In this document: positions 1-64,000 of the stretch, one piece after another
Position numbering within the stretch: the stretch's first letter is position 1
Layout: every line of letters begins with the position of its first letter
Translations under genes and position numbers: made by a program
Assembly (NCBI RefSeq): GCF_014205255.1
Contig: NZ_JACHNE010000001.1
Location: 62,001 to 126,000, forward strand
Reading direction: 5' to 3'
Source: Streptomyces caelestis
GTDB taxonomy: Bacteria; Actinomycetota; Actinomycetes; Streptomycetales; Streptomycetaceae
DNA length: 64,000 bases
The notes under the pieces: model-generated
Told to the model about the DNA's origin: nothing
Databases searched by the model: none
Seen by the model: only the letters and a program-made list of their open reading frames with translations

Positions 1-49
1 CGAGCCGGAGATCCGGCCCTTCGCTGTCTGGGTCAGCAGTGTCGGAGCC

Positions 50-212
50 TCACGCTGACTGGTCCTGCCCGTCCACACGGACGAGTCGGCGGTGGCAGAT
101 GAGGGCTGCGGCAATGCCGGCGAAGGCGAGGAAGTGTTCCGCCTTGCGTTCGTAGCGGCGGTGGAGTCGGCGGCAGTCGGCGAGCCACACACGGTCCTCT
201 CAACAACTCATC
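50..212 (-). pseudogene. IS5-type transposase, C-terminal remnant
   Basis: Read on the minus strand, this stretch gives the C-terminal end typical of Streptomyces IS5-type DDE transposases: VERT, then WLADCRRLHRRYERKAEHF, then FAGIAAALICHRRL, ending at a TGA at 50-52. A 2-nt insertion separates VERT from WLAD, so it is frameshifted as well as lacking its N-terminal domain. It cannot encode an active enzyme. The family is recognised by motif memory only. Confidence 0.55.
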
Positions 213-646
213 GGTGGCGGCCGAGCCGCTGTGAGAACGCGTCCCGGGACTGGCGGCCAAGCCTGTCATCAACCTGATGGCCGACGAGGATCCGTTCCAG
301 CCCTTTGAGGACCTCGTCAAGTACCACACGCTCCCCCGGCACTGCGGACATCGCCACGGACCTGGCGGCCAAGGACCGCGGACTGCCCCCTACGCCGGTC
401 CTCGGCGTGCTCGGCCGCGCCCGCCATGACCTCGACGCCGGCCTGCTCAACGACACGGCCGTGGCCATCGCCCACCACGGCCTGACGGGGCTCCACGTCC
501 TGCCGAACCTGCGCGAGTGGGAGCAGCGGTGGGGCAATCCGGCCGGCCTGACGAAGCGACTGGGCGGCGGGACCGTCGGAATGCTGGGCGCCAGGACTCA
601 TACCGGCCGCTTTAACGATCAGTTCACCCTGTCCGGTCTCCCTCCC
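213..646. other. Gene-free stretch with a possible GrpB-like fragment
   Basis: No complete gene is visible. On the plus strand near 246-330 one frame reads VPGLAAKPVINLM, which resembles the GrpB-family motif, but it loses sense within about 30 codons. A second stretch at about 316-590 keeps high GC3 in a different frame without a recognisable domain. I treat the interval as debris between the transposase remnant and aspA. Confidence 0.3.
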
Positions 647-2071
647 TCATTCCATGGTCAGAACCTCCGGCAGCGGAGCCCGGCCGGTGAGGTTCTCCGG
701 GCGCAGGATCGTGTCCAATTGCTCCGTCGTGAGCAGACCCGTCTCCGTAGCCAGCTCCTTGATGCCGCGTCCCGTGGCGAGGGCCCGGCGGGCGAGCGTG
801 GTGGAGGCGGCGTAGCCGATGTGCGGGGCGAGCGCGGTGACCAGGCCGATGGAGCGGTGGACCGTGTCGTGGAGGTGTTCGCGGTTGGCGGTGATGCCGG
901 GGACGCAGCGGGTGGTGAGCGTGTCGCTGGCGGCGCGCAGATGGGTCAGGGAGCGCAACAGGCTGTAGGCGATGACGGGTTCGAAGGCGTTGAGCTGGAG
1001 CTGCCCGGCCTCGGCGGCCATGGTGACGGTCAGGTCGTTGCCGATGACCTCGAAGGCGACCTGGTTGACGACTTCGGGGATCACCGGGTTGACCTTGCCG
1101 GGCATGATGGACGAACCGGCCTGCACCGGCGGCAGGTTGATCTCGCCGAGCCCGGCGCGCGGGCCGGAGGACAGCAGCCGCAGGTCGTTGCACGTCTTGG
1201 AAAGTTTCACCGCCACGCGCTTGAGGACGCCGGAGAGCTGGACAAAGGCGCCGCAGTCCTGGGTGGCTTCGATGAAGTCGCCCGCGGGCCGGACGAGTTC
1301 GCCGCTGATGTCGGCGAGGTGGCGGCAGGCGAGTTCGGCGTAGCGAGGGTGGCCGGTGATGCCGGTGCCGATCGCGGTGCCGCCGAGGTTGGACTCCAGC
1401 AGGAGGGCGGCGGCCTCGTCCAGGCGCTGGCGATCCTCCTCGATCATGACGGCGTAGGTGGTGAATTCCTGGCCGAGGGTCATGGGGACGGCGTCCTGGA
1501 GCTGGGTGCGGCCCATCTTCAGGACGTCTCCGAACTCCGTCGCCTTGGCGGTGAAGGCCGTGGCCAGCGCCCCCAGGCCGGAGCCAAGCCGGCGCAGTGA
1601 GGCGACCAGGGCCAGACGTACGGCGGTGGGGTAGACGTCGTTGGTGCTCTGGCCGAGGTTGACGTGGTCGAGGGGATGGATCACGTCGTAGCGGCCGCGG
1701 GGGTGGCCGAGGATCTCCAGGGCCCGGTTGGCGATGACCTCGTTGGCATTCATGTTCGTCGAGGTGCCGGCGCCGCCCTGGACGGGGTCGACGACGAACT
1801 GCTCGTGCAGCCGGCCGGAGCCGATCTCCTCGCAGGCTCCGATGATCGCCGGGGCGATATCCGGCGGCAGCAGGCCCAGGTCACGGTTGGCCCGCGCAGC
1901 CGCCTGCTTGACGGCTGCCAGTGAGGTGATCAGGTCGGGGAACTGCGCGATGGTCGACCCGGTGATCGCGAAGTTCTCCACGGCCCGCACCGTGTGCACG
2001 CCGTAGTAGGCGTCGGCCGGGACCTCCTTGTCCCCCACCAGGTCGTGTTCCACGCGTGTGGTCGGCGCCAT
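647..2071 (-). CDS. aspA: Aspartate ammonia-lyase (aspartase)
   Basis: Catalyses reversible deamination of L-aspartate to fumarate and ammonia in the cytoplasm. The 474-residue product has the fumarase/aspartase superfamily signature GSSIMPGKVNP about two-thirds along, the GxSTN-type segment TSTNMNANEVIANRA, and HVNLGQSTND, all in the normal order and at normal family length. ATG at 2071 is chosen because it follows GGACGAGGAG and yields MAPTTRVEHDLVGD; an in-frame upstream start would extend into the divergent promoter. It is divergent from the symporter gene at 2175, and the 103-bp gap contains a perfect 12-bp palindrome. With the transporter, racemase and GntR regulator it forms an aspartate uptake and catabolism unit. 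Confidence 0.92.
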   Translation of the reverse strand: MAPTTRVEHDLVGDKEVPADAYYGVHTVRAVENFAITGSTIAQFPDLITSLAAVKQAAARANRDLGLLPPDIAPAIIGACEEIGSGRLHEQFVVDPVQGGAGTSTNMNANEVIANRALEILGHPRGRYDVIHPLDHVNLGQSTNDVYPTAVRLALVASLRRLGSGLGALATAFTAKATEFGDVLKMGRTQLQDAVPMTLGQEFTTYAVMIEEDRQRLDEAAALLLESNLGGTAIGTGITGHPRYAELACRHLADISGELVRPAGDFIEATQDCGAFVQLSGVLKRVAVKLSKTCNDLRLLSSGPRAGLGEINLPPVQAGSSIMPGKVNPVIPEVVNQVAFEVIGNDLTVTMAAEAGQLQLNAFEPVIAYSLLRSLTHLRAASDTLTTRCVPGITANREHLHDTVHRSIGLVTALAPHIGYAASTTLARRALATGRGIKELATETGLLTTEQLDTILRPENLTGRAPLPEVLTME

Positions 2072-2148
2072 CTGAATGCTCCTCGTCCTTGCGGCCCCTT
2101 GACAGGCCGCTGCTTCCGGTATCAGTGTTACCGGCCAACACGCAGAAC

Positions 2149-2160
2149 GCAATATATTGC
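2149..2160. promoter_or_regulatory. Candidate GntR operator (palindrome GCAATATATTGC)
   Basis: A perfect 12-bp palindrome, AT-rich in a GC-rich context, lies between the divergent aspA and symporter genes, 15 bp before the symporter ATG. The half sequence ACGCAATAT recurs at 4257-4265 immediately at the start of the GntR gene. That fits an operator shared by the divergent promoters and the regulator's own gene. The pairing of site and regulator is inferred. Confidence 0.5.
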
Positions 2161-2174
2161 ATGGCAGGAGCATC

Positions 2175-3518
2175 ATGAATCGCGTTCACTCCTACCCCAC
2201 CAGCACAGACACTCCAGCGACCCGGCCCTCAGCCTTCTGGCGGCGCTGCCTGCGGATGCCGATCGGAGTCCAGTCGGTCATCGCCGTCGGCCTGGGAGCC
2301 CTGATCGGAACCCTCGCCCCGTCGGCCGGCGAGCAGATGAAGATCTTGGGAGAGGTGTTCCTCAACCTGGTGCAGGTCGTGGTCCTGCCGCTGGTCTTCC
2401 CGCTCATCGTGCTGGGCATCGCCCGCATGGAGTCGGTCAAGAAGGTCGGCCGGATCGCAGGCAAGGCCATCCTCTACTTCGAGATCGTCACCACCGTCAT
2501 CCTGCTGATCGCGGTCGGACTGGCCAAGTTCACGGGCATCGGCAAGGGCGCTCCCGTCCACGGGGCCGACGCCAAGGACCTGGACGGCATGAGCCAGGGC
2601 ATCGACTTCCACGAACTGGTCCTGCACGCCGTACCGAAGAACATCTTCGCCGCGTTCGGCGAGGGCAACCTGCTCGGCGCGATCGTCTTCGCCCTCCTCG
2701 TGGGCGTCGCCATGGCCGCCATCGGGGAGAAGTCCGAGCCCTTCGCCTCCGTCCTGGAGTCCGTCGCAGCGGTGATGTTCAAGGTCGTCGGCTACGTCAT
2801 CCGCGTCGCGCCGCTGGGCGTGCTCGGCTTCATCTCCTACGACGTCGCCTACTACGGCTTCGGCAACCTCCGCAGCCTGCTGGGGTTCATCGCCGTGGTC
2901 TACGCGGGCCTCGCCATCGTCGTCGGCGTGCTGTTCCCGCTCATCGCCGCGCTCTACCGCATCCGCTACGTCGAGCTGATGAAGTCGATCGCCGGGCTGG
3001 CCGGGATCGCCTTCGTCACCCGCAGCTCCGAGTCCGTCCTGGCACCGCTGATGGGCAAGCTCGAGGCGTTCGGCCTCAGCCGCTCGACGACCTCGTTCGT
3101 CGTCCCTCTCGGCTACTCCTTCAACACCGACGGCTCCGTCCTCTACCAGGCCGCCGCCCTGGTCTTCCTCGCCAACGCCTACGGCGCCGACACCTCCCTG
3201 CCCGCGCTGCTCCTCATGGTCGGCGTGCTGGTGATCCTCTCCAAGGGCATGGCCGGTGTCGCCTCCGCCTCCATCGTCGTCCTCATCGCCGCCGGCAACT
3301 CCGTCGGGCTGCCCGCCGAAGGCATCGCCCTGCTCCTCGGCGTGGACTTCATCGTCGACATGGCCCGCACCGGCGTGAACGTCATCGGCAATTCGCTCGC
3401 CGCCGCCGTCGTCGACAGCTCAGAGAAACGGCGTGAGACGAAACGCGGCGGGCGTGACACCTCCGGCAGCCCGGCCGAGGCCGATGCCCCGGCCCTGACG
3501 AAGGAACCCGCCCAGTGA
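2175..3518 (+). CDS. Dicarboxylate/amino acid:cation symporter (DAACS family)
   Basis: Integral membrane sodium- or proton-coupled symporter of the DctA/GltP (SDF) type, probably for aspartate or C4-dicarboxylates given its neighbours. The 447-residue product has about eight to ten hydrophobic segments, the serine-rich re-entrant region TRSSESVLAPL, the motif SFNTDGSVLY (compare the family's NMDGT region) and the late segment DMARTGVNVIGNS (family D-R-NV). The ATG at 2175 follows AGGAG at 2166-2170; a TTG further upstream lacks a ribosome site. Its stop overlaps the racemase GTG by 4 bp, indicating translational coupling. Confidence 0.9.
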   Translation: MNRVHSYPTSTDTPATRPSAFWRRCLRMPIGVQSVIAVGLGALIGTLAPSAGEQMKILGEVFLNLVQVVVLPLVFPLIVLGIARMESVKKVGRIAGKAILYFEIVTTVILLIAVGLAKFTGIGKGAPVHGADAKDLDGMSQGIDFHELVLHAVPKNIFAAFGEGNLLGAIVFALLVGVAMAAIGEKSEPFASVLESVAAVMFKVVGYVIRVAPLGVLGFISYDVAYYGFGNLRSLLGFIAVVYAGLAIVVGVLFPLIAALYRIRYVELMKSIAGLAGIAFVTRSSESVLAPLMGKLEAFGLSRSTTSFVVPLGYSFNTDGSVLYQAAALVFLANAYGADTSLPALLLMVGVLVILSKGMAGVASASIVVLIAAGNSVGLPAEGIALLLGVDFIVDMARTGVNVIGNSLAAAVVDSSEKRRETKRGGRDTSGSPAEADAPALTKEPAQ

Positions 3519-4243
3519 CCACTCCCACCTCGGAGATCATCGGCATCCTGGGCGGCATGGGGCCGGCGGCCACCGCCGATTTCTACGCCAAGCTGGTGTC
3601 GATGACTCCGGGCAGAAGCGACCAGGACCACCTCCGTACGGTCATCTGGTCCGACCCCACCATCCCCGACCGCACCGACGCCCTGCTGGGCGACGGCCCC
3701 GATCCCACGCCCTGGCTCCTCGACGGCAGCCGCGTCCTGCGCGAGGCCGGGGCCACCGTCATCGCCATCCCCTGCAACACCGCGCACGCCTTCGTCCCGC
3801 GCATCGCCGACCACGTCGGCCTGCCCATCGTCCACATGATCGGCGAAGTCGCCCGGCACCTCACCACCGTGACCCCTCGCATCCGCACCGCCGGACTGCT
3901 CGCCACCACCGGCACCCTGCGCGCGGGCCTGTACCAGGAGTGGCTGGACCGCTTCGGGATCCGCCTCGTGCTGCCCGACACCGGCAGCCAGGACCGTGAG
4001 GTGATGGCCGGCATCCGTGCGGTGAAGGCCGGTGACCGGGACGGCGCGGCCGCTACCCTGGAGCGCGCCGCGCGGCGCCTGGTCGAACAGGGCGTCCAGG
4101 CGGTGATCGCGGGCTGCACCGAGATCCCACTCGGCCTGCCCGCCGACACCGTGGACGTTCCTCTCGTCGACCCCGCGCTCGTCCTGGCCCAGGCACTCGT
4201 CCGCCGGGTCAGAAACGGGGCCACAGCCGGAGAGGCCGCCTAG
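3515..4243 (+). CDS. Aspartate/glutamate racemase family protein
   Basis: PLP-independent amino-acid racemase of the Asp/Glu/hydantoin racemase superfamily. The two catalytic cysteines are visible in IPCNTAH (about residue 88) and AGCTEIPL (about residue 199), and the N-terminal glycine loop is GILGGMGPAAT. Length (242 aa) is normal. It starts with GTG inside the stop of the symporter (GTGA overlap), so the two are co-translated. It probably interconverts D- and L-aspartate so that imported D-Asp can enter the AspA reaction; substrate preference between Asp and Glu cannot be read from sequence. Confidence 0.88.
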   Translation: MTTPTSEIIGILGGMGPAATADFYAKLVSMTPGRSDQDHLRTVIWSDPTIPDRTDALLGDGPDPTPWLLDGSRVLREAGATVIAIPCNTAHAFVPRIADHVGLPIVHMIGEVARHLTTVTPRIRTAGLLATTGTLRAGLYQEWLDRFGIRLVLPDTGSQDREVMAGIRAVKAGDRDGAAATLERAARRLVEQGVQAVIAGCTEIPLGLPADTVDVPLVDPALVLAQALVRRVRNGATAGEAA

Positions 4244-4256
4244 GGCGATGTACTGT

Positions 4257-4266
4257 ACGCAATATG
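4257..4266. promoter_or_regulatory. Possible GntR half-site at its own start
   Basis: ACGCAATATG spans the ATG of the GntR gene and shares nine bases with the left arm of the palindrome at 2149-2160. Binding here could block translation initiation or a leaderless transcript. No clear second arm is present, so this is a weak call. Confidence 0.3.
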
Positions 4267-4950
4267 TCACTCGACAGCCCCGTCTCCCGCCGCCTCCTCA
4301 GCGACGAGGTCTTTCACCGCCTGCGTGACTCCATCGTGCGCGGAGAACTCGCCCCAGGAGAAAAGGTCAAGGACGGTGAACTCGCCGAGCGCCTCGGGCT
4401 CAGCCGCACCCCGGTACGCGAGGCGCTCGCCCGGCTCGCGGACATCGGCCTGGTCGAGGCGAAGCCCGGCGTCTACACACGCATCACCACCCTCAACCGC
4501 CGCGACGTCGAGAAGACCCTCGCCGTGCTGCGCTCCCTCGACCAGCTCGCCGTCGAGACGGCCGTGCCGGTCATGACCGAGCAGGACCTTCAGCAGATGC
4601 GCGAGGCCAACCGGGACTTCGAACGGGCCGTCGCCGCCAACGACACCGACGCCGCCCTCGCCGCCGACGACCGTTTCCACGCCGTCCCCATCGCGGCGGC
4701 GGACAACCCCGTCCTCAGCCGGATCGTCGAGCAGCTCCACCCGCAGATCCACCGCATCCTCTACCGGAAGTTCTCCACCCTCCTCGGCGGCCGCAACACC
4801 ATCGAGCACCACGGCCGGCTCGTCGACGTCTGCGCCGGCGGCGACGCCCGCGCCGCCGCCGAACTCTCCGGCCAGCACTGGTCCGAACTCGGCGGCCACA
4901 TCAACCGGCTCTTCGACACCAACCAGTTCACGGAAGCCGGGCCCGCCTGA
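4264..4950 (+). CDS. GntR-family transcriptional regulator (FCD type)
   Basis: A 228-residue regulator with an N-terminal winged helix (about 10-75: VFHRLRDSIVRGELAPGEK, then LGLSRTPVREALARL) and a C-terminal all-helical FCD effector domain (about 85-215) that carries a metal-binding style histidine set including FHAVPIAAADN and HHGRLVD. FCD proteins often sense carboxylates, which fits control of the aspartate genes. It starts 20 bp after the racemase stop. No strong ribosome site is visible before the ATG, so it may be leaderless or coupled. Confidence 0.88.
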   Translation: MSLDSPVSRRLLSDEVFHRLRDSIVRGELAPGEKVKDGELAERLGLSRTPVREALARLADIGLVEAKPGVYTRITTLNRRDVEKTLAVLRSLDQLAVETAVPVMTEQDLQQMREANRDFERAVAANDTDAALAADDRFHAVPIAAADNPVLSRIVEQLHPQIHRILYRKFSTLLGGRNTIEHHGRLVDVCAGGDARAAAELSGQHWSELGGHINRLFDTNQFTEAGPA

Positions 4951-5388
4951 CAGGACTCGGAGGGCGTCTTCAGCGCCGGCCGCGCCAGGAACAGGCCGCC
5001 ACTCCCCTGACCGGTACGGGACGCTGAGCACCGCGCCGGAGGCACGGTCGGGTTCTGCACGCCGTACCTGGCCGTGGTGACGAGGAGGTGGTTGTCGCCG
5101 GGACGCCAGACAGACCGACGTGGGGTGCGGGGCGGGCACGGTCAGGGTGTGGCGCAGGGGGCGTCGGGGTGGTATCGGCGGACCGCGCCGGCGCCCCACA
5201 TCGCGCCCCACAGCGGGCGGCGAAGAAGCGCCGCAAGGAAGTCAAAACGCCGTTCCTGGCCTGGTCGGGAGATCCGGCCAGGCCAGCCGGAGAGCGGGAG
5301 CGCGCTGCGAGTGTGGCGCCAACTGCGCCACGTCGACGTGGCCGGGATGGTGTGTCGCACGGCGGTCCGTGACTGCGTGTACTTCGCC
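4951..5388. other. Gene-free stretch
   Basis: Several short frames are open on both strands but none has a convincing start, consistent GC3 or a recognisable motif. I see no terminator hairpin after the GntR gene and nothing further to annotate. Confidence 0.4.
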
Positions 5389-5607
5389 ATGGCGTCCGAG
5401 CCCGAGCGGCTGAGCGTGATCCGCGGCCAGTTGGAGCATGTGCTCGAACGGGTCTCGCAGCACCAGGTATCCGCCCGCCCAGACGGCTTCACCATCGTGC
5501 ACGGTCCCATCTCCCGGCACGTCCGCCGCGATGGCCGGCTCCTGGAGCAGATCACCGTACGAAGCGGCCACGCCGAGGCGCGCTTCGCCCCTCGGCCACG
5601 GCCGTGA
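5389..5607 (+). CDS. Small hypothetical protein
   Basis: A 72-residue frame beginning MASEPERLSVIRGQLEHV with a soluble, charged composition (segments FTIVHGPISRHV and LLEQITVRSGHAEARF). I do not recognise a family. The frame stays open upstream, and an alternative ATG lies at 5347. No strong ribosome site is present, so it may be a fragment. It could equally be spurious. Confidence 0.25.
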   Translation: MASEPERLSVIRGQLEHVLERVSQHQVSARPDGFTIVHGPISRHVRRDGRLLEQITVRSGHAEARFAPRPRP

Positions 5608-5978
5608 GGGCACGGCGATCCCTGCTTGCCCCGCCCCCGGCCCCTCGGGGGTGACACGCGGGCGAGCCGTCTCACCGTCTCGTGCGTGACCGACCTGGCC
5701 GGCGTTTCCGGCGCTGGATCAGGCTCCGGCTGCCGGAGTGGAGTGCGGCGGATCGTGCGGCTGCGGCGTCGACCGTGGTCCCGGGCCACCCGGGCAGGGC
5801 CTCACAGTGGGCGGGCACAGGAGCGCGAGCCAGGCCGGCTGGCCTGGAGTTCCTGCGGGGCCCTGTCGGAGCGTTGTCGTGGTGGCGGGGCAGTCCAGCA
5901 CGTGGCGGAGCCCGGTGAGCTGTCGGCCGACGGTGAGCTGCTTGATGTCGGACGGCACCTAGGACTCCACCTCAGCGG
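5608..5978. other. Gene-free stretch
   Basis: Open frames here are short and overlapping on both strands with no motif, start signal or hairpin that I can support. Probably spacer or degraded sequence. Confidence 0.35.
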
Positions 5979-6060
5979 CTAGACCTCGATGTACGCGACG
6001 ACCACGACGGTGGCCAGCGCGGTGATGAAGTACAGGACCCGGACGGCTTCGAACGTGGCA
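5979..6060 (-). pseudogene. C-terminal fragment of a membrane protein
   Basis: The minus strand reads ATFEAVRVLYFITALATV followed by a further hydrophobic stretch ending YIEV and TAG at 5979-5981, with uniformly G/C third positions. This looks like a last transmembrane helix. Upstream it runs directly into the terminator hairpin at 6053-6092, so the rest of the gene is gone. Parent family unknown. Confidence 0.3.
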
Positions 6061-6092
6061 GGCCGTCCACGGAGTACGGCGGCCTGCCACGT
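6053..6092. terminator. Rho-independent-type hairpin after the NmrA-like gene
   Basis: ACGTGGCAGGCCG (6053-6065) pairs perfectly with CGGCCTGCCACGT (6080-6092) around a 14-nt loop. It lies 41 bp beyond the stop of the leftward gene ending at 6133. Confidence 0.7.
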
Positions 6093-6132
6093 CCTGCCTG
6101 CGGAACTCGGCCGAAGCCGACAGTGACTGCGG

Positions 6133-6975
6133 TCAGAGGCCGATGTCGGCCAGCCACTGGCCCGTGGTGCGGGGGGTGATGTCCAGCAGCTTCTGGGCGG
6201 AGTCCTCCGGCGCGATCGAGCGGTCGGGCAGCGTGCTCATGGCCTGGTAGAGGCCGGCGACGTCGGCGGCGGGGCCCTCGCCGATCACGGGCGCGACGGA
6301 GGCGCGCATCTGCTCGGGGGTGATCGGCTCGAAGACCACGTCCTTGCCGAAGTGAGCGCCGAAGGCTTGGGCCAGGTCCGGTCCGGTGATCGCCGGGTAC
6401 TGGCCGACGGAGACCACACCGGTGACGTCGTGGCGGTCGAAAAGGGCGACGACGACGTCGGCGATGTCCAGGTGGGACGCCCAGGAGACGGGGAAGTCGG
6501 CGCGGATCGGGTAGGGCAGCACGCCCCGCTCGCGGACCGTGTCGAGGACGTACGGCATGAGCAGGTTCTCCAGGTACAGCGTGGGCGCGATCACCGCATG
6601 CGGCACCCCGCTGTCCGCCAGGCCGCTGAGCAGGATCGCGGCCGCGCCGCCGATGTCGGGGTCGGTCGGGGAGCCGCTGGTGGAGAACACCACGCGGGCC
6701 GGGCGGGACTCTCGGACGGCGGCGACGATGTTGCGTGCGTAAGTCTGGCGGTCCTCTTCCGAGGTGACCGGCAGGTGGATGAACACGCCGTGGGCACCGC
6801 GGTATACCTCGGCCAGTGCCTCCGTGGAGGAGTATCCGGCGGCTACGACGCTTGCGCCGTCCACGACGGTGTCCGGGTTGCGGGTCAGAGCGGTCACGGG
6901 CTTGCCCGCGGCGGCGAGAGCGGCGACGACGGGGGCACCCTGGGCGCCGGTGGCGCCGTGAATCACGTAGGTCAT
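6133..6975 (-). CDS. NmrA-family atypical SDR (NAD(P)-binding oxidoreductase)
   Basis: A 280-residue Rossmann protein with the N-terminal dinucleotide loop VIHGATGAQGAPVVAAL and the atypical short-chain dehydrogenase architecture used by NmrA-like redox sensors and NAD(P)H:quinone oxidoreductases. No YxxxK catalytic pair is evident, as usual for this family. The gene is divergent from an HxlR regulator with an inverted repeat between them. HxlR regulators commonly control such quinone- or electrophile-responsive enzymes, so it is probably induced by quinones or related stress. Substrate unknown. Confidence 0.85.
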   Translation of the reverse strand: MTYVIHGATGAQGAPVVAALAAAGKPVTALTRNPDTVVDGASVVAAGYSSTEALAEVYRGAHGVFIHLPVTSEEDRQTYARNIVAAVRESRPARVVFSTSGSPTDPDIGGAAAILLSGLADSGVPHAVIAPTLYLENLLMPYVLDTVRERGVLPYPIRADFPVSWASHLDIADVVVALFDRHDVTGVVSVGQYPAITGPDLAQAFGAHFGKDVVFEPITPEQMRASVAPVIGEGPAADVAGLYQAMSTLPDRSIAPEDSAQKLLDITPRTTGQWLADIGL

Positions 6976-6982
6976 GAACCCA

Positions 6983-7021
6983 TTAGTGCATGCGATACAT
7001 CACTTACATCAACTGCACTAA
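6983..7021. promoter_or_regulatory. Candidate HxlR operator (inverted repeat)
   Basis: TTAGTGCA (6983-6990) and TGCACTAA (7014-7021) form a perfect 8-bp inverted repeat separated by 23 bp in the divergent NmrA/HxlR promoter region. Centre-to-centre spacing of 31 bp is about three helical turns, so a dimer or two dimers could bind one face. Confidence 0.55.
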
Positions 7022-7040
7022 CGGAGTTACCGTTGAAAAC

Positions 7041-7376
7041 ATGACTGATTCCTGTCTGCCCGAGTGTGGTGTCGCCCGGTTCCTCACTCTGCTCAACGGC
7101 CCGTGGGCAACTCTGATCGTGCGTGAACTGCTGCATGGCCCGCATCGCTTCACCGAGCTGCGCGAGGCCCTGCCCGGTATCAGCCCGCACACCCTGACCA
7201 GTCGGCTACGCCAGTTCGAGCGGCACGGCATCGTGACGCGCACCACGTACGCGGAGATCCCGCCGCGCGTCGTGTATGAGCTGACCCCTCTCGGTGAGGG
7301 GCTGAGCGACGTTCTGGAGGCCATGGGGGCCTGGGCCATGACGGTGCCGGATCCGGGGGCCGACGTCACCGTCTGA
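7041..7376 (+). CDS. HxlR-family winged-helix regulator
   Basis: A 111-residue MarR-like HTH of the HxlR class. It opens with MTDSCLPECGVARFL, containing the conserved N-terminal cysteine region typical of redox-sensing HxlR proteins, followed by LNGPWATLIVRELLHGP, the recognition region LREALPGISPHTLTSRL, and the wing RVVYELTPLGEGLS. The ATG at 7041 is preferred over an upstream in-frame start because it gives the family-typical length. Divergent from the NmrA-like gene, which it likely represses. Confidence 0.88.
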   Translation: MTDSCLPECGVARFLTLLNGPWATLIVRELLHGPHRFTELREALPGISPHTLTSRLRQFERHGIVTRTTYAEIPPRVVYELTPLGEGLSDVLEAMGAWAMTVPDPGADVTV

Positions 7377-7604
7377 CGTACGCCACCGCCCGGCGGTGCG
7401 GACGCGGTCACGCCGAGGCTGCGAGCCTCTGCCGCAGGCGTCGTTGTCGTCGTGGTGGACGACCTCCTCGAAGCGCGGTTGCAAGCCGTGCATGTCCCGG
7501 AGGTTGGCGACGATCGTGTCGAGCTGTTCGCGGTGTTCCTTAAGGACGTCCAGCTCGCCCGCATCGCGCATCGTCAGGCGACGACACCGCATCAGACGTT
7601 TCCG

Positions 7605-7757
7605 ATGAGCGAGGCCGACGTAGACCAATGGCGGGAGCAGTTCCAGGTGCCTGACGCCGACGAACTCGATGGCGGCGAGATTCCCAGCCCGCCGGCGGGC
7701 TGGCCGGGCTGGGCGGAGTGGGCGGTAGACCACTGGCCCTCGTGCACCGACAGCTAG
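7605..7757 (+). CDS. Small hypothetical protein (50 aa) and flanking debris
   Basis: The frame from ATG 7605 reads MSEADVDQWREQFQVPDADE and ends WAVDHWPSCTDS with high GC3 in almost every codon, which supports real coding. No ribosome site is visible, so it may be the tail of a longer degraded gene. On the opposite strand, about 7400-7571 (starting MRDAGELDVLKEHREQLDTI) also has coding-like GC3 but no family I recognise. Confidence 0.4.
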   Translation: MSEADVDQWREQFQVPDADELDGGEIPSPPAGWPGWAEWAVDHWPSCTDS

Positions 7758-7765
7758 GGCGCATA

Positions 7766-8439
7766 TCGGGTCGTGATCAATGGGTTGTCCGGGTGAGATC
7801 TTTGATCCAGATCATCGAGGCGCGCAGGTGAAGGCCGGCGAGGTAGCCATCGACGGCCTGGCAGCAGAACCGCAGCATCGTGAACGGCAGCACGGTGGAC
7901 CCGACCTGCAGATGGGTTGGGTCCACCGAAGCTCCTGGCGCAGGGCAGCTGGCTCGCCGGCCAATCACTGAGACACAGAACACCGGGACACATGTTCCGC
8001 TTGCATAACAGGTAGCCGAGGTCTTCCAGCGGATCACCGGAGGCGGCGGTATCGAAGTCGATGAAGGCGACCGGGACGTTGTCTGCGAAGACCGTGTTGT
8101 TCGGCCCCGGGTCGTGGTGGCAGACGACGGGGTGCCGACCGGTCAGGCGGTCGAGCGGGTGGCGTCGTGGAAGGCGCGGAGCAGGGAGCCGGCGGCAACC
8201 GCCTGGGGGCTGTCCAGCGCTGGAAGCGGGCGGGCACCCGGCGGGGAGGTAACTGAGGATCTCGCGGCCGGCCCTGTCGAACCCGAGATGACGCGGAGCG
8301 CCAGTGAAACCCTGCCGTCGAAGGTCACCGAGCAGTTCGGTGACAAACGCGGACGACGCGCCGGCTGGCCGACGGTATCGCCGACCCTAACCACACCTGA
8401 AGTGATGTGTCCCCCGGACAACGGCACTTCGTTCTCCAT
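7766..8439 (-). pseudogene. Phosphotransferase (APH/choline-kinase fold) pseudogene
   Basis: The minus strand starts MENEVPLSGGHITSGVVRVGDT, the usual opening of Streptomyces APH-type enzymes, and later, in other frames, shows the catalytic-loop motif VVCHHDPGPNNTVF (HxDxxxxN) and the metal-binding motif VAFIDFDTAASGDPLEDLGY. The parts lie in at least two frames, so the reading frame is broken. The family phosphorylates aminoglycosides, macrolides or small alcohols; the original substrate cannot be told. Confidence 0.65.
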
Positions 8440-8546
8440 TGCCACATCCTGCACGCGCGGGCCGTCGGTCAATCTTCAGTGGCAAACGGTCAAGATTCGG
8501 TGTCACAGGACACAGGTGACGACCACTCCGTGGTCCTGACGCTCGT

Positions 8547-8768
8547 TCACGCCCGGCTTCCCTCAGCGCCGGCCGGCTCGGTGGCGCGGGTGAGGAACGC
8601 GGCGAGGTCGGCAGTGGCCTCGGGACGGCGGCGAGCCGGGCCGCGAACGCCAGCTGGTCGACGCAGGCGGCCGGGACCAGCCGGGCGAGTTCGGCGAGCA
8701 GCGCGGCGTGGGCGCGGACGCGACCGGAACGCGTGCTGACCGGCATCCGTGAAATGGATACGGAGCAT
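8547..8768 (-). pseudogene. ArsR-like winged-helix regulator remnant
   Basis: A strong ribosome site (AAGGAGGGG) precedes ATG 8768 and the start MLRIHFTDA, a typical opening of a Streptomyces ArsR-type regulator family. Then the frame degenerates into arginine-rich sequence. Sensible sequence (LLAELARLVPAA, QLAFAARLAAVPRPLP) continues in a shifted frame. Only the N-terminal end and one helix can be recognised. Confidence 0.4.
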
Positions 8769-8900
8769 CGAATTCCCCTCCTTCACCTCGGCTTTTACGC
8801 CAGCACGTAAGAGTGTGTGAATGACCGGACCGGGCTGACAAGGTGGTCTCGAATCCCGGTGCAGCACTGGGGTGATCTACGAGACGAAGAGGTTTTCCGG

Positions 8901-9356
8901 ATGCGATCGAAGATCATGAAGCGGGCGTGTGTCACCGCCGCGACCGTTGCCGCGCTCACGGCCGGCGGCCTGGCGGGGGCGGGCACCAGCTTCGCGGTGC
9001 CCGCGCAGTCCTCGGCGCGGACGGCGACTGTGGAGGCCGTCGCCCCGCTCGCTGTGGTCAACCTGGGGCTGGACACCGCCCATGCGAAGAGCTGGCAGTG
9101 CTTGCTGCGCGACAGGGGTCACTCCCCGGGCACCATCGACGGGCAGCTGGGCACCAACAGCTGGAAGGCGGCGCAGAACTTCTTCGCCACTTTTGGCTAC
9201 TACAACGATTCCATCGACGGGATCGTCGGCCCCAACACGATCAAGGCGCTGCAGAAGTACCTGAACCTCCACGGCGCCGACCTCGCTGTCGACGGGATCG
9301 CGGGGCCGGCGACCAAGTCCGAGTTCTGGGACTTCGCCGGCACCCACCGCTGCTGA
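8901..9356 (+). CDS. Secreted peptidoglycan-binding protein
   Basis: A 151-residue exported protein. Residues 1-33 form a Sec signal peptide (positively charged MRSKIMKRA, hydrophobic core, AxA-type site at TSFAVPA). The mature part has two PG_binding_1-like repeats, SWQCLLRDRGHSPGTIDG and a second unit containing IDGIVGPNTIKALQKYL then VDGIAGPATKSEF. The ATG at 8901 follows GAAGAGG; ATG 8916 is also possible. Two cysteines (C70 in SWQCLL and the C-terminal cysteine) may pair. It has no catalytic domain. It is followed by a terminator and then by a Tat-exported amidase, suggesting a cell-wall role. Confidence 0.85.
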   Translation: MRSKIMKRACVTAATVAALTAGGLAGAGTSFAVPAQSSARTATVEAVAPLAVVNLGLDTAHAKSWQCLLRDRGHSPGTIDGQLGTNSWKAAQNFFATFGYYNDSIDGIVGPNTIKALQKYLNLHGADLAVDGIAGPATKSEFWDFAGTHRC

Positions 9357-9373
9357 TCCTCCGCCGGCCGCAC

Positions 9374-9424
9374 ACACGGCCCGCTGCCCGTCCTCCTCTC
9401 GGGGACGCCGACAGCGGGCCGTGT
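9374..9424. terminator. Transcription terminator hairpin
   Basis: ACACGGCCCGCTG (9374-9386) pairs perfectly with CAGCGGGCCGTGT (9412-9424), 18 bp after the peptidoglycan-binding protein gene. Confidence 0.8.
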
Positions 9425-9750
9425 TCCGGCGGGACCCGGTGCCGATCGAGCATCCGAATCCGGACAGGACCCCCTTGCCCTGAAGGCAATGAGTGGTTCG
9501 CCGTCCGAGGCATCCCGAACCGGGAACCAAGGCCGAGCTCGACCGGTCCGCCAACGTGATCGGGATGATGGGCATCGAGCCTCCGGGGCCGGACCCGCGG
9601 CGGACTGCGGCCCGGTCCGTTGTCCAACTGGGCCGGCTTCACGTCACCGTCGTGGCGATGGTCCGGACCGTGGCCGGCGCGGTACGGCCTTTGACATCGC
9701 AGCAATCCTCCAGCACGAACAGGACGAAAATGGACAGGGAGACGTACAGG
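9425..9750. other. Gene-free stretch before the amidase
   Basis: The amidase frame remains open through most of this interval but the residues have no signal-peptide logic, so it is treated as leader. A TTGACA hexamer sits at 9691-9696 and could be a -35 element; no matching -10 is obvious. Confidence 0.35.
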
Positions 9751-10515
9751 ATGGAACTCTCGGACCGCCATGACCTCCCGGGCACCAGACGCCCCACTCC
9801 CCCAGTACCGCGCCGGCTGTTCCTCGGCGCCGTTGGCGCCGCGGCCTTGCTGGGGGCGACGGCGCGCCCGGCCTCGGCAGCCACCTCGGCAGCCACCTCG
9901 GCAGCCGCCTACCCCTTGCTGTCCCGGGCGCAGTGGGGAGCGGACGAGGCTCTGCGCCACGGCGCCGGCGGGACCGAGATCTGGCCCCCCGCGTACTACC
10001 CCGTCCAGACCTTGACGGTTCACCACACCGCGGACGGCGGTGACGGCCTGGACCCGGCCGCGCGCGTGCGCGCGATCTACCGCGAGAAGGCCGCGAAGGA
10101 CGGTGACATCGGCTACCACTATCTGATCGACGACAAGGGTCAGGTCTACGAGGGGCGCTGGTCGGGCACCGACGGATCACCCGCGCACGATGGAGCGGGA
10201 CGCCTGGTCACCGCGGCCCACATCGAGAAATACAACTCCGGAAACGTCGGAATCGCCCTGCTGGGCACACTGACCGGACAGTCCGCAACCCCGGCGGCGC
10301 GCATCTCGCTGGCCCGGCTCCTGGCCGAACTCGCCAGGCGGCACGGGGTGGATCCATTGGCCGAGGTGCTCTACCGCAATCCCGCCAGCACCGCCGTCCG
10401 GACCGTGCCGGCTCTCAGCGGACATCGCGACTGGGCGAGCACCGCATGCCCCGGCACGCTGCACACCGACCTGCCGTACATCCGCCGGGAGGTCGCCGAC
10501 CTCCTCGCCGGCTGA
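9751..10515 (+). CDS. Tat-exported N-acetylmuramoyl-L-alanine amidase (PGRP/Amidase_2)
   Basis: Cleaves the amide bond between N-acetylmuramic acid and L-alanine in peptidoglycan. The 254-residue product has a twin-arginine signal (PRRLFLGAVGAAALLG, cut near ARPASA), then the PGRP fold. Likely zinc ligands are in TVHHTAD (start of the domain) and in SGHRDWASTACPG (His and Cys). GYHYLIDDKGQVYEGR is the family's central strand-loop. ATG 9751 follows AGGGAG; ATG 9730 would add seven residues. Probably acts in wall turnover or in attacking other bacteria's walls. Confidence 0.9.
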   Translation: MELSDRHDLPGTRRPTPPVPRRLFLGAVGAAALLGATARPASAATSAATSAAAYPLLSRAQWGADEALRHGAGGTEIWPPAYYPVQTLTVHHTADGGDGLDPAARVRAIYREKAAKDGDIGYHYLIDDKGQVYEGRWSGTDGSPAHDGAGRLVTAAHIEKYNSGNVGIALLGTLTGQSATPAARISLARLLAELARRHGVDPLAEVLYRNPASTAVRTVPALSGHRDWASTACPGTLHTDLPYIRREVADLLAG

Positions 10516-10711
10516 TCCGGTGCAGCCGTTGCATCGCATGCTCCAGTCTCACAGGAGCGCAGCCGGACGGGCCCTCCATTGTAGTTTGGATTCTGTTACG
10601 AGTTTGGCCAGCGTCCGGTGACTTATGTTGGTTCCCTTCTGCCACGCGCGACGGTGGGTCCGAAGCCATGCTTAATATCGCGGATAATCACGTCAGTTTA
10701 CCCCTCCTCGC
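10516..10711. other. AT-richer intergenic stretch
   Basis: Base composition drops here (TGTAGTTTGGATTCTG and similar), unlike the surroundings. No gene, hairpin or motif is recognisable. It may mark a junction of transferred DNA. Confidence 0.3.
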
Positions 10712-10960
10712 TTAGGGCCTTTGACACGTACTCGCCTTTGACGCGTACTCCCCGAACCTATCTCCGGTAGCAGTAAGGTTTATCCCCTTGGCTCCTGCAG
10801 ATATTGCTGCGCCGCCGGCAATCGCGCTTCCGCCGGACGCACCACCGGTCGCCATCTCCGCGATGCTCGCGGCACATACCCGGGGCTCGGCAAGGCATCC
10901 TCCGCCCAGGGCAAGGACGACCGGAGCTACGGCGGCTGACAAACCGACAGCCCCGATCAC
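10712..10960 (-). pseudogene. Possible RHS/polymorphic-toxin-like C-terminal fragment
   Basis: The minus strand reads a Gly/Ala-rich hydrophobic stretch (VIGAVGLSAAVAPVVLALGG), then CLAEPRVCAASIAEMATGG and INLTATGDRFGEYASKAS before TAA at 10712-10714. This resembles the pretoxin region seen near the C-terminus of large secreted RHS-type proteins. It has no start and no toxin domain. Family assignment is tentative. Confidence 0.25.
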
Positions 10961-10966
10961 GCCCAG

Positions 10967-11137
10967 AACAAGGGCATGGCCGTGCACCGCGACGACGTCG
11001 AGGTCGACTGGCTTCACCGGCAGGTGCTGACCTCGCGCAACATCTATTCGAGCCGCTTCACCGACTTCATGGTCAGCGTCTCCACCCGGGCCCGGATCTC
11101 CGAGGTCGTACGGGAGATGGAGCGGGCGAGGGCCTGA
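10967..11137 (+). pseudogene. Fatty-acid desaturase C-terminal remnant
   Basis: The plus strand reads NKGMAVHRDDVEVDWLHRQ then VLTSRNIYSSRFTDFM. This aligns with NHKGMEIRDGEEETLDWLER and VLTSRNIRPSRIIDFM of the intact desaturase at 47962-49077. Immediately after FTDFM, where the intact gene carries the QVEHH histidine box, the fragment jumps to EVVREMERARA and TGA. The final iron-binding box and the whole N-terminal half are therefore missing. Confidence 0.75.
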
Positions 11138-11163
11138 CGGCCCGGCCACCCCCAGCGGTAACG

Positions 11164-11216
11164 CACACCCGAAGGCGCCCGAGCGGACGTGGTCCGCCCG
11201 GGCGCCTTCGGGTGTG
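11164..11216. terminator. Transcription terminator hairpin
   Basis: CACACCCGAAGGCGCCCG (11164-11181) pairs perfectly with CGGGCGCCTTCGGGTGTG (11199-11216). It follows the desaturase remnant by 26 bp and is likely the original gene's terminator. Confidence 0.8.
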
Positions 11217-11259
11217 TGGTGCCCAGGCCGCACAACGGGCGGGCGCTCTGTGTCTCAGG

Positions 11260-11923
11260 AAACGGCGTGTGAGGCGAGTGGGGGGGCTGGAGGCCGTACA
11301 CGACGGGCGGTGACCCCTCGGCCCTCAGGCGGCGGCAGGCGTCGGTCGGCATCAACCCCGGAAGGAGCAGCCGCCACATCGCGGGCACCATGTGGGGAGA
11401 CAGCCGCCTGCCCCGCAACGAGGTCAGGAGCTCCGCCCCGGCGCCCGCGGAGAGCACCAGGGCGGTCGCCGCCTCGACCGTCACCCCTCCCGGAACTCCC
11501 TGCGCTCCGCCGCCTGTCGGAGCAGCTTCCGGATGTCGTCGGGCCACGTCATGGGGCCGGTGGGGACTGCCGGCAGGGGGGTGCCCCCGCTCCAGGCAGA
11601 GTGTGATGCCGGCCCGGGTGCAGACGTCGTGGCAGATCCTGTGGGCCAGGACGTGCGAAGCGTCGATGAGGACCTGGAGCGGCGGCAGGCCACACGCGGG
11701 CAGCATGGAGAGGATGCCCTCCGCCGTGGAGTCGCACTCGGCCAGCACTCCGGTCGCGATATCGCGTTTGGTGGGAAGTGGAACTACACGGCACCCTTCG
11801 TATCCCGGCTGCGGTGGCGATGCCGTCGATGCCCGTTCCCGCACAGTTGTCCCGCTCGAAGAAGGACGCCGCCGAGTCGAGGATCGCCCGGCGCGTGCGT
11901 CGCGCTCGTTGCTGCTTGGCCAT
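11260..11923 (-). pseudogene. TetR regulator, gamma-butyrolactone-receptor-like, pseudogene
   Basis: The minus strand begins MAKQQRARRTRRAILDSAAS, then FFERDNCAGTGIDGIATAAG, the HTH of the ArpA/ScbR receptor class. The continuation PTKRDIATGVLAECDSTAEG and VLIDASHVLAHRICHD lies in a second frame from about 11800. WPDDIRKLLRQAAERREF lies in a third frame (about 11590-11481), and VTVEAATALVLSAGAGAELL returns to the second. At least three frameshifts break the gene. Such receptors normally gate antibiotic production and sense butyrolactones; this copy cannot. Confidence 0.7.
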
Positions 11924-12122
11924 CGGATGCCCTCAAGTGCCTGGGACGTGTTCCACCGTTGGTCGGTCGGCGATGTGCAGCGAGTACAACCAGCGGAGCG
12001 ACCGGCTTGACGGGTGCGGGCGCCCGGACCGCAGCGTCATGACACCGGCAGCGGTACGTCAGGGCTGCGTCAGAGCAGTGGGGCACGCTGGCTCAGCCTT
12101 GCCTCATCGAGAGGGCTGAATC
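11924..12122. other. Upstream region of the first secreted cassette
   Basis: No gene is visible. GAGAGGG at 12110-12116 is a usable ribosome site for the GTG at 12123. No clear promoter hexamers can be named. Confidence 0.3.
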
Positions 12123-12417
12123 GTGAAGAAGATCGCCAGTCTCCGGGTCCTGCTACCCGCGGCCGTGCTCGCTGTCGCGACGAGCGCGACCGCAAGCGCT
12201 CCCGCGGCCTCGGCCGATCCCGGATGTGCCATCCGGGAGAGCTCACCGCACTCCGATCGGCGCCCCGCACGCGGGCAAGGACAGCGTCTGCTACTACACC
12301 CGGGGCGACGTGGTGGTGAACAACCCGGGCCAGCAGGCCTGGGGTTACATGCCGGCGAGCGCCCTGGCCACCGCCAAGGCGCCGTTCCCGGGACTCAGAA
12401 AGTGTTCATGGGGATGA
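12123..12417 (+). pseudogene. Four-Cys secreted protein 1, internally deleted copy (cassette A)
   Basis: Starts at GTG 12123 with a good signal peptide (MKKIASLRVLLPAAVLAVA, cleavage near ASADPG) and CAIRESSPHSDR. It then jumps, in another frame, to APHAGKDSVCYYTRGDVVVN and ends GLRKCSWG like the intact paralogue at 38097-38528. The missing middle contains the second and third conserved cysteines. It is a deletion plus frameshift, not a start-site choice. Confidence 0.8.
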
Positions 12418-12431
12418 GAGTGAGAGAAACC

Positions 12432-12918
12432 ATGCGTATGACCGGCACTGCCGACGCCACCGGGCCGCGGAGGGGCACGCTGCCGATCGTGGGCTCAGCC
12501 GAGCTCTCGCGGTCGCCGCCCTGAGCTGCCCATGATGGCCACCGGCCTCACCACCGGCACGGCCCACGCCGCCACCTGCCAGCTGCCAGCTGCGGGAGAA
12601 CGTCCTGCACCAGGACAAGCTCGGCAACGTCTTCCGCACGGACGTCTACTGCGACAACAGGGCGGGCGACGTCCATTGACGGGCGTCCTTCGACAGCCCG
12701 CTGGCCGGGAAGAAGACCTCCCTGCTCAGCGCCTTCCTGTGCTGGACCCGCGGCCATCCCCACGTGGGTGGCAACACGGTCTGGTACTACACGAAGGGCG
12801 ACACGGCGAATGCCCCCCTTCCAGGCGAGGGGTGGGGCGCCATGACGGCCAGCAGCCTGCTGACACCCGCCGGCACTCAGCACCCTACCTGGGGCTTCTG
12901 CGGTGCCCGTGGTACTGA
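12432..12918 (+). pseudogene. Four-Cys secreted protein 2, degenerate copy (cassette A)
   Basis: In pieces it matches the intact paralogue at 38541-39026. GTAHAATC is in one frame, then ENVLHQDKLGNVFRTDVYCD in another, then an in-frame TGA at GACGTCCATTGACGG, then FLCWTRGHPHVGGNTVWYYT, and the ending RCPWY lies in yet another frame. Several frameshifts and one nonsense codon make it non-functional. Confidence 0.8.
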
Positions 12919-13022
12919 CGGGCCCGGTCGCTTCCATGAGTGCGGGGTCGGGCACCTGCCGGCATCGCCGGCACCCGGCTCCGCTTCCCACAGTGAGTTC
13001 AACTCTGAAACGGGTGTGATCG

Positions 13023-15575
13023 GTGTTACCCAGAACATCACGAACGACGAGGCGAAGCAGGGTGATGGCTTCCTGTGCCGCCCTCGCGATGGCCGTGACA
13101 ACGCTCGGTTACGCCGCGTCGGCGGCCGAGACCGACAAGGCCCCGCCCGAAGGCGTCAACGTCTCCCCGCTGGCGAAGGCGAGGGCGTCCGGTAAGCCGG
13201 TGGAGGTGGTGGAGAACCGCACGGAGTCGTCCGAGACGTATGTGAATCCCTCCGGCACGCTGACGGTCACGCGGCACATGACGCCGGTGCGGGTGAAGCA
13301 GGGTGGTACGTGGGTCCCCGTGGACACCGCTCTGGTGTCCCGTGAGGGGCGCGTGGTGCCGAAGGCCGCGCCTGTCGGACTCGAGCTCTCCGACGGCGGG
13401 GCCGGGCCGATGGTGCGGCTCAACGACGACCGGCACGTGCTGGAGATGAGCTGGCCCGGTGAGTTGCCGGAGCCGAAGCTGGCCGGCCCCGTGGCGACCT
13501 ACGCGGAGGTGCTGCCGGGGGTCGATCTCCAGGTCACGGCGGAGGCGGAAGGCTTCTCGCAACTGCTGGTGGTCAAGGACGCCAAAGCGGCGAAGAACCC
13601 GAAGCTGAAGAAGGTCGCCTTCGGGCTGAAGGCGAACGGGCTGAAGGTCACCGGCGACGACAAGCAGGGCCTGAAAGCGGTCGACGCCAAGGGACGCACC
13701 GCCTTCTCCGGCCCCGCGCCGCAGATGTGGGACAGCGCGAAGGGCGAGAAGAAGAAGCGGGCGGTCATGGGGACCGAGGTCGCGGAGGGCCGCATCACGG
13801 TCGTCCCGGACCAGAAGCTGCTCAGCGCCCCCGACACCGCCTATCCGGTGTACGTCGACCCCTCGTTCACGGTGGGGATGTCCAACTGGACCGACGTGGA
13901 GCAGATGTACCCCAACGCGTCCGGATGGAACGACCGGGACGAGACCAATATCTCCGTGGGGTACTGGTACTACAACAACGCGCCCAACGGGTTCCGCGGG
14001 TTCTTCCAGATGGACGTGCCGAACCTGAATGCGACGCGCGTGGTGACGAAGGCGACGCTCACCTTCAGCGAACTCGGCACCAGCCCCGAATGCACCACCA
14101 TTCCCCTGGAACTCTGGCACACCGGACGCATCTCGCCCGCGACCACCTGGAACAACCAGCCCACCTGGAACACGAAGATAGCCACATATTCCTGCGTCGG
14201 GGACAAGATCACCCAGAACGTCCTGGCCGCCGTGCAAGCGGCCGCCAAGAGCGGAAGCATCGTCGACTTCGGCGTGCGGACCACCGACGCCGTGGAGAAG
14301 AAGCAGAAGGGATTCGGCTGGCGGTGGGTGTACCCCATGACCGCGTCCCTCAGCGTGGAGTACGCCTACAACGGCCAGTGCTTCATGATCAGCGAAGTGG
14401 ACCGCAAGGACCCCGACGGAAACGCCTTCACCAAGGAGATGAACTGCGAGAGCCAGGCCACGGCGGTGCGGAGCGAGCCGTTCAACAGCAGCGCCCAGAC
14501 GGGAAACCTGCTGGCCGGACCGCACGGCTTCGTGTGCTGGCGCAGCGGTGACCTCAACGGCGCCGGCAACCGCATCTGGTACTACATCAAGGGCGACACG
14601 TCCACCGGCTGGACGAGCTGGCAGGGCTGGGGCTACGTCCCCGCTGACAAGATCACGGGCGCGGGAACGGAGCCCTATCCCGGGCTGCCCGCCTGTGGCG
14701 TGCACACCACCACCCCCGGTATCGCCGCCCCACAGGACTTCAACTCCGACGGACTGTCCGACGTCCTGGCCCTCCAGCCGGACGGCAACCTCGCCCTCTA
14801 CCCGGGCAACGGCAACGGCACCCTCGCCAACAAGCGGATGCTGTGGACCGACGGACGGGGCACCGGTTACACGAACCTCTTCACCGGTGACTTCGACGCG
14901 GACGGCATGGGCGACGTGGGCGCCTTCGCCGACACCGTCATCTGGTGGTGGCGCGGCGACGGCAACAGCGGGGTCGAAGACACGCGTCGGCCGCTGATGG
15001 ACAACCGGTACAAGACGCAGGCCTACTTCAATCCCGGTCTGCACCACCCGTGCCGTGTCGCCTTCGCCGCCGACTTCAACGGTGACGGCACAACCGACAT
15101 CATGGCCGCCTGCGGTCAGGGTTCGGAGCAGGGCAACTACAACGACGACAGCCTCTGGTGGTGGCCCGGCGACGGAGACGGCGGCGTCAACAAGAACAAC
15201 AGCAACGGCATCGGCTGGGAGTATTCCTACGCCGCCCGTACGCAGGACACCTTCTCCGCCCTGGACATCACGGGTGACGGCCGCATGGACGTCAGCACCC
15301 TGTTCTCCCCGACTGTCCTGCAGTTGAAGGCGGGGCCGAGCGCGTCCAGCTCGACGCACGGCACCGGCACGCCGACCAACTGGCCAGGCAGCACGTTCGG
15401 CACGGTGTCCCACGTGTTCGCGGGGGACTTCAACGGTGACCGCAAGGGCGACATGGCGGGCGTCGACTCCAACGGCTTCCTGTGGTGGTGGCCCGGCAAC
15501 GGCAACGGATCGTTCGGCACCCCGTCGAAGATGAACAACGCCACGGACTGGGGGACCGTGAAGGACCTCATGTAA
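13023..15575 (+). CDS. Large secreted DNRLRE / four-Cys / FG-GAP protein (cassette A, first)
   Basis: An 850-residue exported protein. Residues 1-35 are a signal peptide (Arg-rich, then ALAMAVTTLGYAASAAE). Residues 45-275 form the beta-rich N-terminal region common in Streptomyces RHS-like secreted proteins (NPSGTLTVTRHMTPVRVKQG, ending TAYPVYVDPSF). Residues 280-445 are a DNRLRE-like domain (FFQMDVPNLNATRVV, ELWHTGR, TWNNQPTW). Residues 449-556 hold a four-Cys domain shared with the small cassette proteins. Residues 565-850 carry FG-GAP/VCBS-type repeats (DFNSDGLSDV, DFNGDGTTDI, DFNGDRKGDM). GTG 13023 gives a signal peptide matching the paralogue at 15646; an in-frame stop lies just upstream. 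No catalytic or toxin domain is visible. Function unknown; adhesion or matrix are plausible. Confidence 0.82.
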   Translation: MLPRTSRTTRRSRVMASCAALAMAVTTLGYAASAAETDKAPPEGVNVSPLAKARASGKPVEVVENRTESSETYVNPSGTLTVTRHMTPVRVKQGGTWVPVDTALVSREGRVVPKAAPVGLELSDGGAGPMVRLNDDRHVLEMSWPGELPEPKLAGPVATYAEVLPGVDLQVTAEAEGFSQLLVVKDAKAAKNPKLKKVAFGLKANGLKVTGDDKQGLKAVDAKGRTAFSGPAPQMWDSAKGEKKKRAVMGTEVAEGRITVVPDQKLLSAPDTAYPVYVDPSFTVGMSNWTDVEQMYPNASGWNDRDETNISVGYWYYNNAPNGFRGFFQMDVPNLNATRVVTKATLTFSELGTSPECTTIPLELWHTGRISPATTWNNQPTWNTKIATYSCVGDKITQNVLAAVQAAAKSGSIVDFGVRTTDAVEKKQKGFGWRWVYPMTASLSVEYAYNGQCFMISEVDRKDPDGNAFTKEMNCESQATAVRSEPFNSSAQTGNLLAGPHGFVCWRSGDLNGAGNRIWYYIKGDTSTGWTSWQGWGYVPADKITGAGTEPYPGLPACGVHTTTPGIAAPQDFNSDGLSDVLALQPDGNLALYPGNGNGTLANKRMLWTDGRGTGYTNLFTGDFDADGMGDVGAFADTVIWWWRGDGNSGVEDTRRPLMDNRYKTQAYFNPGLHHPCRVAFAADFNGDGTTDIMAACGQGSEQGNYNDDSLWWWPGDGDGGVNKNNSNGIGWEYSYAARTQDTFSALDITGDGRMDVSTLFSPTVLQLKAGPSASSSTHGTGTPTNWPGSTFGTVSHVFAGDFNGDRKGDMAGVDSNGFLWWWPGNGNGSFGTPSKMNNATDWGTVKDLM

Positions 15576-15645
15576 GCGCGCGACGAGTCCGGAGTCCGGC
15601 TCGGTGTCCGTCCTGCACGAATCCGAAGAGAAACGGGTGGAGAAC

Positions 15646-18162
15646 ATGGCCCCGAAGGGTCTGCCACAGCGGCGGCACGGCAGGATCGTCGCATCCTGTA
15701 CCGCCTTGTCGGTGGTGTTGACAACGCTCGGATTCGCGGCATCGGCGGCCGAGCCGGACAGGAGCGGTACCGGTCACCAGGCGGCGGTTTCCGCGCTGGC
15801 GGAGGCGAGGGCGTCCGGCAAGCCGGTGGAGGTGCTGGAGAACCGGACGGAATCGTCGGAGACGTATGTGAATCCCTCCGGCACGCTGACGGTCACGCAG
15901 CACATGACGCCGGTGCGGGTGAAGCAGGGCGGTGAGTGGGTCCCCGTGGACACCGCTCTGGTGTCCCGTGACGGCCGTGTGGCGCCGAAGGCCGCGGCCG
16001 CCGGGCTGGAGCTCTCCGACGGCGGGGCCGGGCCGATGGTGCGGCTCAACGACGACCGGCACGTGCTGGAGATGAGCTGGCCCGGCGAGCTGCCCAAACC
16101 GAAGCTGGCCGGCCCCGTGGCGACCTACGCGGAGGTGCTGCCGGGGGTCGATCTCCAGGTCACGGCGGAGGTGGAAGGCTTCTCGCAGTTGCTGGTGGTC
16201 AAGGACGCCAAAGCGGCGAAGAACCCGAAGCTGAAGAAGGTCGCCTTCGGGCTGAAGGCGAACGGGCTGAAGGTCACCGGCGACGGCACCCAGGGTTTGA
16301 AGGCGGTGGACGCCAAGGGGCGTACGGTCTTCTCCGGCCCGGCGCCGCGGATGTGGGACAGCGCGAAGGGGCCGAAGAAGGAAGCGGTCATGGAGACCGA
16401 GGTCACCGCCGGCGGCCTCGCCGTGGTCCCCGACCAGAGGCTGCTCACGGACCCGGACACCTCCTACCCGGTGTACGTCGACCCTTCGTTCAGCAAAAAG
16501 GCGTCGGCCTGGAGCCAGCTGTCCTCCTACTGGCCCACCCGGTCCGGCTGGATGTACGGGCACGAGCTCCAGACCGGTCAATACCAGATCGGCAGCACCT
16601 ACCCGCGCCAACGCGCCTTTTTCCAGATGGACGTACCGTACCTGGCGGGCCGTCAGGTGCTGAATGCCTCCCTGACCCTCAAGGACATGTCCTGGTACAC
16701 GGGGGACTGCGCGGCCTCGACCGTGGAGCTGTGGCACACCGGACGCGCCACACCGGCGACCACGTGGAACAACCAGGCGGAGTGGAAGACGAAACTCGCC
16801 TCGGCCGCCTGCCCGGCCGGAACGCTCACCTTCAACGCCCTGGGCGCGACGCAGGCGGCCGCCCGCGCCGGCACCACCATCGTGGACCTGGGGCTGCGGG
16901 GCTCGGCCGCCGCCGAGACGCCGCCGACACAGACCATCAGAAGGTTCGAGGTGGCCACGGCCAGCCTCACGGTCGAGATCGCGTACAACGGGGAGTGCTT
17001 CCTGCGCGACCAGGTGGCGTACGAGGACCCCGACGGCAACGCCTTCCACACCGAGATGAGCTGCGAGGCGCAGGCTTCGGACGTCCGGATCGAGCCGTAC
17101 GCCGCCTCTCAGGTCACCGGCCGCCTCCTGGCGGGACCGCACGGCTTCGTGTGCTGGCGCAGCGGTGACACCAATGGTGCGGGCAACCGCATCTGGTACT
17201 ACGTCAAGGGCGACACGTCCACCGGCTGGACGAGCTGGCAGGGCTGGGGCTACGTACCGGCCGACAAGATCACTGGGGCCGGTTCCGTGCCCTTCCCCGG
17301 CTTGCCCGCCTGCAACGTGCACAACGTCACGCCGGGCCTCGTCGCACCGCAGGACTTCAACTCCGACGGCGTCACCGATGTCGTCGCCCTCCAGAGCGAC
17401 GGCAACCTCGCCCTCCATCCGGGCAACGGCAACGGCACCCTGGCGGACAAGCGGCTCATCTGGTCGGACGGCCGGGGCAACGGCTATAAGCAGGTCTTCC
17501 CCGCCGACTTCAACACCGACGGCAGGGGCGATGTCGCCGCCGTCGACGGCGACAACCGTATCTGGTGGTGGACCGGCAACGGTGACGGCGGAGTCACCGG
17601 CCCGGCGCTGCCGCTGACCGATGACGTCAAACACGCCCATGGCGTGTTCGCGGAGGGCTACCCGCCACGCTGCCGGGACTTCGTCTCCACCGACGTCAAC
17701 GGCGACGGCAAGGGTGACATCCTCGCCGCCTGCGGAATCCAGGAGCTCGATCCCGAGACCGAGGTCCTGTGGTGGTGGCGGGGGAACGGCGACGGCGAGT
17801 ACGTCCCTGGGGCGCACATGACCGAGCACGCCTTCGAGGGGAGCGTGATCACGCTGGACTCCAACGCCGACGGCCGTATGGACGTGGCGGAGCACGTACC
17901 TGACGGGCGGCTTCTGATCCAGCCCGGGTCCGGCGACGGCCACTGGGACTACGGCACCGTACGGGCATGGCCCGCCGCCGGTTTCGGCCCGGTGAGCAAG
18001 GCCTTCGCCGGCGACTTCAACGGCGACCGGCGCGGCGACCTCGCCGCCGTCGACGCGAGCGGCTCCCTGTGGTGGTGGGCAGGTGACGGCAACGGCGCCT
18101 TCGCCGCTCCGTCGAAGATGTCGGCCGCGACGGACTGGGGGAGCGCGAAGGACCTCATGTGA
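15646..18162 (+). CDS. Large secreted DNRLRE / four-Cys / FG-GAP protein (cassette A, second)
   Basis: Paralogue of the preceding gene with the same order of parts. It has a signal peptide (MAPKGLPQRRHGRIVASC, then SVVLTTLGFAASAAE), an N-terminal region almost identical in DNA to the neighbour, a DNRLRE-like domain (FFQMDVPYLAGRQVLNASL), the four-Cys domain at about 448-552 (CW-RSGDTNGAGNRIWYYVKG) and calcium-loop-like FG-GAP repeats (DFNTDGRGDV, DVNGDGKGDI, DSNADGRMDV). The ATG at 15646 follows GGTGGAG; an upstream in-frame GTG would bury the signal peptide. The C-terminal repeats differ clearly from the neighbour although the N-terminal part is nearly the same. Confidence 0.85.
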   Translation: MAPKGLPQRRHGRIVASCTALSVVLTTLGFAASAAEPDRSGTGHQAAVSALAEARASGKPVEVLENRTESSETYVNPSGTLTVTQHMTPVRVKQGGEWVPVDTALVSRDGRVAPKAAAAGLELSDGGAGPMVRLNDDRHVLEMSWPGELPKPKLAGPVATYAEVLPGVDLQVTAEVEGFSQLLVVKDAKAAKNPKLKKVAFGLKANGLKVTGDGTQGLKAVDAKGRTVFSGPAPRMWDSAKGPKKEAVMETEVTAGGLAVVPDQRLLTDPDTSYPVYVDPSFSKKASAWSQLSSYWPTRSGWMYGHELQTGQYQIGSTYPRQRAFFQMDVPYLAGRQVLNASLTLKDMSWYTGDCAASTVELWHTGRATPATTWNNQAEWKTKLASAACPAGTLTFNALGATQAAARAGTTIVDLGLRGSAAAETPPTQTIRRFEVATASLTVEIAYNGECFLRDQVAYEDPDGNAFHTEMSCEAQASDVRIEPYAASQVTGRLLAGPHGFVCWRSGDTNGAGNRIWYYVKGDTSTGWTSWQGWGYVPADKITGAGSVPFPGLPACNVHNVTPGLVAPQDFNSDGVTDVVALQSDGNLALHPGNGNGTLADKRLIWSDGRGNGYKQVFPADFNTDGRGDVAAVDGDNRIWWWTGNGDGGVTGPALPLTDDVKHAHGVFAEGYPPRCRDFVSTDVNGDGKGDILAACGIQELDPETEVLWWWRGNGDGEYVPGAHMTEHAFEGSVITLDSNADGRMDVAEHVPDGRLLIQPGSGDGHWDYGTVRAWPAAGFGPVSKAFAGDFNGDRRGDLAAVDASGSLWWWAGDGNGAFAAPSKMSAATDWGSAKDLM

Positions 18163-18289
18163 GAGCTGCGAGTTCCCCTTTCTTTGGGGGGGGCTCCCAC
18201 CTTCGGTCCCCCGCTGGAGGCAACCGCCCAACCAACGGTTCAGCCGCCTGTCGGTGCAACCCTCTTCGAACGCGCCGCGGCCGCGGCGT

Positions 18290-18441
18290 AGCCCGAGGCC
18301 GGCCTGGCGGGCCTGCCCGTCCCGGCGCAATCGTGTGGGCCGACTCCGCCCACACGGGAAGCTTGCCGACTGGGCAAAACAGCACCTCAACCTCACCATC
18401 AAGCCCGTCAGCCGCCCCACCGGCGCCGAACAACCCCGTTG
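18290..18441 (+). pseudogene. IS5-type transposase remnant
   Basis: Two adjacent plus-strand frames give IVWADSAHTG and KLADWAKQHLNLTIKPVSRP, which join into the VWADSAYxGxL...WAKQ segment of IS5-family DDE transposases. The frame is broken between them and the catalytic domain is truncated on both sides. Its end overlaps the 3' end of the convergent membrane gene. Confidence 0.5.
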
Positions 18442-19421
18442 AGTATCATCGCGCCCACCCCCACCGCCGCAAGGTGCAGCACCGTCGTGACAGCCAGATT
18501 CTCCGGCCAGACGGCATCACTCGGTCTGGTCAGCGCCACATACACGGTGAGCGGCAGCTTCCAGCCGCTCCACGCGAACAACGAGCCCGAGCCGAGCCAG
18601 CCGAGGGCGGCCGGGACCCAGCGCGGCAAGCCCGCGGGACGTCCGGACACCAGGCTCCAGTAGGCAGCTGACGCCAGGAGAGCCCACAGTCCCAGGACGC
18701 CCCCCAGCAGGTGCCAGCCGATGTCCCGTCCGGCTGGACGCGTGATGCCCGCGGTACCGCCTGCGGCCCAGTACAACCAAACCAGTGCAATCGCCGCTCC
18801 GACGACTGCTGCCCACGGCGGCACCCGGGACGAGCCGCCCCCGTCGTCTCCCACGCGTCCGGCGAACGCATTCGGCCAGCGTCGCCGTAGATGTGCCGGC
18901 AGCGCGACGGCAAGGCCCAGACCCATGCCAACGAACCCCGCTTGGACCAGGGCCGCCTCCCACTCCGGCATGGATGGCCCGTCCTCACTGCCCTCGCTTC
19001 CGCCACCGTCAGTCCCGAACAGCGCCGTAAGCACCGCGTACGGCAGCACCGGAACCAGAAATCCTGTCCCCACCCACGCGCAGAAGATCAGCGGCATTCC
19101 CGGAAGGCGCATCCCCCACGGCCGCACCAGAGCCAGCGCCACTACGATGCCGATCCCCGCCATGGCGATCGTGGCGGCGTTGAGTACTACCCACTCCGCC
19201 CAAGAGAAGCCGGCACCGACCGGTAGCAGGCCCAGAAGTGAACCGGCCACCCAACCCACTTTGATCAACAGGTAGGGCGTCAAAGAGAGCGCCGCCCCGT
19301 ACGCCGCAAGCCGCCCGGCCCGGTCCCATGGCTCCACGCCAGCTCCCTGGCATGTGTCGTTGTTAGCGGAAGCTTCATCCACGACCCTCTTCACCGCGTC
19401 ACCCCTCAGGCGTATTTCCAC
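18408..19421 (-). CDS. Polytopic membrane protein, unknown function
   Basis: A 337-residue protein with about seven or eight hydrophobic segments (for example LAAYGAALSLTPYLLIKVGW, ATIAMAGIGIVVALALV, ALGWLGSGSLFAWSGW). A loop rich in Gly, Ser and Asp (GTDGGGSEGSEDGPS) separates the first and second halves. I do not recognise a transporter or enzyme signature. The first codon used is GTG; another GTG ten codons later also follows a purine-rich stretch. A second, smaller membrane protein of similar style lies at 20520-21116. Confidence 0.7.
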   Translation of the reverse strand: MEIRLRGDAVKRVVDEASANNDTCQGAGVEPWDRAGRLAAYGAALSLTPYLLIKVGWVAGSLLGLLPVGAGFSWAEWVVLNAATIAMAGIGIVVALALVRPWGMRLPGMPLIFCAWVGTGFLVPVLPYAVLTALFGTDGGGSEGSEDGPSMPEWEAALVQAGFVGMGLGLAVALPAHLRRRWPNAFAGRVGDDGGGSSRVPPWAAVVGAAIALVWLYWAAGGTAGITRPAGRDIGWHLLGGVLGLWALLASAAYWSLVSGRPAGLPRWVPAALGWLGSGSLFAWSGWKLPLTVYVALTRPSDAVWPENLAVTTVLHLAAVGVGAMILNGVVRRRWGG

Positions 19422-19431
19422 TCATCCCCAC

Positions 19432-19815
19432 TTATCTGGGGGCCAACTGTGCGGTGTCGGCCGGAGGGGCCGTCGGGGCGGGCTCCCCCGATTCGCTGAT
19501 GCCGAAGCGCGCGTGCAGTCGACGCGGGGGGCCTGGGTCCACCGCATCGCCTGTCCGCCTAGCCGCATGGCTGCCGGCAGGAGCGCACCGCGGATGACCG
19601 TCGCGTCCACCAGCACGGCGAGCGGCAGTCCGATGCCGTATGCCTTGACGAACGTGATGCCCGATACGAGGAAGGCCAGGAAGGCGATCGAGATCAGCAC
19701 GGCGGTCGCGGTCACCATGCGCCCGATGCGTTCCAGACCCATGGCCACGGCGGCGGTGCCGGACCCAGTGCGTTCGTAGTCCTCCCGGATCCGGGCGACC
19801 CGGGCAGGTGGTGCT
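19432..19815 (-). pseudogene. MMPL/RND transporter C-terminal fragment
   Basis: The minus strand reads ARIREDYERTGSGTAAVAMG, ITFVKAYGIGLPLAVLVDAT and RGALLPAAMRLGG, the last membrane segments of MMPL lipid or drug exporters. The tail LHARFGISESGEPAP continues in a different frame, so there is a frameshift. The N-terminal three quarters are missing. Confidence 0.7.
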
Positions 19816-20340
19816 GCGCTCAAGGCGCGGCACCGAGCTGGGGCGGGCGTTTCCGGAGGTTGTGGCCGGCGCGGCGCAGGTGCGGGACGCGACCGCGCTG
19901 GACGGCGAGCTGGGCGTGCGGGAGGAAGGGCGGCTCGCTTTCGAGCGGTTGCAGGACCGGCTTGCCCGGCCTGGTGCCGGCGCGGCTCGGGCGGCTGCCG
20001 AGTGGCCGGCCCACTTCGTCACGTTCGACCTGCTCCGGCTGTCCGGGACGAACACGAAGACCTGGCCGTACCGACGGCACCGGGCCGCACTGGAGTCGCT
20101 GTTCGCCGCGCGAAGGCTGTCGGCGCCGTGGGCACTGTGTCGTTCGTGAGACGACCGAGGCGATCGTCGACGCGGTCAGCGGCGCCCTGGCTGCTCCGCC
20201 CCTGCTCCGCCCAGTTTGCTGCTCGGCCGGTACGAGGGCCGTGGGCGCCTTCAGTACACCGGCCACACGACCACCCTCACGCAGGAGGCCGGCAGAACCT
20301 CGCCGGCCTCCTCACCCCGGCCCGGGCATCCCTGGGCGGG
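19808..20340 (+). pseudogene. ATP-dependent DNA ligase fragment
   Basis: The plus strand reads ALDGELGVREEGRLAFERLQ and HFVTFDLLRLSGTNTKTWPY, the adenylation-domain core of the LigD/ATP-ligase type. A C-terminal piece in another frame follows (LLGRYEGRGRLQYTGHTTTL). The KxDG active-site lysine region and the middle are absent. It abuts the MMPL fragment, so this looks like a junction of two deletions. Confidence 0.65.
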
Positions 20341-20519
20341 TGGCTTTGTTGGTGGGAGCGAGCAACGCTGCCGGAGGAAGGGGCCCTTCCCCGGTGCCGG
20401 TTCATGCTTCTGGTGCACTTTGCACGTCATGGATGACGAAGCTGAGCAAGGTTTGGGTGAGTGCCTCTGTGATGCCTGATCACCGAGGCGAGCGTCGGCA
20501 GACGACCGTTTTCCGGCCC

Positions 20520-21116
20520 TCACGCCGCCGCGGGCACCTTCTCGGCCGCGCGACGGCGCTTCCCGTACGCGACGGTCAGCACGGCTAGCAGCGGCCCCCA
20601 AAGGAGCAGCGGTGCGTAGCAGAGATAGAACCAGGCAGCCTCCCAGCTCATGGCCTGGCCCGGGGAGCCGGCCGGCAGGTCGTCGCCTCGGATCGTGGTG
20701 CCCCTGATCTCAGAGGCGATGAACAGGACGGTGAACAGGAGGGTGAGGACCGTGGCCCCGACGGCGGCCGGGATGACCGCTACCTCCGTAGGGACCCTGC
20801 GGCCGCGCAGGAACGGTACCCAGCGCGGGAACACCTCGCCCCAGCGGGCGATCAGACCGATCGCGGTGAACGCGAAAACCTCGGACATGATCGACAAGAA
20901 GACAACGTACGCCCGCTCACTGATCCCGATCCCGTCGTCGAACGCGGCCGGGAGCCGCCAGATACTCGATGGCAGGACGGTTAACGGCACAGCGTAGGCC
21001 ACGAGTTGCATCCGCCGAGACACTCCGGCAACGGGCTCGTGGGCCGCCCGCCATACGGCGCGGAGTCGTCCGGGGTGGGCGCCAGTGAGTTCTTCGACCT
21101 GCACGAGCGGCTGCAT
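20520..21116 (-). CDS. Membrane protein, unknown function
   Basis: A 198-residue protein starting MQPLVQVEELTGAHPGRLRA with four hydrophobic segments (LVAYAVPLTVLPSSIW, YVVFLSIMSEVFAFTAIGLI, VIPAAVGATVLTLLFTVLFI, AAWFYLCYAPLLLWGPLLA). GAGGAC precedes the ATG. No domain is recognised. Its composition resembles the larger membrane protein at 18408-19421. Confidence 0.65.
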   Translation of the reverse strand: MQPLVQVEELTGAHPGRLRAVWRAAHEPVAGVSRRMQLVAYAVPLTVLPSSIWRLPAAFDDGIGISERAYVVFLSIMSEVFAFTAIGLIARWGEVFPRWVPFLRGRRVPTEVAVIPAAVGATVLTLLFTVLFIASEIRGTTIRGDDLPAGSPGQAMSWEAAWFYLCYAPLLLWGPLLAVLTVAYGKRRRAAEKVPAAA

Positions 21117-21633
21117 ATGCGGTCCTCGGGTTCGGTGGGCTGGTGGCCAGCCCGTTCAGTAATGAAGATCCCAGCCAGGGGTGCCCCCGAGGATCGCTCT
21201 GCGGGCTGAACTCGGCTCCGCCTGACGGCCGAAGAGCGGTGCGACCGAAGAATGACGGCAGGTGCGCCCGGCACCCAGAGGTCGGACTGCGCAAGCCTGG
21301 CTCTCACGGACGACGTCCGGGTCCGCCGCCCGCCGTGACCCGATCTCCGGCCTGCCTGGCCGACCCGGACTCCTGTCCTGTGCCGACAGGTTGTGCTGCG
21401 CACCGGCCGCCGCTATGCCGTATGGCGGCGGCAGCCGGCGCCGCTGTTCGGCGTTCGAAGTCGGCCGTCGGGTTGGCGGCGATGAGGGCTTTGCGGGGGC
21501 GGGCCGCGTGCGGTGCGGTCGTTGTCGGCACTTGAGGGTCGTTGGGCATGTCGTCCCCACACGTGGGCGGGAGCGGAAGGGAAGTCTGGCCGGGGGCCGC
21601 AGGTGATCTCCTCTTCTTTCGACCGTAACCATA
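21117..21633. other. Long leader or spacer before the biosynthetic cluster
   Basis: No convincing gene: frames on both strands are Arg/Pro-rich and lack starts. The region ends at the TetR-type operator. It separates the membrane gene from the cluster and probably holds its promoter near the operator. Confidence 0.4.
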
Positions 21634-21650
21634 TGACCGACGGTCGGTCA
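21634..21650. promoter_or_regulatory. TetR-type operator upstream of the biosynthetic operon
   Basis: TGACCGACGGTCGGTCA is an 8+1+8 palindrome 122 bp before the first gene of the cluster. The same 16 bases TGACCGACGGTCGGTC occur at 36690-36705 in front of the TetR gene at 36773. That TetR protein is the best candidate regulator in the window. The match is seen directly; control is inferred. Confidence 0.7.
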
Positions 21651-21772
21651 GTTCGCGGCGGCAAGCATCAGCTCGGCGTCAGAACCGCGTCAGAGCCAGC
21701 TGCAACGATCAAATCCCGGCGCCCCGTTCTCGCGTGCCGGTCAGCACTGGGACCCATCCGGAAAGGTCAACC

Positions 21773-23440
21773 ATGCTCTCGGACGGAACAACAGAGGCGA
21801 CATCCTCCGTACGTTCTGCCTCTTCTGGCCGCGCAGCAGAAGAACGCCAGGCACCCCTGCGCAGTTACAAGCTCTACGTCGCCGGCAAGGACATCGAAGG
21901 TGACGGATGGGTCTACACGGTGAGCGGCAGGTCCCTCCTGGAGGACGTGTTCACCAGCGTGACGCTCAAGCGGACCCTGGAGCAGGACGCCGAATCGGAC
22001 GCGGCCCAGCACCCCTACGTCGTAGGACGCTGCGCGATCGCCGGCGACGACGCCCTGGACCTGGCGAGCGAGGCCGCCGCAGCCGCCGCACCCGGCTGGG
22101 CCGCCTTCCCGCTGGAACGCCGTATGCGTCTGGGCCACCGCTTCCGCGAAGAGCTCGAACGACGCCGGGACGAGTTCATCGAGATGCTGATCGCGGAGGC
22201 CCACCCCGCCAAGCTCGCCCGCTGGGAGCACAGCTCCCTGCTCCAGATATTCAGCGAGGAAAGCCTCGGCTGGTACCAGGAGCAGATGCACACCGAGTTC
22301 CAGCACGGGGACCGCCGGCTGATCGTGCGCCGCCAGCCCGACGGTGTCGTCGCCTTCAATCCCCCGCAGAACGCCCCGCTCCCCAGCGCGGCCCTCGGAG
22401 TGCTGTGCCTCATGTCCGGCAACGCCGTCGTCATGCGCGCCCCGCGCAGCATCGCCCTCAGCACCATGTGGCTGATGCGGGACGTGGTCGCCCCGATCCT
22501 CGACGAGCTGGACGCCCCGCCCGGCACGCTCAACGCCCTGTGTGCCAACCCCAAGCAGACGCTGGACCGCTGGATCGCCAGCCCCCTGATCGACGACATC
22601 TTCTACATCGGGGGCAGCCAGGAGGGCCTGCGCTTCGAGCAGCAGTGCGTCGCGAACGGCAAGAAGGCCATTCTTGAGCTGGCCGGTAACGACAGCGTCG
22701 TCGTCTGGTCCGACGCGGACATCCCCAAGGCCGTCGAGGCCATCACCGAGGCCTTCTACGGCTCGGGCCAGATCTGCATGATCCCCAACGGCGTGCTGGT
22801 GCACCCCGCCGTCGCCGACGAACTGCTGGCCGAGCTCAAGGAGCAGGTCGGGCGGATACGGCCCGGTTATCCGGAAGAGGAGGACGTCCTGCTCTCGCCG
22901 GTCCGGCGCAGCGAGCGGTTCTTCCGCCTCCTCAACCAGGCCCTGGACCAGGGCGGGGAGCTCGTCACCGGCGGGCGCCGCATGGAGGTCGACGGCACCC
23001 CCTCGGACACCGGTGTGTTCCTGCAGCCCACCGTCGTACGGGTCGACGGCCTGGCACGCGCCCGCGAGTTCGACATCGTCCGCGAGGAAACGTTCTTCCC
23101 GCTGATCCCCGTCATCGTCGCCGAATCCGCCGCCGACCAGGAGCTCCTCGCCCGGTTCGTCAACTTCACCAATTCCAACCCCTACGGACTGCGCAACTCG
23201 CTGTGGGCCGAGTCCGAAGACGTCATCGACACCTTCGTACGCCAGGTCACCAACGGCGGACTCCTGAAGATCAACGACTCCCACATGGGGTGCGTCCCCT
23301 ACCTGCCCACACACGGCGGTACCGGCCTGACCGGCGGAGCCTTCGGCGAGGCCAACTACCCGATGCTCAAGACCTCCCACCTGCAGGGCGTGAGCATCGC
23401 CCGCGGCGTCAGCCCCTACGAGGCGGTCTTCGGCGCCTGA
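21773..23440 (+). CDS. Aldehyde dehydrogenase-family enzyme (candidate acyl thioester reductase)
   Basis: A 555-residue ALDH-superfamily protein. The catalytic cysteine lies in SGQICMIPN (about 333) and the general-base glutamate in LELAGND (about 302). FNPPQNAPLPSAAL is the cofactor-domain proline-rich segment. It has an unusual N-terminal extension of about 60 residues compared with short ALDHs. ATG 21773 follows AAAGG. As first gene of the cluster, followed by a flavoprotein and an aminotransferase, it may reduce a fatty acyl thioester to the aldehyde that the aminotransferase converts to an amine. Oxidation in the opposite direction cannot be excluded. Confidence 0.8.
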   Translation: MLSDGTTEATSSVRSASSGRAAEERQAPLRSYKLYVAGKDIEGDGWVYTVSGRSLLEDVFTSVTLKRTLEQDAESDAAQHPYVVGRCAIAGDDALDLASEAAAAAAPGWAAFPLERRMRLGHRFREELERRRDEFIEMLIAEAHPAKLARWEHSSLLQIFSEESLGWYQEQMHTEFQHGDRRLIVRRQPDGVVAFNPPQNAPLPSAALGVLCLMSGNAVVMRAPRSIALSTMWLMRDVVAPILDELDAPPGTLNALCANPKQTLDRWIASPLIDDIFYIGGSQEGLRFEQQCVANGKKAILELAGNDSVVVWSDADIPKAVEAITEAFYGSGQICMIPNGVLVHPAVADELLAELKEQVGRIRPGYPEEEDVLLSPVRRSERFFRLLNQALDQGGELVTGGRRMEVDGTPSDTGVFLQPTVVRVDGLARAREFDIVREETFFPLIPVIVAESAADQELLARFVNFTNSNPYGLRNSLWAESEDVIDTFVRQVTNGGLLKINDSHMGCVPYLPTHGGTGLTGGAFGEANYPMLKTSHLQGVSIARGVSPYEAVFGA

Positions 23441-23476
23441 GCGCCCTGCCCACTCCCTCTCCCACCGGAGGTAACC

Positions 23477-24616
23477 GTGCGCTCCCTCGACCGAGCCCGC
23501 ACCGTCTGCGAGCACTACCACCCGGGACTCCTCAAAGCCCTGGAGGAGATCCCCTTCGACGAACGGGAGAAGCCCGGTAGCACCGCCATCGACCTCTTCC
23601 GCGCCCACGGCGGCGTCGGACTGCTCATCCCCGCCGAGTTCGGCGGCAGCGGGGCGTCCCCCTTGGAGGCCGTCCGCGTACAGGAAGCCCTGGGCGCGGT
23701 GGCACCGTCGCTGGCCGCCGCCACGACCATGCACCACTTCACCGCCGCCATGCTCTACGCACTGGCCGACCAGCAGGACAGACTGACGCCCGCCCAGGTG
23801 GACCTCCTGCACCGGATCGTGCCCGAGCAGAAGCTCATGGCCTCCGGCTGGGCCGAGGGACGCACCCAGCAGAACATCCTCGCCCCGACCGTGGCTGCGG
23901 TGCCCGCCGAGGGCGGATACCGCCTGCAGGGCTCCAAGAAGCCCTGCAGCCTCTCGTCCTCGATGGACCTGTTGACGGCCAGCATCTCCGTGCCCGGCGC
24001 CGACGGCGCCCCCGAGCTCGCTCTCGCGATCGTGCCAGCGGACTCGCCCGGCCTGAGCGTGCACCCCTTCTGGGGCACCGACCTGCTGGCCGGGGCCGAG
24101 AGCGACGAGGTCCGTCTGGAGGACGTGTTCGTACCGGACGAACTGGTGGTACGGACCTCCGCCGACGACCCGACCAGGCTGGACGACCTGCAGACGGCCG
24201 GGTTCATCTGGTTCGTCCTGCTCATCTCCGCCGGATACACGGGAGCCACCGCCGCCCTCGTCGAAGAGGTGGTCACGCGCGAGCGGGGCAACCCCACCGA
24301 ACGCGCGGCCCTCTCGATCAGCCACGAGGCGGCCGTCGCCCTGCTCGAAGGCGCCGCGCGCGCCGTGCAGGGCGGAGTCGAAGGCGAGGAGGCGGTGGCC
24401 GGTGCCCTGATCGCCCGCTACACCGTCCAGGACGCCCTGGTTGCCAACGCCAACCGGGCGCTGGAACTTCTCGGCGGCATGGACTTCATCAAGGGGTCCC
24501 CGAATGCCAGGCTCGCCGCTTCCGTGCGCCCTCTGGCCTTCCACCCGCCGGCCCGGCCCGCCGCGGCCGAACCGCTCCTGCGCTACTTCGGCGGCGGACC
24601 CCTTGAGCTGGCCTGA
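23477..24616 (+). CDS. Acyl-CoA dehydrogenase-fold flavin monooxygenase (VlmH-like amine N-hydroxylase candidate)
   Basis: A 379-residue protein with the ACAD fold: N-terminal helical domain (LIPAEFGGSGASPLEAVRVQ), middle beta domain (GYRLQGSKKPCSLSSSMDLL) and C-terminal helices (LELLGGMDFIKGSPNARLAA). It lacks an obvious glutamate base for beta-oxidation. FMN-dependent amine N-hydroxylases such as isobutylamine N-hydroxylase VlmH belong to this fold and need a separate flavin reductase; one is encoded at 27062. GTG 23477 follows CGGAGG. Proposed reaction: alkylamine to alkylhydroxylamine. Confidence 0.75.
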   Translation: MRSLDRARTVCEHYHPGLLKALEEIPFDEREKPGSTAIDLFRAHGGVGLLIPAEFGGSGASPLEAVRVQEALGAVAPSLAAATTMHHFTAAMLYALADQQDRLTPAQVDLLHRIVPEQKLMASGWAEGRTQQNILAPTVAAVPAEGGYRLQGSKKPCSLSSSMDLLTASISVPGADGAPELALAIVPADSPGLSVHPFWGTDLLAGAESDEVRLEDVFVPDELVVRTSADDPTRLDDLQTAGFIWFVLLISAGYTGATAALVEEVVTRERGNPTERAALSISHEAAVALLEGAARAVQGGVEGEEAVAGALIARYTVQDALVANANRALELLGGMDFIKGSPNARLAASVRPLAFHPPARPAAAEPLLRYFGGGPLELA

Positions 24617-24700
24617 GGCGCGTCGCGGCGTCCTCGCCCCGGCCGCTGCCGGCCCCCGCGAATCCTGCTCCAGCCCCGCACCACTTGGGAGTGACAACTC

Positions 24701-25999
24701 GTGACCGTGATCCAGGAAGTCCGGCCCGGCGCTGCGGCGCCGAGCACGGAGGGCGAGATCCTCCGGCTCTACCGGACCCACCTCAGCAAAGGCCGGGCAA
24801 CGCTCGCCGAGCTCTTCGGCAGCCACATGGAAGTGGAGTCCTCCGGAGCCTGGCTGACCACCAGCGACGGCGAGCGCTTCCTCAACGCGGGCGGCTACGG
24901 GGTCTTCATCATGGGCGCCCGCCACCCCCGGGTTGTGGAGGCCGTTCAGCGCCAGCTGCACACCCACCCCGCGGCGACCCGCATCCTCCTCGAGCCGACC
25001 GCCGCCCGCGCCGCCGAGGCACTCGTGTCGGTCATGCCCGAGGGCCTGGACCGCGTGCACTTCGCCCTGTCGGGCTCCGAGGCCGTGGAAACCGGTCTCA
25101 AGCTCGCCCGTGCCAACGGCTTCAAGCGGACCGTCTCGATGCGCGGCGGCTACCACGGCAAGACCCTCGGCGCACTGTCCGCCACCGCCAAGGAGGTCTA
25201 CCAGCAGCCCTTCCGGCCGCTCGTACCCGACTTCCTCCACCTGCCGTTCGGCGACGCGGACGCGCTGGAGGCCGAGCTCGCGGCCCATCCCGGCGAGGTC
25301 TGCGTCATCCTCGAACCCGTCCAGGGCGAGGGCGGCGTGATCATCCCGCCGAAGGGCTACCTCAAGCGCGTCGAGAAACTGGTCCGCGAGTACGAGGGGT
25401 TCCTCATCCTCGATGAGATCCAGTCCGGCCTCGGCCGGCTCGGCGAGTGGTGGGGCGCGGACATCGAAGGCGTCGTCCCCGACGTCATGCTGACGGGCAA
25501 GGCCCTGGGCGGCGGTGTACTGCCGGTCTCCGCCGCGGTCGCCACCCGCAAGGCGTTCCGCCCCTTCGACAAGGACCCCTTCCTCCACACCGCGACGTTC
25601 TCGGGGCAGCCGCTGCTCATGGCCGCCGTCCAGGCGTCCATCGAGACGATCAAGGAAGAGCGGCTCGTCACCAAGGCCGTCGACCTCGGCAGCGCCCTGC
25701 TGCCCAAGCTCACCGAGATCGCCCGCCGCAACATCCCCGACCAGCTGGTGGAGGTACGCGGCCGCGGCCTGCTGATCGGCGTCGAGCTGGTCGAGGCCGG
25801 GCTCGCCGGGGAGCTGCTGATCGAGCTGTTCAACCACGGCATCGTCGCCAACCACTCGATGAACGGCAGTGCGGTGGTGCGCTTCACGCCGCCGGCCACC
25901 CTGACCGACACCGAAGTGCAGTTTCTCCTCGATTCCTTCGACAAGGCCACCCGTGACCTCATACGGGGCGCGGCCACGATGCCGGAAGGCGGTAACTGA
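24701..25999 (+). CDS. Class III PLP aminotransferase
   Basis: A 432-residue aminotransferase of the acetylornithine/GABA type. The PLP lysine is in MLTGKALGGGVLPVSA (about 267). Other motifs are FALSGSEAVETGLKLA (phosphate-binding glycine/serine), SMRGGYHGKTLG and LILDEIQSGLGR (the Asp that contacts the pyridine nitrogen). GTG 24701 follows GGGAGTG. In this cluster it plausibly aminates the aldehyde made by the ALDH-like protein to a primary alkylamine, replacing the valine decarboxylase route of valanimycin. Amino donor unknown. Confidence 0.88.
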   Translation: MTVIQEVRPGAAAPSTEGEILRLYRTHLSKGRATLAELFGSHMEVESSGAWLTTSDGERFLNAGGYGVFIMGARHPRVVEAVQRQLHTHPAATRILLEPTAARAAEALVSVMPEGLDRVHFALSGSEAVETGLKLARANGFKRTVSMRGGYHGKTLGALSATAKEVYQQPFRPLVPDFLHLPFGDADALEAELAAHPGEVCVILEPVQGEGGVIIPPKGYLKRVEKLVREYEGFLILDEIQSGLGRLGEWWGADIEGVVPDVMLTGKALGGGVLPVSAAVATRKAFRPFDKDPFLHTATFSGQPLLMAAVQASIETIKEERLVTKAVDLGSALLPKLTEIARRNIPDQLVEVRGRGLLIGVELVEAGLAGELLIELFNHGIVANHSMNGSAVVRFTPPATLTDTEVQFLLDSFDKATRDLIRGAATMPEGGN

Positions 26000-26001
26000 C
26001 C

Positions 26002-26490
26002 GTGCGACACGTAGAACTCAAGGTCCTGGTTCCCTCCCAGGACGCCCGGACCGTCTTCGATTCGGTCATCAAGTGGGAGAAGTACCCCGACCTGGCACCC
26101 CACGTGCACACCACCACCGTGCACAGCACGCTGCCGGCCGCCGAGTGCAGTTCGAGCTGGCAACTGCACTTCCGCAGCGGTCTGCTGGGCTGGACCGAGA
26201 AGGACGAGTTCTCCGTCCAGGACCTGACCGCCCGCTTCGAGCAGACCGACGGCGACTTCGACAGCTTCGTCGGCCTGTGGACGCTGCGCCAGGACGGCGC
26301 GGACGTCATCGTCGACTTCGAGGCCGACTTCGACTTCGGCATTCCGAGCCTCGAGGGGATCCTCGACCCCATCGCCGAGCGCGTCATCAAGGAGAGCGTG
26401 GCCTGGGCCGTGACCGGCCTGTTCCCCGGCTCCAAGCTGCTCGGCGACGCCAACCTCAGCGACGCCCGCCCAGAGAACGTCGCGGCATGA
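26002..26490 (+). CDS. SRPBCC (START-like) protein
   Basis: A 162-residue helix-grip protein of the polyketide cyclase/Coq10 class: it begins MRHVELKVLVPSQDARTVFD, with KWEKYPDLAPHV typical of the family, and ends in the long C-terminal helix ERVIKESVAWAVTGLF. It starts 2 bp after the aminotransferase stop. Such proteins bind hydrophobic ligands or catalyse cyclisation; in an acyl-chain pathway a carrier or cyclase-like role is possible but not shown. Confidence 0.78.
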   Translation: MRHVELKVLVPSQDARTVFDSVIKWEKYPDLAPHVHTTTVHSTLPAAECSSSWQLHFRSGLLGWTEKDEFSVQDLTARFEQTDGDFDSFVGLWTLRQDGADVIVDFEADFDFGIPSLEGILDPIAERVIKESVAWAVTGLFPGSKLLGDANLSDARPENVAA

Positions 26491-26516
26491 CCCGCTGCCC
26501 CGACAGGAGCTGAACC

Positions 26517-27065
26517 GTGGATCAGGCCAATCCGTTCGAGACCCCGCGTACCTACTCGCTCCACCGGGCCGAGTACCTCGTCGGCCTGGCCGTCACCACC
26601 GGTCTGATCATCGCCCATCTGGGCGACATCCGATGGGTGCCGGCCGTCGTGCTGTTCCTCTACATCGATGTGATCGGGTACATCCCCGGCGCCATCGCCT
26701 TCCGGCGAAGCGGCGGCCGCCCGATATCCAAGGCGTACTACGTGCTCTACAACGTGATGCACAGCCTCATCACCCAGGCCGCGGTCGTGGCCCTGTGGTG
26801 CTGGCTGATCGGGCCGGAGTGGGCGCTGCTGGTGATTCCCTTCCATCTCTTCGGTGACCGGGGTCTGTTCGGCAACTTCATGAAGTCCTTCGCCCTGCCC
26901 TTCGAGCCGGTGCGTCAGCCCGGCTACCTGAGACTTCTGGACGACCTCGGCATCAAGCACCCCAAGCCCGTGGGCCACGCCCTCGACCCGGTGCCCGTAG
27001 GACACGTCCCCGTCGCGCGGACCTCCGCCCGCAGCGAGCTCATCCCTCAGGAGGAGTCACGATGA
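26517..27065 (+). CDS. Small polytopic membrane protein (possible VlmO-type partner)
   Basis: A 182-residue protein with about four transmembrane segments (LVGLAVTTGLIIAHLG, VLFLYIDVIGYIPGAI, AAVVALWCWLIGPEWALLVI). Several histidines lie near the membrane (HRAEY, HSLITQ, FHLFGDRG). GTG 26517 follows CAGGAG; the stop overlaps the next ATG by 4 bp. The valanimycin cluster also encodes an integral membrane protein (VlmO) beside its oxidative enzymes, so an analogous role with the nearby diiron protein is possible. Homology has not been tested. Confidence 0.6.
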   Translation: MDQANPFETPRTYSLHRAEYLVGLAVTTGLIIAHLGDIRWVPAVVLFLYIDVIGYIPGAIAFRRSGGRPISKAYYVLYNVMHSLITQAAVVALWCWLIGPEWALLVIPFHLFGDRGLFGNFMKSFALPFEPVRQPGYLRLLDDLGIKHPKPVGHALDPVPVGHVPVARTSARSELIPQEESR

Positions 27066-27652
27066 GCACCGCGCTCCGCCCGCGCACCGGGCTGTCGGCC
27101 GGGCACCGTACTCCCGACGGACGCCTGCGCCGGCGCAGGGCCCTGTACCACCTCACCGCCCCGGTGGCCGTGCTGACCGTCAGCCACGGAGGGATACTCC
27201 ACGGAACCACCGTCAGCACGGTGACCACCGTGTCCCGGGAGCCGCTGCTGCTCGGCACCTGCCTCAGGAGCGGGTCTCAGTTCGCCGAACTGGCCGTGGC
27301 GTCGGGTCGCTACGCGGTCAACGTCCTCACCGGGGCGCAGGCCGATCTGGCCCGGTACTTCGCCGACAGCTCGCGCCCCGGCGGGGCGGACCAGTTCGCC
27401 GGCCTGGGGTGGGAGCCCGACCCGTACGCGCACGCGCCCCTCCTCGAAGGCGCGCTGGCCCACTACACCTGCCGGCTCTACGGCTCGACCGCGCTGGGGG
27501 ACCACGAGGTACTGATCGGCCACGTGACCCACGCCGCCGTCGGTGAGGGCACTCCCCTGCTCAGCTACGCCGGCGGGCTGTTCAGCAGTCCCCTCACCCC
27601 TGTCCGGGACCCCGGGTCGGGCAGTCAAACCAGGAAGGACACCACGACATGA
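27062..27652 (+). CDS. Flavin reductase (HpaC/VlmR type)
   Basis: A 196-residue flavin-reductase-domain protein. It begins with the family segment ALYHLTAPVAVLTVSHGG, followed by GTTVSTVTTVSREPLLLGTC and the C-terminal pattern YRLYGSTALGDHEVLIGHVT (read CRLYGSTALGDHEVLIGHVT). It supplies reduced FMN or FAD to a partner monooxygenase, presumably the ACAD-fold protein at 23477. It overlaps both neighbours by 4 bp (ATGA), so it is translationally coupled in the operon. Confidence 0.85.
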   Translation: MSTALRPRTGLSAGHRTPDGRLRRRRALYHLTAPVAVLTVSHGGILHGTTVSTVTTVSREPLLLGTCLRSGSQFAELAVASGRYAVNVLTGAQADLARYFADSSRPGGADQFAGLGWEPDPYAHAPLLEGALAHYTCRLYGSTALGDHEVLIGHVTHAAVGEGTPLLSYAGGLFSSPLTPVRDPGSGSQTRKDTTT

Positions 27653-28635
27653 CCGAGTTCGTGGCGCCCGAAGCCGACTGGGACAAGGCGCCCGGTCTGC
27701 TCGACGGAGCGAAAGAACTCACCCTCGGGCCCGAGGAGTGCGACCTCTCCTATTGGTTCACCTCCGTAGCCCAAGGAACCCTGCGGGACCGCGGCGACAC
27801 CGGACACCACGCCGACGCCGTCGTTCCCTCCTTCCTCAAGGAGCCCGGCCCGCTGAGGGACGCCCTGACCTTGGAGTTCGGTTTCCGTGCCCTGTCCGAG
27901 GAGATGGCCACCCGCATCCTCGGCCGCTACGTCACCATCGCCCCGGGCATACCGGAGTTGGAGTTCTACGCGACCCAGCTCATCGACGAGGCCCGTCACG
28001 CCCGGGTGTTCCGCAACCACCTCGTCGAACTCGGCCACCCCGCCGGCAGCCTGCTGCGGGACGTGGACGACATGGCCGCCGACTACCGGCGCCGCGTGCT
28101 GGAGCCGGTGAAGGAGTTCACCGACGACATCGTGACCGGGCAGTCCGATTTCATCGGCGGAGTCGCCGTGTTCGCCATCGTCATCGAAGGCGTACTCGCC
28201 CCCGCGGCCGAGCTGAGCGAGCGCAAGTGGACCCCGCTGTCGCCCGCCACCGGAGAGATCTCCCGCGGCACCGCCATCGACGAGATCCGGCACCTGACCG
28301 TGGCCAGCACGATCCTGCGCGACCACGTCGTCAAGCACCCCGAGTACAAGCCGAGGCTGCTGGAGATCCTGCGGGCCGGTGTCCGGCTCTGGGACGAACT
28401 CCCGGACCGCGAGTACGTCCTGCCCCGCGAGGAGATGTTCCAGAAGGGCATGCAGGAGCACGCCGACCTGATCGGCGACTACGAACTGTGGCCCGGCGTG
28501 CGCATGCTGGACACCACCCCCGAGCAGCGCTACGACATGGCCGAGCAGTGGACCGACGAAATGGCCGAGGCCCGCATGGCCTACATGGGCCTCCCCGTCG
28601 ACGTACTGGCCGGCGGCCAGGAGAGCACCGGATGA
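27649..28635 (+). CDS. Ferritin-like diiron oxygenase (AurF/VlmB-type candidate)
   Basis: A 328-residue helical protein with a classical carboxylate-bridged diiron ligand set. ALSEEMAT gives a glutamate at about 84-85, DEARHARVF an ExxH at about 113-116, IVIEGVLAP a glutamate near 181, and AIDEIRHLT a second ExxH at about 210-213. This is the E-ExxH-E-ExxH layout of ribonucleotide-reductase-like N-oxygenases. In an azoxy pathway it could oxidise a hydroxylamine or hydrazine nitrogen. It overlaps both neighbours by 4 bp. Confidence 0.78.
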   Translation: MTEFVAPEADWDKAPGLLDGAKELTLGPEECDLSYWFTSVAQGTLRDRGDTGHHADAVVPSFLKEPGPLRDALTLEFGFRALSEEMATRILGRYVTIAPGIPELEFYATQLIDEARHARVFRNHLVELGHPAGSLLRDVDDMAADYRRRVLEPVKEFTDDIVTGQSDFIGGVAVFAIVIEGVLAPAAELSERKWTPLSPATGEISRGTAIDEIRHLTVASTILRDHVVKHPEYKPRLLEILRAGVRLWDELPDREYVLPREEMFQKGMQEHADLIGDYELWPGVRMLDTTPEQRYDMAEQWTDEMAEARMAYMGLPVDVLAGGQESTG

Positions 28636-29660
28636 CCACCGTCACCCGGCAGGCACCCGCGGGGCGCGCAGCGGTCATCGCGGGCATCGGGTCGTACGTG
28701 CCGCCGGACGTGGTGACCAACCAGGACCTGACCCGGCGGCTCGACACCTCGGACGAGTGGATCCGCAGCCGTACCGGAATCGCCACGCGCCACGTGGTCT
28801 CCGCCGGCACCGCCACCTCCGACCTGGCCGTCGAGGCCGGGCAGCGGGCCCTGAAGTCCGCGGGCAGCGCCGACGTCGACGCGGTGGTACTCGCCACCAC
28901 GACACCGGACCACTCCTGCCCCGCCACCGCACCGGCCGTGGCCGCCCGCCTTGGTTTGACCGGCGTGCCGGCCTTCGACGTAGCGGCCGTGTGCACCGGC
29001 TTCCTCTACGGCCTGGCCTCCGCCTCCGGACTGATAGCGGCGGGCATCGCGGACCGGGTGCTGCTGGTGGCCGCCGATGCCTTCACCACCATCATCAACC
29101 CCGACGACCGCACCACCGCCGTGATCTTCGCCGACGGGGCGGGCGCCGTCGTACTGCGCGCCGGACGCCCGGACGAACCCGGCGCGATAGGGCCCCTGGT
29201 TCTGGGCAGCGACGGCAGTCTCGGCAACCTCATCGAAGTGCCGGCCGGTGGCTCGCGGCAACGCTCCTCGGGCCGGAGCGCCCCCCTGGAGGACCACTAC
29301 TTCCAGATGCGGGGGCGCGACACCTACCGCCACGCGGTCGAACGAATGACCGCGGCCTCCCTGGAGGCGGTGGAGCGCCGCGGATGGACCATGGCCGACA
29401 TCGACCGGTTCGCCGCGCACCAGGCGAACGCCCGCATCCTCACCGCAGTCTCGGACCGGCTGGAGGTCCCGGTCGAGCGGCAGCTGTCCAACATCGAGCA
29501 CGTGGGCAACACCGGCGGTGCCTCGATCCCGTTGCTGCTGTCCCAGGCGGCGCAGGACGGCCGTCTGACCGCCGGACAGAAGGTCCTGCTCACCGCGTTC
29601 GGCGGCGGCCTGGCCTGGGGTGCCACAGCCCTGCACTGGCCCGTCCTCACTCCGTTCTGA
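28632..29660 (+). CDS. Beta-ketoacyl-ACP synthase III (FabH-like)
   Basis: A 342-residue thiolase-fold initiating condensing enzyme. The Cys-His-Asn triad is visible in DVAAVCTGFLYGL (about C119), FAAHQANARI and HVGNTGGAS; the N-terminal segment is IAGIGSYVPPDVVTNQDL. It joins an acyl-CoA starter to malonyl-ACP. ATG 28632 overlaps the diiron gene stop. With the ACP and KAS II downstream it forms a dedicated chain-building set; ketoreductase and dehydratase would have to be borrowed from primary fatty-acid synthesis. Confidence 0.9.
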   Translation: MTTVTRQAPAGRAAVIAGIGSYVPPDVVTNQDLTRRLDTSDEWIRSRTGIATRHVVSAGTATSDLAVEAGQRALKSAGSADVDAVVLATTTPDHSCPATAPAVAARLGLTGVPAFDVAAVCTGFLYGLASASGLIAAGIADRVLLVAADAFTTIINPDDRTTAVIFADGAGAVVLRAGRPDEPGAIGPLVLGSDGSLGNLIEVPAGGSRQRSSGRSAPLEDHYFQMRGRDTYRHAVERMTAASLEAVERRGWTMADIDRFAAHQANARILTAVSDRLEVPVERQLSNIEHVGNTGGASIPLLLSQAAQDGRLTAGQKVLLTAFGGGLAWGATALHWPVLTPF

Positions 29661-29737
29661 GGACCCGCCGCCACCCTGCAGCCCGTAGAACGCAGCGACA
29701 TCCACGCGCAGCCCTGCGCACGACGGAAGGAATATCC

Positions 29738-29968
29738 ATGTTCGAGAAGTTCAAGAGCCTCCTCGTCGACAAGCTGAAGGTCTCGCCCGAGCTCGTCACG
29801 CCCGAAGCCACCCGGGAGGAGATCGAACTCGACTCCCTGGCCGTCGTGGAGTTGTCCCTGTTGCTCGAGTCCGAGCTGGGCCTCACCATCAGCGACGACG
29901 AGCTGCTGGAAGCGCCCACCGTCGGCGACATGGTGGCGCTCATGGAGCAGCGGGGCGCGAAGGTCTGA
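29738..29968 (+). CDS. Acyl carrier protein
   Basis: A 76-residue ACP. The phosphopantetheine serine is S33 in ELDSLAVVE, within a standard four-helix sequence (MFEKFKSLLVDKLKVSPELV at the start, SDDELLEAPTVGDMVALME at the end). GGAAGGAA precedes ATG 29738. Its stop TGA and the KAS II ATG share one base. It is probably the carrier on which the dedicated acyl chain is built and from which the ALDH-like enzyme releases it. Confidence 0.92.
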   Translation: MFEKFKSLLVDKLKVSPELVTPEATREEIELDSLAVVELSLLLESELGLTISDDELLEAPTVGDMVALMEQRGAKV

Positions 29969-31188
29969 TGGCAGGCATCGATGTTGCCGTCACCGGTGTC
30001 GGCCTCGTTACCCCCGCCGGCATCGGGGTGGAGCCGAGCTGGGCGACGGTCCGCTCAGGGCGCTCCACAGCCGCGTTCGATCCCATGCTGGAGTCGAACC
30101 CTGTGAAGATCTCGTGCCGCGTTCCCGGGTTCGATGCCGATGCCCTGCTGGGAGCCAGGCGTGCCCTGCGCCTGGACCCGTTCGTACAGTTCGCGCTGGT
30201 CGCCGCTCGCGAGGCGCTGGCCGATGCGGGGCTGGATCCGAAGACATGGGACGGCGGACGGGTCGGTGTGGTGCTGGGCAACGGCGACGGGGGACCCACC
30301 ACGGTGGAAGCCCAGCACCGGGTGCTCCTCGCGCAGGGCGCCGGCCGGGTCTCTCCTCTCTTGCTGCCCATGCAGCTGCCCAACATGCTCGCCGGCCAGG
30401 CCGCCATCGAGTTCGGGGCGACCGGCCCCAACCTCGTGGTGGCAACGGCATGCGCCTCCGGCACGACCGCGGTGGGCGTCGCACGCGACCTCCTTGCCCT
30501 CGACCGCTGCGACGTGGTCCTGACCGGCGGCAGCGAGGCCCTGATCACGCCACTGGCGATGGCGGGCTTCGCGCAGATGGGTGCTCTGTCCCAGCGCGAG
30601 GACGACCCCTCCGCCGCCTCGCGTCCCTTCGACGCGGACAGGGACGGGTTCGTCGCCGGTGAGGGCGCCGGCATCCTGGTCCTCGAAAGGCTCCAGGACG
30701 CCTGCGCCCGCGGTGCCCGGGTCCGGGCACGCGTCGTGGGCTACGGGGCGTCCGCCGACGCCCACCACATGACGTCCCCCCACCCGACGGGCGCCGGAAT
30801 CGAGTCGGCCGTACGCGCCGCCCTTCGCGACGCGGGCGCCGGCCGGGGAGACGTGCAGCACGTCAACGCGCACGGCACGTCCACGCCCCTGAACGACCTG
30901 GCCGAGGCCACCATGCTGAAGCGGACCCTGACGGGCGACCCGCTGGTCACCTCCACCAAGGGCGTGACGGGTCACCTTCTGGGAGCCGCAGGGGCCGTAG
31001 AGGCTGTCCTCACCGTCTTGTCGGTGGAACAAGGGCTCGTGCCGCCCACCGCCAACCTGACCACGCTGGACCCCCGCATGGACATCAAGGTCGCCGAGAC
31101 CGAGATGGCCGTGCCCATCGAACTGGCGCTGAGCAACTCCTGCGGCTTCGGCGGACAGAACGCCGTTCTTGCCGTCGCCGCCGCCTGA
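29968..31188 (+). CDS. Beta-ketoacyl-ACP synthase II (FabF-like)
   Basis: A 406-residue elongating condensing enzyme. The catalytic cysteine is in VVATACASGTTAVG (about C162), with histidines in VNAHGTSTPLND and TKGVTGHLLGAAGAVEA. There is no chain-length-factor partner next to it, so it is FabF-like rather than a type II PKS KS-alpha. It starts one base before the end of the ACP stop, which indicates tight coupling. Confidence 0.92.
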   Translation: MAGIDVAVTGVGLVTPAGIGVEPSWATVRSGRSTAAFDPMLESNPVKISCRVPGFDADALLGARRALRLDPFVQFALVAAREALADAGLDPKTWDGGRVGVVLGNGDGGPTTVEAQHRVLLAQGAGRVSPLLLPMQLPNMLAGQAAIEFGATGPNLVVATACASGTTAVGVARDLLALDRCDVVLTGGSEALITPLAMAGFAQMGALSQREDDPSAASRPFDADRDGFVAGEGAGILVLERLQDACARGARVRARVVGYGASADAHHMTSPHPTGAGIESAVRAALRDAGAGRGDVQHVNAHGTSTPLNDLAEATMLKRTLTGDPLVTSTKGVTGHLLGAAGAVEAVLTVLSVEQGLVPPTANLTTLDPRMDIKVAETEMAVPIELALSNSCGFGGQNAVLAVAAA

Positions 31189-31325
31189 CCCGCCGTTGCC
31201 ATCCGGGGCAGCCGACCCGACGCCGGGTCGGCTGCCCCTGCCCGTCCCCCTTGCCGCCCGTCCAGGACGGCGAGGCACGCCTGCGAGCCGATGCCCGGGC
31301 CGCACTGGAACCAAAGGAGATTGCC

Positions 31326-32615
31326 GTGCACGACGCACGCGAGCTCATCGCGCTCGGACCCGAGGCCGTACGGCAACTGGCACGGCGCAACCACGCCCTC
31401 GACCTCGATGCCCTGGAGGCCGCCGGCCGCAGGCGGACGGCCGCCGAAGAACAGGTGAGCCGGCTGCGCGCCGAGCTGAAGGCCGTGGCGCGCACGGGGA
31501 CGGGCACCCGTACCGGTGCCCCGAGCGAGGAGGAACGCGCGGCTGCGCGCGCCCTGCGCGATCGCGTGCAGGACGCCGAAACGGAGGCGCGGGCGGCGAG
31601 TACCGAGCTGAGCCAGTGGCTGCAGACGATCCCCAACCTTCCACTGGACCTCGTACCCGACGGCCGGTCCGAGAAGGAGGCCGTGGAGATCCGCCGGGGC
31701 GGGCCCCCTGTTGTCTCTGCCGGGGGCGCCGTGCCCCACCACGCGGACATCGGCGAGCGCCTCGAACTCTTCGACAGCACGCGCTCCACTCGTCTGTCGG
31801 GCGCCCGGTTCCACGTCAGTCGCGGGGCGGGAGCCCGCCTGGAACGAGCGCTCGCCGCCTTCCTGCTCGACCTGCACACCGAAGAGCACGGCTACACCGA
31901 GTACGCCGTCCCCTTTCTCGTCAACCGCGAGACCATGACGGGCACCGGTCAGCTTCCGAAGTTCGAGGAAGACCTCTTCGCCACGCGGCTCGGCGACCGC
32001 GAGCTCTTCCTCATCCCCACCGCCGAAGTGCCCCTGACGAATCTCGTCGCAGGCGAGATACTCACCTCCGCCGAGCTGCCGCTCGCCCTCACCGCCCACA
32101 CCCCGTGCTTCCGCTCCGAGGCCGGCTCCTACGGCCGCGACACCCGCGGTCTGCTGCGGCTGCACCAGTTCGAAAAGGTGGAACTGGTGCGCATCTGCGC
32201 ACTGGAGGACGCCCCGAGCCAGTTCGACCTGATGGTCGGACACGTCGAGAAGTGCCTGCAGAAGCTCGAGCTGTCCTACCGCGTGATGCTGCTCCCCGCA
32301 GGTGACATGGGCTTCTCCGCACGGATGACGTACGACGTCGAGGTGTGGCTGCCCGGCAGCGGGGCCTTCCGGGAGATCTCCTCCGTCTCGGACTGCGGCG
32401 CCTTCCAGTCCCGCCGGGCGGGCATCCGCCACCGCTCCGGTGCCGGACGAAACGTTCCCGCCGCGACGCTCAACGGGTCTGCCCTGCCGATAGGCCGCAC
32501 GGTGGCAGCTCTCCTCGAACAGGGCGCGCGGCCCGACGGCAGCGTCGTCCTGCCGGACGCCCTCGTCCCCTACACCGGGTTCCAGAGGATCCTGCCTGGA
32601 GGGCGTACCGCCTGA
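31326..32615 (+). CDS. Seryl-tRNA synthetase paralogue (VlmL-like)
   Basis: A 429-residue class II synthetase with a shortened, Arg/Thr-rich N-terminal coiled-coil arm (about 1-100), motif 2 (FRSEAGSYGRDTRGLLRLHQ, then FEKVE) and motif 3 (LNGSALPIGRTVAALLEQ). GTG 31326 follows AAAGGAG at ideal spacing. Its location at the end of a biosynthetic operon, after KAS II, argues for a pathway copy, as VlmL serves in valanimycin formation by charging tRNA used to donate serine. SerRS recognises the long variable arm rather than the anticodon, which is relevant to the tRNA-like genes at 45999-46339. Confidence 0.88.
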   Translation: MHDARELIALGPEAVRQLARRNHALDLDALEAAGRRRTAAEEQVSRLRAELKAVARTGTGTRTGAPSEEERAAARALRDRVQDAETEARAASTELSQWLQTIPNLPLDLVPDGRSEKEAVEIRRGGPPVVSAGGAVPHHADIGERLELFDSTRSTRLSGARFHVSRGAGARLERALAAFLLDLHTEEHGYTEYAVPFLVNRETMTGTGQLPKFEEDLFATRLGDRELFLIPTAEVPLTNLVAGEILTSAELPLALTAHTPCFRSEAGSYGRDTRGLLRLHQFEKVELVRICALEDAPSQFDLMVGHVEKCLQKLELSYRVMLLPAGDMGFSARMTYDVEVWLPGSGAFREISSVSDCGAFQSRRAGIRHRSGAGRNVPAATLNGSALPIGRTVAALLEQGARPDGSVVLPDALVPYTGFQRILPGGRTA

Positions 32616-32625
32616 GACGACGCAT

Positions 32626-32662
32626 CGGGCCCATCCGCCGGGAACAGCGGCGGATGGGCCCG
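32626..32662. terminator. Bidirectional terminator between SerRS and SARP genes
   Basis: CGGGCCCATCCGCCG (32626-32640) pairs perfectly with CGGCGGATGGGCCCG (32648-32662) around a 7-nt loop. It lies between two convergent genes. Confidence 0.85.
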
Positions 32663-32717
32663 AATCGCGTACGCGCCTACGGGCGTACGGACGGCGGCCT
32701 CACAGCGAGGGGCCTGG

Positions 32718-33512
32718 TCACGCCGGCCGGAACAGCGCCTCGCCGCTGGTCAGGGTGAGAGAAGGATCGTGGGACAAGATGGCGTGCTCCACACTGCGCA
32801 GTGAGGGAGAGGGCAGCACGCCGATCTCCTCGGAAAGGCGCTGCCACATGCGCCGATAGGTGTCCAGCGCGTCGGCCTGGCGGCCGGAACGGTACAGGGC
32901 GATCATGAGCTGTTCGCAGAACCGCTCGCGCAGGAGATTGCTGACGTGGGCGTCGTAGAGCTCGGCGAGGATGTTCGCGTGGTGCCCGGCACTGAGCTCG
33001 GCGTCGAACAGCAACTCTCTGGCACGCAGACGGTGTTCTTCGTACAGGGCGCTGGTGAGCCGGCACACCGACCCGCCGGGCAGGGATCCGAACACAGGAC
33101 CGCGCCACATGGACAGCGCGGAGCGCAGCAGGTCGGCCGCCTCGGCCGGACGGGCGGAGACGACCGCCTCGGCACGGCGGACCTTCCGGAGGAACTGAGC
33201 GGCGTCGAGCTCGTCCTCGTCGACTGCCAGCCGGTAGCCGGACGGGTGCATGGTCAGACGCGATGCGGAGCGCTCGGGCTCCATGGATCTCAGACGGCGC
33301 CGCAGCCGACTGATGTGTGCCTGCAGGGCGTTGACCCGGTTGGCGGGGGCTGATTCTCCCCACATCTCATCAATGAGCGTTTCGCCGGAGACGGCCTGGC
33401 CCTCGCTGACCAGCAGTACCTGGACGAGCGTGCGCTGCAGATCACCGGGGATCTCGACCTGACCCGTTCCGGTGTGCACCTCTAACGCCCCGAGAATCGA
33501 AAAACTCAGCAC
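32718..33512 (-). CDS. SARP-family pathway-specific activator
   Basis: A 264-residue Streptomyces antibiotic regulatory protein. It has an N-terminal OmpR-like winged helix (SFSILGALEVHTGTGQVEIP, then LQAHISRLRRRLR) and a C-terminal bacterial transcriptional activation domain (LYEEHRLRARELLFDAEL, LYRSGRQADALDTYRRMWQ). GTG 33512 follows GGGAG; an ORF extension upstream lacks a start signal. SARPs activate their own cluster by binding direct heptamer repeats; valanimycin's VlmI is of this class. Convergent to the SerRS gene. Confidence 0.88.
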   Translation of the reverse strand: MLSFSILGALEVHTGTGQVEIPGDLQRTLVQVLLVSEGQAVSGETLIDEMWGESAPANRVNALQAHISRLRRRLRSMEPERSASRLTMHPSGYRLAVDEDELDAAQFLRKVRRAEAVVSARPAEAADLLRSALSMWRGPVFGSLPGGSVCRLTSALYEEHRLRARELLFDAELSAGHHANILAELYDAHVSNLLRERFCEQLMIALYRSGRQADALDTYRRMWQRLSEEIGVLPSPSLRSVEHAILSHDPSLTLTSGEALFRPA

Positions 33513-33839
33513 ATCGCGCTCCCTTGCCGTGTATTCGGTGGTAATGAATACGGACGTGGTCTCGTGTTGAGACTGGTTGGTGTGGAGGCGCGAAACTGGC
33601 CCCGCCCACCAATCACGCGGATGGCCGAAAATGATCGATACACACGCTTCCCCCCGTAGCCGTCGGATGCCAATCTTCGACAGTGCTGCCGTTGCGTAAG
33701 TGGCACCAGCCATTTGACGCGTACGAATCTTGCCACACGCACATTCATTCTAAAAGTTTTTTGCCTCACATGACCCAGGATCCCGGCTAAGGAATTTTCC
33801 GAACCGTGCACGCAACCATTCAAGAGTTAATCGCAGCGT
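33513..33839. other. AT-richer upstream region of the SARP gene
   Basis: No gene is visible. The region is less GC-rich than its surroundings (for example CATTCTAAAAGTTTTTTGC near 33750) and likely contains the SARP promoter and perhaps its regulatory sites. It ends at transposase debris. Confidence 0.4.
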
Positions 33840-34200
33840 GACGGTTTCGGGCATGCGGTCACGGCCTGTGACCGATGGTCAGCGGTTGGCCGGGCAGAGT
33901 CGTCAGGTGAGCGCGGCGGGCGGCGGTGGTGAAGCGCAGGAAGTCCGTCTCCCGGTCCCGCAGCGGCTCCAGCAGCAGCCGCGCCTTGCGCGCCCGGGCC
34001 GCTCAACATCCAGATCACGAGTGTGGCGGAGGCCGAGGACGCCGGCGCCAGATCGCGCAGCGTGTGCCGCAGACACAGCTGATGGGTCAACTCGCCCGGC
34101 ACGGCGCTGTCGTAGGCGCTGTAGCGGTCGTGGACGATCACCGCGTCGAGGTTCAGCTGAAGGTAGACGAACGTCTTGTTTGCGGCGTGGCTGATCAGGG
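33840..34200 (-). pseudogene. IS66-like transposase fragment
   Basis: The minus strand reads HAANKTFVYLQLNLDAV then IVHDRYSAYDSAVPGELTHQ and LCLRHTLRDLAPA, the DDE region of IS66-type transposases (VVHDRY...HQLC..HLLRDL). It degenerates on both sides and has no start. Confidence 0.6.
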
Positions 34201-34885
34201 AGTGGACGAACCCGTCGGACTCAGTTGGCCTCGTGAGTCGAACGCCATCACGGACCGTCCGAAGCCCCGGCTGCGGCGATGTCGCTGGCCAGAAATCTCG
34301 CCATCCGCATCCGCGTGTGGAACCCGATCTTGTCGAAGTGTCGGGCTGGCTTTATCGAACGCATGTGAAGTCGCTTCTCGACAGCTTCGGGAGGCACCTG
34401 CCGCGCCCGGAGTTCGATGTCGACCAGTGCGGGAAGCACTGCCCGCCGAGCTCCCGCCTGTCGGCTTCGGAGCCGCACCACCGTGCCACCGGGCCCGTAG
34501 CCAGCGTCTTTTGTCTTTGCGCCTGATGCCGACAACGGATGGCACCGACCAATGCCGCAGAGTGCCGTCCGAACTCATCAACAACCACGCCTGCTCCTCC
34601 GCGTCCGCGCCTCCCGAACTGTCCGAGAAGCGCTGCTTCCCGTCATCGACACAGCCAGTCGGGCCGAGTTCCCGAAGCGGAAGTACGCGGTCCATCCCCG
34701 CAAAAACGCATTCACTCAGCCAGCAGGTGTGTCAGCCGCTCCAGGGCAGCTTCGGCCTGCGCGCGGAGCGTGCACATCACGACCGCGTCGCCGAGGTACC
34801 GGGTTTGGGAATGAACACCCGGCGAGCCGAAGCGGCCGCCACCTGCCGTCCTTCAACTCCGCGGCCGGCTCGCAGAGAAGCCGGG
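34201..34885. other. Degraded stretch with an unassigned coding-like fragment
   Basis: On the minus strand about 34248-34400 has good GC3 and reads SIKPARHFDKIGFHTRMRMA then RFLASDIAAAGASDGP before TGA. I cannot assign it. About 34750-34870 carries out-of-frame pieces resembling the continuation of the reverse transcriptase remnant next door (ARRVFIPKPGT). No intact gene is present. Confidence 0.35.
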
Positions 34886-35190
34886 TCACCCGTACTCCTC
34901 GACCCGCCCGAGATCAGCCGAGTCGGTGCCCGGAGCGCCGTTGTCACGACGCACCGTCGACCACGCATGCGCCAGGACATCCCTGCGGTGGGCCCTGTCC
35001 CCCAGCGCGTGGAACCGCCGTCCGGGATCGGCCTTGGCCGCCCGGTAGGGCGCATGCTGCAGGGCATGGACCTGATCCGTGGGAGAACGCCCCCCGACGG
35101 CGGGACTGGCCTCGATCTTCGTGAGGGTCTGCTGGTTGAGCTGACAGGCCGTTTCGTCGTTGCGGTCTGAGCCGCAGGCGGTGCTGGGGC
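34886..35190 (-). pseudogene. Group II intron reverse transcriptase/maturase remnant
   Basis: The minus strand reads LQHAPYRAAKADPGRRFHAL, AHRRDVLAHAWSTVRRDNGA and PGTDSADLGRVEEYG. This matches the N-terminal RT-0/RT-1 region of intron-encoded proteins (YRAAK...RRDIL.RAW..VRAN.GAPGID). The rest is frameshifted or missing, and no intron RNA structure was searched for. Confidence 0.6.
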
Positions 35191-35334
35191 CCCAGTGTCG
35201 TCTCGGTTGGGCGCCGGTGTCCACCGTCCGGGGCGGGGTGGTGCTGTCGTGGGGACGGGAGAGCTCCTGGGTCAGCCGGGGTTGGGAAGCCGCGTGAGCC
35301 GTGTGATTGCGGCCATGACGGTGTCGATGCGGTC

Positions 35335-35690
35335 GGCCGCCCGCTGCCCGGCAACCGCAACTACTGCAAGGCGTGGGCGCCCTCCGGTGCGAAGGCCGCC
35401 GTTGGCCGGACGACGGTGATCCCGGACTGCGGATACCAGGGCACCGGCCTGCTCATCCCGCACCGCCGCGAGGAGGGCCAGGCTGAACTCCCGGCCTGGA
35501 ACAAGGAATACAACGCCCCCACCGCAAGATCCGCCCCCCGCGTCGAGCACGCCTTCGCCCGCGTGAAGACGTGGAAGATCCTCCGCGACTGCCGACTCAA
35601 AGGCGACGGCGTCCACCACGCCATGCTCGGCATCGCCTGCCTGCAAACCTCACCCTCACCGGAGGACGAGGAAACAGGCAGGTCAATGAG
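35335..35690 (+). pseudogene. IS5/IS427-group transposase C-terminal remnant
   Basis: Plus-strand frames give LPGNRNYCKAW, then IPDCGYQGTGLLIPHRREEG, RVEHAFARVKTWKILRDCRL and KGDGVHHAMLGIACL. These are nearly the same as the transposase at 43391-44154 (GYQGTGLVIPHRRERG, RVEHAFACMKGWKIIRDC). The N-terminal half is missing. TACGGGACAGC just downstream (about 35710) matches the right end of the 44208 element, so this is an old copy of that element. Confidence 0.65.
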
Positions 35691-35718
35691 CACTCGTGAA
35701 TCAACTACGGGACAGCGC

Positions 35719-36204
35719 TCAGATGCGGATCTGCCCGCGTGCCCAGGAACGCAGAGCCGCCGTGTACCCGGGGATGTGCTCCTTGGCACGCATGCGGATC
35801 AGATCGCCCCACTTCAGGCCTTCGTCGAAGACCACGGCTCCTTCACGGTCGACGAGGCACGCTCGCACGGTCGCGTCCGCCGCCTCATCAGGACTGAGAT
35901 CCAGCAGGTCGACCAGCTCCGTCGCGGTCCGGCGAACCATCTCCGCTCGTTCCCCATGGGTCGTTGAACTGATGATCCGGCCGATCTCCGACTTCGACAT
36001 GGCCTGGGCGTTGTCCAAGTGGGCCTCCCGGCTGGCGAGAACAGCACGTCCCGCGCCGACCAGAGCCTGATCGCTCAATGCGATGTGGGCCAGCGTCCAA
36101 TCGACTCGCGCGCGATCGGACTCGGCGAGAAGCGAGTCGTCGGCGATGCACTCAGCCGCGGCGAGCAGTTCCTTGTAGGCGCGAGAGAGTTCTTTGGTTT
36201 CCAC
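35719..36204 (-). CDS. DinB-like four-helix protein, hypothetical
   Basis: A 161-residue soluble helical protein starting at GTG 36204 (TCGGAG ribosome site 7 nt upstream) with METKELSRAYKELLAAAECI, then ARVDWTLAHIALSDQALVGA and MVRRTATELVDLLDLSPDEA. The WTLAHIALSDQ region resembles DinB/maleylpyruvate isomerase-like helical bundles, whose metal sites use spaced histidines; only one histidine of such a set is evident. Function unknown. The frame continues upstream into the MFS remnant, but the ribosome site marks the true start. Confidence 0.6.
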   Translation of the reverse strand: METKELSRAYKELLAAAECIADDSLLAESDRARVDWTLAHIALSDQALVGAGRAVLASREAHLDNAQAMSKSEIGRIISSTTHGERAEMVRRTATELVDLLDLSPDEAADATVRACLVDREGAVVFDEGLKWGDLIRMRAKEHIPGYTAALRSWARGQIRI

Positions 36205-36287
36205 GGAGGGCTCCGATGAGAGGTGCGGGTGCCGCGAGCCCGCATCCGGGGGCGCGGTGACTCGCTGGGGTGCGGTGACTGCCGCGG

Positions 36288-36595
36288 TCACACTGAGGTG
36301 GCGTCCGAGGCGGCGCGGGGGGCATCGGCCGCCGGCGCTGGGGCGGCTGCCGCGGCCCTGGCTGCGGCCATCTTCTTGCGGCCGGGCAGGAACGAGGGCC
36401 AGCAGGCCTCCGATGATGGCGCCGAGCACAGCCGCGGTGAAGCCGATCAGCAATCCGTCCGTGAAGACGGGGGCCACCGCATCCCGCACCGGGCCCTGGG
36501 CCCCGGCGGGCAGCCCGGCGATGACGCTCAAGTCGCCCGATGAAGGTCAGCAGGAGACCTTTGCCTCGAGTGACGTCCAGGGTCGTACTTGTCAT
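36288..36595 (-). pseudogene. MFS drug exporter, heavily deleted
   Basis: It starts MTSTTLDVTRGKGLLLTFIG at ATG 36595. It then shifts frame to LSVIAGLPAGAQGPVRDAVA and FTDGLLIGFTAAVLGAIIGG, which looks like the last transmembrane helix of a DHA2-type MFS exporter, and ends in a third frame KKMAAARAAAAAPAPAADAP...ATSV at 36288. The transmembrane core is absent. It is divergent from the TetR gene, the usual arrangement of an exporter and its repressor. Confidence 0.55.
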
Positions 36596-36689
36596 GCCTT
36601 CCTCACGTTCGTGCGGGCATGGAGGGGCGGCTCGCCACTCGGCAGGCATCAGCAGGGAGCCTAGTAGCCGGGGCATGGCGAACACTAAT

Positions 36690-36726
36690 TGACCGACGGT
36701 CGGTCCGGCAACCGACTGGCGGTCAG
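36690..36726. promoter_or_regulatory. TetR operators upstream of the TetR gene
   Basis: TGACCGACGGTCGGTC at 36690-36705 is identical to the operator at 21634-21649. A weaker second copy follows at about 36711-36726 (on the minus strand TGACCGCCAGTCGGT). They lie in the divergent gap between the exporter remnant and the TetR gene, fitting autoregulation. Confidence 0.7.
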
Positions 36727-36772
36727 TCATGTAGCCTCGGCCTATACATCACAAGGAAGGAGCGCTGCAGAG

Positions 36773-37405
36773 ATGGCTCAGACCGCGACCCCGAAGAAGC
36801 GAAAGCGTGTCGTCAAGACCGCCGAGGCGCGGAGGGCCGACATCCTGAAGGCCAGCCGCGAGGTGTTCGGCACGACCGGTTTCGCCGACGCCACCATTGC
36901 GGACATCACGACGGCCGCGGGCATGGGCAAGGGCAGCTTCTACATGTACTTCGAGACCAAGGACCACGTCCTCGGCGCCCTCTGGGAGGAGTACATCAGC
37001 GCGTTCTATGACACCACCCAGGAGATCCTGGCGCAGGGGAACGCCTGGTGGCCCACCATGGACGAGCTGTTGCAGAGGCTCCTCGAGCACGCCATCGAGA
37101 ACGCGGAACTGCATCGACTGGTCTACGGATCGGCGAACGCGAAGGCGCTGGAACTGTGCAAGGAGTCCAACGCCCGCGTAATGGACTTGATCTGCGGCTT
37201 CGTCAGACGCGGCGCGGTCGCCGGGGCCTTTCGGAGCGCCAGCCCCGAATGGACGTTCCGCATGATCTACCACGCCGCCGACGGCTTGCTAAACGACCTG
37301 ATCGCCGGCGGGGCGCCCCTCGACACCGCGGCCATCAACCGCAGCGTGCTCGAAATGGCGCACCGGGCACTCGGTGACCCGGACCTGGCATCGGCGGGCT
37401 ACTGA
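36773..37405 (+). CDS. TetR-family regulator
   Basis: A 210-residue TetR protein. The DNA-binding HTH spans about 22-68 (ADILKASREVFGTTGFADAT, IADITTAAGMGKGSFYMYFE) and a helical ligand domain follows. ATG 36773 with GGAAGGAG upstream is preferred to an earlier in-frame start that would overlap the operators. A basic N-terminal tail (PKKRKRVVK) may add DNA contacts. It probably represses itself, the former divergent exporter and, through the identical operator at 21634, the biosynthetic operon. Ligand unknown. Confidence 0.88.
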   Translation: MAQTATPKKRKRVVKTAEARRADILKASREVFGTTGFADATIADITTAAGMGKGSFYMYFETKDHVLGALWEEYISAFYDTTQEILAQGNAWWPTMDELLQRLLEHAIENAELHRLVYGSANAKALELCKESNARVMDLICGFVRRGAVAGAFRSASPEWTFRMIYHAADGLLNDLIAGGAPLDTAAINRSVLEMAHRALGDPDLASAGY

Positions 37406-37449
37406 GCCCGGTCCAGGGCGATGTGCAAAGCCGTCCGATCACGGATCGG

Positions 37450-37990
37450 TGCAGGTCGGTTGAGCCGATGAGAGTCAGGGGCCGCCCATAGGGGCGGAGA
37501 GCTGTCGTGCGGAGTGCGGCGGCGATGTCGACGTGGCCGGCGGTGCGGAGTCGGTTGATGGCGAAGCTGCGCAGGGTGGCCATGTTCTCCGGGCCGTGTC
37601 CGGTACGAATCTTGGAGGAATCATCACGGAAGGCGGTGTCACGGACGAAGTCGAGCCGGTTTTCGATCACCCGGTGCGCCTCAAGATCTTCACGATCCGC
37701 TCCGGGGACGCCTGGCGGCTGGTCAGGCCGGTGATCACGGAGACCGTCTCCCGGCTCCGTTTGCCGTTCCTGGTGTCGGTGCGATGGCGTACGACCTTGG
37801 TGACCTGGGCGGCATGCGGCAAGTCGACGCCGAGGTCGGTGACGGTCAGAGCCTGAACGGCCCGGGTCTTCAGGCGGCCGTGGCCGGTGGTGCTCGCCTG
37901 GGTGAGCCGGTAGGCGCGCGCATGGGGTGCCGGGCTGTGGGACCAGATGAGTCGTGTCGATCAGGCTCTGCAGCGGCGAGGCCTCAGGGC
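37450..37990 (-). pseudogene. ISAs1-family transposase remnant
   Basis: Minus-strand pieces in two frames match H-repeat/ISAs1 transposases. One frame carries the region TVTDLGVDLPHAAQVTKV and SVITGLTSRQASPE. The other carries RVIENRLDFVRDTAFRDDSS, RTGHGPENMATLRSFAINRL and RPLTLIGST. The N-terminal half is missing and the two pieces are frameshifted relative to each other. It sits directly upstream of cassette B. Confidence 0.65.
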
Positions 37991-38096
37991 AGCGGGCCCA
38001 TGCGGTATTCGGAAGAGGGTCGTACGTCATCGCCCCGTCAGGGGCATGTCAGGGGCTTCCGGCATCCTTGCGAGGTCTGCCTCACAGGGAGCTTGG

Positions 38097-38528
38097 ATGA
38101 GAACAAGAAGGACCCGGCTGTGGATCTGCCTACCCGCATTCGCCATGGCCAGCGCATGGGGAATGGTCGGAAGCGCCCCCGCTGTCTCCGCCGAACCCGG
38201 CTGTGCAATCCGCGAGAATTCGCCGCAAGCCGACTGGGCACGGATGTCTTTCCCGATCGACCTCTACTGCACCAACACACCCGGAGACGTGACATCCCAG
38301 TCCTTCTTCGGATCTCCGGTCACCGGGAGGATGACGAAAACCACGAGCTGGTTCGTCTGCTGGAAGATCGGGGCTCCGCACTCCGGGAAGAACAGCGTCT
38401 GGTACTACACCAAGGGCGACGTAGTCGTGAACAACCCGGGCCAGCAGGCTTGGGGTTATATGCCGGCGAGTGCGCTCGGCACCACCAAGGCGCCCTTCCC
38501 GGGGCTGCGAAAGTGCTCATGGGGATAG
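38097..38528 (+). CDS. Small secreted four-Cys protein 1 (cassette B)
   Basis: A 143-residue exported protein, intact counterpart of the broken gene at 12123. The signal peptide covers residues 1-32 (Arg-rich MRTRRTRLW, cut near AVSAEPG). The mature part is essentially one domain with cysteines at 36, 58, 88 and 140, spaced C-x21-C-x29-C-x51-C. It contains SWFVCWKIGAPHSGKNSVWY then YTKGD, and ends PFPGLRKCSWG. The same cysteine spacing occurs in the next gene and inside the three large proteins. ATG 38097 follows AGGGA. No known family recognised; two disulphides are likely. Confidence 0.8.
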   Translation: MRTRRTRLWICLPAFAMASAWGMVGSAPAVSAEPGCAIRENSPQADWARMSFPIDLYCTNTPGDVTSQSFFGSPVTGRMTKTTSWFVCWKIGAPHSGKNSVWYYTKGDVVVNNPGQQAWGYMPASALGTTKAPFPGLRKCSWG

Positions 38529-38540
38529 GGGCCCATACAC

Positions 38541-39026
38541 ATGCGTGCAACCAATGACAACAGCCGGCCGCAGGGCGTGTCCCGCCTCGGTCGCGTCGGC
38601 CGTACCGCCCGCGGCCTCATCGTGGCGGCCCTCGCCCTCCCCCTGCTGACCAGCGGTCTGAACACGGGCACCGCCCACGCCGCCACCTGCGTGCTGGAGG
38701 AGAACGTCCTTCAGCAGGACAAGCTTGGCAATGTCTTCCGCACCGACGTCAAGTGCGACAATCTCGCCGGAGACGTTTACGGGCGCGCGTCCTACGACAG
38801 TCCGCTCACCGGAAAGAAGACCTCCACGCTGAGCACCTTCGTGTGCTGGACGCGAGGTCAGCCGCATTCCGGCGGAAACACCGTCTGGTACTACACGAAG
38901 GGTGACACGGCGGTTTCGCCCTTTGAGGCCTTCGAGGGCTGGGGGGCGATGGAGTCCAACAAACTCCTGACCCCGTCCGGCATTTCGCATCCCTTCCCGG
39001 GGCTTCCCCGCTGCCCGTGGTACTGA
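38541..39026 (+). CDS. Small secreted four-Cys protein 2 (cassette B)
   Basis: A 161-residue exported protein starting 12 bp after its neighbour. The signal peptide has a long n-region (to about 28) then LIVAALALPLLTSGLNTG and cleavage near AHAATC. Cysteines are at 50, 72, 102 and 158 (C-x21-C-x29-C-x55-C). Conserved elements are DKLGNVFRTDVKCDNLAGDV, FVCWTRGQPHSGGNTVWYYT, KGDT, GWGAM and PFPGLPRCPWY. The intact counterpart of the degenerate gene at 12432. Probably co-transcribed with both neighbours. Confidence 0.8.
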   Translation: MRATNDNSRPQGVSRLGRVGRTARGLIVAALALPLLTSGLNTGTAHAATCVLEENVLQQDKLGNVFRTDVKCDNLAGDVYGRASYDSPLTGKKTSTLSTFVCWTRGQPHSGGNTVWYYTKGDTAVSPFEAFEGWGAMESNKLLTPSGISHPFPGLPRCPWY

Positions 39027-39046
39027 CAGATCCGGAGAAGTTTTCC

Positions 39047-41608
39047 ATGCTGATGAGGAATGACACACTGCGGGGGCGAGGTCGAAGCTCCGTGCTCGCC
39101 CTCGGTCTGCTCGTGACCCTTTCCGCCCTGGGAACAGGGCTGGGAATTGCCGCGGCGGCCCCCGCCCCGGACTCCGGTGCGGCAGGCGGAGGCGTCAAGG
39201 TGTCGGCGCTGGCGAAGGCGAAATCCTCCGGAAAGCCGGTGGAGATCGTGGAGGGGCGGACCGAGACCTCCGAGGTGTACGCGAATCCGTCCGGCACGCT
39301 GACCGTGACGACGCACCTGTCGCCGGTACGGGCACGTCAGGGCGGCAAGTGGGTCGCGATCGACACCGACCTGGTGGTCGGCAAGAACAGCGTGAGGCCC
39401 AAGGCCGCGGCGGCGGGCATCGAGCTCTCCGACGGCGGCACGGGCCCGCTGGTCCGGCTCAACGACGACACGCGTGTGCTGGAGTACAGCTGGCCGGGCA
39501 AGCTGCCCAAGCCGAGGCTGGCCGGCGCGGTGGCGACGTACCCCGAGGTGCTGCCCGGAGTCGACCTTCAGGTCGAGGTCGATGCGAAGGGCTTCCAGCA
39601 GCTGCTGGTGGTCAAGGACGCCAAGGCCGCGAAGAACCCCAAGTTGAGGAAACTCACGTACGGCATCAAGTCGAACGGCCTGAAGGTGACCGCCGACGAG
39701 AAGCAGGGCCTGAAGGCGGCCGATGCCAAGGGCCGCAGGATGTTCTCCGGGCCGGCACCCCGGATGTGGGACAGTGGTAAGGGCGGGAAGAAGAAGCAGG
39801 CGGTCATGGAGACCACTGCCGCGGGGGAAAGCCTCAAGGTCGTCCCCGACCAGAAGCTGCTGACCGACACCGGTACCACCTACCCGGTCTATGTGGACCC
39901 GTCGTTCAGCACGGAACTGCCCGGCGCATACGCGGTGCACGAGTTCAAACCCGAGTGGCACCACTGGGACACCGAACGTCTCTGGATGGGGAACGACCAG
40001 GGAAGCGATGGCAAGTACACGCGTACACGCTCGTTCTTCCAGGTGGACGTTCCCTACCTGGCTGGGCGGCAGGTGCTGAACGCGTCGCTGTCCCTCAAGG
40101 ATCTTTCGGGGTGGACGGGAGACTGTTCCCGCGTCCCTGTGGAACTGTGGGAGACGGGCAGCGCCGGTGCCACGACGACGTGGAACAACCAGCCGTTGTG
40201 GAAGACGAAGAACTCCTCCTACTCCTGCCCCAAGGGCACGATGACTCTGAGCGCGACGAGCGCGGCGCAGGCTGCCGCGCAGAGGGGCACGAGTCGTGTG
40301 GACCTGGGAGTACGGACCTCCCTCACCGCCGAGAGCGCCAGGGCTGACAGCACCCGGCAGTTCCTCACGGCCGACGCGAAGTTCACCGTGGAGATCAAGA
40401 ACAACGGCGAGTGCTTCCTGGTCACGGACGTGAGCCATACAGACCCCGACGGCAGGTCGTTCACCAAGGAGATGAACTGCGACAGCCTGGCGTCCGACGT
40501 GAAGGCCGATCCGTACACCACGGCGCAGACGACCGGGCAGCTGCTGGCGGGTCCGCACGGCTTCGTGTGCTGGCGCAGCGGTGACATGAACGGCGCGGGG
40601 AACCGCATATGGTATTACGTCAGGGGCGATACGGCGTCGGGCTGGGCCAGCTGGAAAGGCTGGGGTTTCGTACCGGCCAACAAGATCACCGGTGTGGGTG
40701 CGGAGCCCTACCCCGGGCTGCCGGCCTGCGATGTCCATAACGTCACCCCCGGTATCACCCCGCCGCAGGACTTCAACTCCGACGGACTGTCCGATGTCGT
40801 GGCCCTCCAGACGGACGGCAATCTCGCCCTCCACCCGGGCATCGGCAACGGCACCCTCGGGAACAAGCGGATGCTGTGGACCGACGGCCGTGGCAGCGCG
40901 TACACCAACGTCTTCGCCGGCGACTTCAACGGGGACGGGATCGGCGACATCGGGGGCTTTGACGGTGCCCGTGTGTGGTGGTGGGCCGGAGACGGCAACA
41001 GCGGGGTCGGCACGACGGCTCAACCGCTGATGGACAACCGGTACAAGACACAGGCCGGCTTCGACCCGGGCATCCACGCGCCGTGCCGGGTCGCCTTCGC
41101 CACCGACTTCAACGGCGACGGAAAGACGGACATCGCGGCTGCCTGCGGCCAGGGCTCGGAACAGGGCGACTACGACGCCGACTCCATCTGGTGGTGGCCC
41201 GGCGACGGGGACGGCGGGGTCAACGCCACCCTGGGCGCGAGTCTCGGCTACGAGTATCTCTACGCAGACCGCAAGGAGACCGAGTTCTCCCCGCTGGACG
41301 TGACCGGTGACGGCCGCATGGACATCGCGAGGATGCCCTCCCCGACGATCTTGGAGCTGAACCCGGGTCCCCTCGCGCGCAACGCCTCCTACGGCACGGG
41401 CACCAGGCAGACCTGGGCGCCGAACGGCTTCGGCAAGGTCACCAAGGTGTTCGCCGGTGACTTCAACCGGGACCGCTACGGCGACGTGGCCGGCGTCGAC
41501 AGCAGTGGCCAGCTGTGGCAGTGGCCCGGCAAGGGCGACGGCACCTTCGGCACTCCGTCGAAGATGTCGACCGCCACCGACTGGGGGGCCTACAAAGACC
41601 TCCTGTGA
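39047..41608 (+). CDS. Large secreted DNRLRE / four-Cys / FG-GAP protein (cassette B)
   Basis: An 853-residue exported protein with the same order of parts as the genes at 13023 and 15646. It has a signal peptide (about 1-38, LGLLVTLSALGTGLGIAAAA), an RHS-like N-terminal beta region to about 278, a DNRLRE-like domain (FFQVDVPYLAGRQVLNASL, TWNNQPLW), the four-Cys domain (about 453-558, FVCWRSGDMNGAGNRIWYYV) and FG-GAP/VCBS repeats (DFNGDGIGDI, DFNGDGKTDI, DVTGDGRMDI). ATG 39047 follows GGAGAAG. It lies 20 bp after the small four-Cys gene 2, so the three genes form one operon. No enzymatic domain seen. Confidence 0.85.
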   Translation: MLMRNDTLRGRGRSSVLALGLLVTLSALGTGLGIAAAAPAPDSGAAGGGVKVSALAKAKSSGKPVEIVEGRTETSEVYANPSGTLTVTTHLSPVRARQGGKWVAIDTDLVVGKNSVRPKAAAAGIELSDGGTGPLVRLNDDTRVLEYSWPGKLPKPRLAGAVATYPEVLPGVDLQVEVDAKGFQQLLVVKDAKAAKNPKLRKLTYGIKSNGLKVTADEKQGLKAADAKGRRMFSGPAPRMWDSGKGGKKKQAVMETTAAGESLKVVPDQKLLTDTGTTYPVYVDPSFSTELPGAYAVHEFKPEWHHWDTERLWMGNDQGSDGKYTRTRSFFQVDVPYLAGRQVLNASLSLKDLSGWTGDCSRVPVELWETGSAGATTTWNNQPLWKTKNSSYSCPKGTMTLSATSAAQAAAQRGTSRVDLGVRTSLTAESARADSTRQFLTADAKFTVEIKNNGECFLVTDVSHTDPDGRSFTKEMNCDSLASDVKADPYTTAQTTGQLLAGPHGFVCWRSGDMNGAGNRIWYYVRGDTASGWASWKGWGFVPANKITGVGAEPYPGLPACDVHNVTPGITPPQDFNSDGLSDVVALQTDGNLALHPGIGNGTLGNKRMLWTDGRGSAYTNVFAGDFNGDGIGDIGGFDGARVWWWAGDGNSGVGTTAQPLMDNRYKTQAGFDPGIHAPCRVAFATDFNGDGKTDIAAACGQGSEQGDYDADSIWWWPGDGDGGVNATLGASLGYEYLYADRKETEFSPLDVTGDGRMDIARMPSPTILELNPGPLARNASYGTGTRQTWAPNGFGKVTKVFAGDFNRDRYGDVAGVDSSGQLWQWPGKGDGTFGTPSKMSTATDWGAYKDLL

Positions 41609-41619
41609 TCCAGCGATGA

Positions 41620-41665
41620 CACCGGGGCCGGGCATCCGTCGTGACGCGGATGCCCGGCCCCCGTG
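41620..41665. terminator. Terminator hairpin after cassette B
   Basis: CGGGGCCGGGCATCCG (41623-41638) pairs with CGGATGCCCGGCCCCCG (41647-41663) with one extra C in the right arm, 12 bp beyond the stop of the large protein. Confidence 0.75.
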
Positions 41666-41689
41666 TGAACGCGTTCAGGTGCGGTTCGT

Positions 41690-42185
41690 CATGAGTGGGG
41701 CGCCCCGGGGCGCCCCGGCGGTGGTGCCGGAGCCCCCAGGGGACGGATCACCGCGCTGGTGCCGCCGCCCTCCGTCGGGGCCAGGGCCACCTCGCCGCCC
41801 TGGGGGGAGAACTTCACCGCGTTGTCCAGGACGTCCACCAGGGCACGTTCCAGCGCGGCCGGATTTTTCCGTACGTACCAGGGCCGGATGTCCGGCGTGA
41901 ACGTCAGCTCCCCCGCAGCCGCGCCCGGGTCAGGGCCGTGCCGAGTACGTCGTCGTGCAGCCCGACCACCTCCACGCGGCCCTGCGCCACCGCGTCCGGC
42001 CGGGACCAGCTCCTGCAGGTCGCCGATCAGCACCGCCAGCTCGGCCATCTGGGCTTTCACGGACGCCGGCAGCGCCCGCCGGTCGGCGGGCGGGATCGCC
42101 CGGCCGGTCTCCTCACTGCGCGCCAGCAGCTCGATGTTCGTACGGAGGGAGGTCAGAGGGCTCCGCGGTTCGTGCCCGCCCCTTT
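41690..42185 (-). pseudogene. Sensor histidine kinase fragment
   Basis: The minus strand shows the H-box HEPRSPLTSLRTNIELLAR, then KAQMAELAVLIGDLQELV, then GELTFTPDIRPWYVRKNPAA and LERALVDVLDNAVKFSPQGG (HATPase N-box) in different frames. The sensor part and the nucleotide-binding G-boxes are missing, so it is truncated at both ends and frameshifted. Confidence 0.7.
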
Positions 42186-42245
42186 CGTCTGTCGTACGCC
42201 TCCTCCGTCCGGGCTCCTTGATGCGTACCCGTCATCACCCGGGTC

Positions 42246-42730
42246 GTGGACCGACGAAGTCCTCTCGCGGGCGCCGCGGCGATCACCGCCACCCTTGTCC
42301 TCGGAGCCGCGCCCGCCCGGGCACGCACCCGCACCCGGATCCACGGGCTCCAGGACTGGACGGCCGGCCACGGCCATCCCACCCCCGCTCCAGAAGCCTC
42401 ACCATCCCCGGGACGCACGACTCGGGCGCCCGGTACGGCCCCCGCAACTGGACAACGGCATCCGCTTCCTGGACATCCGGTGCCGGGTGGCCGACGGGTC
42501 CTTCGCCATCCACCACGGCGCCTCCTACCCGAACATGATGTCCGGTGACGTCCTCGTCGCCTGCCGCGACTTCCTCGCCGCACGCCCCTCCGAGACCGTC
42601 CTCATGCGGGTCAAGCAGGAATACTCCGAGGACACCGACGCGACCTTCCGCCGGATCTTCGATGACTACCTGGACGTACGCGGCTGACGCCCCCTCTTCC
42701 GCATCGGCGCCGGCCTCCCGCCCTCGGCTA
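42246..42730 (+). pseudogene. PI-specific phospholipase C-like protein, 5' part
   Basis: It starts at GTG 42246 with a signal-like N-terminus (MDRRSPLAGAAAITATLVLG). The PI-PLC X-domain then follows across frames: GTHDSGARYG, QLDNGIRFLDIRCRVADGSF, AIHHGASYPNMM and ATFRRIFDDYLDVRG. A TGA follows DVRG, and the gene is then cut by the insertion element beginning at 42731. The 3' part resumes at 44209. Both frameshift and insertion inactivate it. Confidence 0.75.
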
Positions 42731-42883
42731 AGGCCTGTCCCGTTAGTGCTCTCTGAGGTGGGCCGCGCCCCTCGGGGATCAGCCTCGCGTGATGCTGTGA
42801 ACGGGCCCTGAAACGCCTTGACCTCAACGGAACCTGAGGGTCTACGGTGATCGCGTTCTGTCGATCAGGAGAAGGAGGGGCAC

Positions 42884-43348
42884 GTGAGCGTGACGCTCAG
42901 GGAGTACTCGCAGGAGGAGTTGGCTGCTCAACCCATCGGCTCATGGACTGGCGAGGCATACCGGCAGGTGGTCGGCGCTCTCCGTGCGCAGTGAGCGGTG
43001 GAGGATCTCACGCAGCCGCATTGGTGGACGCTCAACCACGTTGCCGGGGAGCCGGGTAAGTGGACCCGCGCAATGTTGATCGAGCGGCTGGCGAAGTACG
43101 AGGACCTCGGGATCGACTTCAATAGTGTCTTCGATGACCTTGTCGCCCGTGGTTGGCTGACGGAGGACGCAGGGCTCATGACTTTGACCGAGGCGGGAGA
43201 GGACGGGCGGCTTCGGGCCAAGGAGCGCAACTTGCGCGTACATCAGCAGATGCACGAAGGCATTGACACGGCCGACTTCGTGACCACAGTCAACGTCCTG
43301 CGTCGTATGGTCGCCAACCTGGGCGGCGACGGCAACCTGCCCGACTGA
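42884..43348 (+). pseudogene. MarR-like winged-helix gene with one nonsense codon
   Basis: GTG 42884 has a strong ribosome site (GAAGGAGGGG). The frame reads MSVTLREYSQEELAAQPIGS to GALRAQ, then TGA at 42992-42994, then continues in the same frame as AVEDLTQPHWWTLNHVAGEP, VFDDLVARGWLTEDAG (the wing) and ends GGDGNLPD. A single base change in one codon separates an otherwise intact gene. Translation could also restart at GTG 42998, giving a protein without its first helix. Confidence 0.6.
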
Positions 43349-43390
43349 CGGGTGCCGTAGGCAGCCGTACATGGGTGAGAACATCTCAGT

Positions 43391-44154
43391 GTGGCTGGTG
43401 TGATCACGGCGTCGGAGTCGTCCTGGATAGCCCCGTACACCGCGTTGAGCATGCGTCAGTTCGGCAAGCTGATCACGGCACTGCGTCGGGAGGGCGCGGA
43501 CCCGGTCCGCAAGGGTCGGCCGTGGAGCCTGCCTCTCGAGGATCAGGTCCTGCTGATCGCCGCGTACTGGCGGACCAGCCTGACCATGCGGCAGCTCGCG
43601 CCGCTGTTCGGGGTCTCCAAATCTGCGGCCGACCGCATCATCGACCACCTCGGGCCGTTGCTCGCCCTGCAGCAGCGCAAGCGCTTCCGCAAGGACGCCG
43701 TGTTGCTCGTTGACGGCACCTTGGCGCCCACCCGCGACCACAGCATCGCCGAGCAGTCCAAGAACTACCGGTACTCGACCAGTCACCAGGTCGTCATCGA
43801 CGCCGACACCCGGCTCGTCGTTGCCGTCGGCCGGCCGCTGCCGGCAACCGCAACGACTGCAAGGCATGGGAGCTGTCCGGCGCGAAAAACGCCGTCGGCA
43901 AGACCACGGTCATCGCGGACGGCGGCTACCAGGGCACCGGCCTGGTCATCCCGCACCGCCGCGAACGCGGCCAGGCCGAACTCCCGCCATGGAAAGAGGA
44001 ACGCAACGCCTCCCCCCGCAAGGTCCGCGCCCGCGTCGAGCACGCTTTCGCCTGTATGAAGGGCTGGAAGATTATCCGGGACTGTCGCCTCAAGGGCGAC
44101 GGCGGACACCACGCCATGCTCGGCATCGCCCGCCTGCACAACCTCACCGGATGA
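43391..44154 (+). pseudogene. IS5/IS427-group DDE transposase, one frameshift
   Basis: The first frame (GTG 43391) encodes the N-terminal HTH and first catalytic strand (SMRQFGKLITALRREGADPV, FGVSKSAADRIIDHL, VLLVDGTLAPTRDHSIAEQS). At about 43843, LPATATTARHG replaces the expected LPGNRNDCKAWE, which continues in the -1 frame to VIADGGYQGTGLVIPHRRER, RVEHAFACMKGWKIIRDCRL and NLTG with TGA at 44152. Some IS427-group elements use programmed frameshifting, but no slippery heptamer is visible here, so a one-base deletion is more likely. Confidence 0.75.
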
Positions 44155-44208
44155 CGTAGCAATGAGCTGGTCAACCAGCACGTCGTAGATCATTTACGGG
44201 ACAGCCCA

Positions 44209-44563
44209 TAGCCCGCGGCCGGGTCGTCCTCCTCGCCGGCAACGCGCGCCTGCCGGGCGTCCGTTACGGCGACGGAGAGCTCTTCGGCATCCAGGACGAC
44301 TACATGGCGGAGCCGGGGCCCAAGTCTCGAAGATCGAGGCCCACTTCAGGAGGGCCGCCACCCAGCCGGGCAAGCTGTACGTCAACTACGTCTCCACGGC
44401 GGCCCTGCTCCCACCCCGCTCGAACTCCGACCGCCTGAACCCGATGGTCCATGCCTTCCTCGACGGTGCGGAGGCGACAGCCTGGAAGGGCCTCGGCATC
44501 GTCCCGACGGACTTCCCGGACACCCATGTCGGCCTGGTGGAGTCACTGGTTCACCACAAGTGA
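44209..44563 (+). pseudogene. PI-specific phospholipase C-like protein, 3' part
   Basis: It continues the gene interrupted at 42731: GRVVLLAGNARLPGVRYGDG, ELFGIQDDYMAEPG, then after a small frameshift IEAHFRRAATQPGKLYVNYV, STAALLPPRSNSDRLNPMVH and GLGIVPTDFPDTHVGLVESL to TGA at 44561-44563. This is the conserved C-terminal part of bacterial PI-PLC proteins. Confidence 0.75.
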
Positions 44564-44914
44564 CCTTTTCCTGGCGGGCGCGGCGGGGAAGCGGTCGGAC
44601 TCGTCGGCCAGGACTCCCCGTACGAACGCGTCCCACTGCTGGCGGGTGGTCGCGACGGTGCCGCTGCCGTTGAGCTGGACGAGGTCTCCGGGGCCATGGG
44701 TGACGGCGGTCCCGGACCGCGGTGGGAGTTCCCGGGCCTTGAGAGCGCGGAGCAGGGTGGCGAAGGCGGCGGGGGTGGTGGCGAGTATGCCCTGTTCCGG
44801 GCCGGCGCTTTCGGTGAGTCCGACGACTCCGTCGGCCGAGGAGACGTGGGCACGCACGACTCACCTTCGCCGCAGAACGACGACTTCTGCCAGTTGTCGG
44901 GGTAGATGACTTTT
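44543..44914 (-). pseudogene. DUF397 protein, frameshifted
   Basis: DUF397 proteins partner XRE regulators in Streptomyces. The minus strand reads YPDNWQKSSFCGEGESCV in one frame and HVSSADGVVGLTESAGPEQG in another; a 2-nt CC insertion at about 44857 between CV and HV explains the break. The remainder runs to VVNQ and TGA near 44543. A short product from a GTG or ATG at 44857 would lack the conserved W-x-KSS-x-C start. Confidence 0.65.
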
Positions 44915-45811
44915 TCAGGGGGTCTTGGCGATGGCGGGAATGAAGTCCCTGGAGCGTGGGGGCATGAGGGCCAGATGCTCCAGGCGTTCGAAGATGCGCC
45001 GGTACTTGTCGAGTTGGCCCTGGCGTCCCGTAGGACGATGCCGTGTGACTGGTCGAGCTGAACCGTGTCGAGCTGTGGCACCGGCCCCCCATGCACGTAG
45101 GAGATGGGCTGGCCCGAGCCCGGATATCCGTCGGCTTCGAACGGGATGGCGAGGAACGTGGTGTGCTCGCGATCGCCCATGGCCAACAGGTGTTCCGGCT
45201 GTCGCTTGGCCGTGAGCCGCCCGCCGACCCTCATGCGCAGGGCGGCCTCGTGGCTGACCGCCCGATAGGAGGCCGGGGCGTCGCGGTACACGACTGCCTG
45301 CCGCTTGATGCGGAAGGACAGTCGGTGCTCGACCTCAGGAGGGGGTTCCGGCAGCACCTGCTGGAAGACGGCCCCAGCGTGGTCGGTGGTCTGCAGGAGT
45401 CCCGGCAGCCCGGATGTGTGGGCCGTGCGCAGCGCCCGGCCCGTGGTGTTCGAGTTCGGCCAGGTCGAGGAGCTCGCTGGACAGGATGTCGCGGTACGCC
45501 TCCCACCAACCGCGCTTGCGCTCGCCCGTCACTGCGGCCAGGGCGTCGACCAGGTCGTGGTCGGGGCATTCGTAGTGGCAGGCCGGTGTGCGTACGCACT
45601 CGGCGCTGACGCCGTAGCGGCCCGCCTCGATGTTGCTCATACGGGCCTGGTTGCCACCCAGGAGTTTCGCCGCCTTCGTGGCGGTGAGGCCGGCGCGCTC
45701 GCGCAGCCTGCGCAGTTCTGTGCCGAGCCGTTGACGACGGAGTTCCGTTGCACGAAGGGGACTTGGGCAGGTCACCTCCGCAACAGAACTTCGTTGCGTG
45801 CGGTCGCGCAT
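44915..45811 (-). pseudogene. XRE/DUF5753 regulator, two frameshifts
   Basis: It begins with the helix-turn-helix (LGTELRRLRERAGLTATKAA, KLLGGNQARMSNIEAGRYGV) and DUF5753 (GWWEAYRDILSSELLDLAEL). One extra G in a GGG run near 45433 shifts the frame before ALRTAHTSGLPGLLQTTDHA. A second shift near 45030 precedes GQLDKYRRIFERLEHLALMP and the normal end FIPAIAKTP at 44915. Its partner DUF397 gene is also broken. Confidence 0.7.
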
Positions 45812-45917
45812 CCATCCAGCATCGTCACACTGCCGTGACCTGCACGCTCTCAAGGTCGCTACGACGTTGCCATCGCCCTGAGGCCCGGCTCGGGCCGGCG
45901 TGCCCGCACACATGATT

Positions 45918-45954
45918 CGCCCTGGCAGACCTGCTCAGCAGGCCTGCCAGGGCG
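45918..45954. terminator. Terminator hairpin after the tRNA-like array
   Basis: CGCCCTGGCAG (45918-45928) pairs perfectly with CTGCCAGGGCG (45944-45954). It lies 44 bp beyond the last tRNA-like unit in the direction of transcription (minus). Confidence 0.7.
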
Positions 45955-45998
45955 GGTCACACGACCAGGGAGCGGGGCCCCCTGGAGACCAAAAGCGC

Positions 45999-46091
45999 GG
46001 AGAGGGCAGGATTCGAACCTGCGCGGGCCCATTGAACCCGACCTTCGAGCCGTAGCTCAGGCCCCCGATAAACCACTCCGGGCACCTCTCC
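45999..46091 (-). tRNA. tRNA-Ser-like gene, copy 3 of 3 (no normal anticodon loop)
   Basis: A 93-nt unit on the minus strand, identical to the other two. Acceptor stem GGAGAGG/CCTCTCC with G73, no encoded CCA; D arm CCCG/CGGG with a GG-containing loop; T arm GCAGG-TTCGAAT-CCTGC; long variable arm GGGTTC-AAT-GGGCCC. These are serine-tRNA hallmarks. The anticodon stem (GGCCT/AGGTC) is closed not by a 7-nt loop but by a hairpin GAGC-TACG-GCTC, a C(UACG)G UNCG-type tetraloop. A CTCGAAG heptamer resembling a Ser(CGA) loop survives but its CTC is paired. It is the last of the array and is followed by TTTT and a hairpin. Confidence 0.8.
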
Positions 46092-46122
46092 AAAACCACC
46101 CGATTACGCGGGCTGATTTCGC

Positions 46123-46215
46123 GGAGAGGGCAGGATTCGAACCTGCGCGGGCCCATTGAACCCGACCTTCGAGCCGTAGCTCAGGCCCCCGATAAACCAC
46201 TCCGGGCACCTCTCC
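46123..46215 (-). tRNA. tRNA-Ser-like gene, copy 2 of 3 (no normal anticodon loop)
   Basis: Identical in all 93 positions to copies 1 and 3. The period is exactly 124 bp and the 31-bp spacers differ at only a few positions (for example AAAACC against AAGACC). Each spacer contains a small CCCG-ATTACG-CGGG hairpin that may be a processing signal. The identity of the units against diverging spacers suggests recent duplication or selection for dosage. Confidence 0.8.
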
Positions 46216-46246
46216 AAGACCACCCGATTACGCGGGCTGGCTTCGC

Positions 46247-46339
46247 GGAGAGGGCAGGATTCGAACCTGCGCGGGCCCATTGAACCCGACCTTCGAGCCG
46301 TAGCTCAGGCCCCCGATAAACCACTCCGGGCACCTCTCC
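46247..46339 (-). tRNA. tRNA-Ser-like gene, copy 1 of 3 (promoter-proximal)
   Basis: First unit of the leftward array, identical to the other two. It begins 175 bp from the divergently transcribed DUF2156 gene (46515). Canonical tertiary-contact positions are kept (GG in the D loop, TTCGAAT in the T loop), so an L-shaped fold is expected. Because seryl-tRNA synthetases read the variable arm and discriminator rather than the anticodon, it should still be chargeable with serine. Decoding is not expected if the hairpin forms. Confidence 0.8.
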
Positions 46340-46514
46340 AAGACCACCCGGTGTCGACCCGGCTGTTCCTGAGAACAACAATGACAGATGCCTCTGATAC
46401 GGACCTGACACGGAGCTGACGTGTCTCCGACATCCCACGAGAACCCCCTTTCGGTGCCGAGCGGTCCGATGCTCTAATTCCATGGGCCCAGCCCCACCGA
46501 GAGGGAGCGCGAAC
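46340..46514. promoter_or_regulatory. Divergent promoter region, tRNA-like array / DUF2156 gene
   Basis: A 175-bp gap from which the array is transcribed leftward and the transferase gene rightward. An interrupted inverted repeat ACACG (46408-46412) / CGTGT (46420-46424) sits mid-way. TCTAAT at about 46474 could be a -10 element for the rightward gene. No copy of the TGACCGACGGTCGG operator is present. Confidence 0.45.
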
Positions 46515-47510
46515 GTGTCCATGATTGAAACGGACAGCCCGATATTCCGGGCCGTCCAGAAGCACAGCCAGGCCGAAAATCCCAGTTCATTTCTCGCGCT
46601 GAACGAGGGCAACGAAACATTCAGCGTCCCTGAGATCGACGGGGTGATCTTCTACCGGCGGGCGGGCCGATACGCCGTTCAGTTCGGCGGCCCCTTTGTC
46701 GAGAAGGCGTCGTACGACGCACTCCTCGAGCGCTTCGTCGCGTACGTTCACGACGAAGGCCTCAGCCTCGTCGGCGTACAGCTCCAGCGTGACGACGCCG
46801 AGGCCTACGCCCGCCAGGGCTTCACGGTCAATCAGATCGGGGCTTCCTGGGCGGTGCGCATACCGGACCTCACACTGCGGGGCACCCGGTTCATGCAGTT
46901 GCGCAACAAGGTCTCCCGAGCGCACCGCAACGGCCTGAAGATCCAGGAGGCCCAGGCGTCGGATTGGCAGGACGGCCTGGCGAGGATCGACCGTGCGTGG
47001 CTCGGGGCGAAGGGCGAAGGCGCCCGCCCCCTGGAGTTCCTGGTGGGCCAGATCGGCGGCACGATGCAGGCCCACCGCCGACTCTTCGTCGGGACCATCG
47101 ACGATGCACCGGTCGCGTACATCTCCTACTCGCCCGTGTACGGCTCGCGCGCCGGCTGGATGCACGACCTGAGCCGGCGCATCCCGGAGGGCTCTCCCGG
47201 GCTGATGGAGGCGATCAACGCCCACGCGCTCGAGGTGTTCCGAGGTGAGGGGGTGGAGTGGCTGCACTTCGGCTTCACGCCCTTCACGGGTCTGGACGCG
47301 GGCCACGAGGTTCCCGGTCACAGTCCGGCGTTCCAGTGGCTGATGCGCTTCCTGTGGGCCGAGGGCTCCGCTCTCTACCCCGCGCAGACACAGCTGGCCT
47401 ACAAGCAGAAGTGGGCTGCCGACGTCCTCATCCCCGAGTACGTCGCCTTCGAGAATCAGGCCTCGCTTGCAGGCTTCGCCCATATCTTCCGCGCCAGCAA
47501 CGCCCTATGA
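46515..47510 (+). CDS. DUF2156 (MprF C-terminal-like) aminoacyl-tRNA-dependent transferase candidate
   Basis: A 331-residue protein of the DUF2156 fold, tandem GNAT-like, as in the C-terminal domain of MprF enzymes that move amino acids from tRNA. Visible segments are VIFYRRAGRYAVQFGGPFVE, FMQLRNKVSRAHRNGLKIQE, LEFLVGQIGGTMQAHRRLFV, DDAPVAYISYSPVYGSRAGW and MHDLSRRIPEGSPGLMEAIN. It lacks the MprF flippase domain, so a soluble acceptor is likely. GTG 46515 follows GAGGGAG. Divergence from the tRNA-Ser-like array and the SerRS paralogue in the nearby cluster suggest that it moves serine from that RNA, possibly to an alkylhydroxylamine as VlmA does in valanimycin formation. Confidence 0.72.
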   Translation: MSMIETDSPIFRAVQKHSQAENPSSFLALNEGNETFSVPEIDGVIFYRRAGRYAVQFGGPFVEKASYDALLERFVAYVHDEGLSLVGVQLQRDDAEAYARQGFTVNQIGASWAVRIPDLTLRGTRFMQLRNKVSRAHRNGLKIQEAQASDWQDGLARIDRAWLGAKGEGARPLEFLVGQIGGTMQAHRRLFVGTIDDAPVAYISYSPVYGSRAGWMHDLSRRIPEGSPGLMEAINAHALEVFRGEGVEWLHFGFTPFTGLDAGHEVPGHSPAFQWLMRFLWAEGSALYPAQTQLAYKQKWAADVLIPEYVAFENQASLAGFAHIFRASNAL

Positions 47511-47559
47511 GCATCCGTAGAAGCACTTTTCCCCGCATGTGGCCCACGAAAGGAAGACC

Positions 47560-47721
47560 GTGTCCTACGCATCTCTCAGCACCGACCAGCTTCGACAGTC
47601 GATGGTCGAGCACCTCATGCAGATCATGGGATGCCCCGACGACGAGACGCTGGCGCGCGACGCCGACTCCCTCCTGCTGACCCTGGACCACCGGCTGGCC
47701 CATGAAGCGGCAGCGGCCTGA
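47560..47721 (+). CDS. Small helical protein (53 aa), unknown
   Basis: GTG 47560 follows AAAGGAAG. The product reads MSYASLSTDQLRQSMVEHLM then QIMGCPDDETLARDADSLLL and TLDHRLAHEAAAA: acidic, probably helical. It looks superficially like a shortened carrier-protein helix set but has no DSL serine motif. It lies between the DUF2156 and desaturase genes and is probably co-transcribed with them. Confidence 0.6.
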   Translation: MSYASLSTDQLRQSMVEHLMQIMGCPDDETLARDADSLLLTLDHRLAHEAAAA

Positions 47722-47961
47722 CTCGCGCTGCCCCACCCCAGTCAGCCGGGTATCAGACCCGCATCAGCGCGGTAGGCGAGGCTGGTGGCGCACTGGCTCG
47801 GAACCAGGCGCAACGCACCGCACTGCCATGGCACAAGTGCGGGCAAGGTCACGAAGCCACCTTGTGGCTCCTGCCTCTCACCCTGCGCAGCCACCTGATC
47901 GTGGGACGGCTGCCGTGCCACCGCCTTACCACCGGGTACATCAGCCCAAGGAGTGCACCGT

Positions 47962-49077
47962 ATGTCATCGCCGCACGTCCCTTCCCAGAACGGCGTGGTC
48001 GAGTCGCTCGACGCACACCGCGCGACTCCGGCTCCACAGACCGCAGGAGCCTCCGCAACGTTCTCCGAGCTTCTGAAGCGAGTGAAGGCCGAGGGCTTGC
48101 TGGACTTCGACCCGCGCTACTACACAGGCCGTCTGGCACTCAACACCCTGCTCCTGGCCGCCGGTTTCACGGCGTTCTTCCTGCTCGGCGACTCCTGGTG
48201 GCAGCTGGTTGTGGCCGCGTGGCTGGGCCTGTGCGGGACGCAGAGCGCCTACATGTTCCACGACGCCGGCCACAAGGCGATGTTCCGCGACAAGCGGGTC
48301 GCCACGGCCGTGGGCTACATCCACGCCAACCTGATCAACGGGTCGAGTTATGGATGGTGGGTCAACCACCACAACCGGCACCACAGCAACCCGAACCATC
48401 TGGACATGGACCCCGACATCGGACGCCGCACCGCGATCTTCGATCTCAAGCAGTACGCCAGCCGCCGGGGAGTCAAGCGTTTCATCGTCCGGTACCAGAG
48501 CGTCCTGTTCTTCGTCCTGCTGGTCTTCGAGTCCCTCAAGATGAACAAGACCGCCATCAAGGTGATCTCCCAGGGACAGACCAAGCGCCCGGTACTCGAG
48601 GCTTCGCTCATCGTGCTGCGTGCGGCGATCTACCTGACGCTGGCCTTCACCGTGCTCTCCCCGCTGCTCGCCGTCGTCTTCATCGTCGTCCAGCAGTTCG
48701 TCCAGGGCCTCTACTTCGGCATGATCTTCGCCCCGAACCACAAGGGCATGGAGATCCGCGACGGCGAGGAGGAGACCTTGGACTGGCTGGAGCGCCAGGT
48801 GCTCACCTCGCGCAACATCCGCCCTTCTCGGATCATCGACTTCATGTACGGCGGTCTCAACTACCAGGTCGAGCACCACCTCTTTCCCTCGATGGCGCAG
48901 AAGAACCTGCCCCGTGCCCGGGAGTTGACCCGCGAGTACTGCGCGGAGCGAGGCGTTCCCTATCACGAGGTGGGCTTCTGGGCCTCGTACCGCGAGGTGG
49001 CCGGCTTCCTCCACGAGGTGAGCGCACCCGTGCGCCGGGGCGAGGTCGAGCAGACGCTGGAGCGGCGCGCCGCCTGA
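47962..49077 (+). CDS. Membrane fatty-acid desaturase
   Basis: A 371-residue membrane diiron desaturase. The three histidine boxes are HDAGHKAMF, WWVNHHNRHHSNPNH and QVEHHLFP, in correct order, with four hydrophobic segments (for example ALNTLLLAAGFTAFFLLG). ATG 47962 lies 8 nt after AAGGAG; a GTG at 47953 is less well placed. It introduces a double bond into an acyl chain, bound to lipid, CoA or ACP. Its position next to the proposed transferase suggests that it tailors the chain of the natural product, but a role in membrane lipids is possible. Confidence 0.85.
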   Translation: MSSPHVPSQNGVVESLDAHRATPAPQTAGASATFSELLKRVKAEGLLDFDPRYYTGRLALNTLLLAAGFTAFFLLGDSWWQLVVAAWLGLCGTQSAYMFHDAGHKAMFRDKRVATAVGYIHANLINGSSYGWWVNHHNRHHSNPNHLDMDPDIGRRTAIFDLKQYASRRGVKRFIVRYQSVLFFVLLVFESLKMNKTAIKVISQGQTKRPVLEASLIVLRAAIYLTLAFTVLSPLLAVVFIVVQQFVQGLYFGMIFAPNHKGMEIRDGEEETLDWLERQVLTSRNIRPSRIIDFMYGGLNYQVEHHLFPSMAQKNLPRARELTREYCAERGVPYHEVGFWASYREVAGFLHEVSAPVRRGEVEQTLERRAA

Positions 49078-49127
49078 CACGCGCCGCCGAGCTCTGACCT
49101 CCCGACAGCCCCCACAGCGGACAGACC

Positions 49128-49165
49128 GGTCGGCGACCGCGGCCCGAGCCGTGCGGTCGCCGACC
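49128..49165. terminator. Terminator hairpin after the desaturase
   Basis: GGTCGGCGACCGC (49128-49140) pairs perfectly with GCGGTCGCCGACC (49153-49165). Confidence 0.8.
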
Positions 49166-49246
49166 TGCGTCGTCACGACGCGGCGAAGAAGAAGCGAAAG
49201 CCCAGACGAGGAGTTGTCCCCCGATGCTTGAGAGGTCCTAAGAAGC

Positions 49247-49342
49247 CGTTGCCATACCGATCATGGAGTCTGTCGATCGAACAGGAGTCTCGATCGGGTG
49301 ATCGCGGGCCCTGACCGGCATGAGAGCAGGGCCTGGCGGTAT
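49247..49342. repeat. Direct repeat A (about 95 bp, left of the GNAT gene)
   Basis: Shares with repeat B the core CTGTCGATCGAAC plus GGAGTCTCGATCGGGTGA (49270-49301; 31 of 32 identical) and a looser flank ending AGCAGGGCCT. Each copy precedes a coding region. Confidence 0.65.
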
Positions 49343-49394
49343 GCGGGGAAAATCCAGGGGAGCGGACGGCCACGCGCTGCTACGGTCGGGCGCC

Positions 49395-49898
49395 ATGAGC
49401 TGGCTTCCCGATGACTTCGCCCACCCCGTCCTGGTACCGCTGCCGGGCGGTGGTCATCACCTGCGGCCGATCCGGGAGGCGGACACCCCGCTCGACTATC
49501 CGGCTGTGATGGGTTCGCGCGAGCGGCTGTGGACCATCTTCGGCCCGGCCTGGGGCTGGCCCGCGGCCACCATGACCTACGAGGCCGACCAGGCCGACCT
49601 GTTGCGGCACGAGAAGGAGATCGCCGCACACCAGTCCTTCAACTACGCGCTGTTCGACGCGGCGGAGACAGCTCTGCTCGGCTGTGTCTACATCGACCCA
49701 CCGGAGAGGGCCGGCGCGGACGGCGAGATCTCCTGGTGGGTGGTGGACGAGCTGGTGGGCAGCAAGGTCGAGCAGGCCCTCGATGCGCTGGTGCCGCAGT
49801 GGATCGCCGCCGACTGGCCGTTCGAGCAGCCGCGCTTCCTCGGCCGCGAGATCTCCTGGTCGGACTGGCTCGCCCTGCCGGAGCATCCCGACACGTAA
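49395..49898 (+). CDS. GNAT-like acetyltransferase
   Basis: A 167-residue protein starting MSWLPDDFAHPVLVPLPGGG followed by HHLRPIREADTPLDYPAVMG, a typical GNAT opening. Later segments are FNYALFDAAETALLGCVYID and ADGEISWWVVDELVGSKVEQ. The usual Q/RxxGxG/A loop is not clear, so acetyl-CoA binding may be altered. ATG 49395 is used; upstream codons lie in direct repeat A. Substrate unknown. The gene sits between two direct repeats. Confidence 0.6.
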   Translation: MSWLPDDFAHPVLVPLPGGGHHLRPIREADTPLDYPAVMGSRERLWTIFGPAWGWPAATMTYEADQADLLRHEKEIAAHQSFNYALFDAAETALLGCVYIDPPERAGADGEISWWVVDELVGSKVEQALDALVPQWIAADWPFEQPRFLGREISWSDWLALPEHPDT

Positions 49899-49903
49899 GT
49901 GGT

Positions 49904-50000
49904 TGTTGCCCGTACCGATCTCGAAGGCTGTCGATCGAACGGGAGTCTCGATCGGGTGAGTGCGGCGGTTTCCGCGCGTGAAAGCAGGGCCTCCTGGTAG
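49904..50000. repeat. Direct repeat B (about 95 bp, right of the GNAT gene)
   Basis: Second copy of the repeat, core at 49928-49959, immediately before an IS5-type transposase remnant. Together with copy A it brackets the GNAT gene. Confidence 0.65.
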
Positions 50001-50043
50001 CTCGGGGGTTCGATCCCATTCCGAGTGGTTCCAGGAGGCCCTG
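49985..50043. terminator. Perfect 13-bp inverted repeat before the transposase remnant
   Basis: CAGGGCCTCCTGG (49985-49997) and CCAGGAGGCCCTG (50031-50043) flank 33 bp and touch the TTG start of the transposase remnant. It could be a terminator or attenuator that blocks read-through into the transposase, or part of the element's end. Confidence 0.5.
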
Positions 50044-50438
50044 TTGTCTTTGTTGGACGTGCCCGAGCACGTTGACTTCAACTCGCCCGCCGTGTCGTGC
50101 GATTGCCTCGCGCACGTGTACGGCAACGCGGCCGACCATCCGGACCTGGTGCGCCGGTATCCGTCGGACATGACGGACGCGGAGTGGGCGGCCGTCCGGC
50201 CGTTGCTGCCGGTGCCGGCCTGGTTCCAGGGGCGGGGTGGACGGCCCGAGGGCTACTGCCACCGGCAGCTGTTGGACGCGATCCGCTACCTGGTCGCGGG
50301 CGGATCTCATGGCGGGCGATGCCCGCGGACTTCCCCGCATGGGCCCGGGTCTACGCCTTCTTCCGCCGCTGGCGGCTGGGCCTTGACGCGACGTCGGCGA
50401 AGGTCGGGGGACTGCGGTCGAAAACCCGGCGCGGGTAG
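50044..50438 (+). pseudogene. IS5-type transposase N-terminal remnant
   Basis: Starts MSLLDVPEHVDFNSPAVSCD and contains YPSDMTDAEWAAVRPLLPVP and GYCHRQLLDAIRYLVAGG, the N-terminal domain of IS5-family transposases. The expected ISWRAMPADFPAWARVYAFF continues in another frame from about 50315, after which the catalytic domain is missing. Confidence 0.65.
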
Positions 50439-50670
50439 ACGTCGACGCCGTGGCAGAGCCCACCACCACCGGTACGACGCGTTCCCGGTACGTGACCCCG
50501 CAGAGTGACGACCCCACCCCGGACCTCCACCGCGACGGTGCTCGCGCCCGGGCCGAGGATGTGCCCCAGGACGTCGTGTTCGGCCTCGCCGCGGATCTCG
50601 GCGTCGGAGCGGATGAAGGCGTCGAGCAGATCGCTCCACGCTCGGATCGGACCGTCATCGTGCAGCAGAA
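50400..50670 (-). pseudogene. CBS-BON protein, C-terminal fragment
   Basis: The minus strand reads SDLLDAFIRSDAEIRGEAEH, DVLGHILGPGASTVAVEVRG and GVVTLRGHVPG. This matches SDLLDAFIRSDDEIRGEIEQ, DVLGRILGLDEG and GAVTLRGHLPE of the intact CBS-BON protein at 60134-60778. The CBS domains are gone. It abuts the transposase remnant, which probably caused the truncation. Confidence 0.7.
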
Positions 50671-50840
50671 ACAGGGCAACTGGCGGGGTGTCAGCCTCTA
50701 GGGGATCGTCCATTTTTCAGGTGAACTTACCGCTTTCCATAGAGATAGGCGCTAGACATCCTCCTACCCTTTTCTCCGACTCGAGCAGTACAAGCACGGT
50801 GTGCCGCCCTCTTTGGGCTCGATGACCGTCGGGGGTTCGC

Positions 50841-52847
50841 ATGAGGCTGGGACAAGCCGGTTGGTGGGGCTCGTTGCACGCCGTTCGTATGGGGTGGTCA
50901 TCGGCGGCATGCGAGTGGGGCAGGACTCTGCGGCTGGCATCCGTGCTTGCCGCCGCAATGAGCGCGAGCGCGACGGCGGTGCTGTTCATCCCAGTCGGCG
51001 TAGGAGTGCCGGCTGCGCATGGCCTGGCCGCCCTGTCCCTCCTTGGGCGTGCCAGGACGGCCGCCGGAAGGGTGCGTCTTCGCCTCGCACTCTTCGCGGG
51101 TTCCGTGGCAGCGGGTGGCCTTCACCACCTCGCGGTCAGTCAGCTCCCTTCCTTTCAAGGGGAGCTCGCTGGTGGCGTCCACTTCGTCCTCCAGTTGCTG
51201 GCGGTCACCGGAATCGTCCTGTGTCTGGTGGTGGCGATCGCCGGATTGGTCGTCGCGGTGGCGGACGGCGGCACGACGCTGATCTGGCTGCGGCGAGTCC
51301 TGGACGGATGGATGATCGCCGGCTCCCTGCTCACACTGGGCTGGGTGCTGCTGCTGCATCGCGCCGACCAAAGCGGCGATGCCTTCGGGTCCTTGCATAA
51401 TCTGGCACGCGTGGTCACGGACATCCTGGTCTTTGGACTTCTGGTGGCACTGCGCTACTCCCTGAAGCGTCCTGAGCGCACCGCGACAACGGTGGGCGTC
51501 CTGGGCATCGTCGTGTTGTCCGCAAGCGACATGCTGCGCATCCTCATGCCGGCCCCCGGCACCTGGCACGGCATTCCCGGCGCGGCGGCCTGCTCGATCA
51601 CTGGCCTGCTCCTCATCGCCGTGGCCCCATGGCTGGCCGGAGGCACCAGCGTCGTGGACGTCGACCAGCGCATCATGCCCGTCGTCGGGGTCGTGGCCGC
51701 TTTCGTGCCCGTGGCCATCTGCGTCCTGGCCTTGACCGCTCACACCATGGTCGGCGGCCGCACCAACCTGGTCCCGTTGGTCCTGGCAGGTTCGCTGCTT
51801 ATCGCGCTCGGCATCCGGCAGGGCATCATCCACGCCGACCACCTGCACATCACCCGCGAAGCCACCACCCGGGAAGCGCTCTACCGCACCTTGGTCGACG
51901 GCACTCGCGACGTGATCACCATCGTCACCCTGGACGGATGCGTACGCTACGTCAGTCCTGCCGCCCACCACGTCTTCGGTTACCGGCCTGAGGACCTGCT
52001 GGGTGCCCGTCTGCCCCTGTACTGCCACCCCGACGACCTGACGGCGCTGATGCAAGCAGTCGAGACGCTGCGGCAGGAAGCCGCAGCAGGCATCCGCGGT
52101 CCGGGCCGCCGCGTGTCCTGCCGGGTCCGCCACGCCGACGGGCGTTGGCGCCACGTCGAATCGACCGTCAGCCACCACACCGAGGGAATGATCTTCAGCA
52201 GTCGCGATGTGACCGACCGGGTCGCCCAGCAGGAGCAACTCGAGCACCTGGCCTTCCACGACGCGCTCACCGGACTGCCCAACCGGGCCCTGTTCGCCGA
52301 CCGCGTCGCGCATGCTCTGCGGAAGCGGATCACTCACACAGCCCCGCCCGCAGTGCTCTTCATGGACCTGGACGGATTCAAGGCTGTCAACGACTCGGCC
52401 GGACACGCGGTGGGCGACGTTCTCCTGATCCACGCCGCTCGTCGGCTCCAGGCATCCGTACGGGCTGAAGACACCGTAGCCCGCCTCGGCGGTGACGAGT
52501 TCGCCGCCCTCCTGGAAGGAGAGGCCGGGACACACCCCTCACGTGCCAAAGACGTCGCCGAGAGAATTCTGTCTGCCCTGACACAGCCCTACGAGATCGC
52601 AGGCAAAGAGGCACTCGTCTCAGCCTCCATCGGCATGACAGTAGCCCTCCCGGGCGTCACACCAGACGAACTCCTCCGCCAAGCCGATGAAGCCATGTAC
52701 GAGGCGAAGAGAGCAGGCAAAGGCCGCATCCGCATGCACATCCCCCAGTCCCGCCAAACCCGCCACAGTCCGTCACCCGAGGCCCGTCAGACGGCCATGC
52801 CCCTCGAGGCGTCAGACGAACCGGCTGCGCACGGGCTGGGACAGTGA
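50841..52847 (+). CDS. Membrane PAS-GGDEF diguanylate cyclase
   Basis: A 668-residue membrane protein that should make cyclic di-GMP from GTP. About nine hydrophobic segments fill residues 25-335, followed by a PAS domain (about 345-465, ALYRTLVDGTRDVITIVTLD, YVSPAAHHVFGYRPEDLLG) and a GGDEF domain (about 470-630). The catalytic motif RLGGDEFAALLE is intact, and RAED five residues before it is the product-inhibition I-site. No EAL domain is present. Cyclic di-GMP controls development in Streptomyces through BldD. ATG 50841 follows GGGGG. Confidence 0.9.
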   Translation: MRLGQAGWWGSLHAVRMGWSSAACEWGRTLRLASVLAAAMSASATAVLFIPVGVGVPAAHGLAALSLLGRARTAAGRVRLRLALFAGSVAAGGLHHLAVSQLPSFQGELAGGVHFVLQLLAVTGIVLCLVVAIAGLVVAVADGGTTLIWLRRVLDGWMIAGSLLTLGWVLLLHRADQSGDAFGSLHNLARVVTDILVFGLLVALRYSLKRPERTATTVGVLGIVVLSASDMLRILMPAPGTWHGIPGAAACSITGLLLIAVAPWLAGGTSVVDVDQRIMPVVGVVAAFVPVAICVLALTAHTMVGGRTNLVPLVLAGSLLIALGIRQGIIHADHLHITREATTREALYRTLVDGTRDVITIVTLDGCVRYVSPAAHHVFGYRPEDLLGARLPLYCHPDDLTALMQAVETLRQEAAAGIRGPGRRVSCRVRHADGRWRHVESTVSHHTEGMIFSSRDVTDRVAQQEQLEHLAFHDALTGLPNRALFADRVAHALRKRITHTAPPAVLFMDLDGFKAVNDSAGHAVGDVLLIHAARRLQASVRAEDTVARLGGDEFAALLEGEAGTHPSRAKDVAERILSALTQPYEIAGKEALVSASIGMTVALPGVTPDELLRQADEAMYEAKRAGKGRIRMHIPQSRQTRHSPSPEARQTAMPLEASDEPAAHGLGQ

Positions 52848-53155
52848 CCCCGTCCTGCCGGTACCCAAAGCCGTGATCCGAGCCTGATCGGCCATCAGGG
52901 ATTGTCATGGCCGTGAGCCAGAGCTTCGAGGCGCCGGGAGGCTGTCGGCAAGCGAGCATCGCCGCGATCATGCTCGCCGACGACCTGAACGAGGACGCTT
53001 CCGGCTGGCGGGCAAGCGGGGGTCTCGGGCTCTGCGGCGCGGGCCCGGCCGTGGGCGTGCATGGCCGGTCTCCCGGCCCTCGAACAGCTTGAGTCCCACC
53101 AGCTGCCCTCGGATCCGAGGGCAGCCAGAGGGCGACCGGGTTCACAAACACGCAG
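52848..53155. other. Gene-free stretch
   Basis: A 61-codon frame (52907-53092) is open but lacks a ribosome site and any family likeness. I see no terminator for the diguanylate cyclase gene and nothing else to annotate. Confidence 0.35.
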
Positions 53156-53660
53156 TCATGGTGCGTGTTCCATGTGCTCCTCCAGTTCGACGGCGAGTGC
53201 CGGGTCGGGTCGAGGGACCAGGCCGTAGTCCTCGTCGGTGTCCGCTGCAAGGCGGCATACGGCGTCAGCGATCTTGAAGTGACCGAGGGCCCAGCTGAGC
53301 ACGCCTCCGGCTCCACGAGCCGGATTGTCCGCCCACTCGCCGGGCCGAAGCGGGGCGAACGCGGTGATCGTGCCGGTCACGGCGCGCAGTGGGAGCAGCT
53401 TCCGGTGAGCGGGGTGCGGGGCGGTGTCACTGGGCGGGTACAGGTCGCTTCCTATGTGGTGGTGGAGGGTGAGCGCCTGGCGGTACCAGAAGCGGGCCAT
53501 GCCGTCCTCGCTGTACCGCGTGTGGTGCAGAGAGAGGCAGTAGGCGGCGGTGACGACGCCGGCGCCTGCGGCGAACTGCCGCCCGAACCAGGCGCCTTCG
53601 GAGCGGTCGGACAGATAGAGCAGGCAGGCGAACTTCAGGGCTCCAGGCGGGCGCATTCGT
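53156..53660 (-). pseudogene. Hypothetical protein, C-terminal part
   Basis: The minus strand has consistent GC3 and reads PGALKFACLLYLSDRSEGAW, AAGAGVVTAAYCLSLHHTRY, LSWALGHFKIADAVCRLAAD and LAVELEEHMEHAP, ending at 53156. It resembles the C-terminal part of a Streptomyces protein family with an alpha-helical repeat near QFAAGAG. No start or N-terminal domain can be found, so it is probably truncated. Confidence 0.45.
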
Positions 53661-53900
53661 CCATCGCGTCGGTGATCCGGCTCGCGCCGCGGCTGCGTTT
53701 GCCTGCGTTCCAGCAGTCGCCGACGTGGACGTGGACCGGTGTGCTGTCTCGGGTGAGGCCGCGCTCGATCAGCCGGTCCGGGGCCGACGGCCGGGCGTCG
53801 ATGCCGCGCTGCTACTCCGCCTGGTGGCGTGGCCACACGCGACCACACGCCGCCCGCCCGGCTGCACCCTGTCACCTGCCCAGCGGACGGTCATCCGAGG
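53661..53900 (-). pseudogene. DUF6233-like fragment
   Basis: In a frame different from its neighbour the minus strand reads GIDARPSAPDRLIERGL then TRDSTPVHVHVGDCWNAGKR and SRITDAMDECARL. The VHVGDCWxxGKR motif resembles a Streptomyces DUF6233-type protein. It is incomplete on both sides. Confidence 0.35.
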
Positions 53901-54070
53901 TTCTCGAGACGCGGGCACCGGCGACTCAGGAGTCTTTGCACTACGAGGTGGCGGCTGCCTCGGGATTCGACACGCCCGTCCTGGTGTCAATCACCACCAC
54001 CACATCCGATTTGTCATATTTTCCGATTACTACCGTCTCTCTTCACAGGAATACCGAGGCCTGCCCCGCC

Positions 54071-55027
54071 ATGCCCGACAGACAGAACCGGACGCCCACG
54101 GCGCGCGGCCTCCGCGCGCACACGCTGCGAGCCTGCGCCGCCACCGCAGCCATGGCGTCGCTCGCCGCCTGTTCCGCCACCGGCACGCCCTACGAGGCGC
54201 AGGCGCCCTTGGCGCGGGCGGGTAAGCCGGCCCCCGGGCCGGCGGCACCGCACGAAGACCGCGGCGCGACTCTTGCCAGAGCGCTCGGGACAGTCCTGCC
54301 GCGCGGCAACACGCGGCTGGCAGTGGCGGTGTTCGACCAGGACAGCGGCAGCCAGGAGATCGCGTCTTACGGGCAAGACGCGACGTTCGCCACGGCGAGC
54401 ATCATCAAGGTGAACATCCTGGCGGCCCTGCTGCTTCAGTCGCAGGACGAGCACCGCGAGCTGACAGCCGCGGAGCGTCGGAATGCCGAGGCGATGATCC
54501 GGACAAGCGACAACGAGGCGGCGAACGTGCTGTGGCGGGCGATCGGCGAGGCGGAAGGCCTCGCCGCGGCGAACGAACGGCTGGGGCTTTCCTCGACACG
54601 GGGCGGCCCCGGCCTCAGGTGGGGGCTCACCCAGACCACTGCGAGGGACCAGGTCAAGCTGTTGCGCGCGGTCTTCTCCCGAGGGCCGGTGGCCTCCGCC
54701 CGCTCGCCGGAAACGCTGAGCCAGGCGTCCCGTTCCTACATCCGCGACCTGATGGGCCAGGTCGCGCAGGGCCAGGACTGGGGGGTGTCCGCGGCCGGCC
54801 CCCAGGGCTCCCGATGGGCCCTCAAGAACGGCTGGGTGCAGCGGAGCGCAACCGGCCTGTGGGTCATCAACAGCATCGGTCAGGTCACGGTGCACGGGCG
54901 CCGGTACTTGGTTTCGGTCCTCAGCAGCGGCAACGCGTCGATGCAGAGCGGGATCTCGCTGGTCGAACGGGCGGCCAGAGCCGCGGTTGGCGCGGCCAGC
55001 GCACACGTCCACCCCTGGCCGCAGTAA
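54071..55027 (+). CDS. Lipoprotein serine hydrolase (class A beta-lactamase-like fold)
   Basis: A 318-residue lipoprotein. The lipobox is LAAC at about residue 36 after ATAAMAS. The serine-hydrolase motifs are SIIKVN (SxxK), TSDNEAANVLW (SxN) and LKNGWVQRS in the place of KTG, here KNG. The last change is common in non-beta-lactamase members. It may act as a D-alanyl carboxypeptidase/esterase or as a beta-lactamase. The region before ATG 54071 is AT-rich (TTGTCATATTTTCCGATTAC), a possible promoter; only a distant GAGG serves as ribosome site. Confidence 0.78.
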   Translation: MPDRQNRTPTARGLRAHTLRACAATAAMASLAACSATGTPYEAQAPLARAGKPAPGPAAPHEDRGATLARALGTVLPRGNTRLAVAVFDQDSGSQEIASYGQDATFATASIIKVNILAALLLQSQDEHRELTAAERRNAEAMIRTSDNEAANVLWRAIGEAEGLAAANERLGLSSTRGGPGLRWGLTQTTARDQVKLLRAVFSRGPVASARSPETLSQASRSYIRDLMGQVAQGQDWGVSAAGPQGSRWALKNGWVQRSATGLWVINSIGQVTVHGRRYLVSVLSSGNASMQSGISLVERAARAAVGAASAHVHPWPQ

Positions 55028-55204
55028 GCAGTCCGACGACCCGGGGCGCTACCGCATGCCTGGCGTGCCCACGCTCCGTCCGGGACACTGTCTCCGCTGG
55101 CCGGCGAAAGCCCGCGCAGCCGACATGCCGTCATGGTGCGGCAGCCTGCCGCAGCCATGGTGGCCGATGCTGTGGCCGAGTTGCAGGACCTGCTTGTCCG
55201 CAAT

Positions 55205-55400
55205 CCGTGACCGCGGCAGCTCGATCCGCCACAACTCCGGCCGCACCGCCCGCGCGTACAAGAAGCGCAACCACAGCGGCCGGCACGTGTGCGTCACCCT
55301 CAGCGGCGGCTCCACCCACGACCTGCGCGGCTACAACCTCAACGACCAGACCTGCCCCCTGAAAATCGACCGCAAGGACTGCGGCTGGCCCTCCCCCACT
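55205..55400 (+). pseudogene. Secreted crystallin-like fragment
   Basis: The plus strand reads NSGRTARAYKKRNHSGRHV then CVTLSGGSTHDLRGYNLNDQ and TCPLKIDRKDCGW. The DLRxYxLNDQ element resembles small secreted beta/gamma-crystallin-like or inhibitor proteins of Streptomyces. There is no signal peptide in frame, so it seems to be a remnant. Confidence 0.35.
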
Positions 55401-55438
55401 CACTGCCGGCAAACGCCCGATTCCTACACAGCAGTCAG

Positions 55439-55468
55439 CCCCGCCCGGCGGGCGGGCACCGGGCGGGG
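55439..55468. terminator. Hairpin, possible terminator for pncA
   Basis: CCCCGCCCGG (55439-55448) pairs with CCGGGCGGGG (55459-55468), about 100 bp past the leftward stop of the nicotinamidase gene. Confidence 0.5.
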
Positions 55469-55571
55469 AAGGCTCGGTGTCCAGCGCGGCCAGGTGCGCC
55501 CTGTCACTGACTCTTGGCGGCAGGGCGCGCCACGAGTCCGCTCTGGTCCCGCGCCGGGCTCGGTGCCGGGA

Positions 55572-56168
55572 CTACTGCGGCGGGGGTGCCTCGCCGGACA
55601 CGGCGATACCTGCCTGGTGGAAGTCGTCCACGGCCGCGGCCGTCGTGTCCGGGGCGACTCCGACCGAGTAGTCCAGGCGTACCCGTGCGCGGAAGCCGGC
55701 CTTCACGGCGTCCAGCGCGGTGGCACGCACGCAGTGATCCGTGGCGATGCCCACCACGTCGACGTCCTCGACCCCGCGGGCGCGCAGCCAGTCCGCGAGG
55801 GGGGTTCCTTCTTCGTCGGCTCCTTCGAAGCCGCTCTTGGAGGCGCTGTGCGCGCCCTTGAAGAAGACGGCGTCGACTTTTCCGCCCGTGACGGCGGGGG
55901 CGAAGTGAGGGTGGAACTCGCTGCCCTCGTCTCCGACGACGCAGTGGACGGGGAAGCTGTCCTTGAAGTCCGGGTTCTGGGAGAAGTGACCTCCCGGGTC
56001 GATGTGGTGGTCGCGGGTGGCGACGACGTACTGGTAGTCACGGCCCGCGGTCTGCTCCACCAGATCGGCGATCCTGGCCGCGATCCGCGCACCACCCGGG
56101 ACGGGAATACTGCCTCCTTCACAGAAGTCGTTCTGCACATCCACGACGATCAACCCTCGGCTCACCAT
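55572..56168 (-). CDS. pncA: Nicotinamidase/pyrazinamidase
   Basis: Hydrolyses nicotinamide to nicotinate in NAD salvage. The 198-residue isochorismatase-fold protein has the catalytic Asp in LIVVDVQNDFCEGGS, metal-ligand region TRDHHIDPGGHFS (D-x-H), the lysine in VDAVFFKGAHS and the nucleophile cysteine in GIATDHCVRATALDA with its cis-peptide pair. ATG 56168 is preferred over a GTG two codons upstream on ribosome-site spacing (GAAGGG). Not linked to its neighbours. Confidence 0.9.
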   Translation of the reverse strand: MVSRGLIVVDVQNDFCEGGSIPVPGGARIAARIADLVEQTAGRDYQYVVATRDHHIDPGGHFSQNPDFKDSFPVHCVVGDEGSEFHPHFAPAVTGGKVDAVFFKGAHSASKSGFEGADEEGTPLADWLRARGVEDVDVVGIATDHCVRATALDAVKAGFRARVRLDYSVGVAPDTTAAAVDDFHQAGIAVSGEAPPPQ

Positions 56169-56371
56169 GACCACCCTTCATCACGACGGAACACCCCCGC
56201 GTTCTACCCGCCCCGCACGCCCCCGGGGGACATAGGCGGCTGGGCTCACCCGTACGGCTCAGGGTCTTCACCGCAGGAGCGATTCACACCCGCCGAAGGC
56301 CATGCCCTGCACGGGCCGCTGCTCCCTGTCTGGTGTCACCGCACCAGCGACGCGGCGGCGCCGGCCAGTGG

Positions 56372-56395
56372 CCCCGCCGCCCGGAGGCGGCGGGG
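56372..56395. terminator. Terminator hairpin
   Basis: CCCCGCCGCC (56372-56381) pairs with GGCGGCGGGG (56386-56395) around a 4-nt loop, 13 bp past the leftward HNH pseudogene. Confidence 0.7.
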
Positions 56396-56407
56396 CGAGC
56401 AGGTCGG

Positions 56408-57060
56408 TTACGCGACCGGCTCGTACGTCACGGTCTGGTCCGGACATCCGGCCGCTACCTCGCGCAGAGCCGCCGCCACGGCTTCATCGGCCGCAAGGCA
56501 CCAGCGGAGCTTCGCCGCGACCCACTCGGCGACGTACCGGCAGTGCACGTCGGCGGCAGCCACCGGGCAGGATCCTGGACTGCCGCGGACCGGTTCGAGC
56601 GGGCGGTGACCGCGACCAGGCTGACGGCGGCACCCTGGTCGTTGGCGTACGCCTCGCGGCGCTGCGCCGTCCACGTCGACGCACCGCTGTCCCAGCCTTC
56701 CGCGCAGGCACCATGTGGTCGATGTCCAGACCGGAGGCTGCGTCACCCACACCTGGTCGTAGTACGACCGCCAGCGACCGCCCCTCAGACGACAGTCAGC
56801 GCCGACAGTCGAGGGTTCGACGGCCTCGGAGTTCAGGACCTCGGCGCGGGCATTGCAGCCGTCGGACAGGGGGGCGCCGGCGTTCCAGTGGCGGCAGGCG
56901 TCCCGGTCGTAGCCTTCCCCGGACTCCGTCCGCAGGGGCAGGTGGACGATGCTTCGGCCAAGGGAGCGTCTGTGCCGCGTGGATGGGCGGTGCGAGGGTT
57001 GAGGGGCAGGCCAGCGAGGGAGGCGGCGGGCCAGGCCGCACAGTACGGTTCTGAGCATGA
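56408..57060 (-). pseudogene. HNH/DUF1524-type nuclease, frameshifted
   Basis: The minus strand shows ESGEGYDRDACRHWNAGAPL, CNARAEVLNSEAV and GGRWRSYYDQVWVTQPP in one frame. ASGLDIDHMVPARK, the catalytic D-H region, is in a second, and VHCRYVAEWVAAKLRWCLAA returns to the first before TAA at 56408. Secreted Streptomyces DUF1524 nucleases have this order. The frameshifts around the active site inactivate it. Confidence 0.65.
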
Positions 57061-57109
57061 GTTGCAGGGCCAATGCCTCCCGGATGAGGCCCCTCACGGC
57101 TGCACTTCG

Positions 57110-57290
57110 TCAGCTGGGCTGGTCTCCGATGTAGCGCCGGATACCGCCGCAGGAGTTGACGTGCCACACATTGCCGTCGGCGCCCACGCCGATGTCCGAC
57201 GCTCCCCCGAGGATGCCGATCCAGGGGTTGGTGTCGGGGCCGGTGTAGCGGTAGATCACGCTGCCCTCTCGTTCCCTCACGGCGCTTCCG
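57110..57290 (-). pseudogene. Tectonin/lectin-like repeat fragment
   Basis: The minus strand reads YRYTGPDTNPWIGILGGASD then IGVGADGNVWHVNSCGGIRR and YIGDQPS. The IGVGADGxVW element is typical of tectonin (TECPR) beta-propeller repeats. Only about one and a half repeats remain. Confidence 0.45.
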
Positions 57291-57429
57291 CAGCCCCACT
57301 CAGGCCGGGCCGCACCCCGACTGTCGGCGGCTGTGCGCGGCGGTCCCGCACGGCGCGCAGCAGGAGCGAGCGTGCCCCGATCCCCCGGCCGCGGCCGCGC
57401 CCGCCTATCCAGCCCCCTCTCCTGCACTC

Positions 57430-57729
57430 ACTGCCGGGGACATGGGCGACAGCGGCCACAACGGGGATGCCATCCGACCGCCACAAGGCCGTCATCCCCG
57501 ACGCGCTGCTGTACTGCCGACGCGGCGACAGGACCTCCTGCGGGCGTTCATGGAAGTCGACCGGGCCACCGTGGGCCCTGAAGTAAGCACCCGCTACACC
57601 GCCAACGGCAAGTGCATCCGGACCGGACAATCCCTGACCGCCCCGGACACGCGTAGGGAACCACCGACGGACCCCCTGGAGCTGATCTTCGTGAAACCGG
57701 CGGACGTCGACGGCGACCTGGACGCCTGA
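57430..57729 (+). pseudogene. Replication-relaxation-like protein fragment
   Basis: Plus-strand pieces in two frames read HKAVIPDALLYCRRGDRTS and LLRAFMEVDRATVGPE. These recall the VIPDALLYYRRG...FVEVDRATMGPERLAAKL segment of replication-relaxation proteins on actinobacterial integrative elements. It then diverges and ends ADVDGDLDA. It suggests a lost integrative element. Confidence 0.45.
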
Positions 57730-57789
57730 CGCTCGTGGACCTTGGTCTGGACGAGGACCAGTGGAGACGCGCGTCCAAGGGCGGGGGGA

Positions 57790-59085
57790 TCAGGCCGTGG
57801 CGGCGCGCTCGATCAGATCCGCGGCCGTACGCAGCCCGTCGCGCGCCCGAATCGTCTCACCGGCCTCGGTGAGCGTGCGCCGCAGGGTCATATCACTGAG
57901 CAACCGGCCGATTGCGCCGTGGAGTTGGGCGTCGGTGAAGCGGTACGGGTCGAGCCGGACGCCGTAACCCAGTTCGGCCATGCGCTGGGCGTTGTCGTAC
58001 TGGTCCCAGAACAGCGGCAGCACGATCATGGGCTTGCCGAAGTGTAGAGCCTCCGTGATCGTGTTGTTGCCGCCGTGCGTGATGACGAGGTCGACCAGCG
58101 GCAGGATCCGGGTCTGCGGCAGGAACTCCGTGCCCCACATGTTCGGCGGGAGCTCGATCTCGTCGTGCAGCGGGCCTTTGGAGACGATGTAGCGGTGTGG
58201 GGTGCGGGCGAGCGAGGCGATGACTCGGCGCATGAGGTCCACGTCGGCCGAGCCGAGCGAGCCGAGGCTGAAGTAGATCAGCGCGCCGCCGTCGGCCAGG
58301 CCGGGCGGCAGCGTGAACTTCTCCTCCGTCTCGCGGACCGAGGAGTCCAGCCGATGCCAGGTGGGGCCCAGCGGACGAGCGTCCGTGTAGTCGGCCGACT
58401 CGGGATAGGTGTACAGGTTCAGATCGCCCTCGTGGACGAACTCCAGGTCGGGCAGGGGACGCGCGCCCTGCTCGGTCACCCAGGTACTGAAGTCGCTCCA
58501 CAGGGCCCGGTGCGTGCGGTCGTACTCGGCGCGGAACTCGTCCCACCCGCTTTGGTCCCCGGCCGGATACCCGGAGAACGGCGGCGGAACGCGCTCGCCC
58601 TTCATCTCCAGCGGGTTGCAGGAGACGACCCGTACGAAGGGAACGCCCGCCGTGGTCAGCGCCGGGAAGCAGACGACGTTGTCCTCGACGATCACATCCG
58701 GCCGGACCCGGTCGATGATCTCCTTCATCTGCGGCTCGCAGTACCGGGCGCCGGAGACCAGCTCCTCCCATACCGGCTTTATCCAGGTGCCCAGCTGCTC
58801 GATGGTCGGCTTGCGGAACTCCGGCGCGGTGTCCCGTATGAAGTCTTTCCAGAACTGGCCCGCGTCCTGGGGCTGTTCGGGCGGCGGGGCCAGATTGACC
58901 AGCTCCTCCTCGAAGCCGAGCGGCGCGAGGCGGCCCTTCCAGGACGCCTCCGCGGCGAACACCACTCGGTGCCCGCGGCGGCGCAGGACATCCCCGATCC
59001 CCACGCAGTTGTTCGTCGGCCCGTACGCGCTCTCCGGTGCGAAGAGGATGGTCAGAGGCCGTAACGGTCTTCCGGTTGGTGACAA
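57790..59085 (-). CDS. MGT-family UDP-glycosyltransferase
   Basis: A 431-residue GT-B enzyme of the macrolide glycosyltransferase family, which inactivates or protects macrolides and other acceptors using UDP-sugars. The C-terminal nucleotide-sugar signature is ITHGGNNTITEALHFGKPMI then VLPLFWDQYDNAQ. The N-terminal domain has LFAPESAYGPTNNCVGIGDV (acceptor-domain glycine loop). TTG 59085 is chosen because AAAGGAG lies 6 nt upstream. Isolated from biosynthetic genes, so a detoxification or self-protection role is possible. Acceptor unknown. Confidence 0.86.
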   Translation of the reverse strand: MSPTGRPLRPLTILFAPESAYGPTNNCVGIGDVLRRRGHRVVFAAEASWKGRLAPLGFEEELVNLAPPPEQPQDAGQFWKDFIRDTAPEFRKPTIEQLGTWIKPVWEELVSGARYCEPQMKEIIDRVRPDVIVEDNVVCFPALTTAGVPFVRVVSCNPLEMKGERVPPPFSGYPAGDQSGWDEFRAEYDRTHRALWSDFSTWVTEQGARPLPDLEFVHEGDLNLYTYPESADYTDARPLGPTWHRLDSSVRETEEKFTLPPGLADGGALIYFSLGSLGSADVDLMRRVIASLARTPHRYIVSKGPLHDEIELPPNMWGTEFLPQTRILPLVDLVITHGGNNTITEALHFGKPMIVLPLFWDQYDNAQRMAELGYGVRLDPYRFTDAQLHGAIGRLLSDMTLRRTLTEAGETIRARDGLRTAADLIERAATA

Positions 59086-59393
59086 GCCCAACTCCTTTAC
59101 TGGCAAGGGCGGTTGTGAAGTCTCGCACCGGGTTCGAACGCCGGGCAAGACCGCCGGAACCGCCACCCTTCTCCCCTCACGACAGGACTGCGGGCAAGAC
59201 TCCTACGGGCAGGATCCATCCCCGGCAGCGGGCCCGTCCAGCAGCGGCGGAAGCAGTCCCGAGCAGTTCACCAGGTCATAGGAGCACTCCAAGCCGCTCT
59301 GCTGCATCCGGGTGGACTGTCACGCCGGCCGCAACCAGCTCCCCCTCACACGAAGTCTCCCTCCACAACCAAAGCGTTGAGAGGAGCCTGTCC

Positions 59394-59675
59394 ATGGCCC
59401 ACACCACCACCCCTACGCCTGACCGGCTGTCCTGGGCACACGATGACTTCCTGCTGCCGCCGCCCAACCCCGCCCAGCGCCTCAACCTCACCCTCCCCGC
59501 GCGGGATGTGCACCGCCTGGAACTCCACGCGGCACTGACCACCGCCGGCGTCGCCCCCATGCCCGGCGACCGCGAGGCCATCGACCACCTCAGCACCCTG
59601 CCCGACCACGTCCACACCGCACTGCACCGCTGGCTCACCCACACCACCCGACAACCAGCCCCCACAAACAGCTGA
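59394..59675 (+). CDS. Small hypothetical protein (93 aa)
   Basis: ATG 59394 follows GAGAGGAG. The product reads MAHTTTPTPDRLSWAHDDFL, LNLTLPARDVHRLELHAALT and IDHLSTLPDHVHTALHRWLT. It is soluble, Thr/Pro/His-rich, with two probable helices. I do not recognise a family. The codon usage and ribosome site support expression. Confidence 0.65.
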   Translation: MAHTTTPTPDRLSWAHDDFLLPPPNPAQRLNLTLPARDVHRLELHAALTTAGVAPMPGDREAIDHLSTLPDHVHTALHRWLTHTTRQPAPTNS

Positions 59676-60133
59676 CGAAGATCCTCACCGCCTGACGGCC
59701 TGAACGCCAACCGTGTCGGCGTCCGCGATCCGTTGCGCGAACGAGTGCCGGAGGGCGTAGGGGAAGATCTTCGCCCCGCGCCGCTTGCGCCCCAGGCGCT
59801 GCGCCGCCCGTTCCGCGGCCCGCACCGTTCGTCCTCCGCGTCGGCCTGCGCGGCCTGGCGGCGGTGGAGGGCATCACCGTCGGGATGGTCGAGCGGGGCA
59901 GCCAGCATCTGCTCACCCTCGCGTCCCAGGCGCCGCCCATCACGGCCACCGCCTCGCGCCCGCCCTCCCCGCCAGGCCGAACCTCACTGGCCGCCGGAGC
60001 TGCCCGGTGCTGTCATGGGTAGGGGAACCTGCGTGGACGAGCCGGCAGGCTCCGTGGAGGCCGGCGCCCGCGCGTGGTCCGCCCGGGCGGTCCGACCGCG
60101 CCCGCCCCGTCGTAAGCGGAGGAGGCCGATGCC
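59676..60133. other. Mostly gene-free; a short coding-like fragment
   Basis: At about 59825-59945 the plus strand has high GC3 and reads VGLRGLAAVEGITVGMVERG then SQHLLTLASQAPPITATAS. No family is recognisable and no start is near. The rest is Arg/Pro-rich without features. Confidence 0.3.
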
Positions 60134-60778
60134 ATGCTGCGCCGCCGCACGGTCGGTGACGTGATGACCGAGGAGGTCGTCACCCTCCGCCCCGACACAC
60201 CGTTCCAGGAGGTCGCTGCCCTGCTGGACGCGAACGACATCGTCGCGGCCCCCGTCGTCGACGATGACGGCATCCCCGTCGGCGTCGTGTCCGCATCCGA
60301 CGTGCTGCGGCACGAGACCGGCATGCCCGACCCGCAGGGGCAGGACGGGGACGACGAGCACGCCTGGGGCAAGGCCCGGGCCCGGACCGCGGGCACGCTC
60401 ATGAGCAGCCCCGTCTTCACCGCCCGCGCCGACTGGACAATCCCCCGGGCCGCTCGGGAACTCCGTCGACAACACGTCAAGCAGCTGCCGGTCGTCGACG
60501 ACAACGGGTTCCTCACCGGCATCGTCACCCGCAGCGACCTGCTCGACGCCTTCATCCGCTCCGACGACGAGATCCGCGGTGAGATCGAGCAGGACGTCCT
60601 GGGGCGCATCCTCGGCCTGGACGAGGGCACCGTCGTGGTGGAGGTCCGGGACGGGGCCGTCACCCTGCGGGGACACCTCCCGGAACCGCGTCTCGTCCCA
60701 GTGGTCGTCGGCCTCTGCCAGGGCGTCGACGGTGTCGTCGCCGTGGACGCCCACCTCGCCGCCGCCCGAGCGGGCTGA
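60134..60778 (+). CDS. CBS-pair and BON domain protein
   Basis: A 214-residue soluble protein. Two CBS domains cover about 1-140 (VGDVMTEEVVTLRPDTPFQE; VVDDNGFLTGIVTRSDLLDA). A BON domain follows at about 143-210 (EIEQDVLGRILGLDEGTVVV, EVRDGAVTLRGHLPE). ATG 60134 follows GGAGGAGG. CBS pairs usually bind adenine nucleotides; BON domains bind membranes or lipids. A truncated relative lies at 50400-50670. Confidence 0.85.
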   Translation: MLRRRTVGDVMTEEVVTLRPDTPFQEVAALLDANDIVAAPVVDDDGIPVGVVSASDVLRHETGMPDPQGQDGDDEHAWGKARARTAGTLMSSPVFTARADWTIPRAARELRRQHVKQLPVVDDNGFLTGIVTRSDLLDAFIRSDDEIRGEIEQDVLGRILGLDEGTVVVEVRDGAVTLRGHLPEPRLVPVVVGLCQGVDGVVAVDAHLAAARAG

Positions 60779-61171
60779 AAGTTCTGCCCGGGGAGGCCCG
60801 ACCACCAGGTGCAGTCGAGCAGATCCCGGCACGAGACCGGCCCCTCGCCCGGCGCAGTCGACGGGGTGACGTCGGCGATTTTTGGCACGGTAGCGCTGGT
60901 GACCACAGGTCGGCGGCCCCGGGGCCTATCGAGCCGTGACGTCCCGGGGTCGCCGCGCACCGGCCGGTCAACCGGCTGACGGGACGGCCCGAGCCGGCGC
61001 CGGGGAGGCAGGCTGCGGACCGCCGACACGCGGCACGACGGTCACTGGTCACGGTCACAGCCCGGGCAGCGACACGGACCCAGGGTGCCAGAAGGTGCGG
61101 CAGGCGCCGACGGCTGCAACCGTATGGGTGAGGGGGCTGCTCCACACGAGCTACGCCGGAAGGAGCCAGCC
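60779..61171. other. Gene-free stretch
   Basis: No convincing gene on either strand. The only clear signal is GAAGGAG just before ATG 61172. Confidence 0.4.
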
Positions 61172-61396
61172 ATGATCATGGCGCACCCTTCGCTCCTGCG
61201 GGAGCTGGTCGAACGATGCGAAACGCTCAGGCGACGCCTGGCCTCCGACAACAGCCCTGAGACCGACCGCCAGCTCACGGACGCGACCTACACACTGTGT
61301 GTGATCACCGGCACCCGCCAGCTGGACACGGCACTGTTCGTCGCCCGTCGACAACTGGCCGAGGTCAGCAGACGACAGCAGCCCCTCCGCCACTGA
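61172..61396 (+). CDS. DUF5133 protein
   Basis: A 74-residue protein with the DUF5133 pattern common in Streptomyces: MIMAHPSLLRELVERCETLR, then DATYTLCVITGTRQLDTALF and VARRQLAEVSRRQ. ATG 61172 follows GAAGGAGCC. All-helical, soluble, function unknown. Confidence 0.8.
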   Translation: MIMAHPSLLRELVERCETLRRRLASDNSPETDRQLTDATYTLCVITGTRQLDTALFVARRQLAEVSRRQQPLRH

Positions 61397-61526
61397 CATG
61401 CCGCCTCTCGGCGAAACATGTCGTGGACGGGACGGCTGGCGGCGGCCTGATGCGCGGCACGGTCCCATGCGAGGCAAGAAGCGAGGACCGGTAACCGCCG
61501 GACCCTGGCCTGCGTCGATCGCCCGG

Positions 61527-61739
61527 TCAGTAGCCTTTGACGAAGTCGATCACGTACCACTTTGCGGTGGCTGCGTTGTCCATCGGTGGGGTTGGTGGGT
61601 GTGCCCAGTGTGCGGTTGCCCTGGAGGGTGACGCGGAGGTGGTCGCCCAGCGCGCGTGGGTGGCGAGGGTGGGGGCGCGGGTAAGTGCGGGGCAGTGCGA
61701 GGGACGCCAGGACGACCGCCACCAGGCGACGCGGCCCGG
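61527..61739 (-). pseudogene. Secreted-protein remnant
   Basis: The minus strand ends with DNAATAKWYVIDFVKGY and a stop near 61530, a plausible protein C-terminus. Upstream in another frame are LRVTLQGNRTLGTPTNPTD and a short hydrophobic run (VVLASLALP). A frameshift near 61580 separates them. No family recognised. Confidence 0.3.
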
Positions 61740-62258
61740 TCACTGGGGCACTCCTTCCTGCAGACATACGACGGTTCCGGTGAGGGCGGCCGTGTGCAGG
61801 GCGGTGAGGGCCGGGAGTGGGATGGTCAGCGGGGTGGATCCCAGGTCGGCGAGGGCGAACAGGCCGTCCTGGTCGTGCTCGCTGCTGCGCCTGACGGTCT
61901 GTCCGGGGGCGAGACGGCCGCCGTGGAAGTAGAAGTCGATCACCGGGCCCGTGCCCTTCACGTCGGCCCGGTGGTCGTACCCGACGAACCGGAGCGTGCT
62001 ATCGAGCACGATGCCGGTCTCCTCGCACATCTCCCGGCGCGCGGCACCGACAGGATTCTCGCCGTGGTCGAGCATGCCGCCCGGCAGCCCCCAGAGCCCG
62101 GCACCGGGCTGGTCCCCCGCATAGCGCAACAGCAGGATCCGGTCCTCGGAGTCGAGCAGCAGGACGCACGACGCGACGATGGTCTGCGGCAGCGTCTTGA
62201 CCCACTCGTCACGCGGCAGCCCGGGCTTTACGTCGGTGGCCGGTACGGTCATGTCCAC
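61740..62258 (-). CDS. NUDIX hydrolase
   Basis: A 172-residue NUDIX enzyme. The Nudix box is complete: GGMLDHGENPVGAARREMCE then ETGI (G-x5-E-x7-REU-x-EE-x-GU). Start chosen at GTG 62258, 8 nt after AAGGA; a longer version from 62309 is possible. It hydrolyses a nucleoside diphosphate linked to another moiety; the substrate cannot be inferred. Confidence 0.85.
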   Translation of the reverse strand: MDMTVPATDVKPGLPRDEWVKTLPQTIVASCVLLLDSEDRILLLRYAGDQPGAGLWGLPGGMLDHGENPVGAARREMCEETGIVLDSTLRFVGYDHRADVKGTGPVIDFYFHGGRLAPGQTVRRSSEHDQDGLFALADLGSTPLTIPLPALTALHTAALTGTVVCLQEGVPQ

Positions 62259-62350
62259 GGTGGTGTTCCTTCCGTCGTCCGGGCAGCCCGGTACGAGCTG
62301 CTCAAACAATGGAACGGCCGGACACGCCGATGGTCACCGGCAGACCCGGG

Positions 62351-62842
62351 TCAGGTGTCGCAGGCGACCCCGTCGTTGTCACGGTCCAGGTGGGACGCGT
62401 AGCCGGGTTCACCACGGCGGATGGGCGCGGCACCGGCGGCACGGACGGCGGAGCAGTTGGCGTAGTAGACGTCTTCCGAGCCGCCCGAGCCGCTGTCGTC
62501 GGAGCCGCCACCCGCGGCCGGTTGTGCGGTGACCGTGGTGGTGGCTCTGACGGTCTTGGTGGCGGTGACCGTGGGAGCGGGTTCCGGCTCCTGCGCGAGC
62601 GGTGTCGCGGTGGCGGTGGTCGTCGCGGTGACGGTGGCCGTCGGCTGGGGCTTGGCGGCTGCGGGCTTCGCGTCGTCCGTCGTCTCACCACCCGCGCCGA
62701 TGCCCACGCCGACGAACAGGGCCAGGCCGAGCGCAGGCAGCAGGTAGCGCTTCCGGGCCCAGCGGGGCGCCGGGCGTGCGGGTTGCGGTGCGGGCGGCAC
62801 GGGATACGGGTTGGCGTGTGGGTCGGCGTACGGATTGGTCAT
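62351..62842 (-). CDS. Excalibur calcium-binding domain membrane protein
   Basis: A 163-residue protein. The N-terminal part is Pro/Asn-rich and cytoplasmic (MTNPYADPHANPYPVPPAPQ), followed by one transmembrane helix (YLLPALGLALFVGVGIGAGG), a long Thr/Ala/Pro linker (TATVTATTTATATP), and a C-terminal Excalibur domain (YYANCSAVRAAGAAPIRRGE, then DRDNDGVACD) with its two cysteines and calcium loop. ATG 62842 follows GGGGGG. The domain is displayed outside the membrane. Confidence 0.85.
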   Translation of the reverse strand: MTNPYADPHANPYPVPPAPQPARPAPRWARKRYLLPALGLALFVGVGIGAGGETTDDAKPAAAKPQPTATVTATTTATATPLAQEPEPAPTVTATKTVRATTTVTAQPAAGGGSDDSGSGGSEDVYYANCSAVRAAGAAPIRRGEPGYASHLDRDNDGVACDT

Positions 62843-63119
62843 GGTCATCCCCCCAGTGGTGGTACGTCCGGGGATGACCGTAGGTCCGGGAGGCAAAGGA
62901 TGAGGCAGAAGTGGCCATTCCGTGATGGACATGTGAAGGCAGAGGGTGGGGGTGCGAGCCCAGTCGAAATCAGGACAGACAGCGTCTCACCTGCCCCCCG
63001 CGCCCGCGGGGAGCCCGGGACAGAGGCCGCCAAGGCCGGCCGCTCTCTGCCCCGCTGCCTGCCCCGACGGCCAGCCGTCCTGCTGTCGGGCACGATGAAC
63101 ATGCTCAGGGTCGGGCGGC

Positions 63120-63953
63120 TCAGCGGAATGCGGTGGCATTCTCCGCAGCCCATTGCTGGAACGTCCTGGCCGGGACACCGGTGATCTGGGGAACCGTGTC
63201 ACGCACCATGAGCAGCTCGTCGTTGACGTCGCCACCCGTCAGATCGAGCACCGCGTCAGCGGCTTCGTCGCCCAGGAGGATGGCCATCTGACGATGGGCT
63301 TCCTGCCGGCTGATCTCGGCGAACGGCACTTTCCGCCCCAGCGCTGCCGCGATGGCCCCGACCTGCTGCCGGGCCGTGACCCTCGCCGGGCCAGTCAGCG
63401 CATACGTCCGCTCTTGGTGGCCGGGCTCGGTCAGTGCCACCCGAGCCACCGACGCGATGTCCGCAGGGTGGATCGTGGGGAGACCGATGTCCGCATAGGG
63501 CACGCGGACCGTTTCATGCTCGCGGATCGCTCCCGCCCACCACAGGGCATTCGAGGCGAACTGCGTGGGCCGCAGGATCGTCCACGTCATGCCGCTGTCC
63601 TTGAGCAGCTGCTCGACAGTCAGGTTCTCGTCGGCAGGGCCCAGGTGCGGATGGGTCTGGACGGTAATGGACGAGACCAGCACCACATGTTCTACGCCTG
63701 CCCGCCGCGCCGCCTCGATGATGTCGGCGTCCGAACCCATGCGTGACACAAGAAACAGCGATCGGGCCCCCTCCAACACGGGCTTCAGTGAGGCTGTCTC
63801 AGCGAAGTCACCCGCAACGGCTTCGACCCCTTCCGGGAACGCGGCCCGTGCAAGGTCACGGGTGAGCCCCCTCAAGGGTCCGGCGCCGAACGCCTGGAGC
63901 TCTCGCAAGAGGGCACTTCCTATATTTCCGGTGGCTCCGGTCACCAGGATCAC
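63120..63953 (-). CDS. NmrA-family NAD(P)-binding protein
   Basis: A 277-residue atypical SDR with the N-terminal loop ILVTGATGNIGSALLREL, VVLVSSITVQTHPHLGPADE and WTILRPTQFASNALWWAGAI, typical of NmrA-like quinone reductases or redox sensors. GTG 63953 follows AGGAGA. It is a distant relative of the protein at 6133-6975. No regulator is visible before the window ends. Confidence 0.85.
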   Translation of the reverse strand: MILVTGATGNIGSALLRELQAFGAGPLRGLTRDLARAAFPEGVEAVAGDFAETASLKPVLEGARSLFLVSRMGSDADIIEAARRAGVEHVVLVSSITVQTHPHLGPADENLTVEQLLKDSGMTWTILRPTQFASNALWWAGAIREHETVRVPYADIGLPTIHPADIASVARVALTEPGHQERTYALTGPARVTARQQVGAIAAALGRKVPFAEISRQEAHRQMAILLGDEAADAVLDLTGGDVNDELLMVRDTVPQITGVPARTFQQWAAENATAFR

Positions 63954-64000
63954 GACGTCTTCTCCTGTCATCAGGTGATGATCAACATGCCGTGACGTTA

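Follow-up and report, generated by a model that had tools for sequence, protein, structure and literature searches.

Three tRNA-Ser-shaped genes with a predicted closed hairpin in place of the anticodon loop stand in tandem in the window, the 64,000-nucleotide stretch of Streptomyces caelestis DNA analysed here. The question raised by this locus is what such RNAs are used for. We consider it very likely that the array provides a private, tRNA-Ser-shaped seryl carrier for the probable azoxy cluster of the same window and does not serve translation. The basis of this reading is the anatomy of the RNA, covariation, gene linkage, genome co-occurrence and promoter repeats.

An anticodon-less tRNA-Ser-like RNA and its family

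The array consists of three identical units with a period of 124 nt (2.9 copies with 98% matches by a tandem-repeat measure). The original prediction had described units of 93 nt; the same coordinates were recovered, and G73 brings the length to 94 nt. In the host genome (8.94 Mb, a single contig) the array is located at approximately 108 kb and its sequence is present exactly three times.

46246..46339, minus strand: anticodon-less tRNA-Ser-like gene, copy 1 (promoter-proximal), including the discriminator G (G73 at 46246)
46122..46215, minus strand: identical gene, copy 2 (G73 at 46122)
45998..46091, minus strand: identical gene, copy 3 (G73 at 45998)

As predicted, a normal 7-bp acceptor stem, 4-bp D stem (11-nt loop), 5-bp T stem, long variable arm and discriminator G73 can be read in each unit. 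These are the body parts of an ordinary, decoding class II tRNA-Ser, from which the array family differs in lacking the anticodon arm with a 5-bp stem, a 7-nt loop and a serine anticodon. At this position, the stem GGCCU/AGGUC of the array unit is capped by GAGC-UACG-GCUC. The minimum-energy fold was a cloverleaf of four arms that contains precisely this hairpin and has shifted D-arm pairs (−45.4 kcal/mol, z −2.23, 7 of 200 shuffles equally good, ensemble frequency 0.09), while a separate RNAfold run favoured a rod (−44.6). For the modelled cloverleaf one sequence is not decisive and the family decides; the family folds agree with the closed hairpin that had been proposed for the anticodon position.

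ARAGORN reported exactly these three genes at the array, each as an unassigned tRNA (tRNA-???) whose anticodon is read as the 4-nt ‘agct’. It gave no tmRNA there, and the 94-nt unit contains no insert between its halves. The array had no Rfam match at the gathering score; an identity as tRNA-Sec was rejected, as its 27.6 bits lie below that score. Applied to relatives, ARAGORN returned Asn, Ser, Leu, Cys, Val, Asp, Ala, Arg, Ile, His, Glu, undefined or nothing, hence eleven amino acids, with two further ones in a second analysis. These inconsistent or missing calls may be a reason why the family went unnoticed.

A DNA search of 392 genomes of the genus gave matches, full-length or partial, in 58. 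From 66 full-length places (one place appears in two collections, as L080 and as L116) we obtained 57 distinct full-length relatives, window included, and 129 distinct ones once named loci and diverged members had been added; they come from Streptomyces and other actinobacteria. Before the 129-member analysis, five of the 106 covariance model matches had been dropped: two containing runs of N, two truncated at a contig end and one tRNA-Cys. Covariance model R1 separates the family (at least 62 bits) from ordinary tRNA-Ser within the genus: the next matches reached at most 57.1 bits, and the best two of these were tRNA-Ser(UGA).

In the alignment of the 57 relatives, GGAGAGG...CCTCTCC-G, the D stem CCCG/CGGG and the T stem GCAGG/CCTGC are nearly invariant, and the anticodon arm varies in both length and letters. 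Among 41 aligned members, acceptor, D and T stems are paired in 100% of the cells and invariant save for one compensated pair. Pairing reaches 89.6% in the lower anticodon stem and 99.4% in the variable stem, and two-sided changes were found at four pairs. When the segment between D and T stems was folded separately, the loop of the first hairpin was predicted to have 3–5 nt in 120 of the 129 members (3 nt in 27, 4 in 65, 5 in 28, 6 in 4, 7 in 2, 8 in 2 and 10 in 1). GNRA and UNCG loops, 17 each, account for 34 of the 65 tetraloops. Nine of the 129 members could combine an intact 5-bp stem with a 7-nt loop; a single one of them (L114, 16982-17069) has U33, and its best fold nevertheless has a 5-nt loop. 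A member at L169 (position 4444) has a 7-nt loop and lacks U33. In an exchange of 3′ halves among 109 unique anticodon arms (300 swaps), the mean energy was −9.52 kcal/mol for native arms versus −5.83 (SD 0.21) after the exchange, the best swap reaching −6.53. As the arm is variable yet paired, and swaps weaken the pairing, it looks in these predicted folds to be selected as a closed hairpin of any sequence.

The gene cluster in the window

The array is flanked by a divergent gene for a VlmA-like transferase, and an azoxy operon is located 13–25 kb away; both had been absent from the original prediction. The genes of interest are as follows.

21734..23440, plus strand: aldehyde dehydrogenase family protein, presumed to act in amine supply
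23477..24616, plus strand: acyl-CoA dehydrogenase-fold flavoprotein, putative VlmH-like amine N-hydroxylase
24701..25999, plus strand: class III aminotransferase, presumed to act in amine supply
26002..26490, plus strand: SRPBCC/polyketide cyclase-like protein
26517..27065, plus strand: hypothetical protein, tentatively assigned by position to the place of VlmO
27062..27652, plus strand: flavin reductase, putatively VlmR-like
27649..28635, plus strand: VlmB-like protein (80% to a protein annotated as VlmB-like; weak AurF match under its cut-off)
28665..29642, plus strand: beta-ketoacyl-ACP synthase III-like coding stretch
29738..29965, plus strand: acyl carrier protein-like coding stretch
29968..31188, plus strand: beta-ketoacyl synthase
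31251..32615, plus strand: second seryl-tRNA synthetase (SerRS), VlmL-type, 38% identical to the other SerRS of the genome
32718..33713, minus strand: SARP-type regulator (Trans_reg_C and BTAD)
46482..47510, plus strand: VlmA-like transferase (LPG_synthase_C/DUF2156; LPG_synthase_C E 1.3e-64), divergent from the array; an in-frame GTG at 46515 is a possible true start
47953..49077, plus strand: fatty acid desaturase-like protein, in relatives often beside the VlmA-like gene

The region 21734-32615 shares synteny with a plasmid cluster annotated in Streptomyces sp. NBC_01267, which contains a ‘VlmB-like protein’ and serS, and there the RNA likewise adjoins a DUF2156 (VlmA-like) gene. The window thus combines, in the manner of valanimycin clusters, a VlmA-like transferase with a VlmH-like oxygenase, a VlmR-like reductase and a VlmB-like protein, assignments made by Pfam family and by synteny with the annotated cluster. 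LPG_synthase_C is the family used for modelling VlmA, according to passages of PMC9379638, and aminoacyl-tRNA-dependent phosphatidylglycerol synthases were among the solved-structure matches of a profile built from 19 VlmA-like proteins. The protein in the VlmO position (182 residues, 80% to the syntenic protein of NZ_CP108456) has no Pfam match and is tentatively linked to VlmO by its place. The DAGK and MmgE proteins of NZ_CP108456, taken for the VlmJ/VlmK pair, had no match in the window, and valanimycin itself is therefore not the expected product. From its gene content, the window cluster is probably an azoxy-type, valanimycin-like biosynthetic cluster. The second SerRS scored 392 bits against TIGR00414 (cut-off 302) and aligns to solved SerRS along the catalytic core. 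Three large FG-GAP repeat proteins (850–863 residues) are encoded around the cluster region (window 13023-18162 and 39017-41608).

Association of the RNA with VlmA-type genes, SerRS and promoter repeats

Of 80 named VlmA-like loci, 62 have the RNA in the DNA that was fetched; at 54 of these it is divergent and at most 700 nt from the tblastn match (median 169). It was absent from the fetched DNA of the other 18. When 48 RNA loci were compared (window included; one place is present twice), the RNA adjoined a VlmA-like gene at 17, and at the remaining 31 no such gene was present in the surrounding DNA, mostly 10 kb on each side. These 31 unlinked loci seemed to be counterexamples and are explained by whole-genome searches. 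In the 392 genomes of the genus, the RNA (at least 62 bits) was found in 51 and a VlmA homologue (E ≤ 1e-40) in 80: both occur in 49, RNA alone in two, VlmA alone in 31 and neither in 310 (Fisher P = 1.8e-38, uncorrected for relatedness of the genomes). Both RNA-only genomes (G167 and G299) encode an LPG_synthase_C protein, 33–35% identical, 2.2–2.3 kb from the RNA, and its surroundings code for a DAGK/YegS-type protein, a class III aminotransferase and a SARP. Together with these two diverged cases, a VlmA-type gene is therefore present in 51 of 51 RNA-bearing genomes. Conversely, all 29 genomes with a VlmA of at least 485 bits carry the RNA.

Among the 31 VlmA-positive genomes without the RNA, 10 have a VlmA match of at most 43% identity, which, judged by sequence, may not be VlmA. 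At L155, L156 and L157 (genomes G073, G086 and G336), VlmA is 57–62% identical and resides in azoxy-like clusters, and neither the RNA nor a VlmL-type SerRS was found in these whole genomes. In gene content they look like true azoxy clusters without the RNA, so that the RNA seems dispensable for some pathways of this kind; the three loci are probably natural ‘without’ controls. At L166 and L167, where the order is VlmO-position gene, VlmA, VlmH, the RNA is absent; our guess is that they are of the azodyrecin (alanyl) type. At L164, L170 and L171, three VlmA loci in genomes that do carry the RNA, no copy lies alongside and the RNA is found elsewhere in the genome.

In a VlmA tree of 97 rows (quick method, L153 and L154 as outgroup), the RNA occurs from the deepest branch, formed by these two loci, through to the clade of the window. 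Its presence changes 13 times versus 20.9 in shuffles, the RNA state referring to whole genomes in some rows and to fetched DNA in others, with losses over-counted. The outgroup loci (L153, 8161-13280; L154, 8937-13178) contain a diverged VlmA-like gene (33–35% to that of the window), a DAGK/YegS (VlmJ-like) gene, a class III aminotransferase, a SARP and a tRNA-like gene, and possibly represent another seryl-transfer pathway.

A search for SerRS paralogues accompanying the RNA, suggested with the original prediction, was carried out on 80 genomes. A VlmL-type SerRS (at least 470 bits) occurs in 29 of the 51 RNA-bearing genomes versus none of the 29 RNA-lacking ones, the latter comprising 21 with VlmA (at least 49%) and 8 others (0 of 21 and 0 of 8). 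In this sample an intact VlmL-type SerRS implies the RNA, and the RNA does not require the SerRS. Since 22 of the 51 have no VlmL-type enzyme, a dedicated SerRS is not obligatory, and the housekeeping SerRS would serve there. A genome with VlmA and no RNA (G079, 78% complete) encodes an 86-residue piece that is 66% identical to VlmL-type SerRS (C1, 6567577-6567834) and possibly is a remnant of the lost pair. In G372, an extra SerRS of housekeeping type (C38, 196-1711) starts approximately 180 nt from a tRNA-like gene, an apparent independent recruitment.

The array also shares upstream repeats with the cluster. SARP sites are heptameric direct repeats, classically spaced at 11 bp, and triple-repeat sites for VlmI are located upstream of vlmJ and of vlmA-vlmH, as stated in sections of PMC10972967. 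Repeats of this kind, heptameric and with an 11-nt period, were found upstream of the array, and in the window the triple repeat is confined to three places.

46394..46419, minus strand: three TCAG-centred direct repeats of SARP-box type, 11-nt period, directed toward the array
47742..47767, plus strand: the same triple repeat, upstream of the desaturase gene
21668..21693, plus strand: the same triple repeat, upstream of the azoxy operon

In 22 intergenic sequences, TCAG-centred repeats with an 11-nt period, mostly three, are directed toward the RNA, followed in most by a CTGNCA box. The simpler pattern TCAG-N7-TCAG has nine matches in the window versus 1.45 expected. Of the arrays at named loci, 65 of 66 have it within the 140 nt upstream, as do 18 of 18 in class A (RNA beside a VlmA-like gene), 31 of 34 in class B (no VlmA-like gene in the surrounding DNA) and 9 of 10 among diverged or other arrays, compared with 200 of 20,000 random 140-mers from the same loci (1%). 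These sets partly overlap; arrays with less than 60 nt upstream, repeated upstream stretches and later tandem copies were dropped. In the 200 nt upstream of genes, on the coding strand, the pattern was found for 0 of 79 VlmA-like and 0 of 35 SerRS genes, and for 17 of 33 aldehyde dehydrogenase, 30 of 55 desaturase, 7 of 38 VlmH and 6 of 31 aminotransferase genes. Its absence from the VlmA coding strand and its presence at unlinked copies indicate that the repeats belong to the RNA. The SARP encoded at 32718-33713 is a candidate activator of the array and of the cluster operons. A scan of 45850-46560 for sigma-70-type promoters and terminators found none.

Among 374 genomes of the class, scores of at least 62 bits were reached in G000, G516 and G654 (own genus) and in G653 (another family). 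The next matches were below 59 bits, and the best eight that became loci are tRNA-Ser by ARAGORN. At named loci, the RNA is also present in Kitasatospora, Actinacidiphila, Salinispora, Micromonospora and Microbispora. No convincing RNA was found at VlmA-like loci on Paraburkholderia (44%) and Embleya (40%) replicons, nor any in the DNA fetched for the Actinokineospora loci L247 and L250. On a Streptomyces lavendulae plasmid, the RNA is located 8 kb from the VlmA-like gene. Full-length relatives occur in 10 Streptomyces plasmid records. Plasmids pSGRIFU1 (NZ_CP051007) and pSCO1 (NC_022001) carry a tRNA-like gene with SARP-type repeats and no VlmA-like gene within 15 kb; the VlmA-like gene of S. 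griseofuscus is chromosomal (L244). Dispersed copies with differing hairpins, on chromosome and plasmids, gave at least 10 matches in each of four genomes (G003, G281, G326 and G364) and eight each in G387 and G033, numbers that exceed what an obvious donor role asks for. The only shared neighbours of unlinked copies were MFS transporters, at most 3 kb from the RNA at 6 of 31 class B loci. A phage origin was rejected: 288 phage records matched, and in none did coverage of the query reach 80%, with 44% as the highest value among the 20 listed.

Proposed function, alternatives and known systems

SerRS recognises the variable arm, the acceptor and G73 and ignores the anticodon. VlmA chemistry consists of serine transfer from seryl-tRNA to a hydroxylamine, followed by N–N bond formation and oxidation. 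In the scheme that we infer for expression, charging, transfer, ribosome exclusion and product identity, the SARP activator (candidate 32718-33713) would switch on the array along with the cluster operons, and the transcripts would be processed and receive CCA. The RNA would then be serylated by a SerRS, here probably the VlmL-type paralogue, which may accept it because SerRS ignores the anticodon. As VlmA uses seryl-tRNA (parts of PMC12945691 and PMC9379638), the VlmA-like transferase would move the serine to the N-hydroxylated amine supplied by the VlmH/VlmR-like pair, the VlmO- and VlmB-like proteins would convert the ester into the N–N azoxy group, and the bare RNA would go back for recharging. 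Lacking an anticodon loop, the RNA would presumably not decode once charged, and ribosomes could not drain the serine pool of the pathway. That the RNA is a dedicated seryl donor outside translation had been suggested from the array alone; comparative support comes from the lack of a conserved decodable loop, hairpin covariation, co-occurrence with VlmA and SerRS, and shared SARP-type repeats.

If the RNA were instead an odd tRNA-Ser that still decodes, either an 8-nt loop would read the four-base codon AGCU or a Ser(CGA)-type loop would be formed. ARAGORN reads ‘agct’ in three of three copies, and the sequence does contain CTCGAAG, over which the original prediction had preferred the hairpin. 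This preference holds: neither the AGCU nor the CGA reading is kept in the relatives, for which reason we rejected both, the competing hairpin covaries, and a full arm with 5 bp, 7 nt and U33 is possible in just 1 of 129 members. The host moreover has ordinary tRNA-Ser with the four anticodons GCU, UGA, CGA and GGA, so that the array is unneeded for decoding; we regard this explanation as highly improbable. Hardly any more credible are dead tRNA copies or integration-site remnants on accessory DNA such as plasmids and chromosome arms, even though ten plasmid records hold full-length copies, the window lies 62–126 kb from the contig end and many copies are unlinked to the cluster. The bodies are full-length and their stems compensated. 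In the genus sample the RNA is confined to genomes with a VlmA-type gene, and unlinked copies retain the promoter repeats, two findings on which att-site debris was rejected as well.

Two alternatives accept a role in the pathway. A tRNA mimic with a regulatory task, acting for instance by binding to SerRS or VlmA or as a reporter of serine or charging status rather than as a donor, would make co-occurrence with the cluster and SARP-type repeats equally expected, and the many dispersed copies suit a titrating RNA. A sponge, however, needs no chargeable 3′ end, whereas acceptor end, G73 and T arm are constant nearly letter for letter, and the family of the VlmA-like partner has solved members that are aminoacyl-tRNA-dependent transferases. 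We consider such a mimic unlikely, albeit the least unlikely of the alternatives. Less probable still is a dedicated donor of another amino acid, or for a cluster step other than VlmA-type O-seryl transfer. Such a donor would fit with the azodyrecin pathway, for which passages of PMC9379638 propose alanyl-tRNA. Against it stand G73 with the class II arm, a GGAG acceptor start common to three of four host tRNA-Ser and to none of the host Leu and Tyr class II tRNAs examined, and a SerRS beside the RNA, SerRS being the only synthetase type searched. Taking the private seryl carrier as the preferred reading, we think it likely that actinobacteria possess a class of tRNA outside the genetic code, which has a closed arbitrary hairpin and dispersed genes under SARP promoters and delivers serine from a private pool solely to VlmA-type N–N enzymes.

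The valanimycin enzyme VlmA was reportedly connected with seryl-tRNA and the extra SerRS VlmL by Garg et al. in 2008. Descriptions of the pathway in parts of PMC12945691 and PMC9379638 likewise comprise VlmA, seryl-tRNA and VlmL. The window resembles it in the VlmA-like transferase, the extra SerRS, the VlmH-, VlmR- and VlmB-like genes and a SARP with triple heptamer repeats. It is set apart, as far as these partial descriptions go (seryl-tRNA made via VlmL; for azodyrecin, alanyl-tRNA from the cellular pool), by its cluster-borne tRNA. In the part of the open-licence PMC literature that was covered, neither a cluster-borne tRNA nor one without an anticodon was found for azoxy compounds or any other natural product. 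The kind of pathway is already known; the apparently new part is a family of anticodon-less tRNAs proposed to serve biosynthesis.

The peptidoglycan tRNA-Gly isoacceptor of Staphylococcus aureus has an anticodon. Specialised for peptidoglycan according to portions of PMC4810233, it is similar to the array RNA, as interpreted here, in being reserved for biosynthesis with little ribosomal use; the array RNA differs in that its anticodon loop is gone and in its tie to a secondary-metabolite cluster and the regulator type of that cluster. Allo-tRNAs, as characterized in excerpts of PMC7609411, combine tRNA-Ser identity elements with 8/4 or 9/3 acceptor/T arms and readable unusual anticodons. The identity elements are shared by the array RNA, which has no anticodon; the allo-tRNA geometry was not found, 7/5 suiting all 41 aligned members. 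A chargeable tRNA-shaped end without an anticodon, which the array RNA would share, is described for tmRNA in parts of PMC2481249 and PMC3985003; unlike tmRNA, the array RNA has no coding part or tag, possesses a class II Ser body and is tied to a biosynthetic transferase.

We know of no counterpart to an anticodon-less tRNA family serving biosynthesis. Because tRNA finders assign these genes to many amino acids or miss them, they also carry a warning for annotation. The RNA provides a marker for mining genomes for azoxy clusters and a scaffold for orthogonal aminoacyl transfer. If our reading is true, the family would show, as a natural experiment, which features of a tRNA a synthetase still needs when decoding has been removed. 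Antibiotic pathways that depend on aminoacyl-tRNA are thought to use the common tRNA pool of the cell; a non-decoding tRNA, inherited with the pathway and wired to its regulator type, would answer how such a pathway avoids competition with the ribosome.
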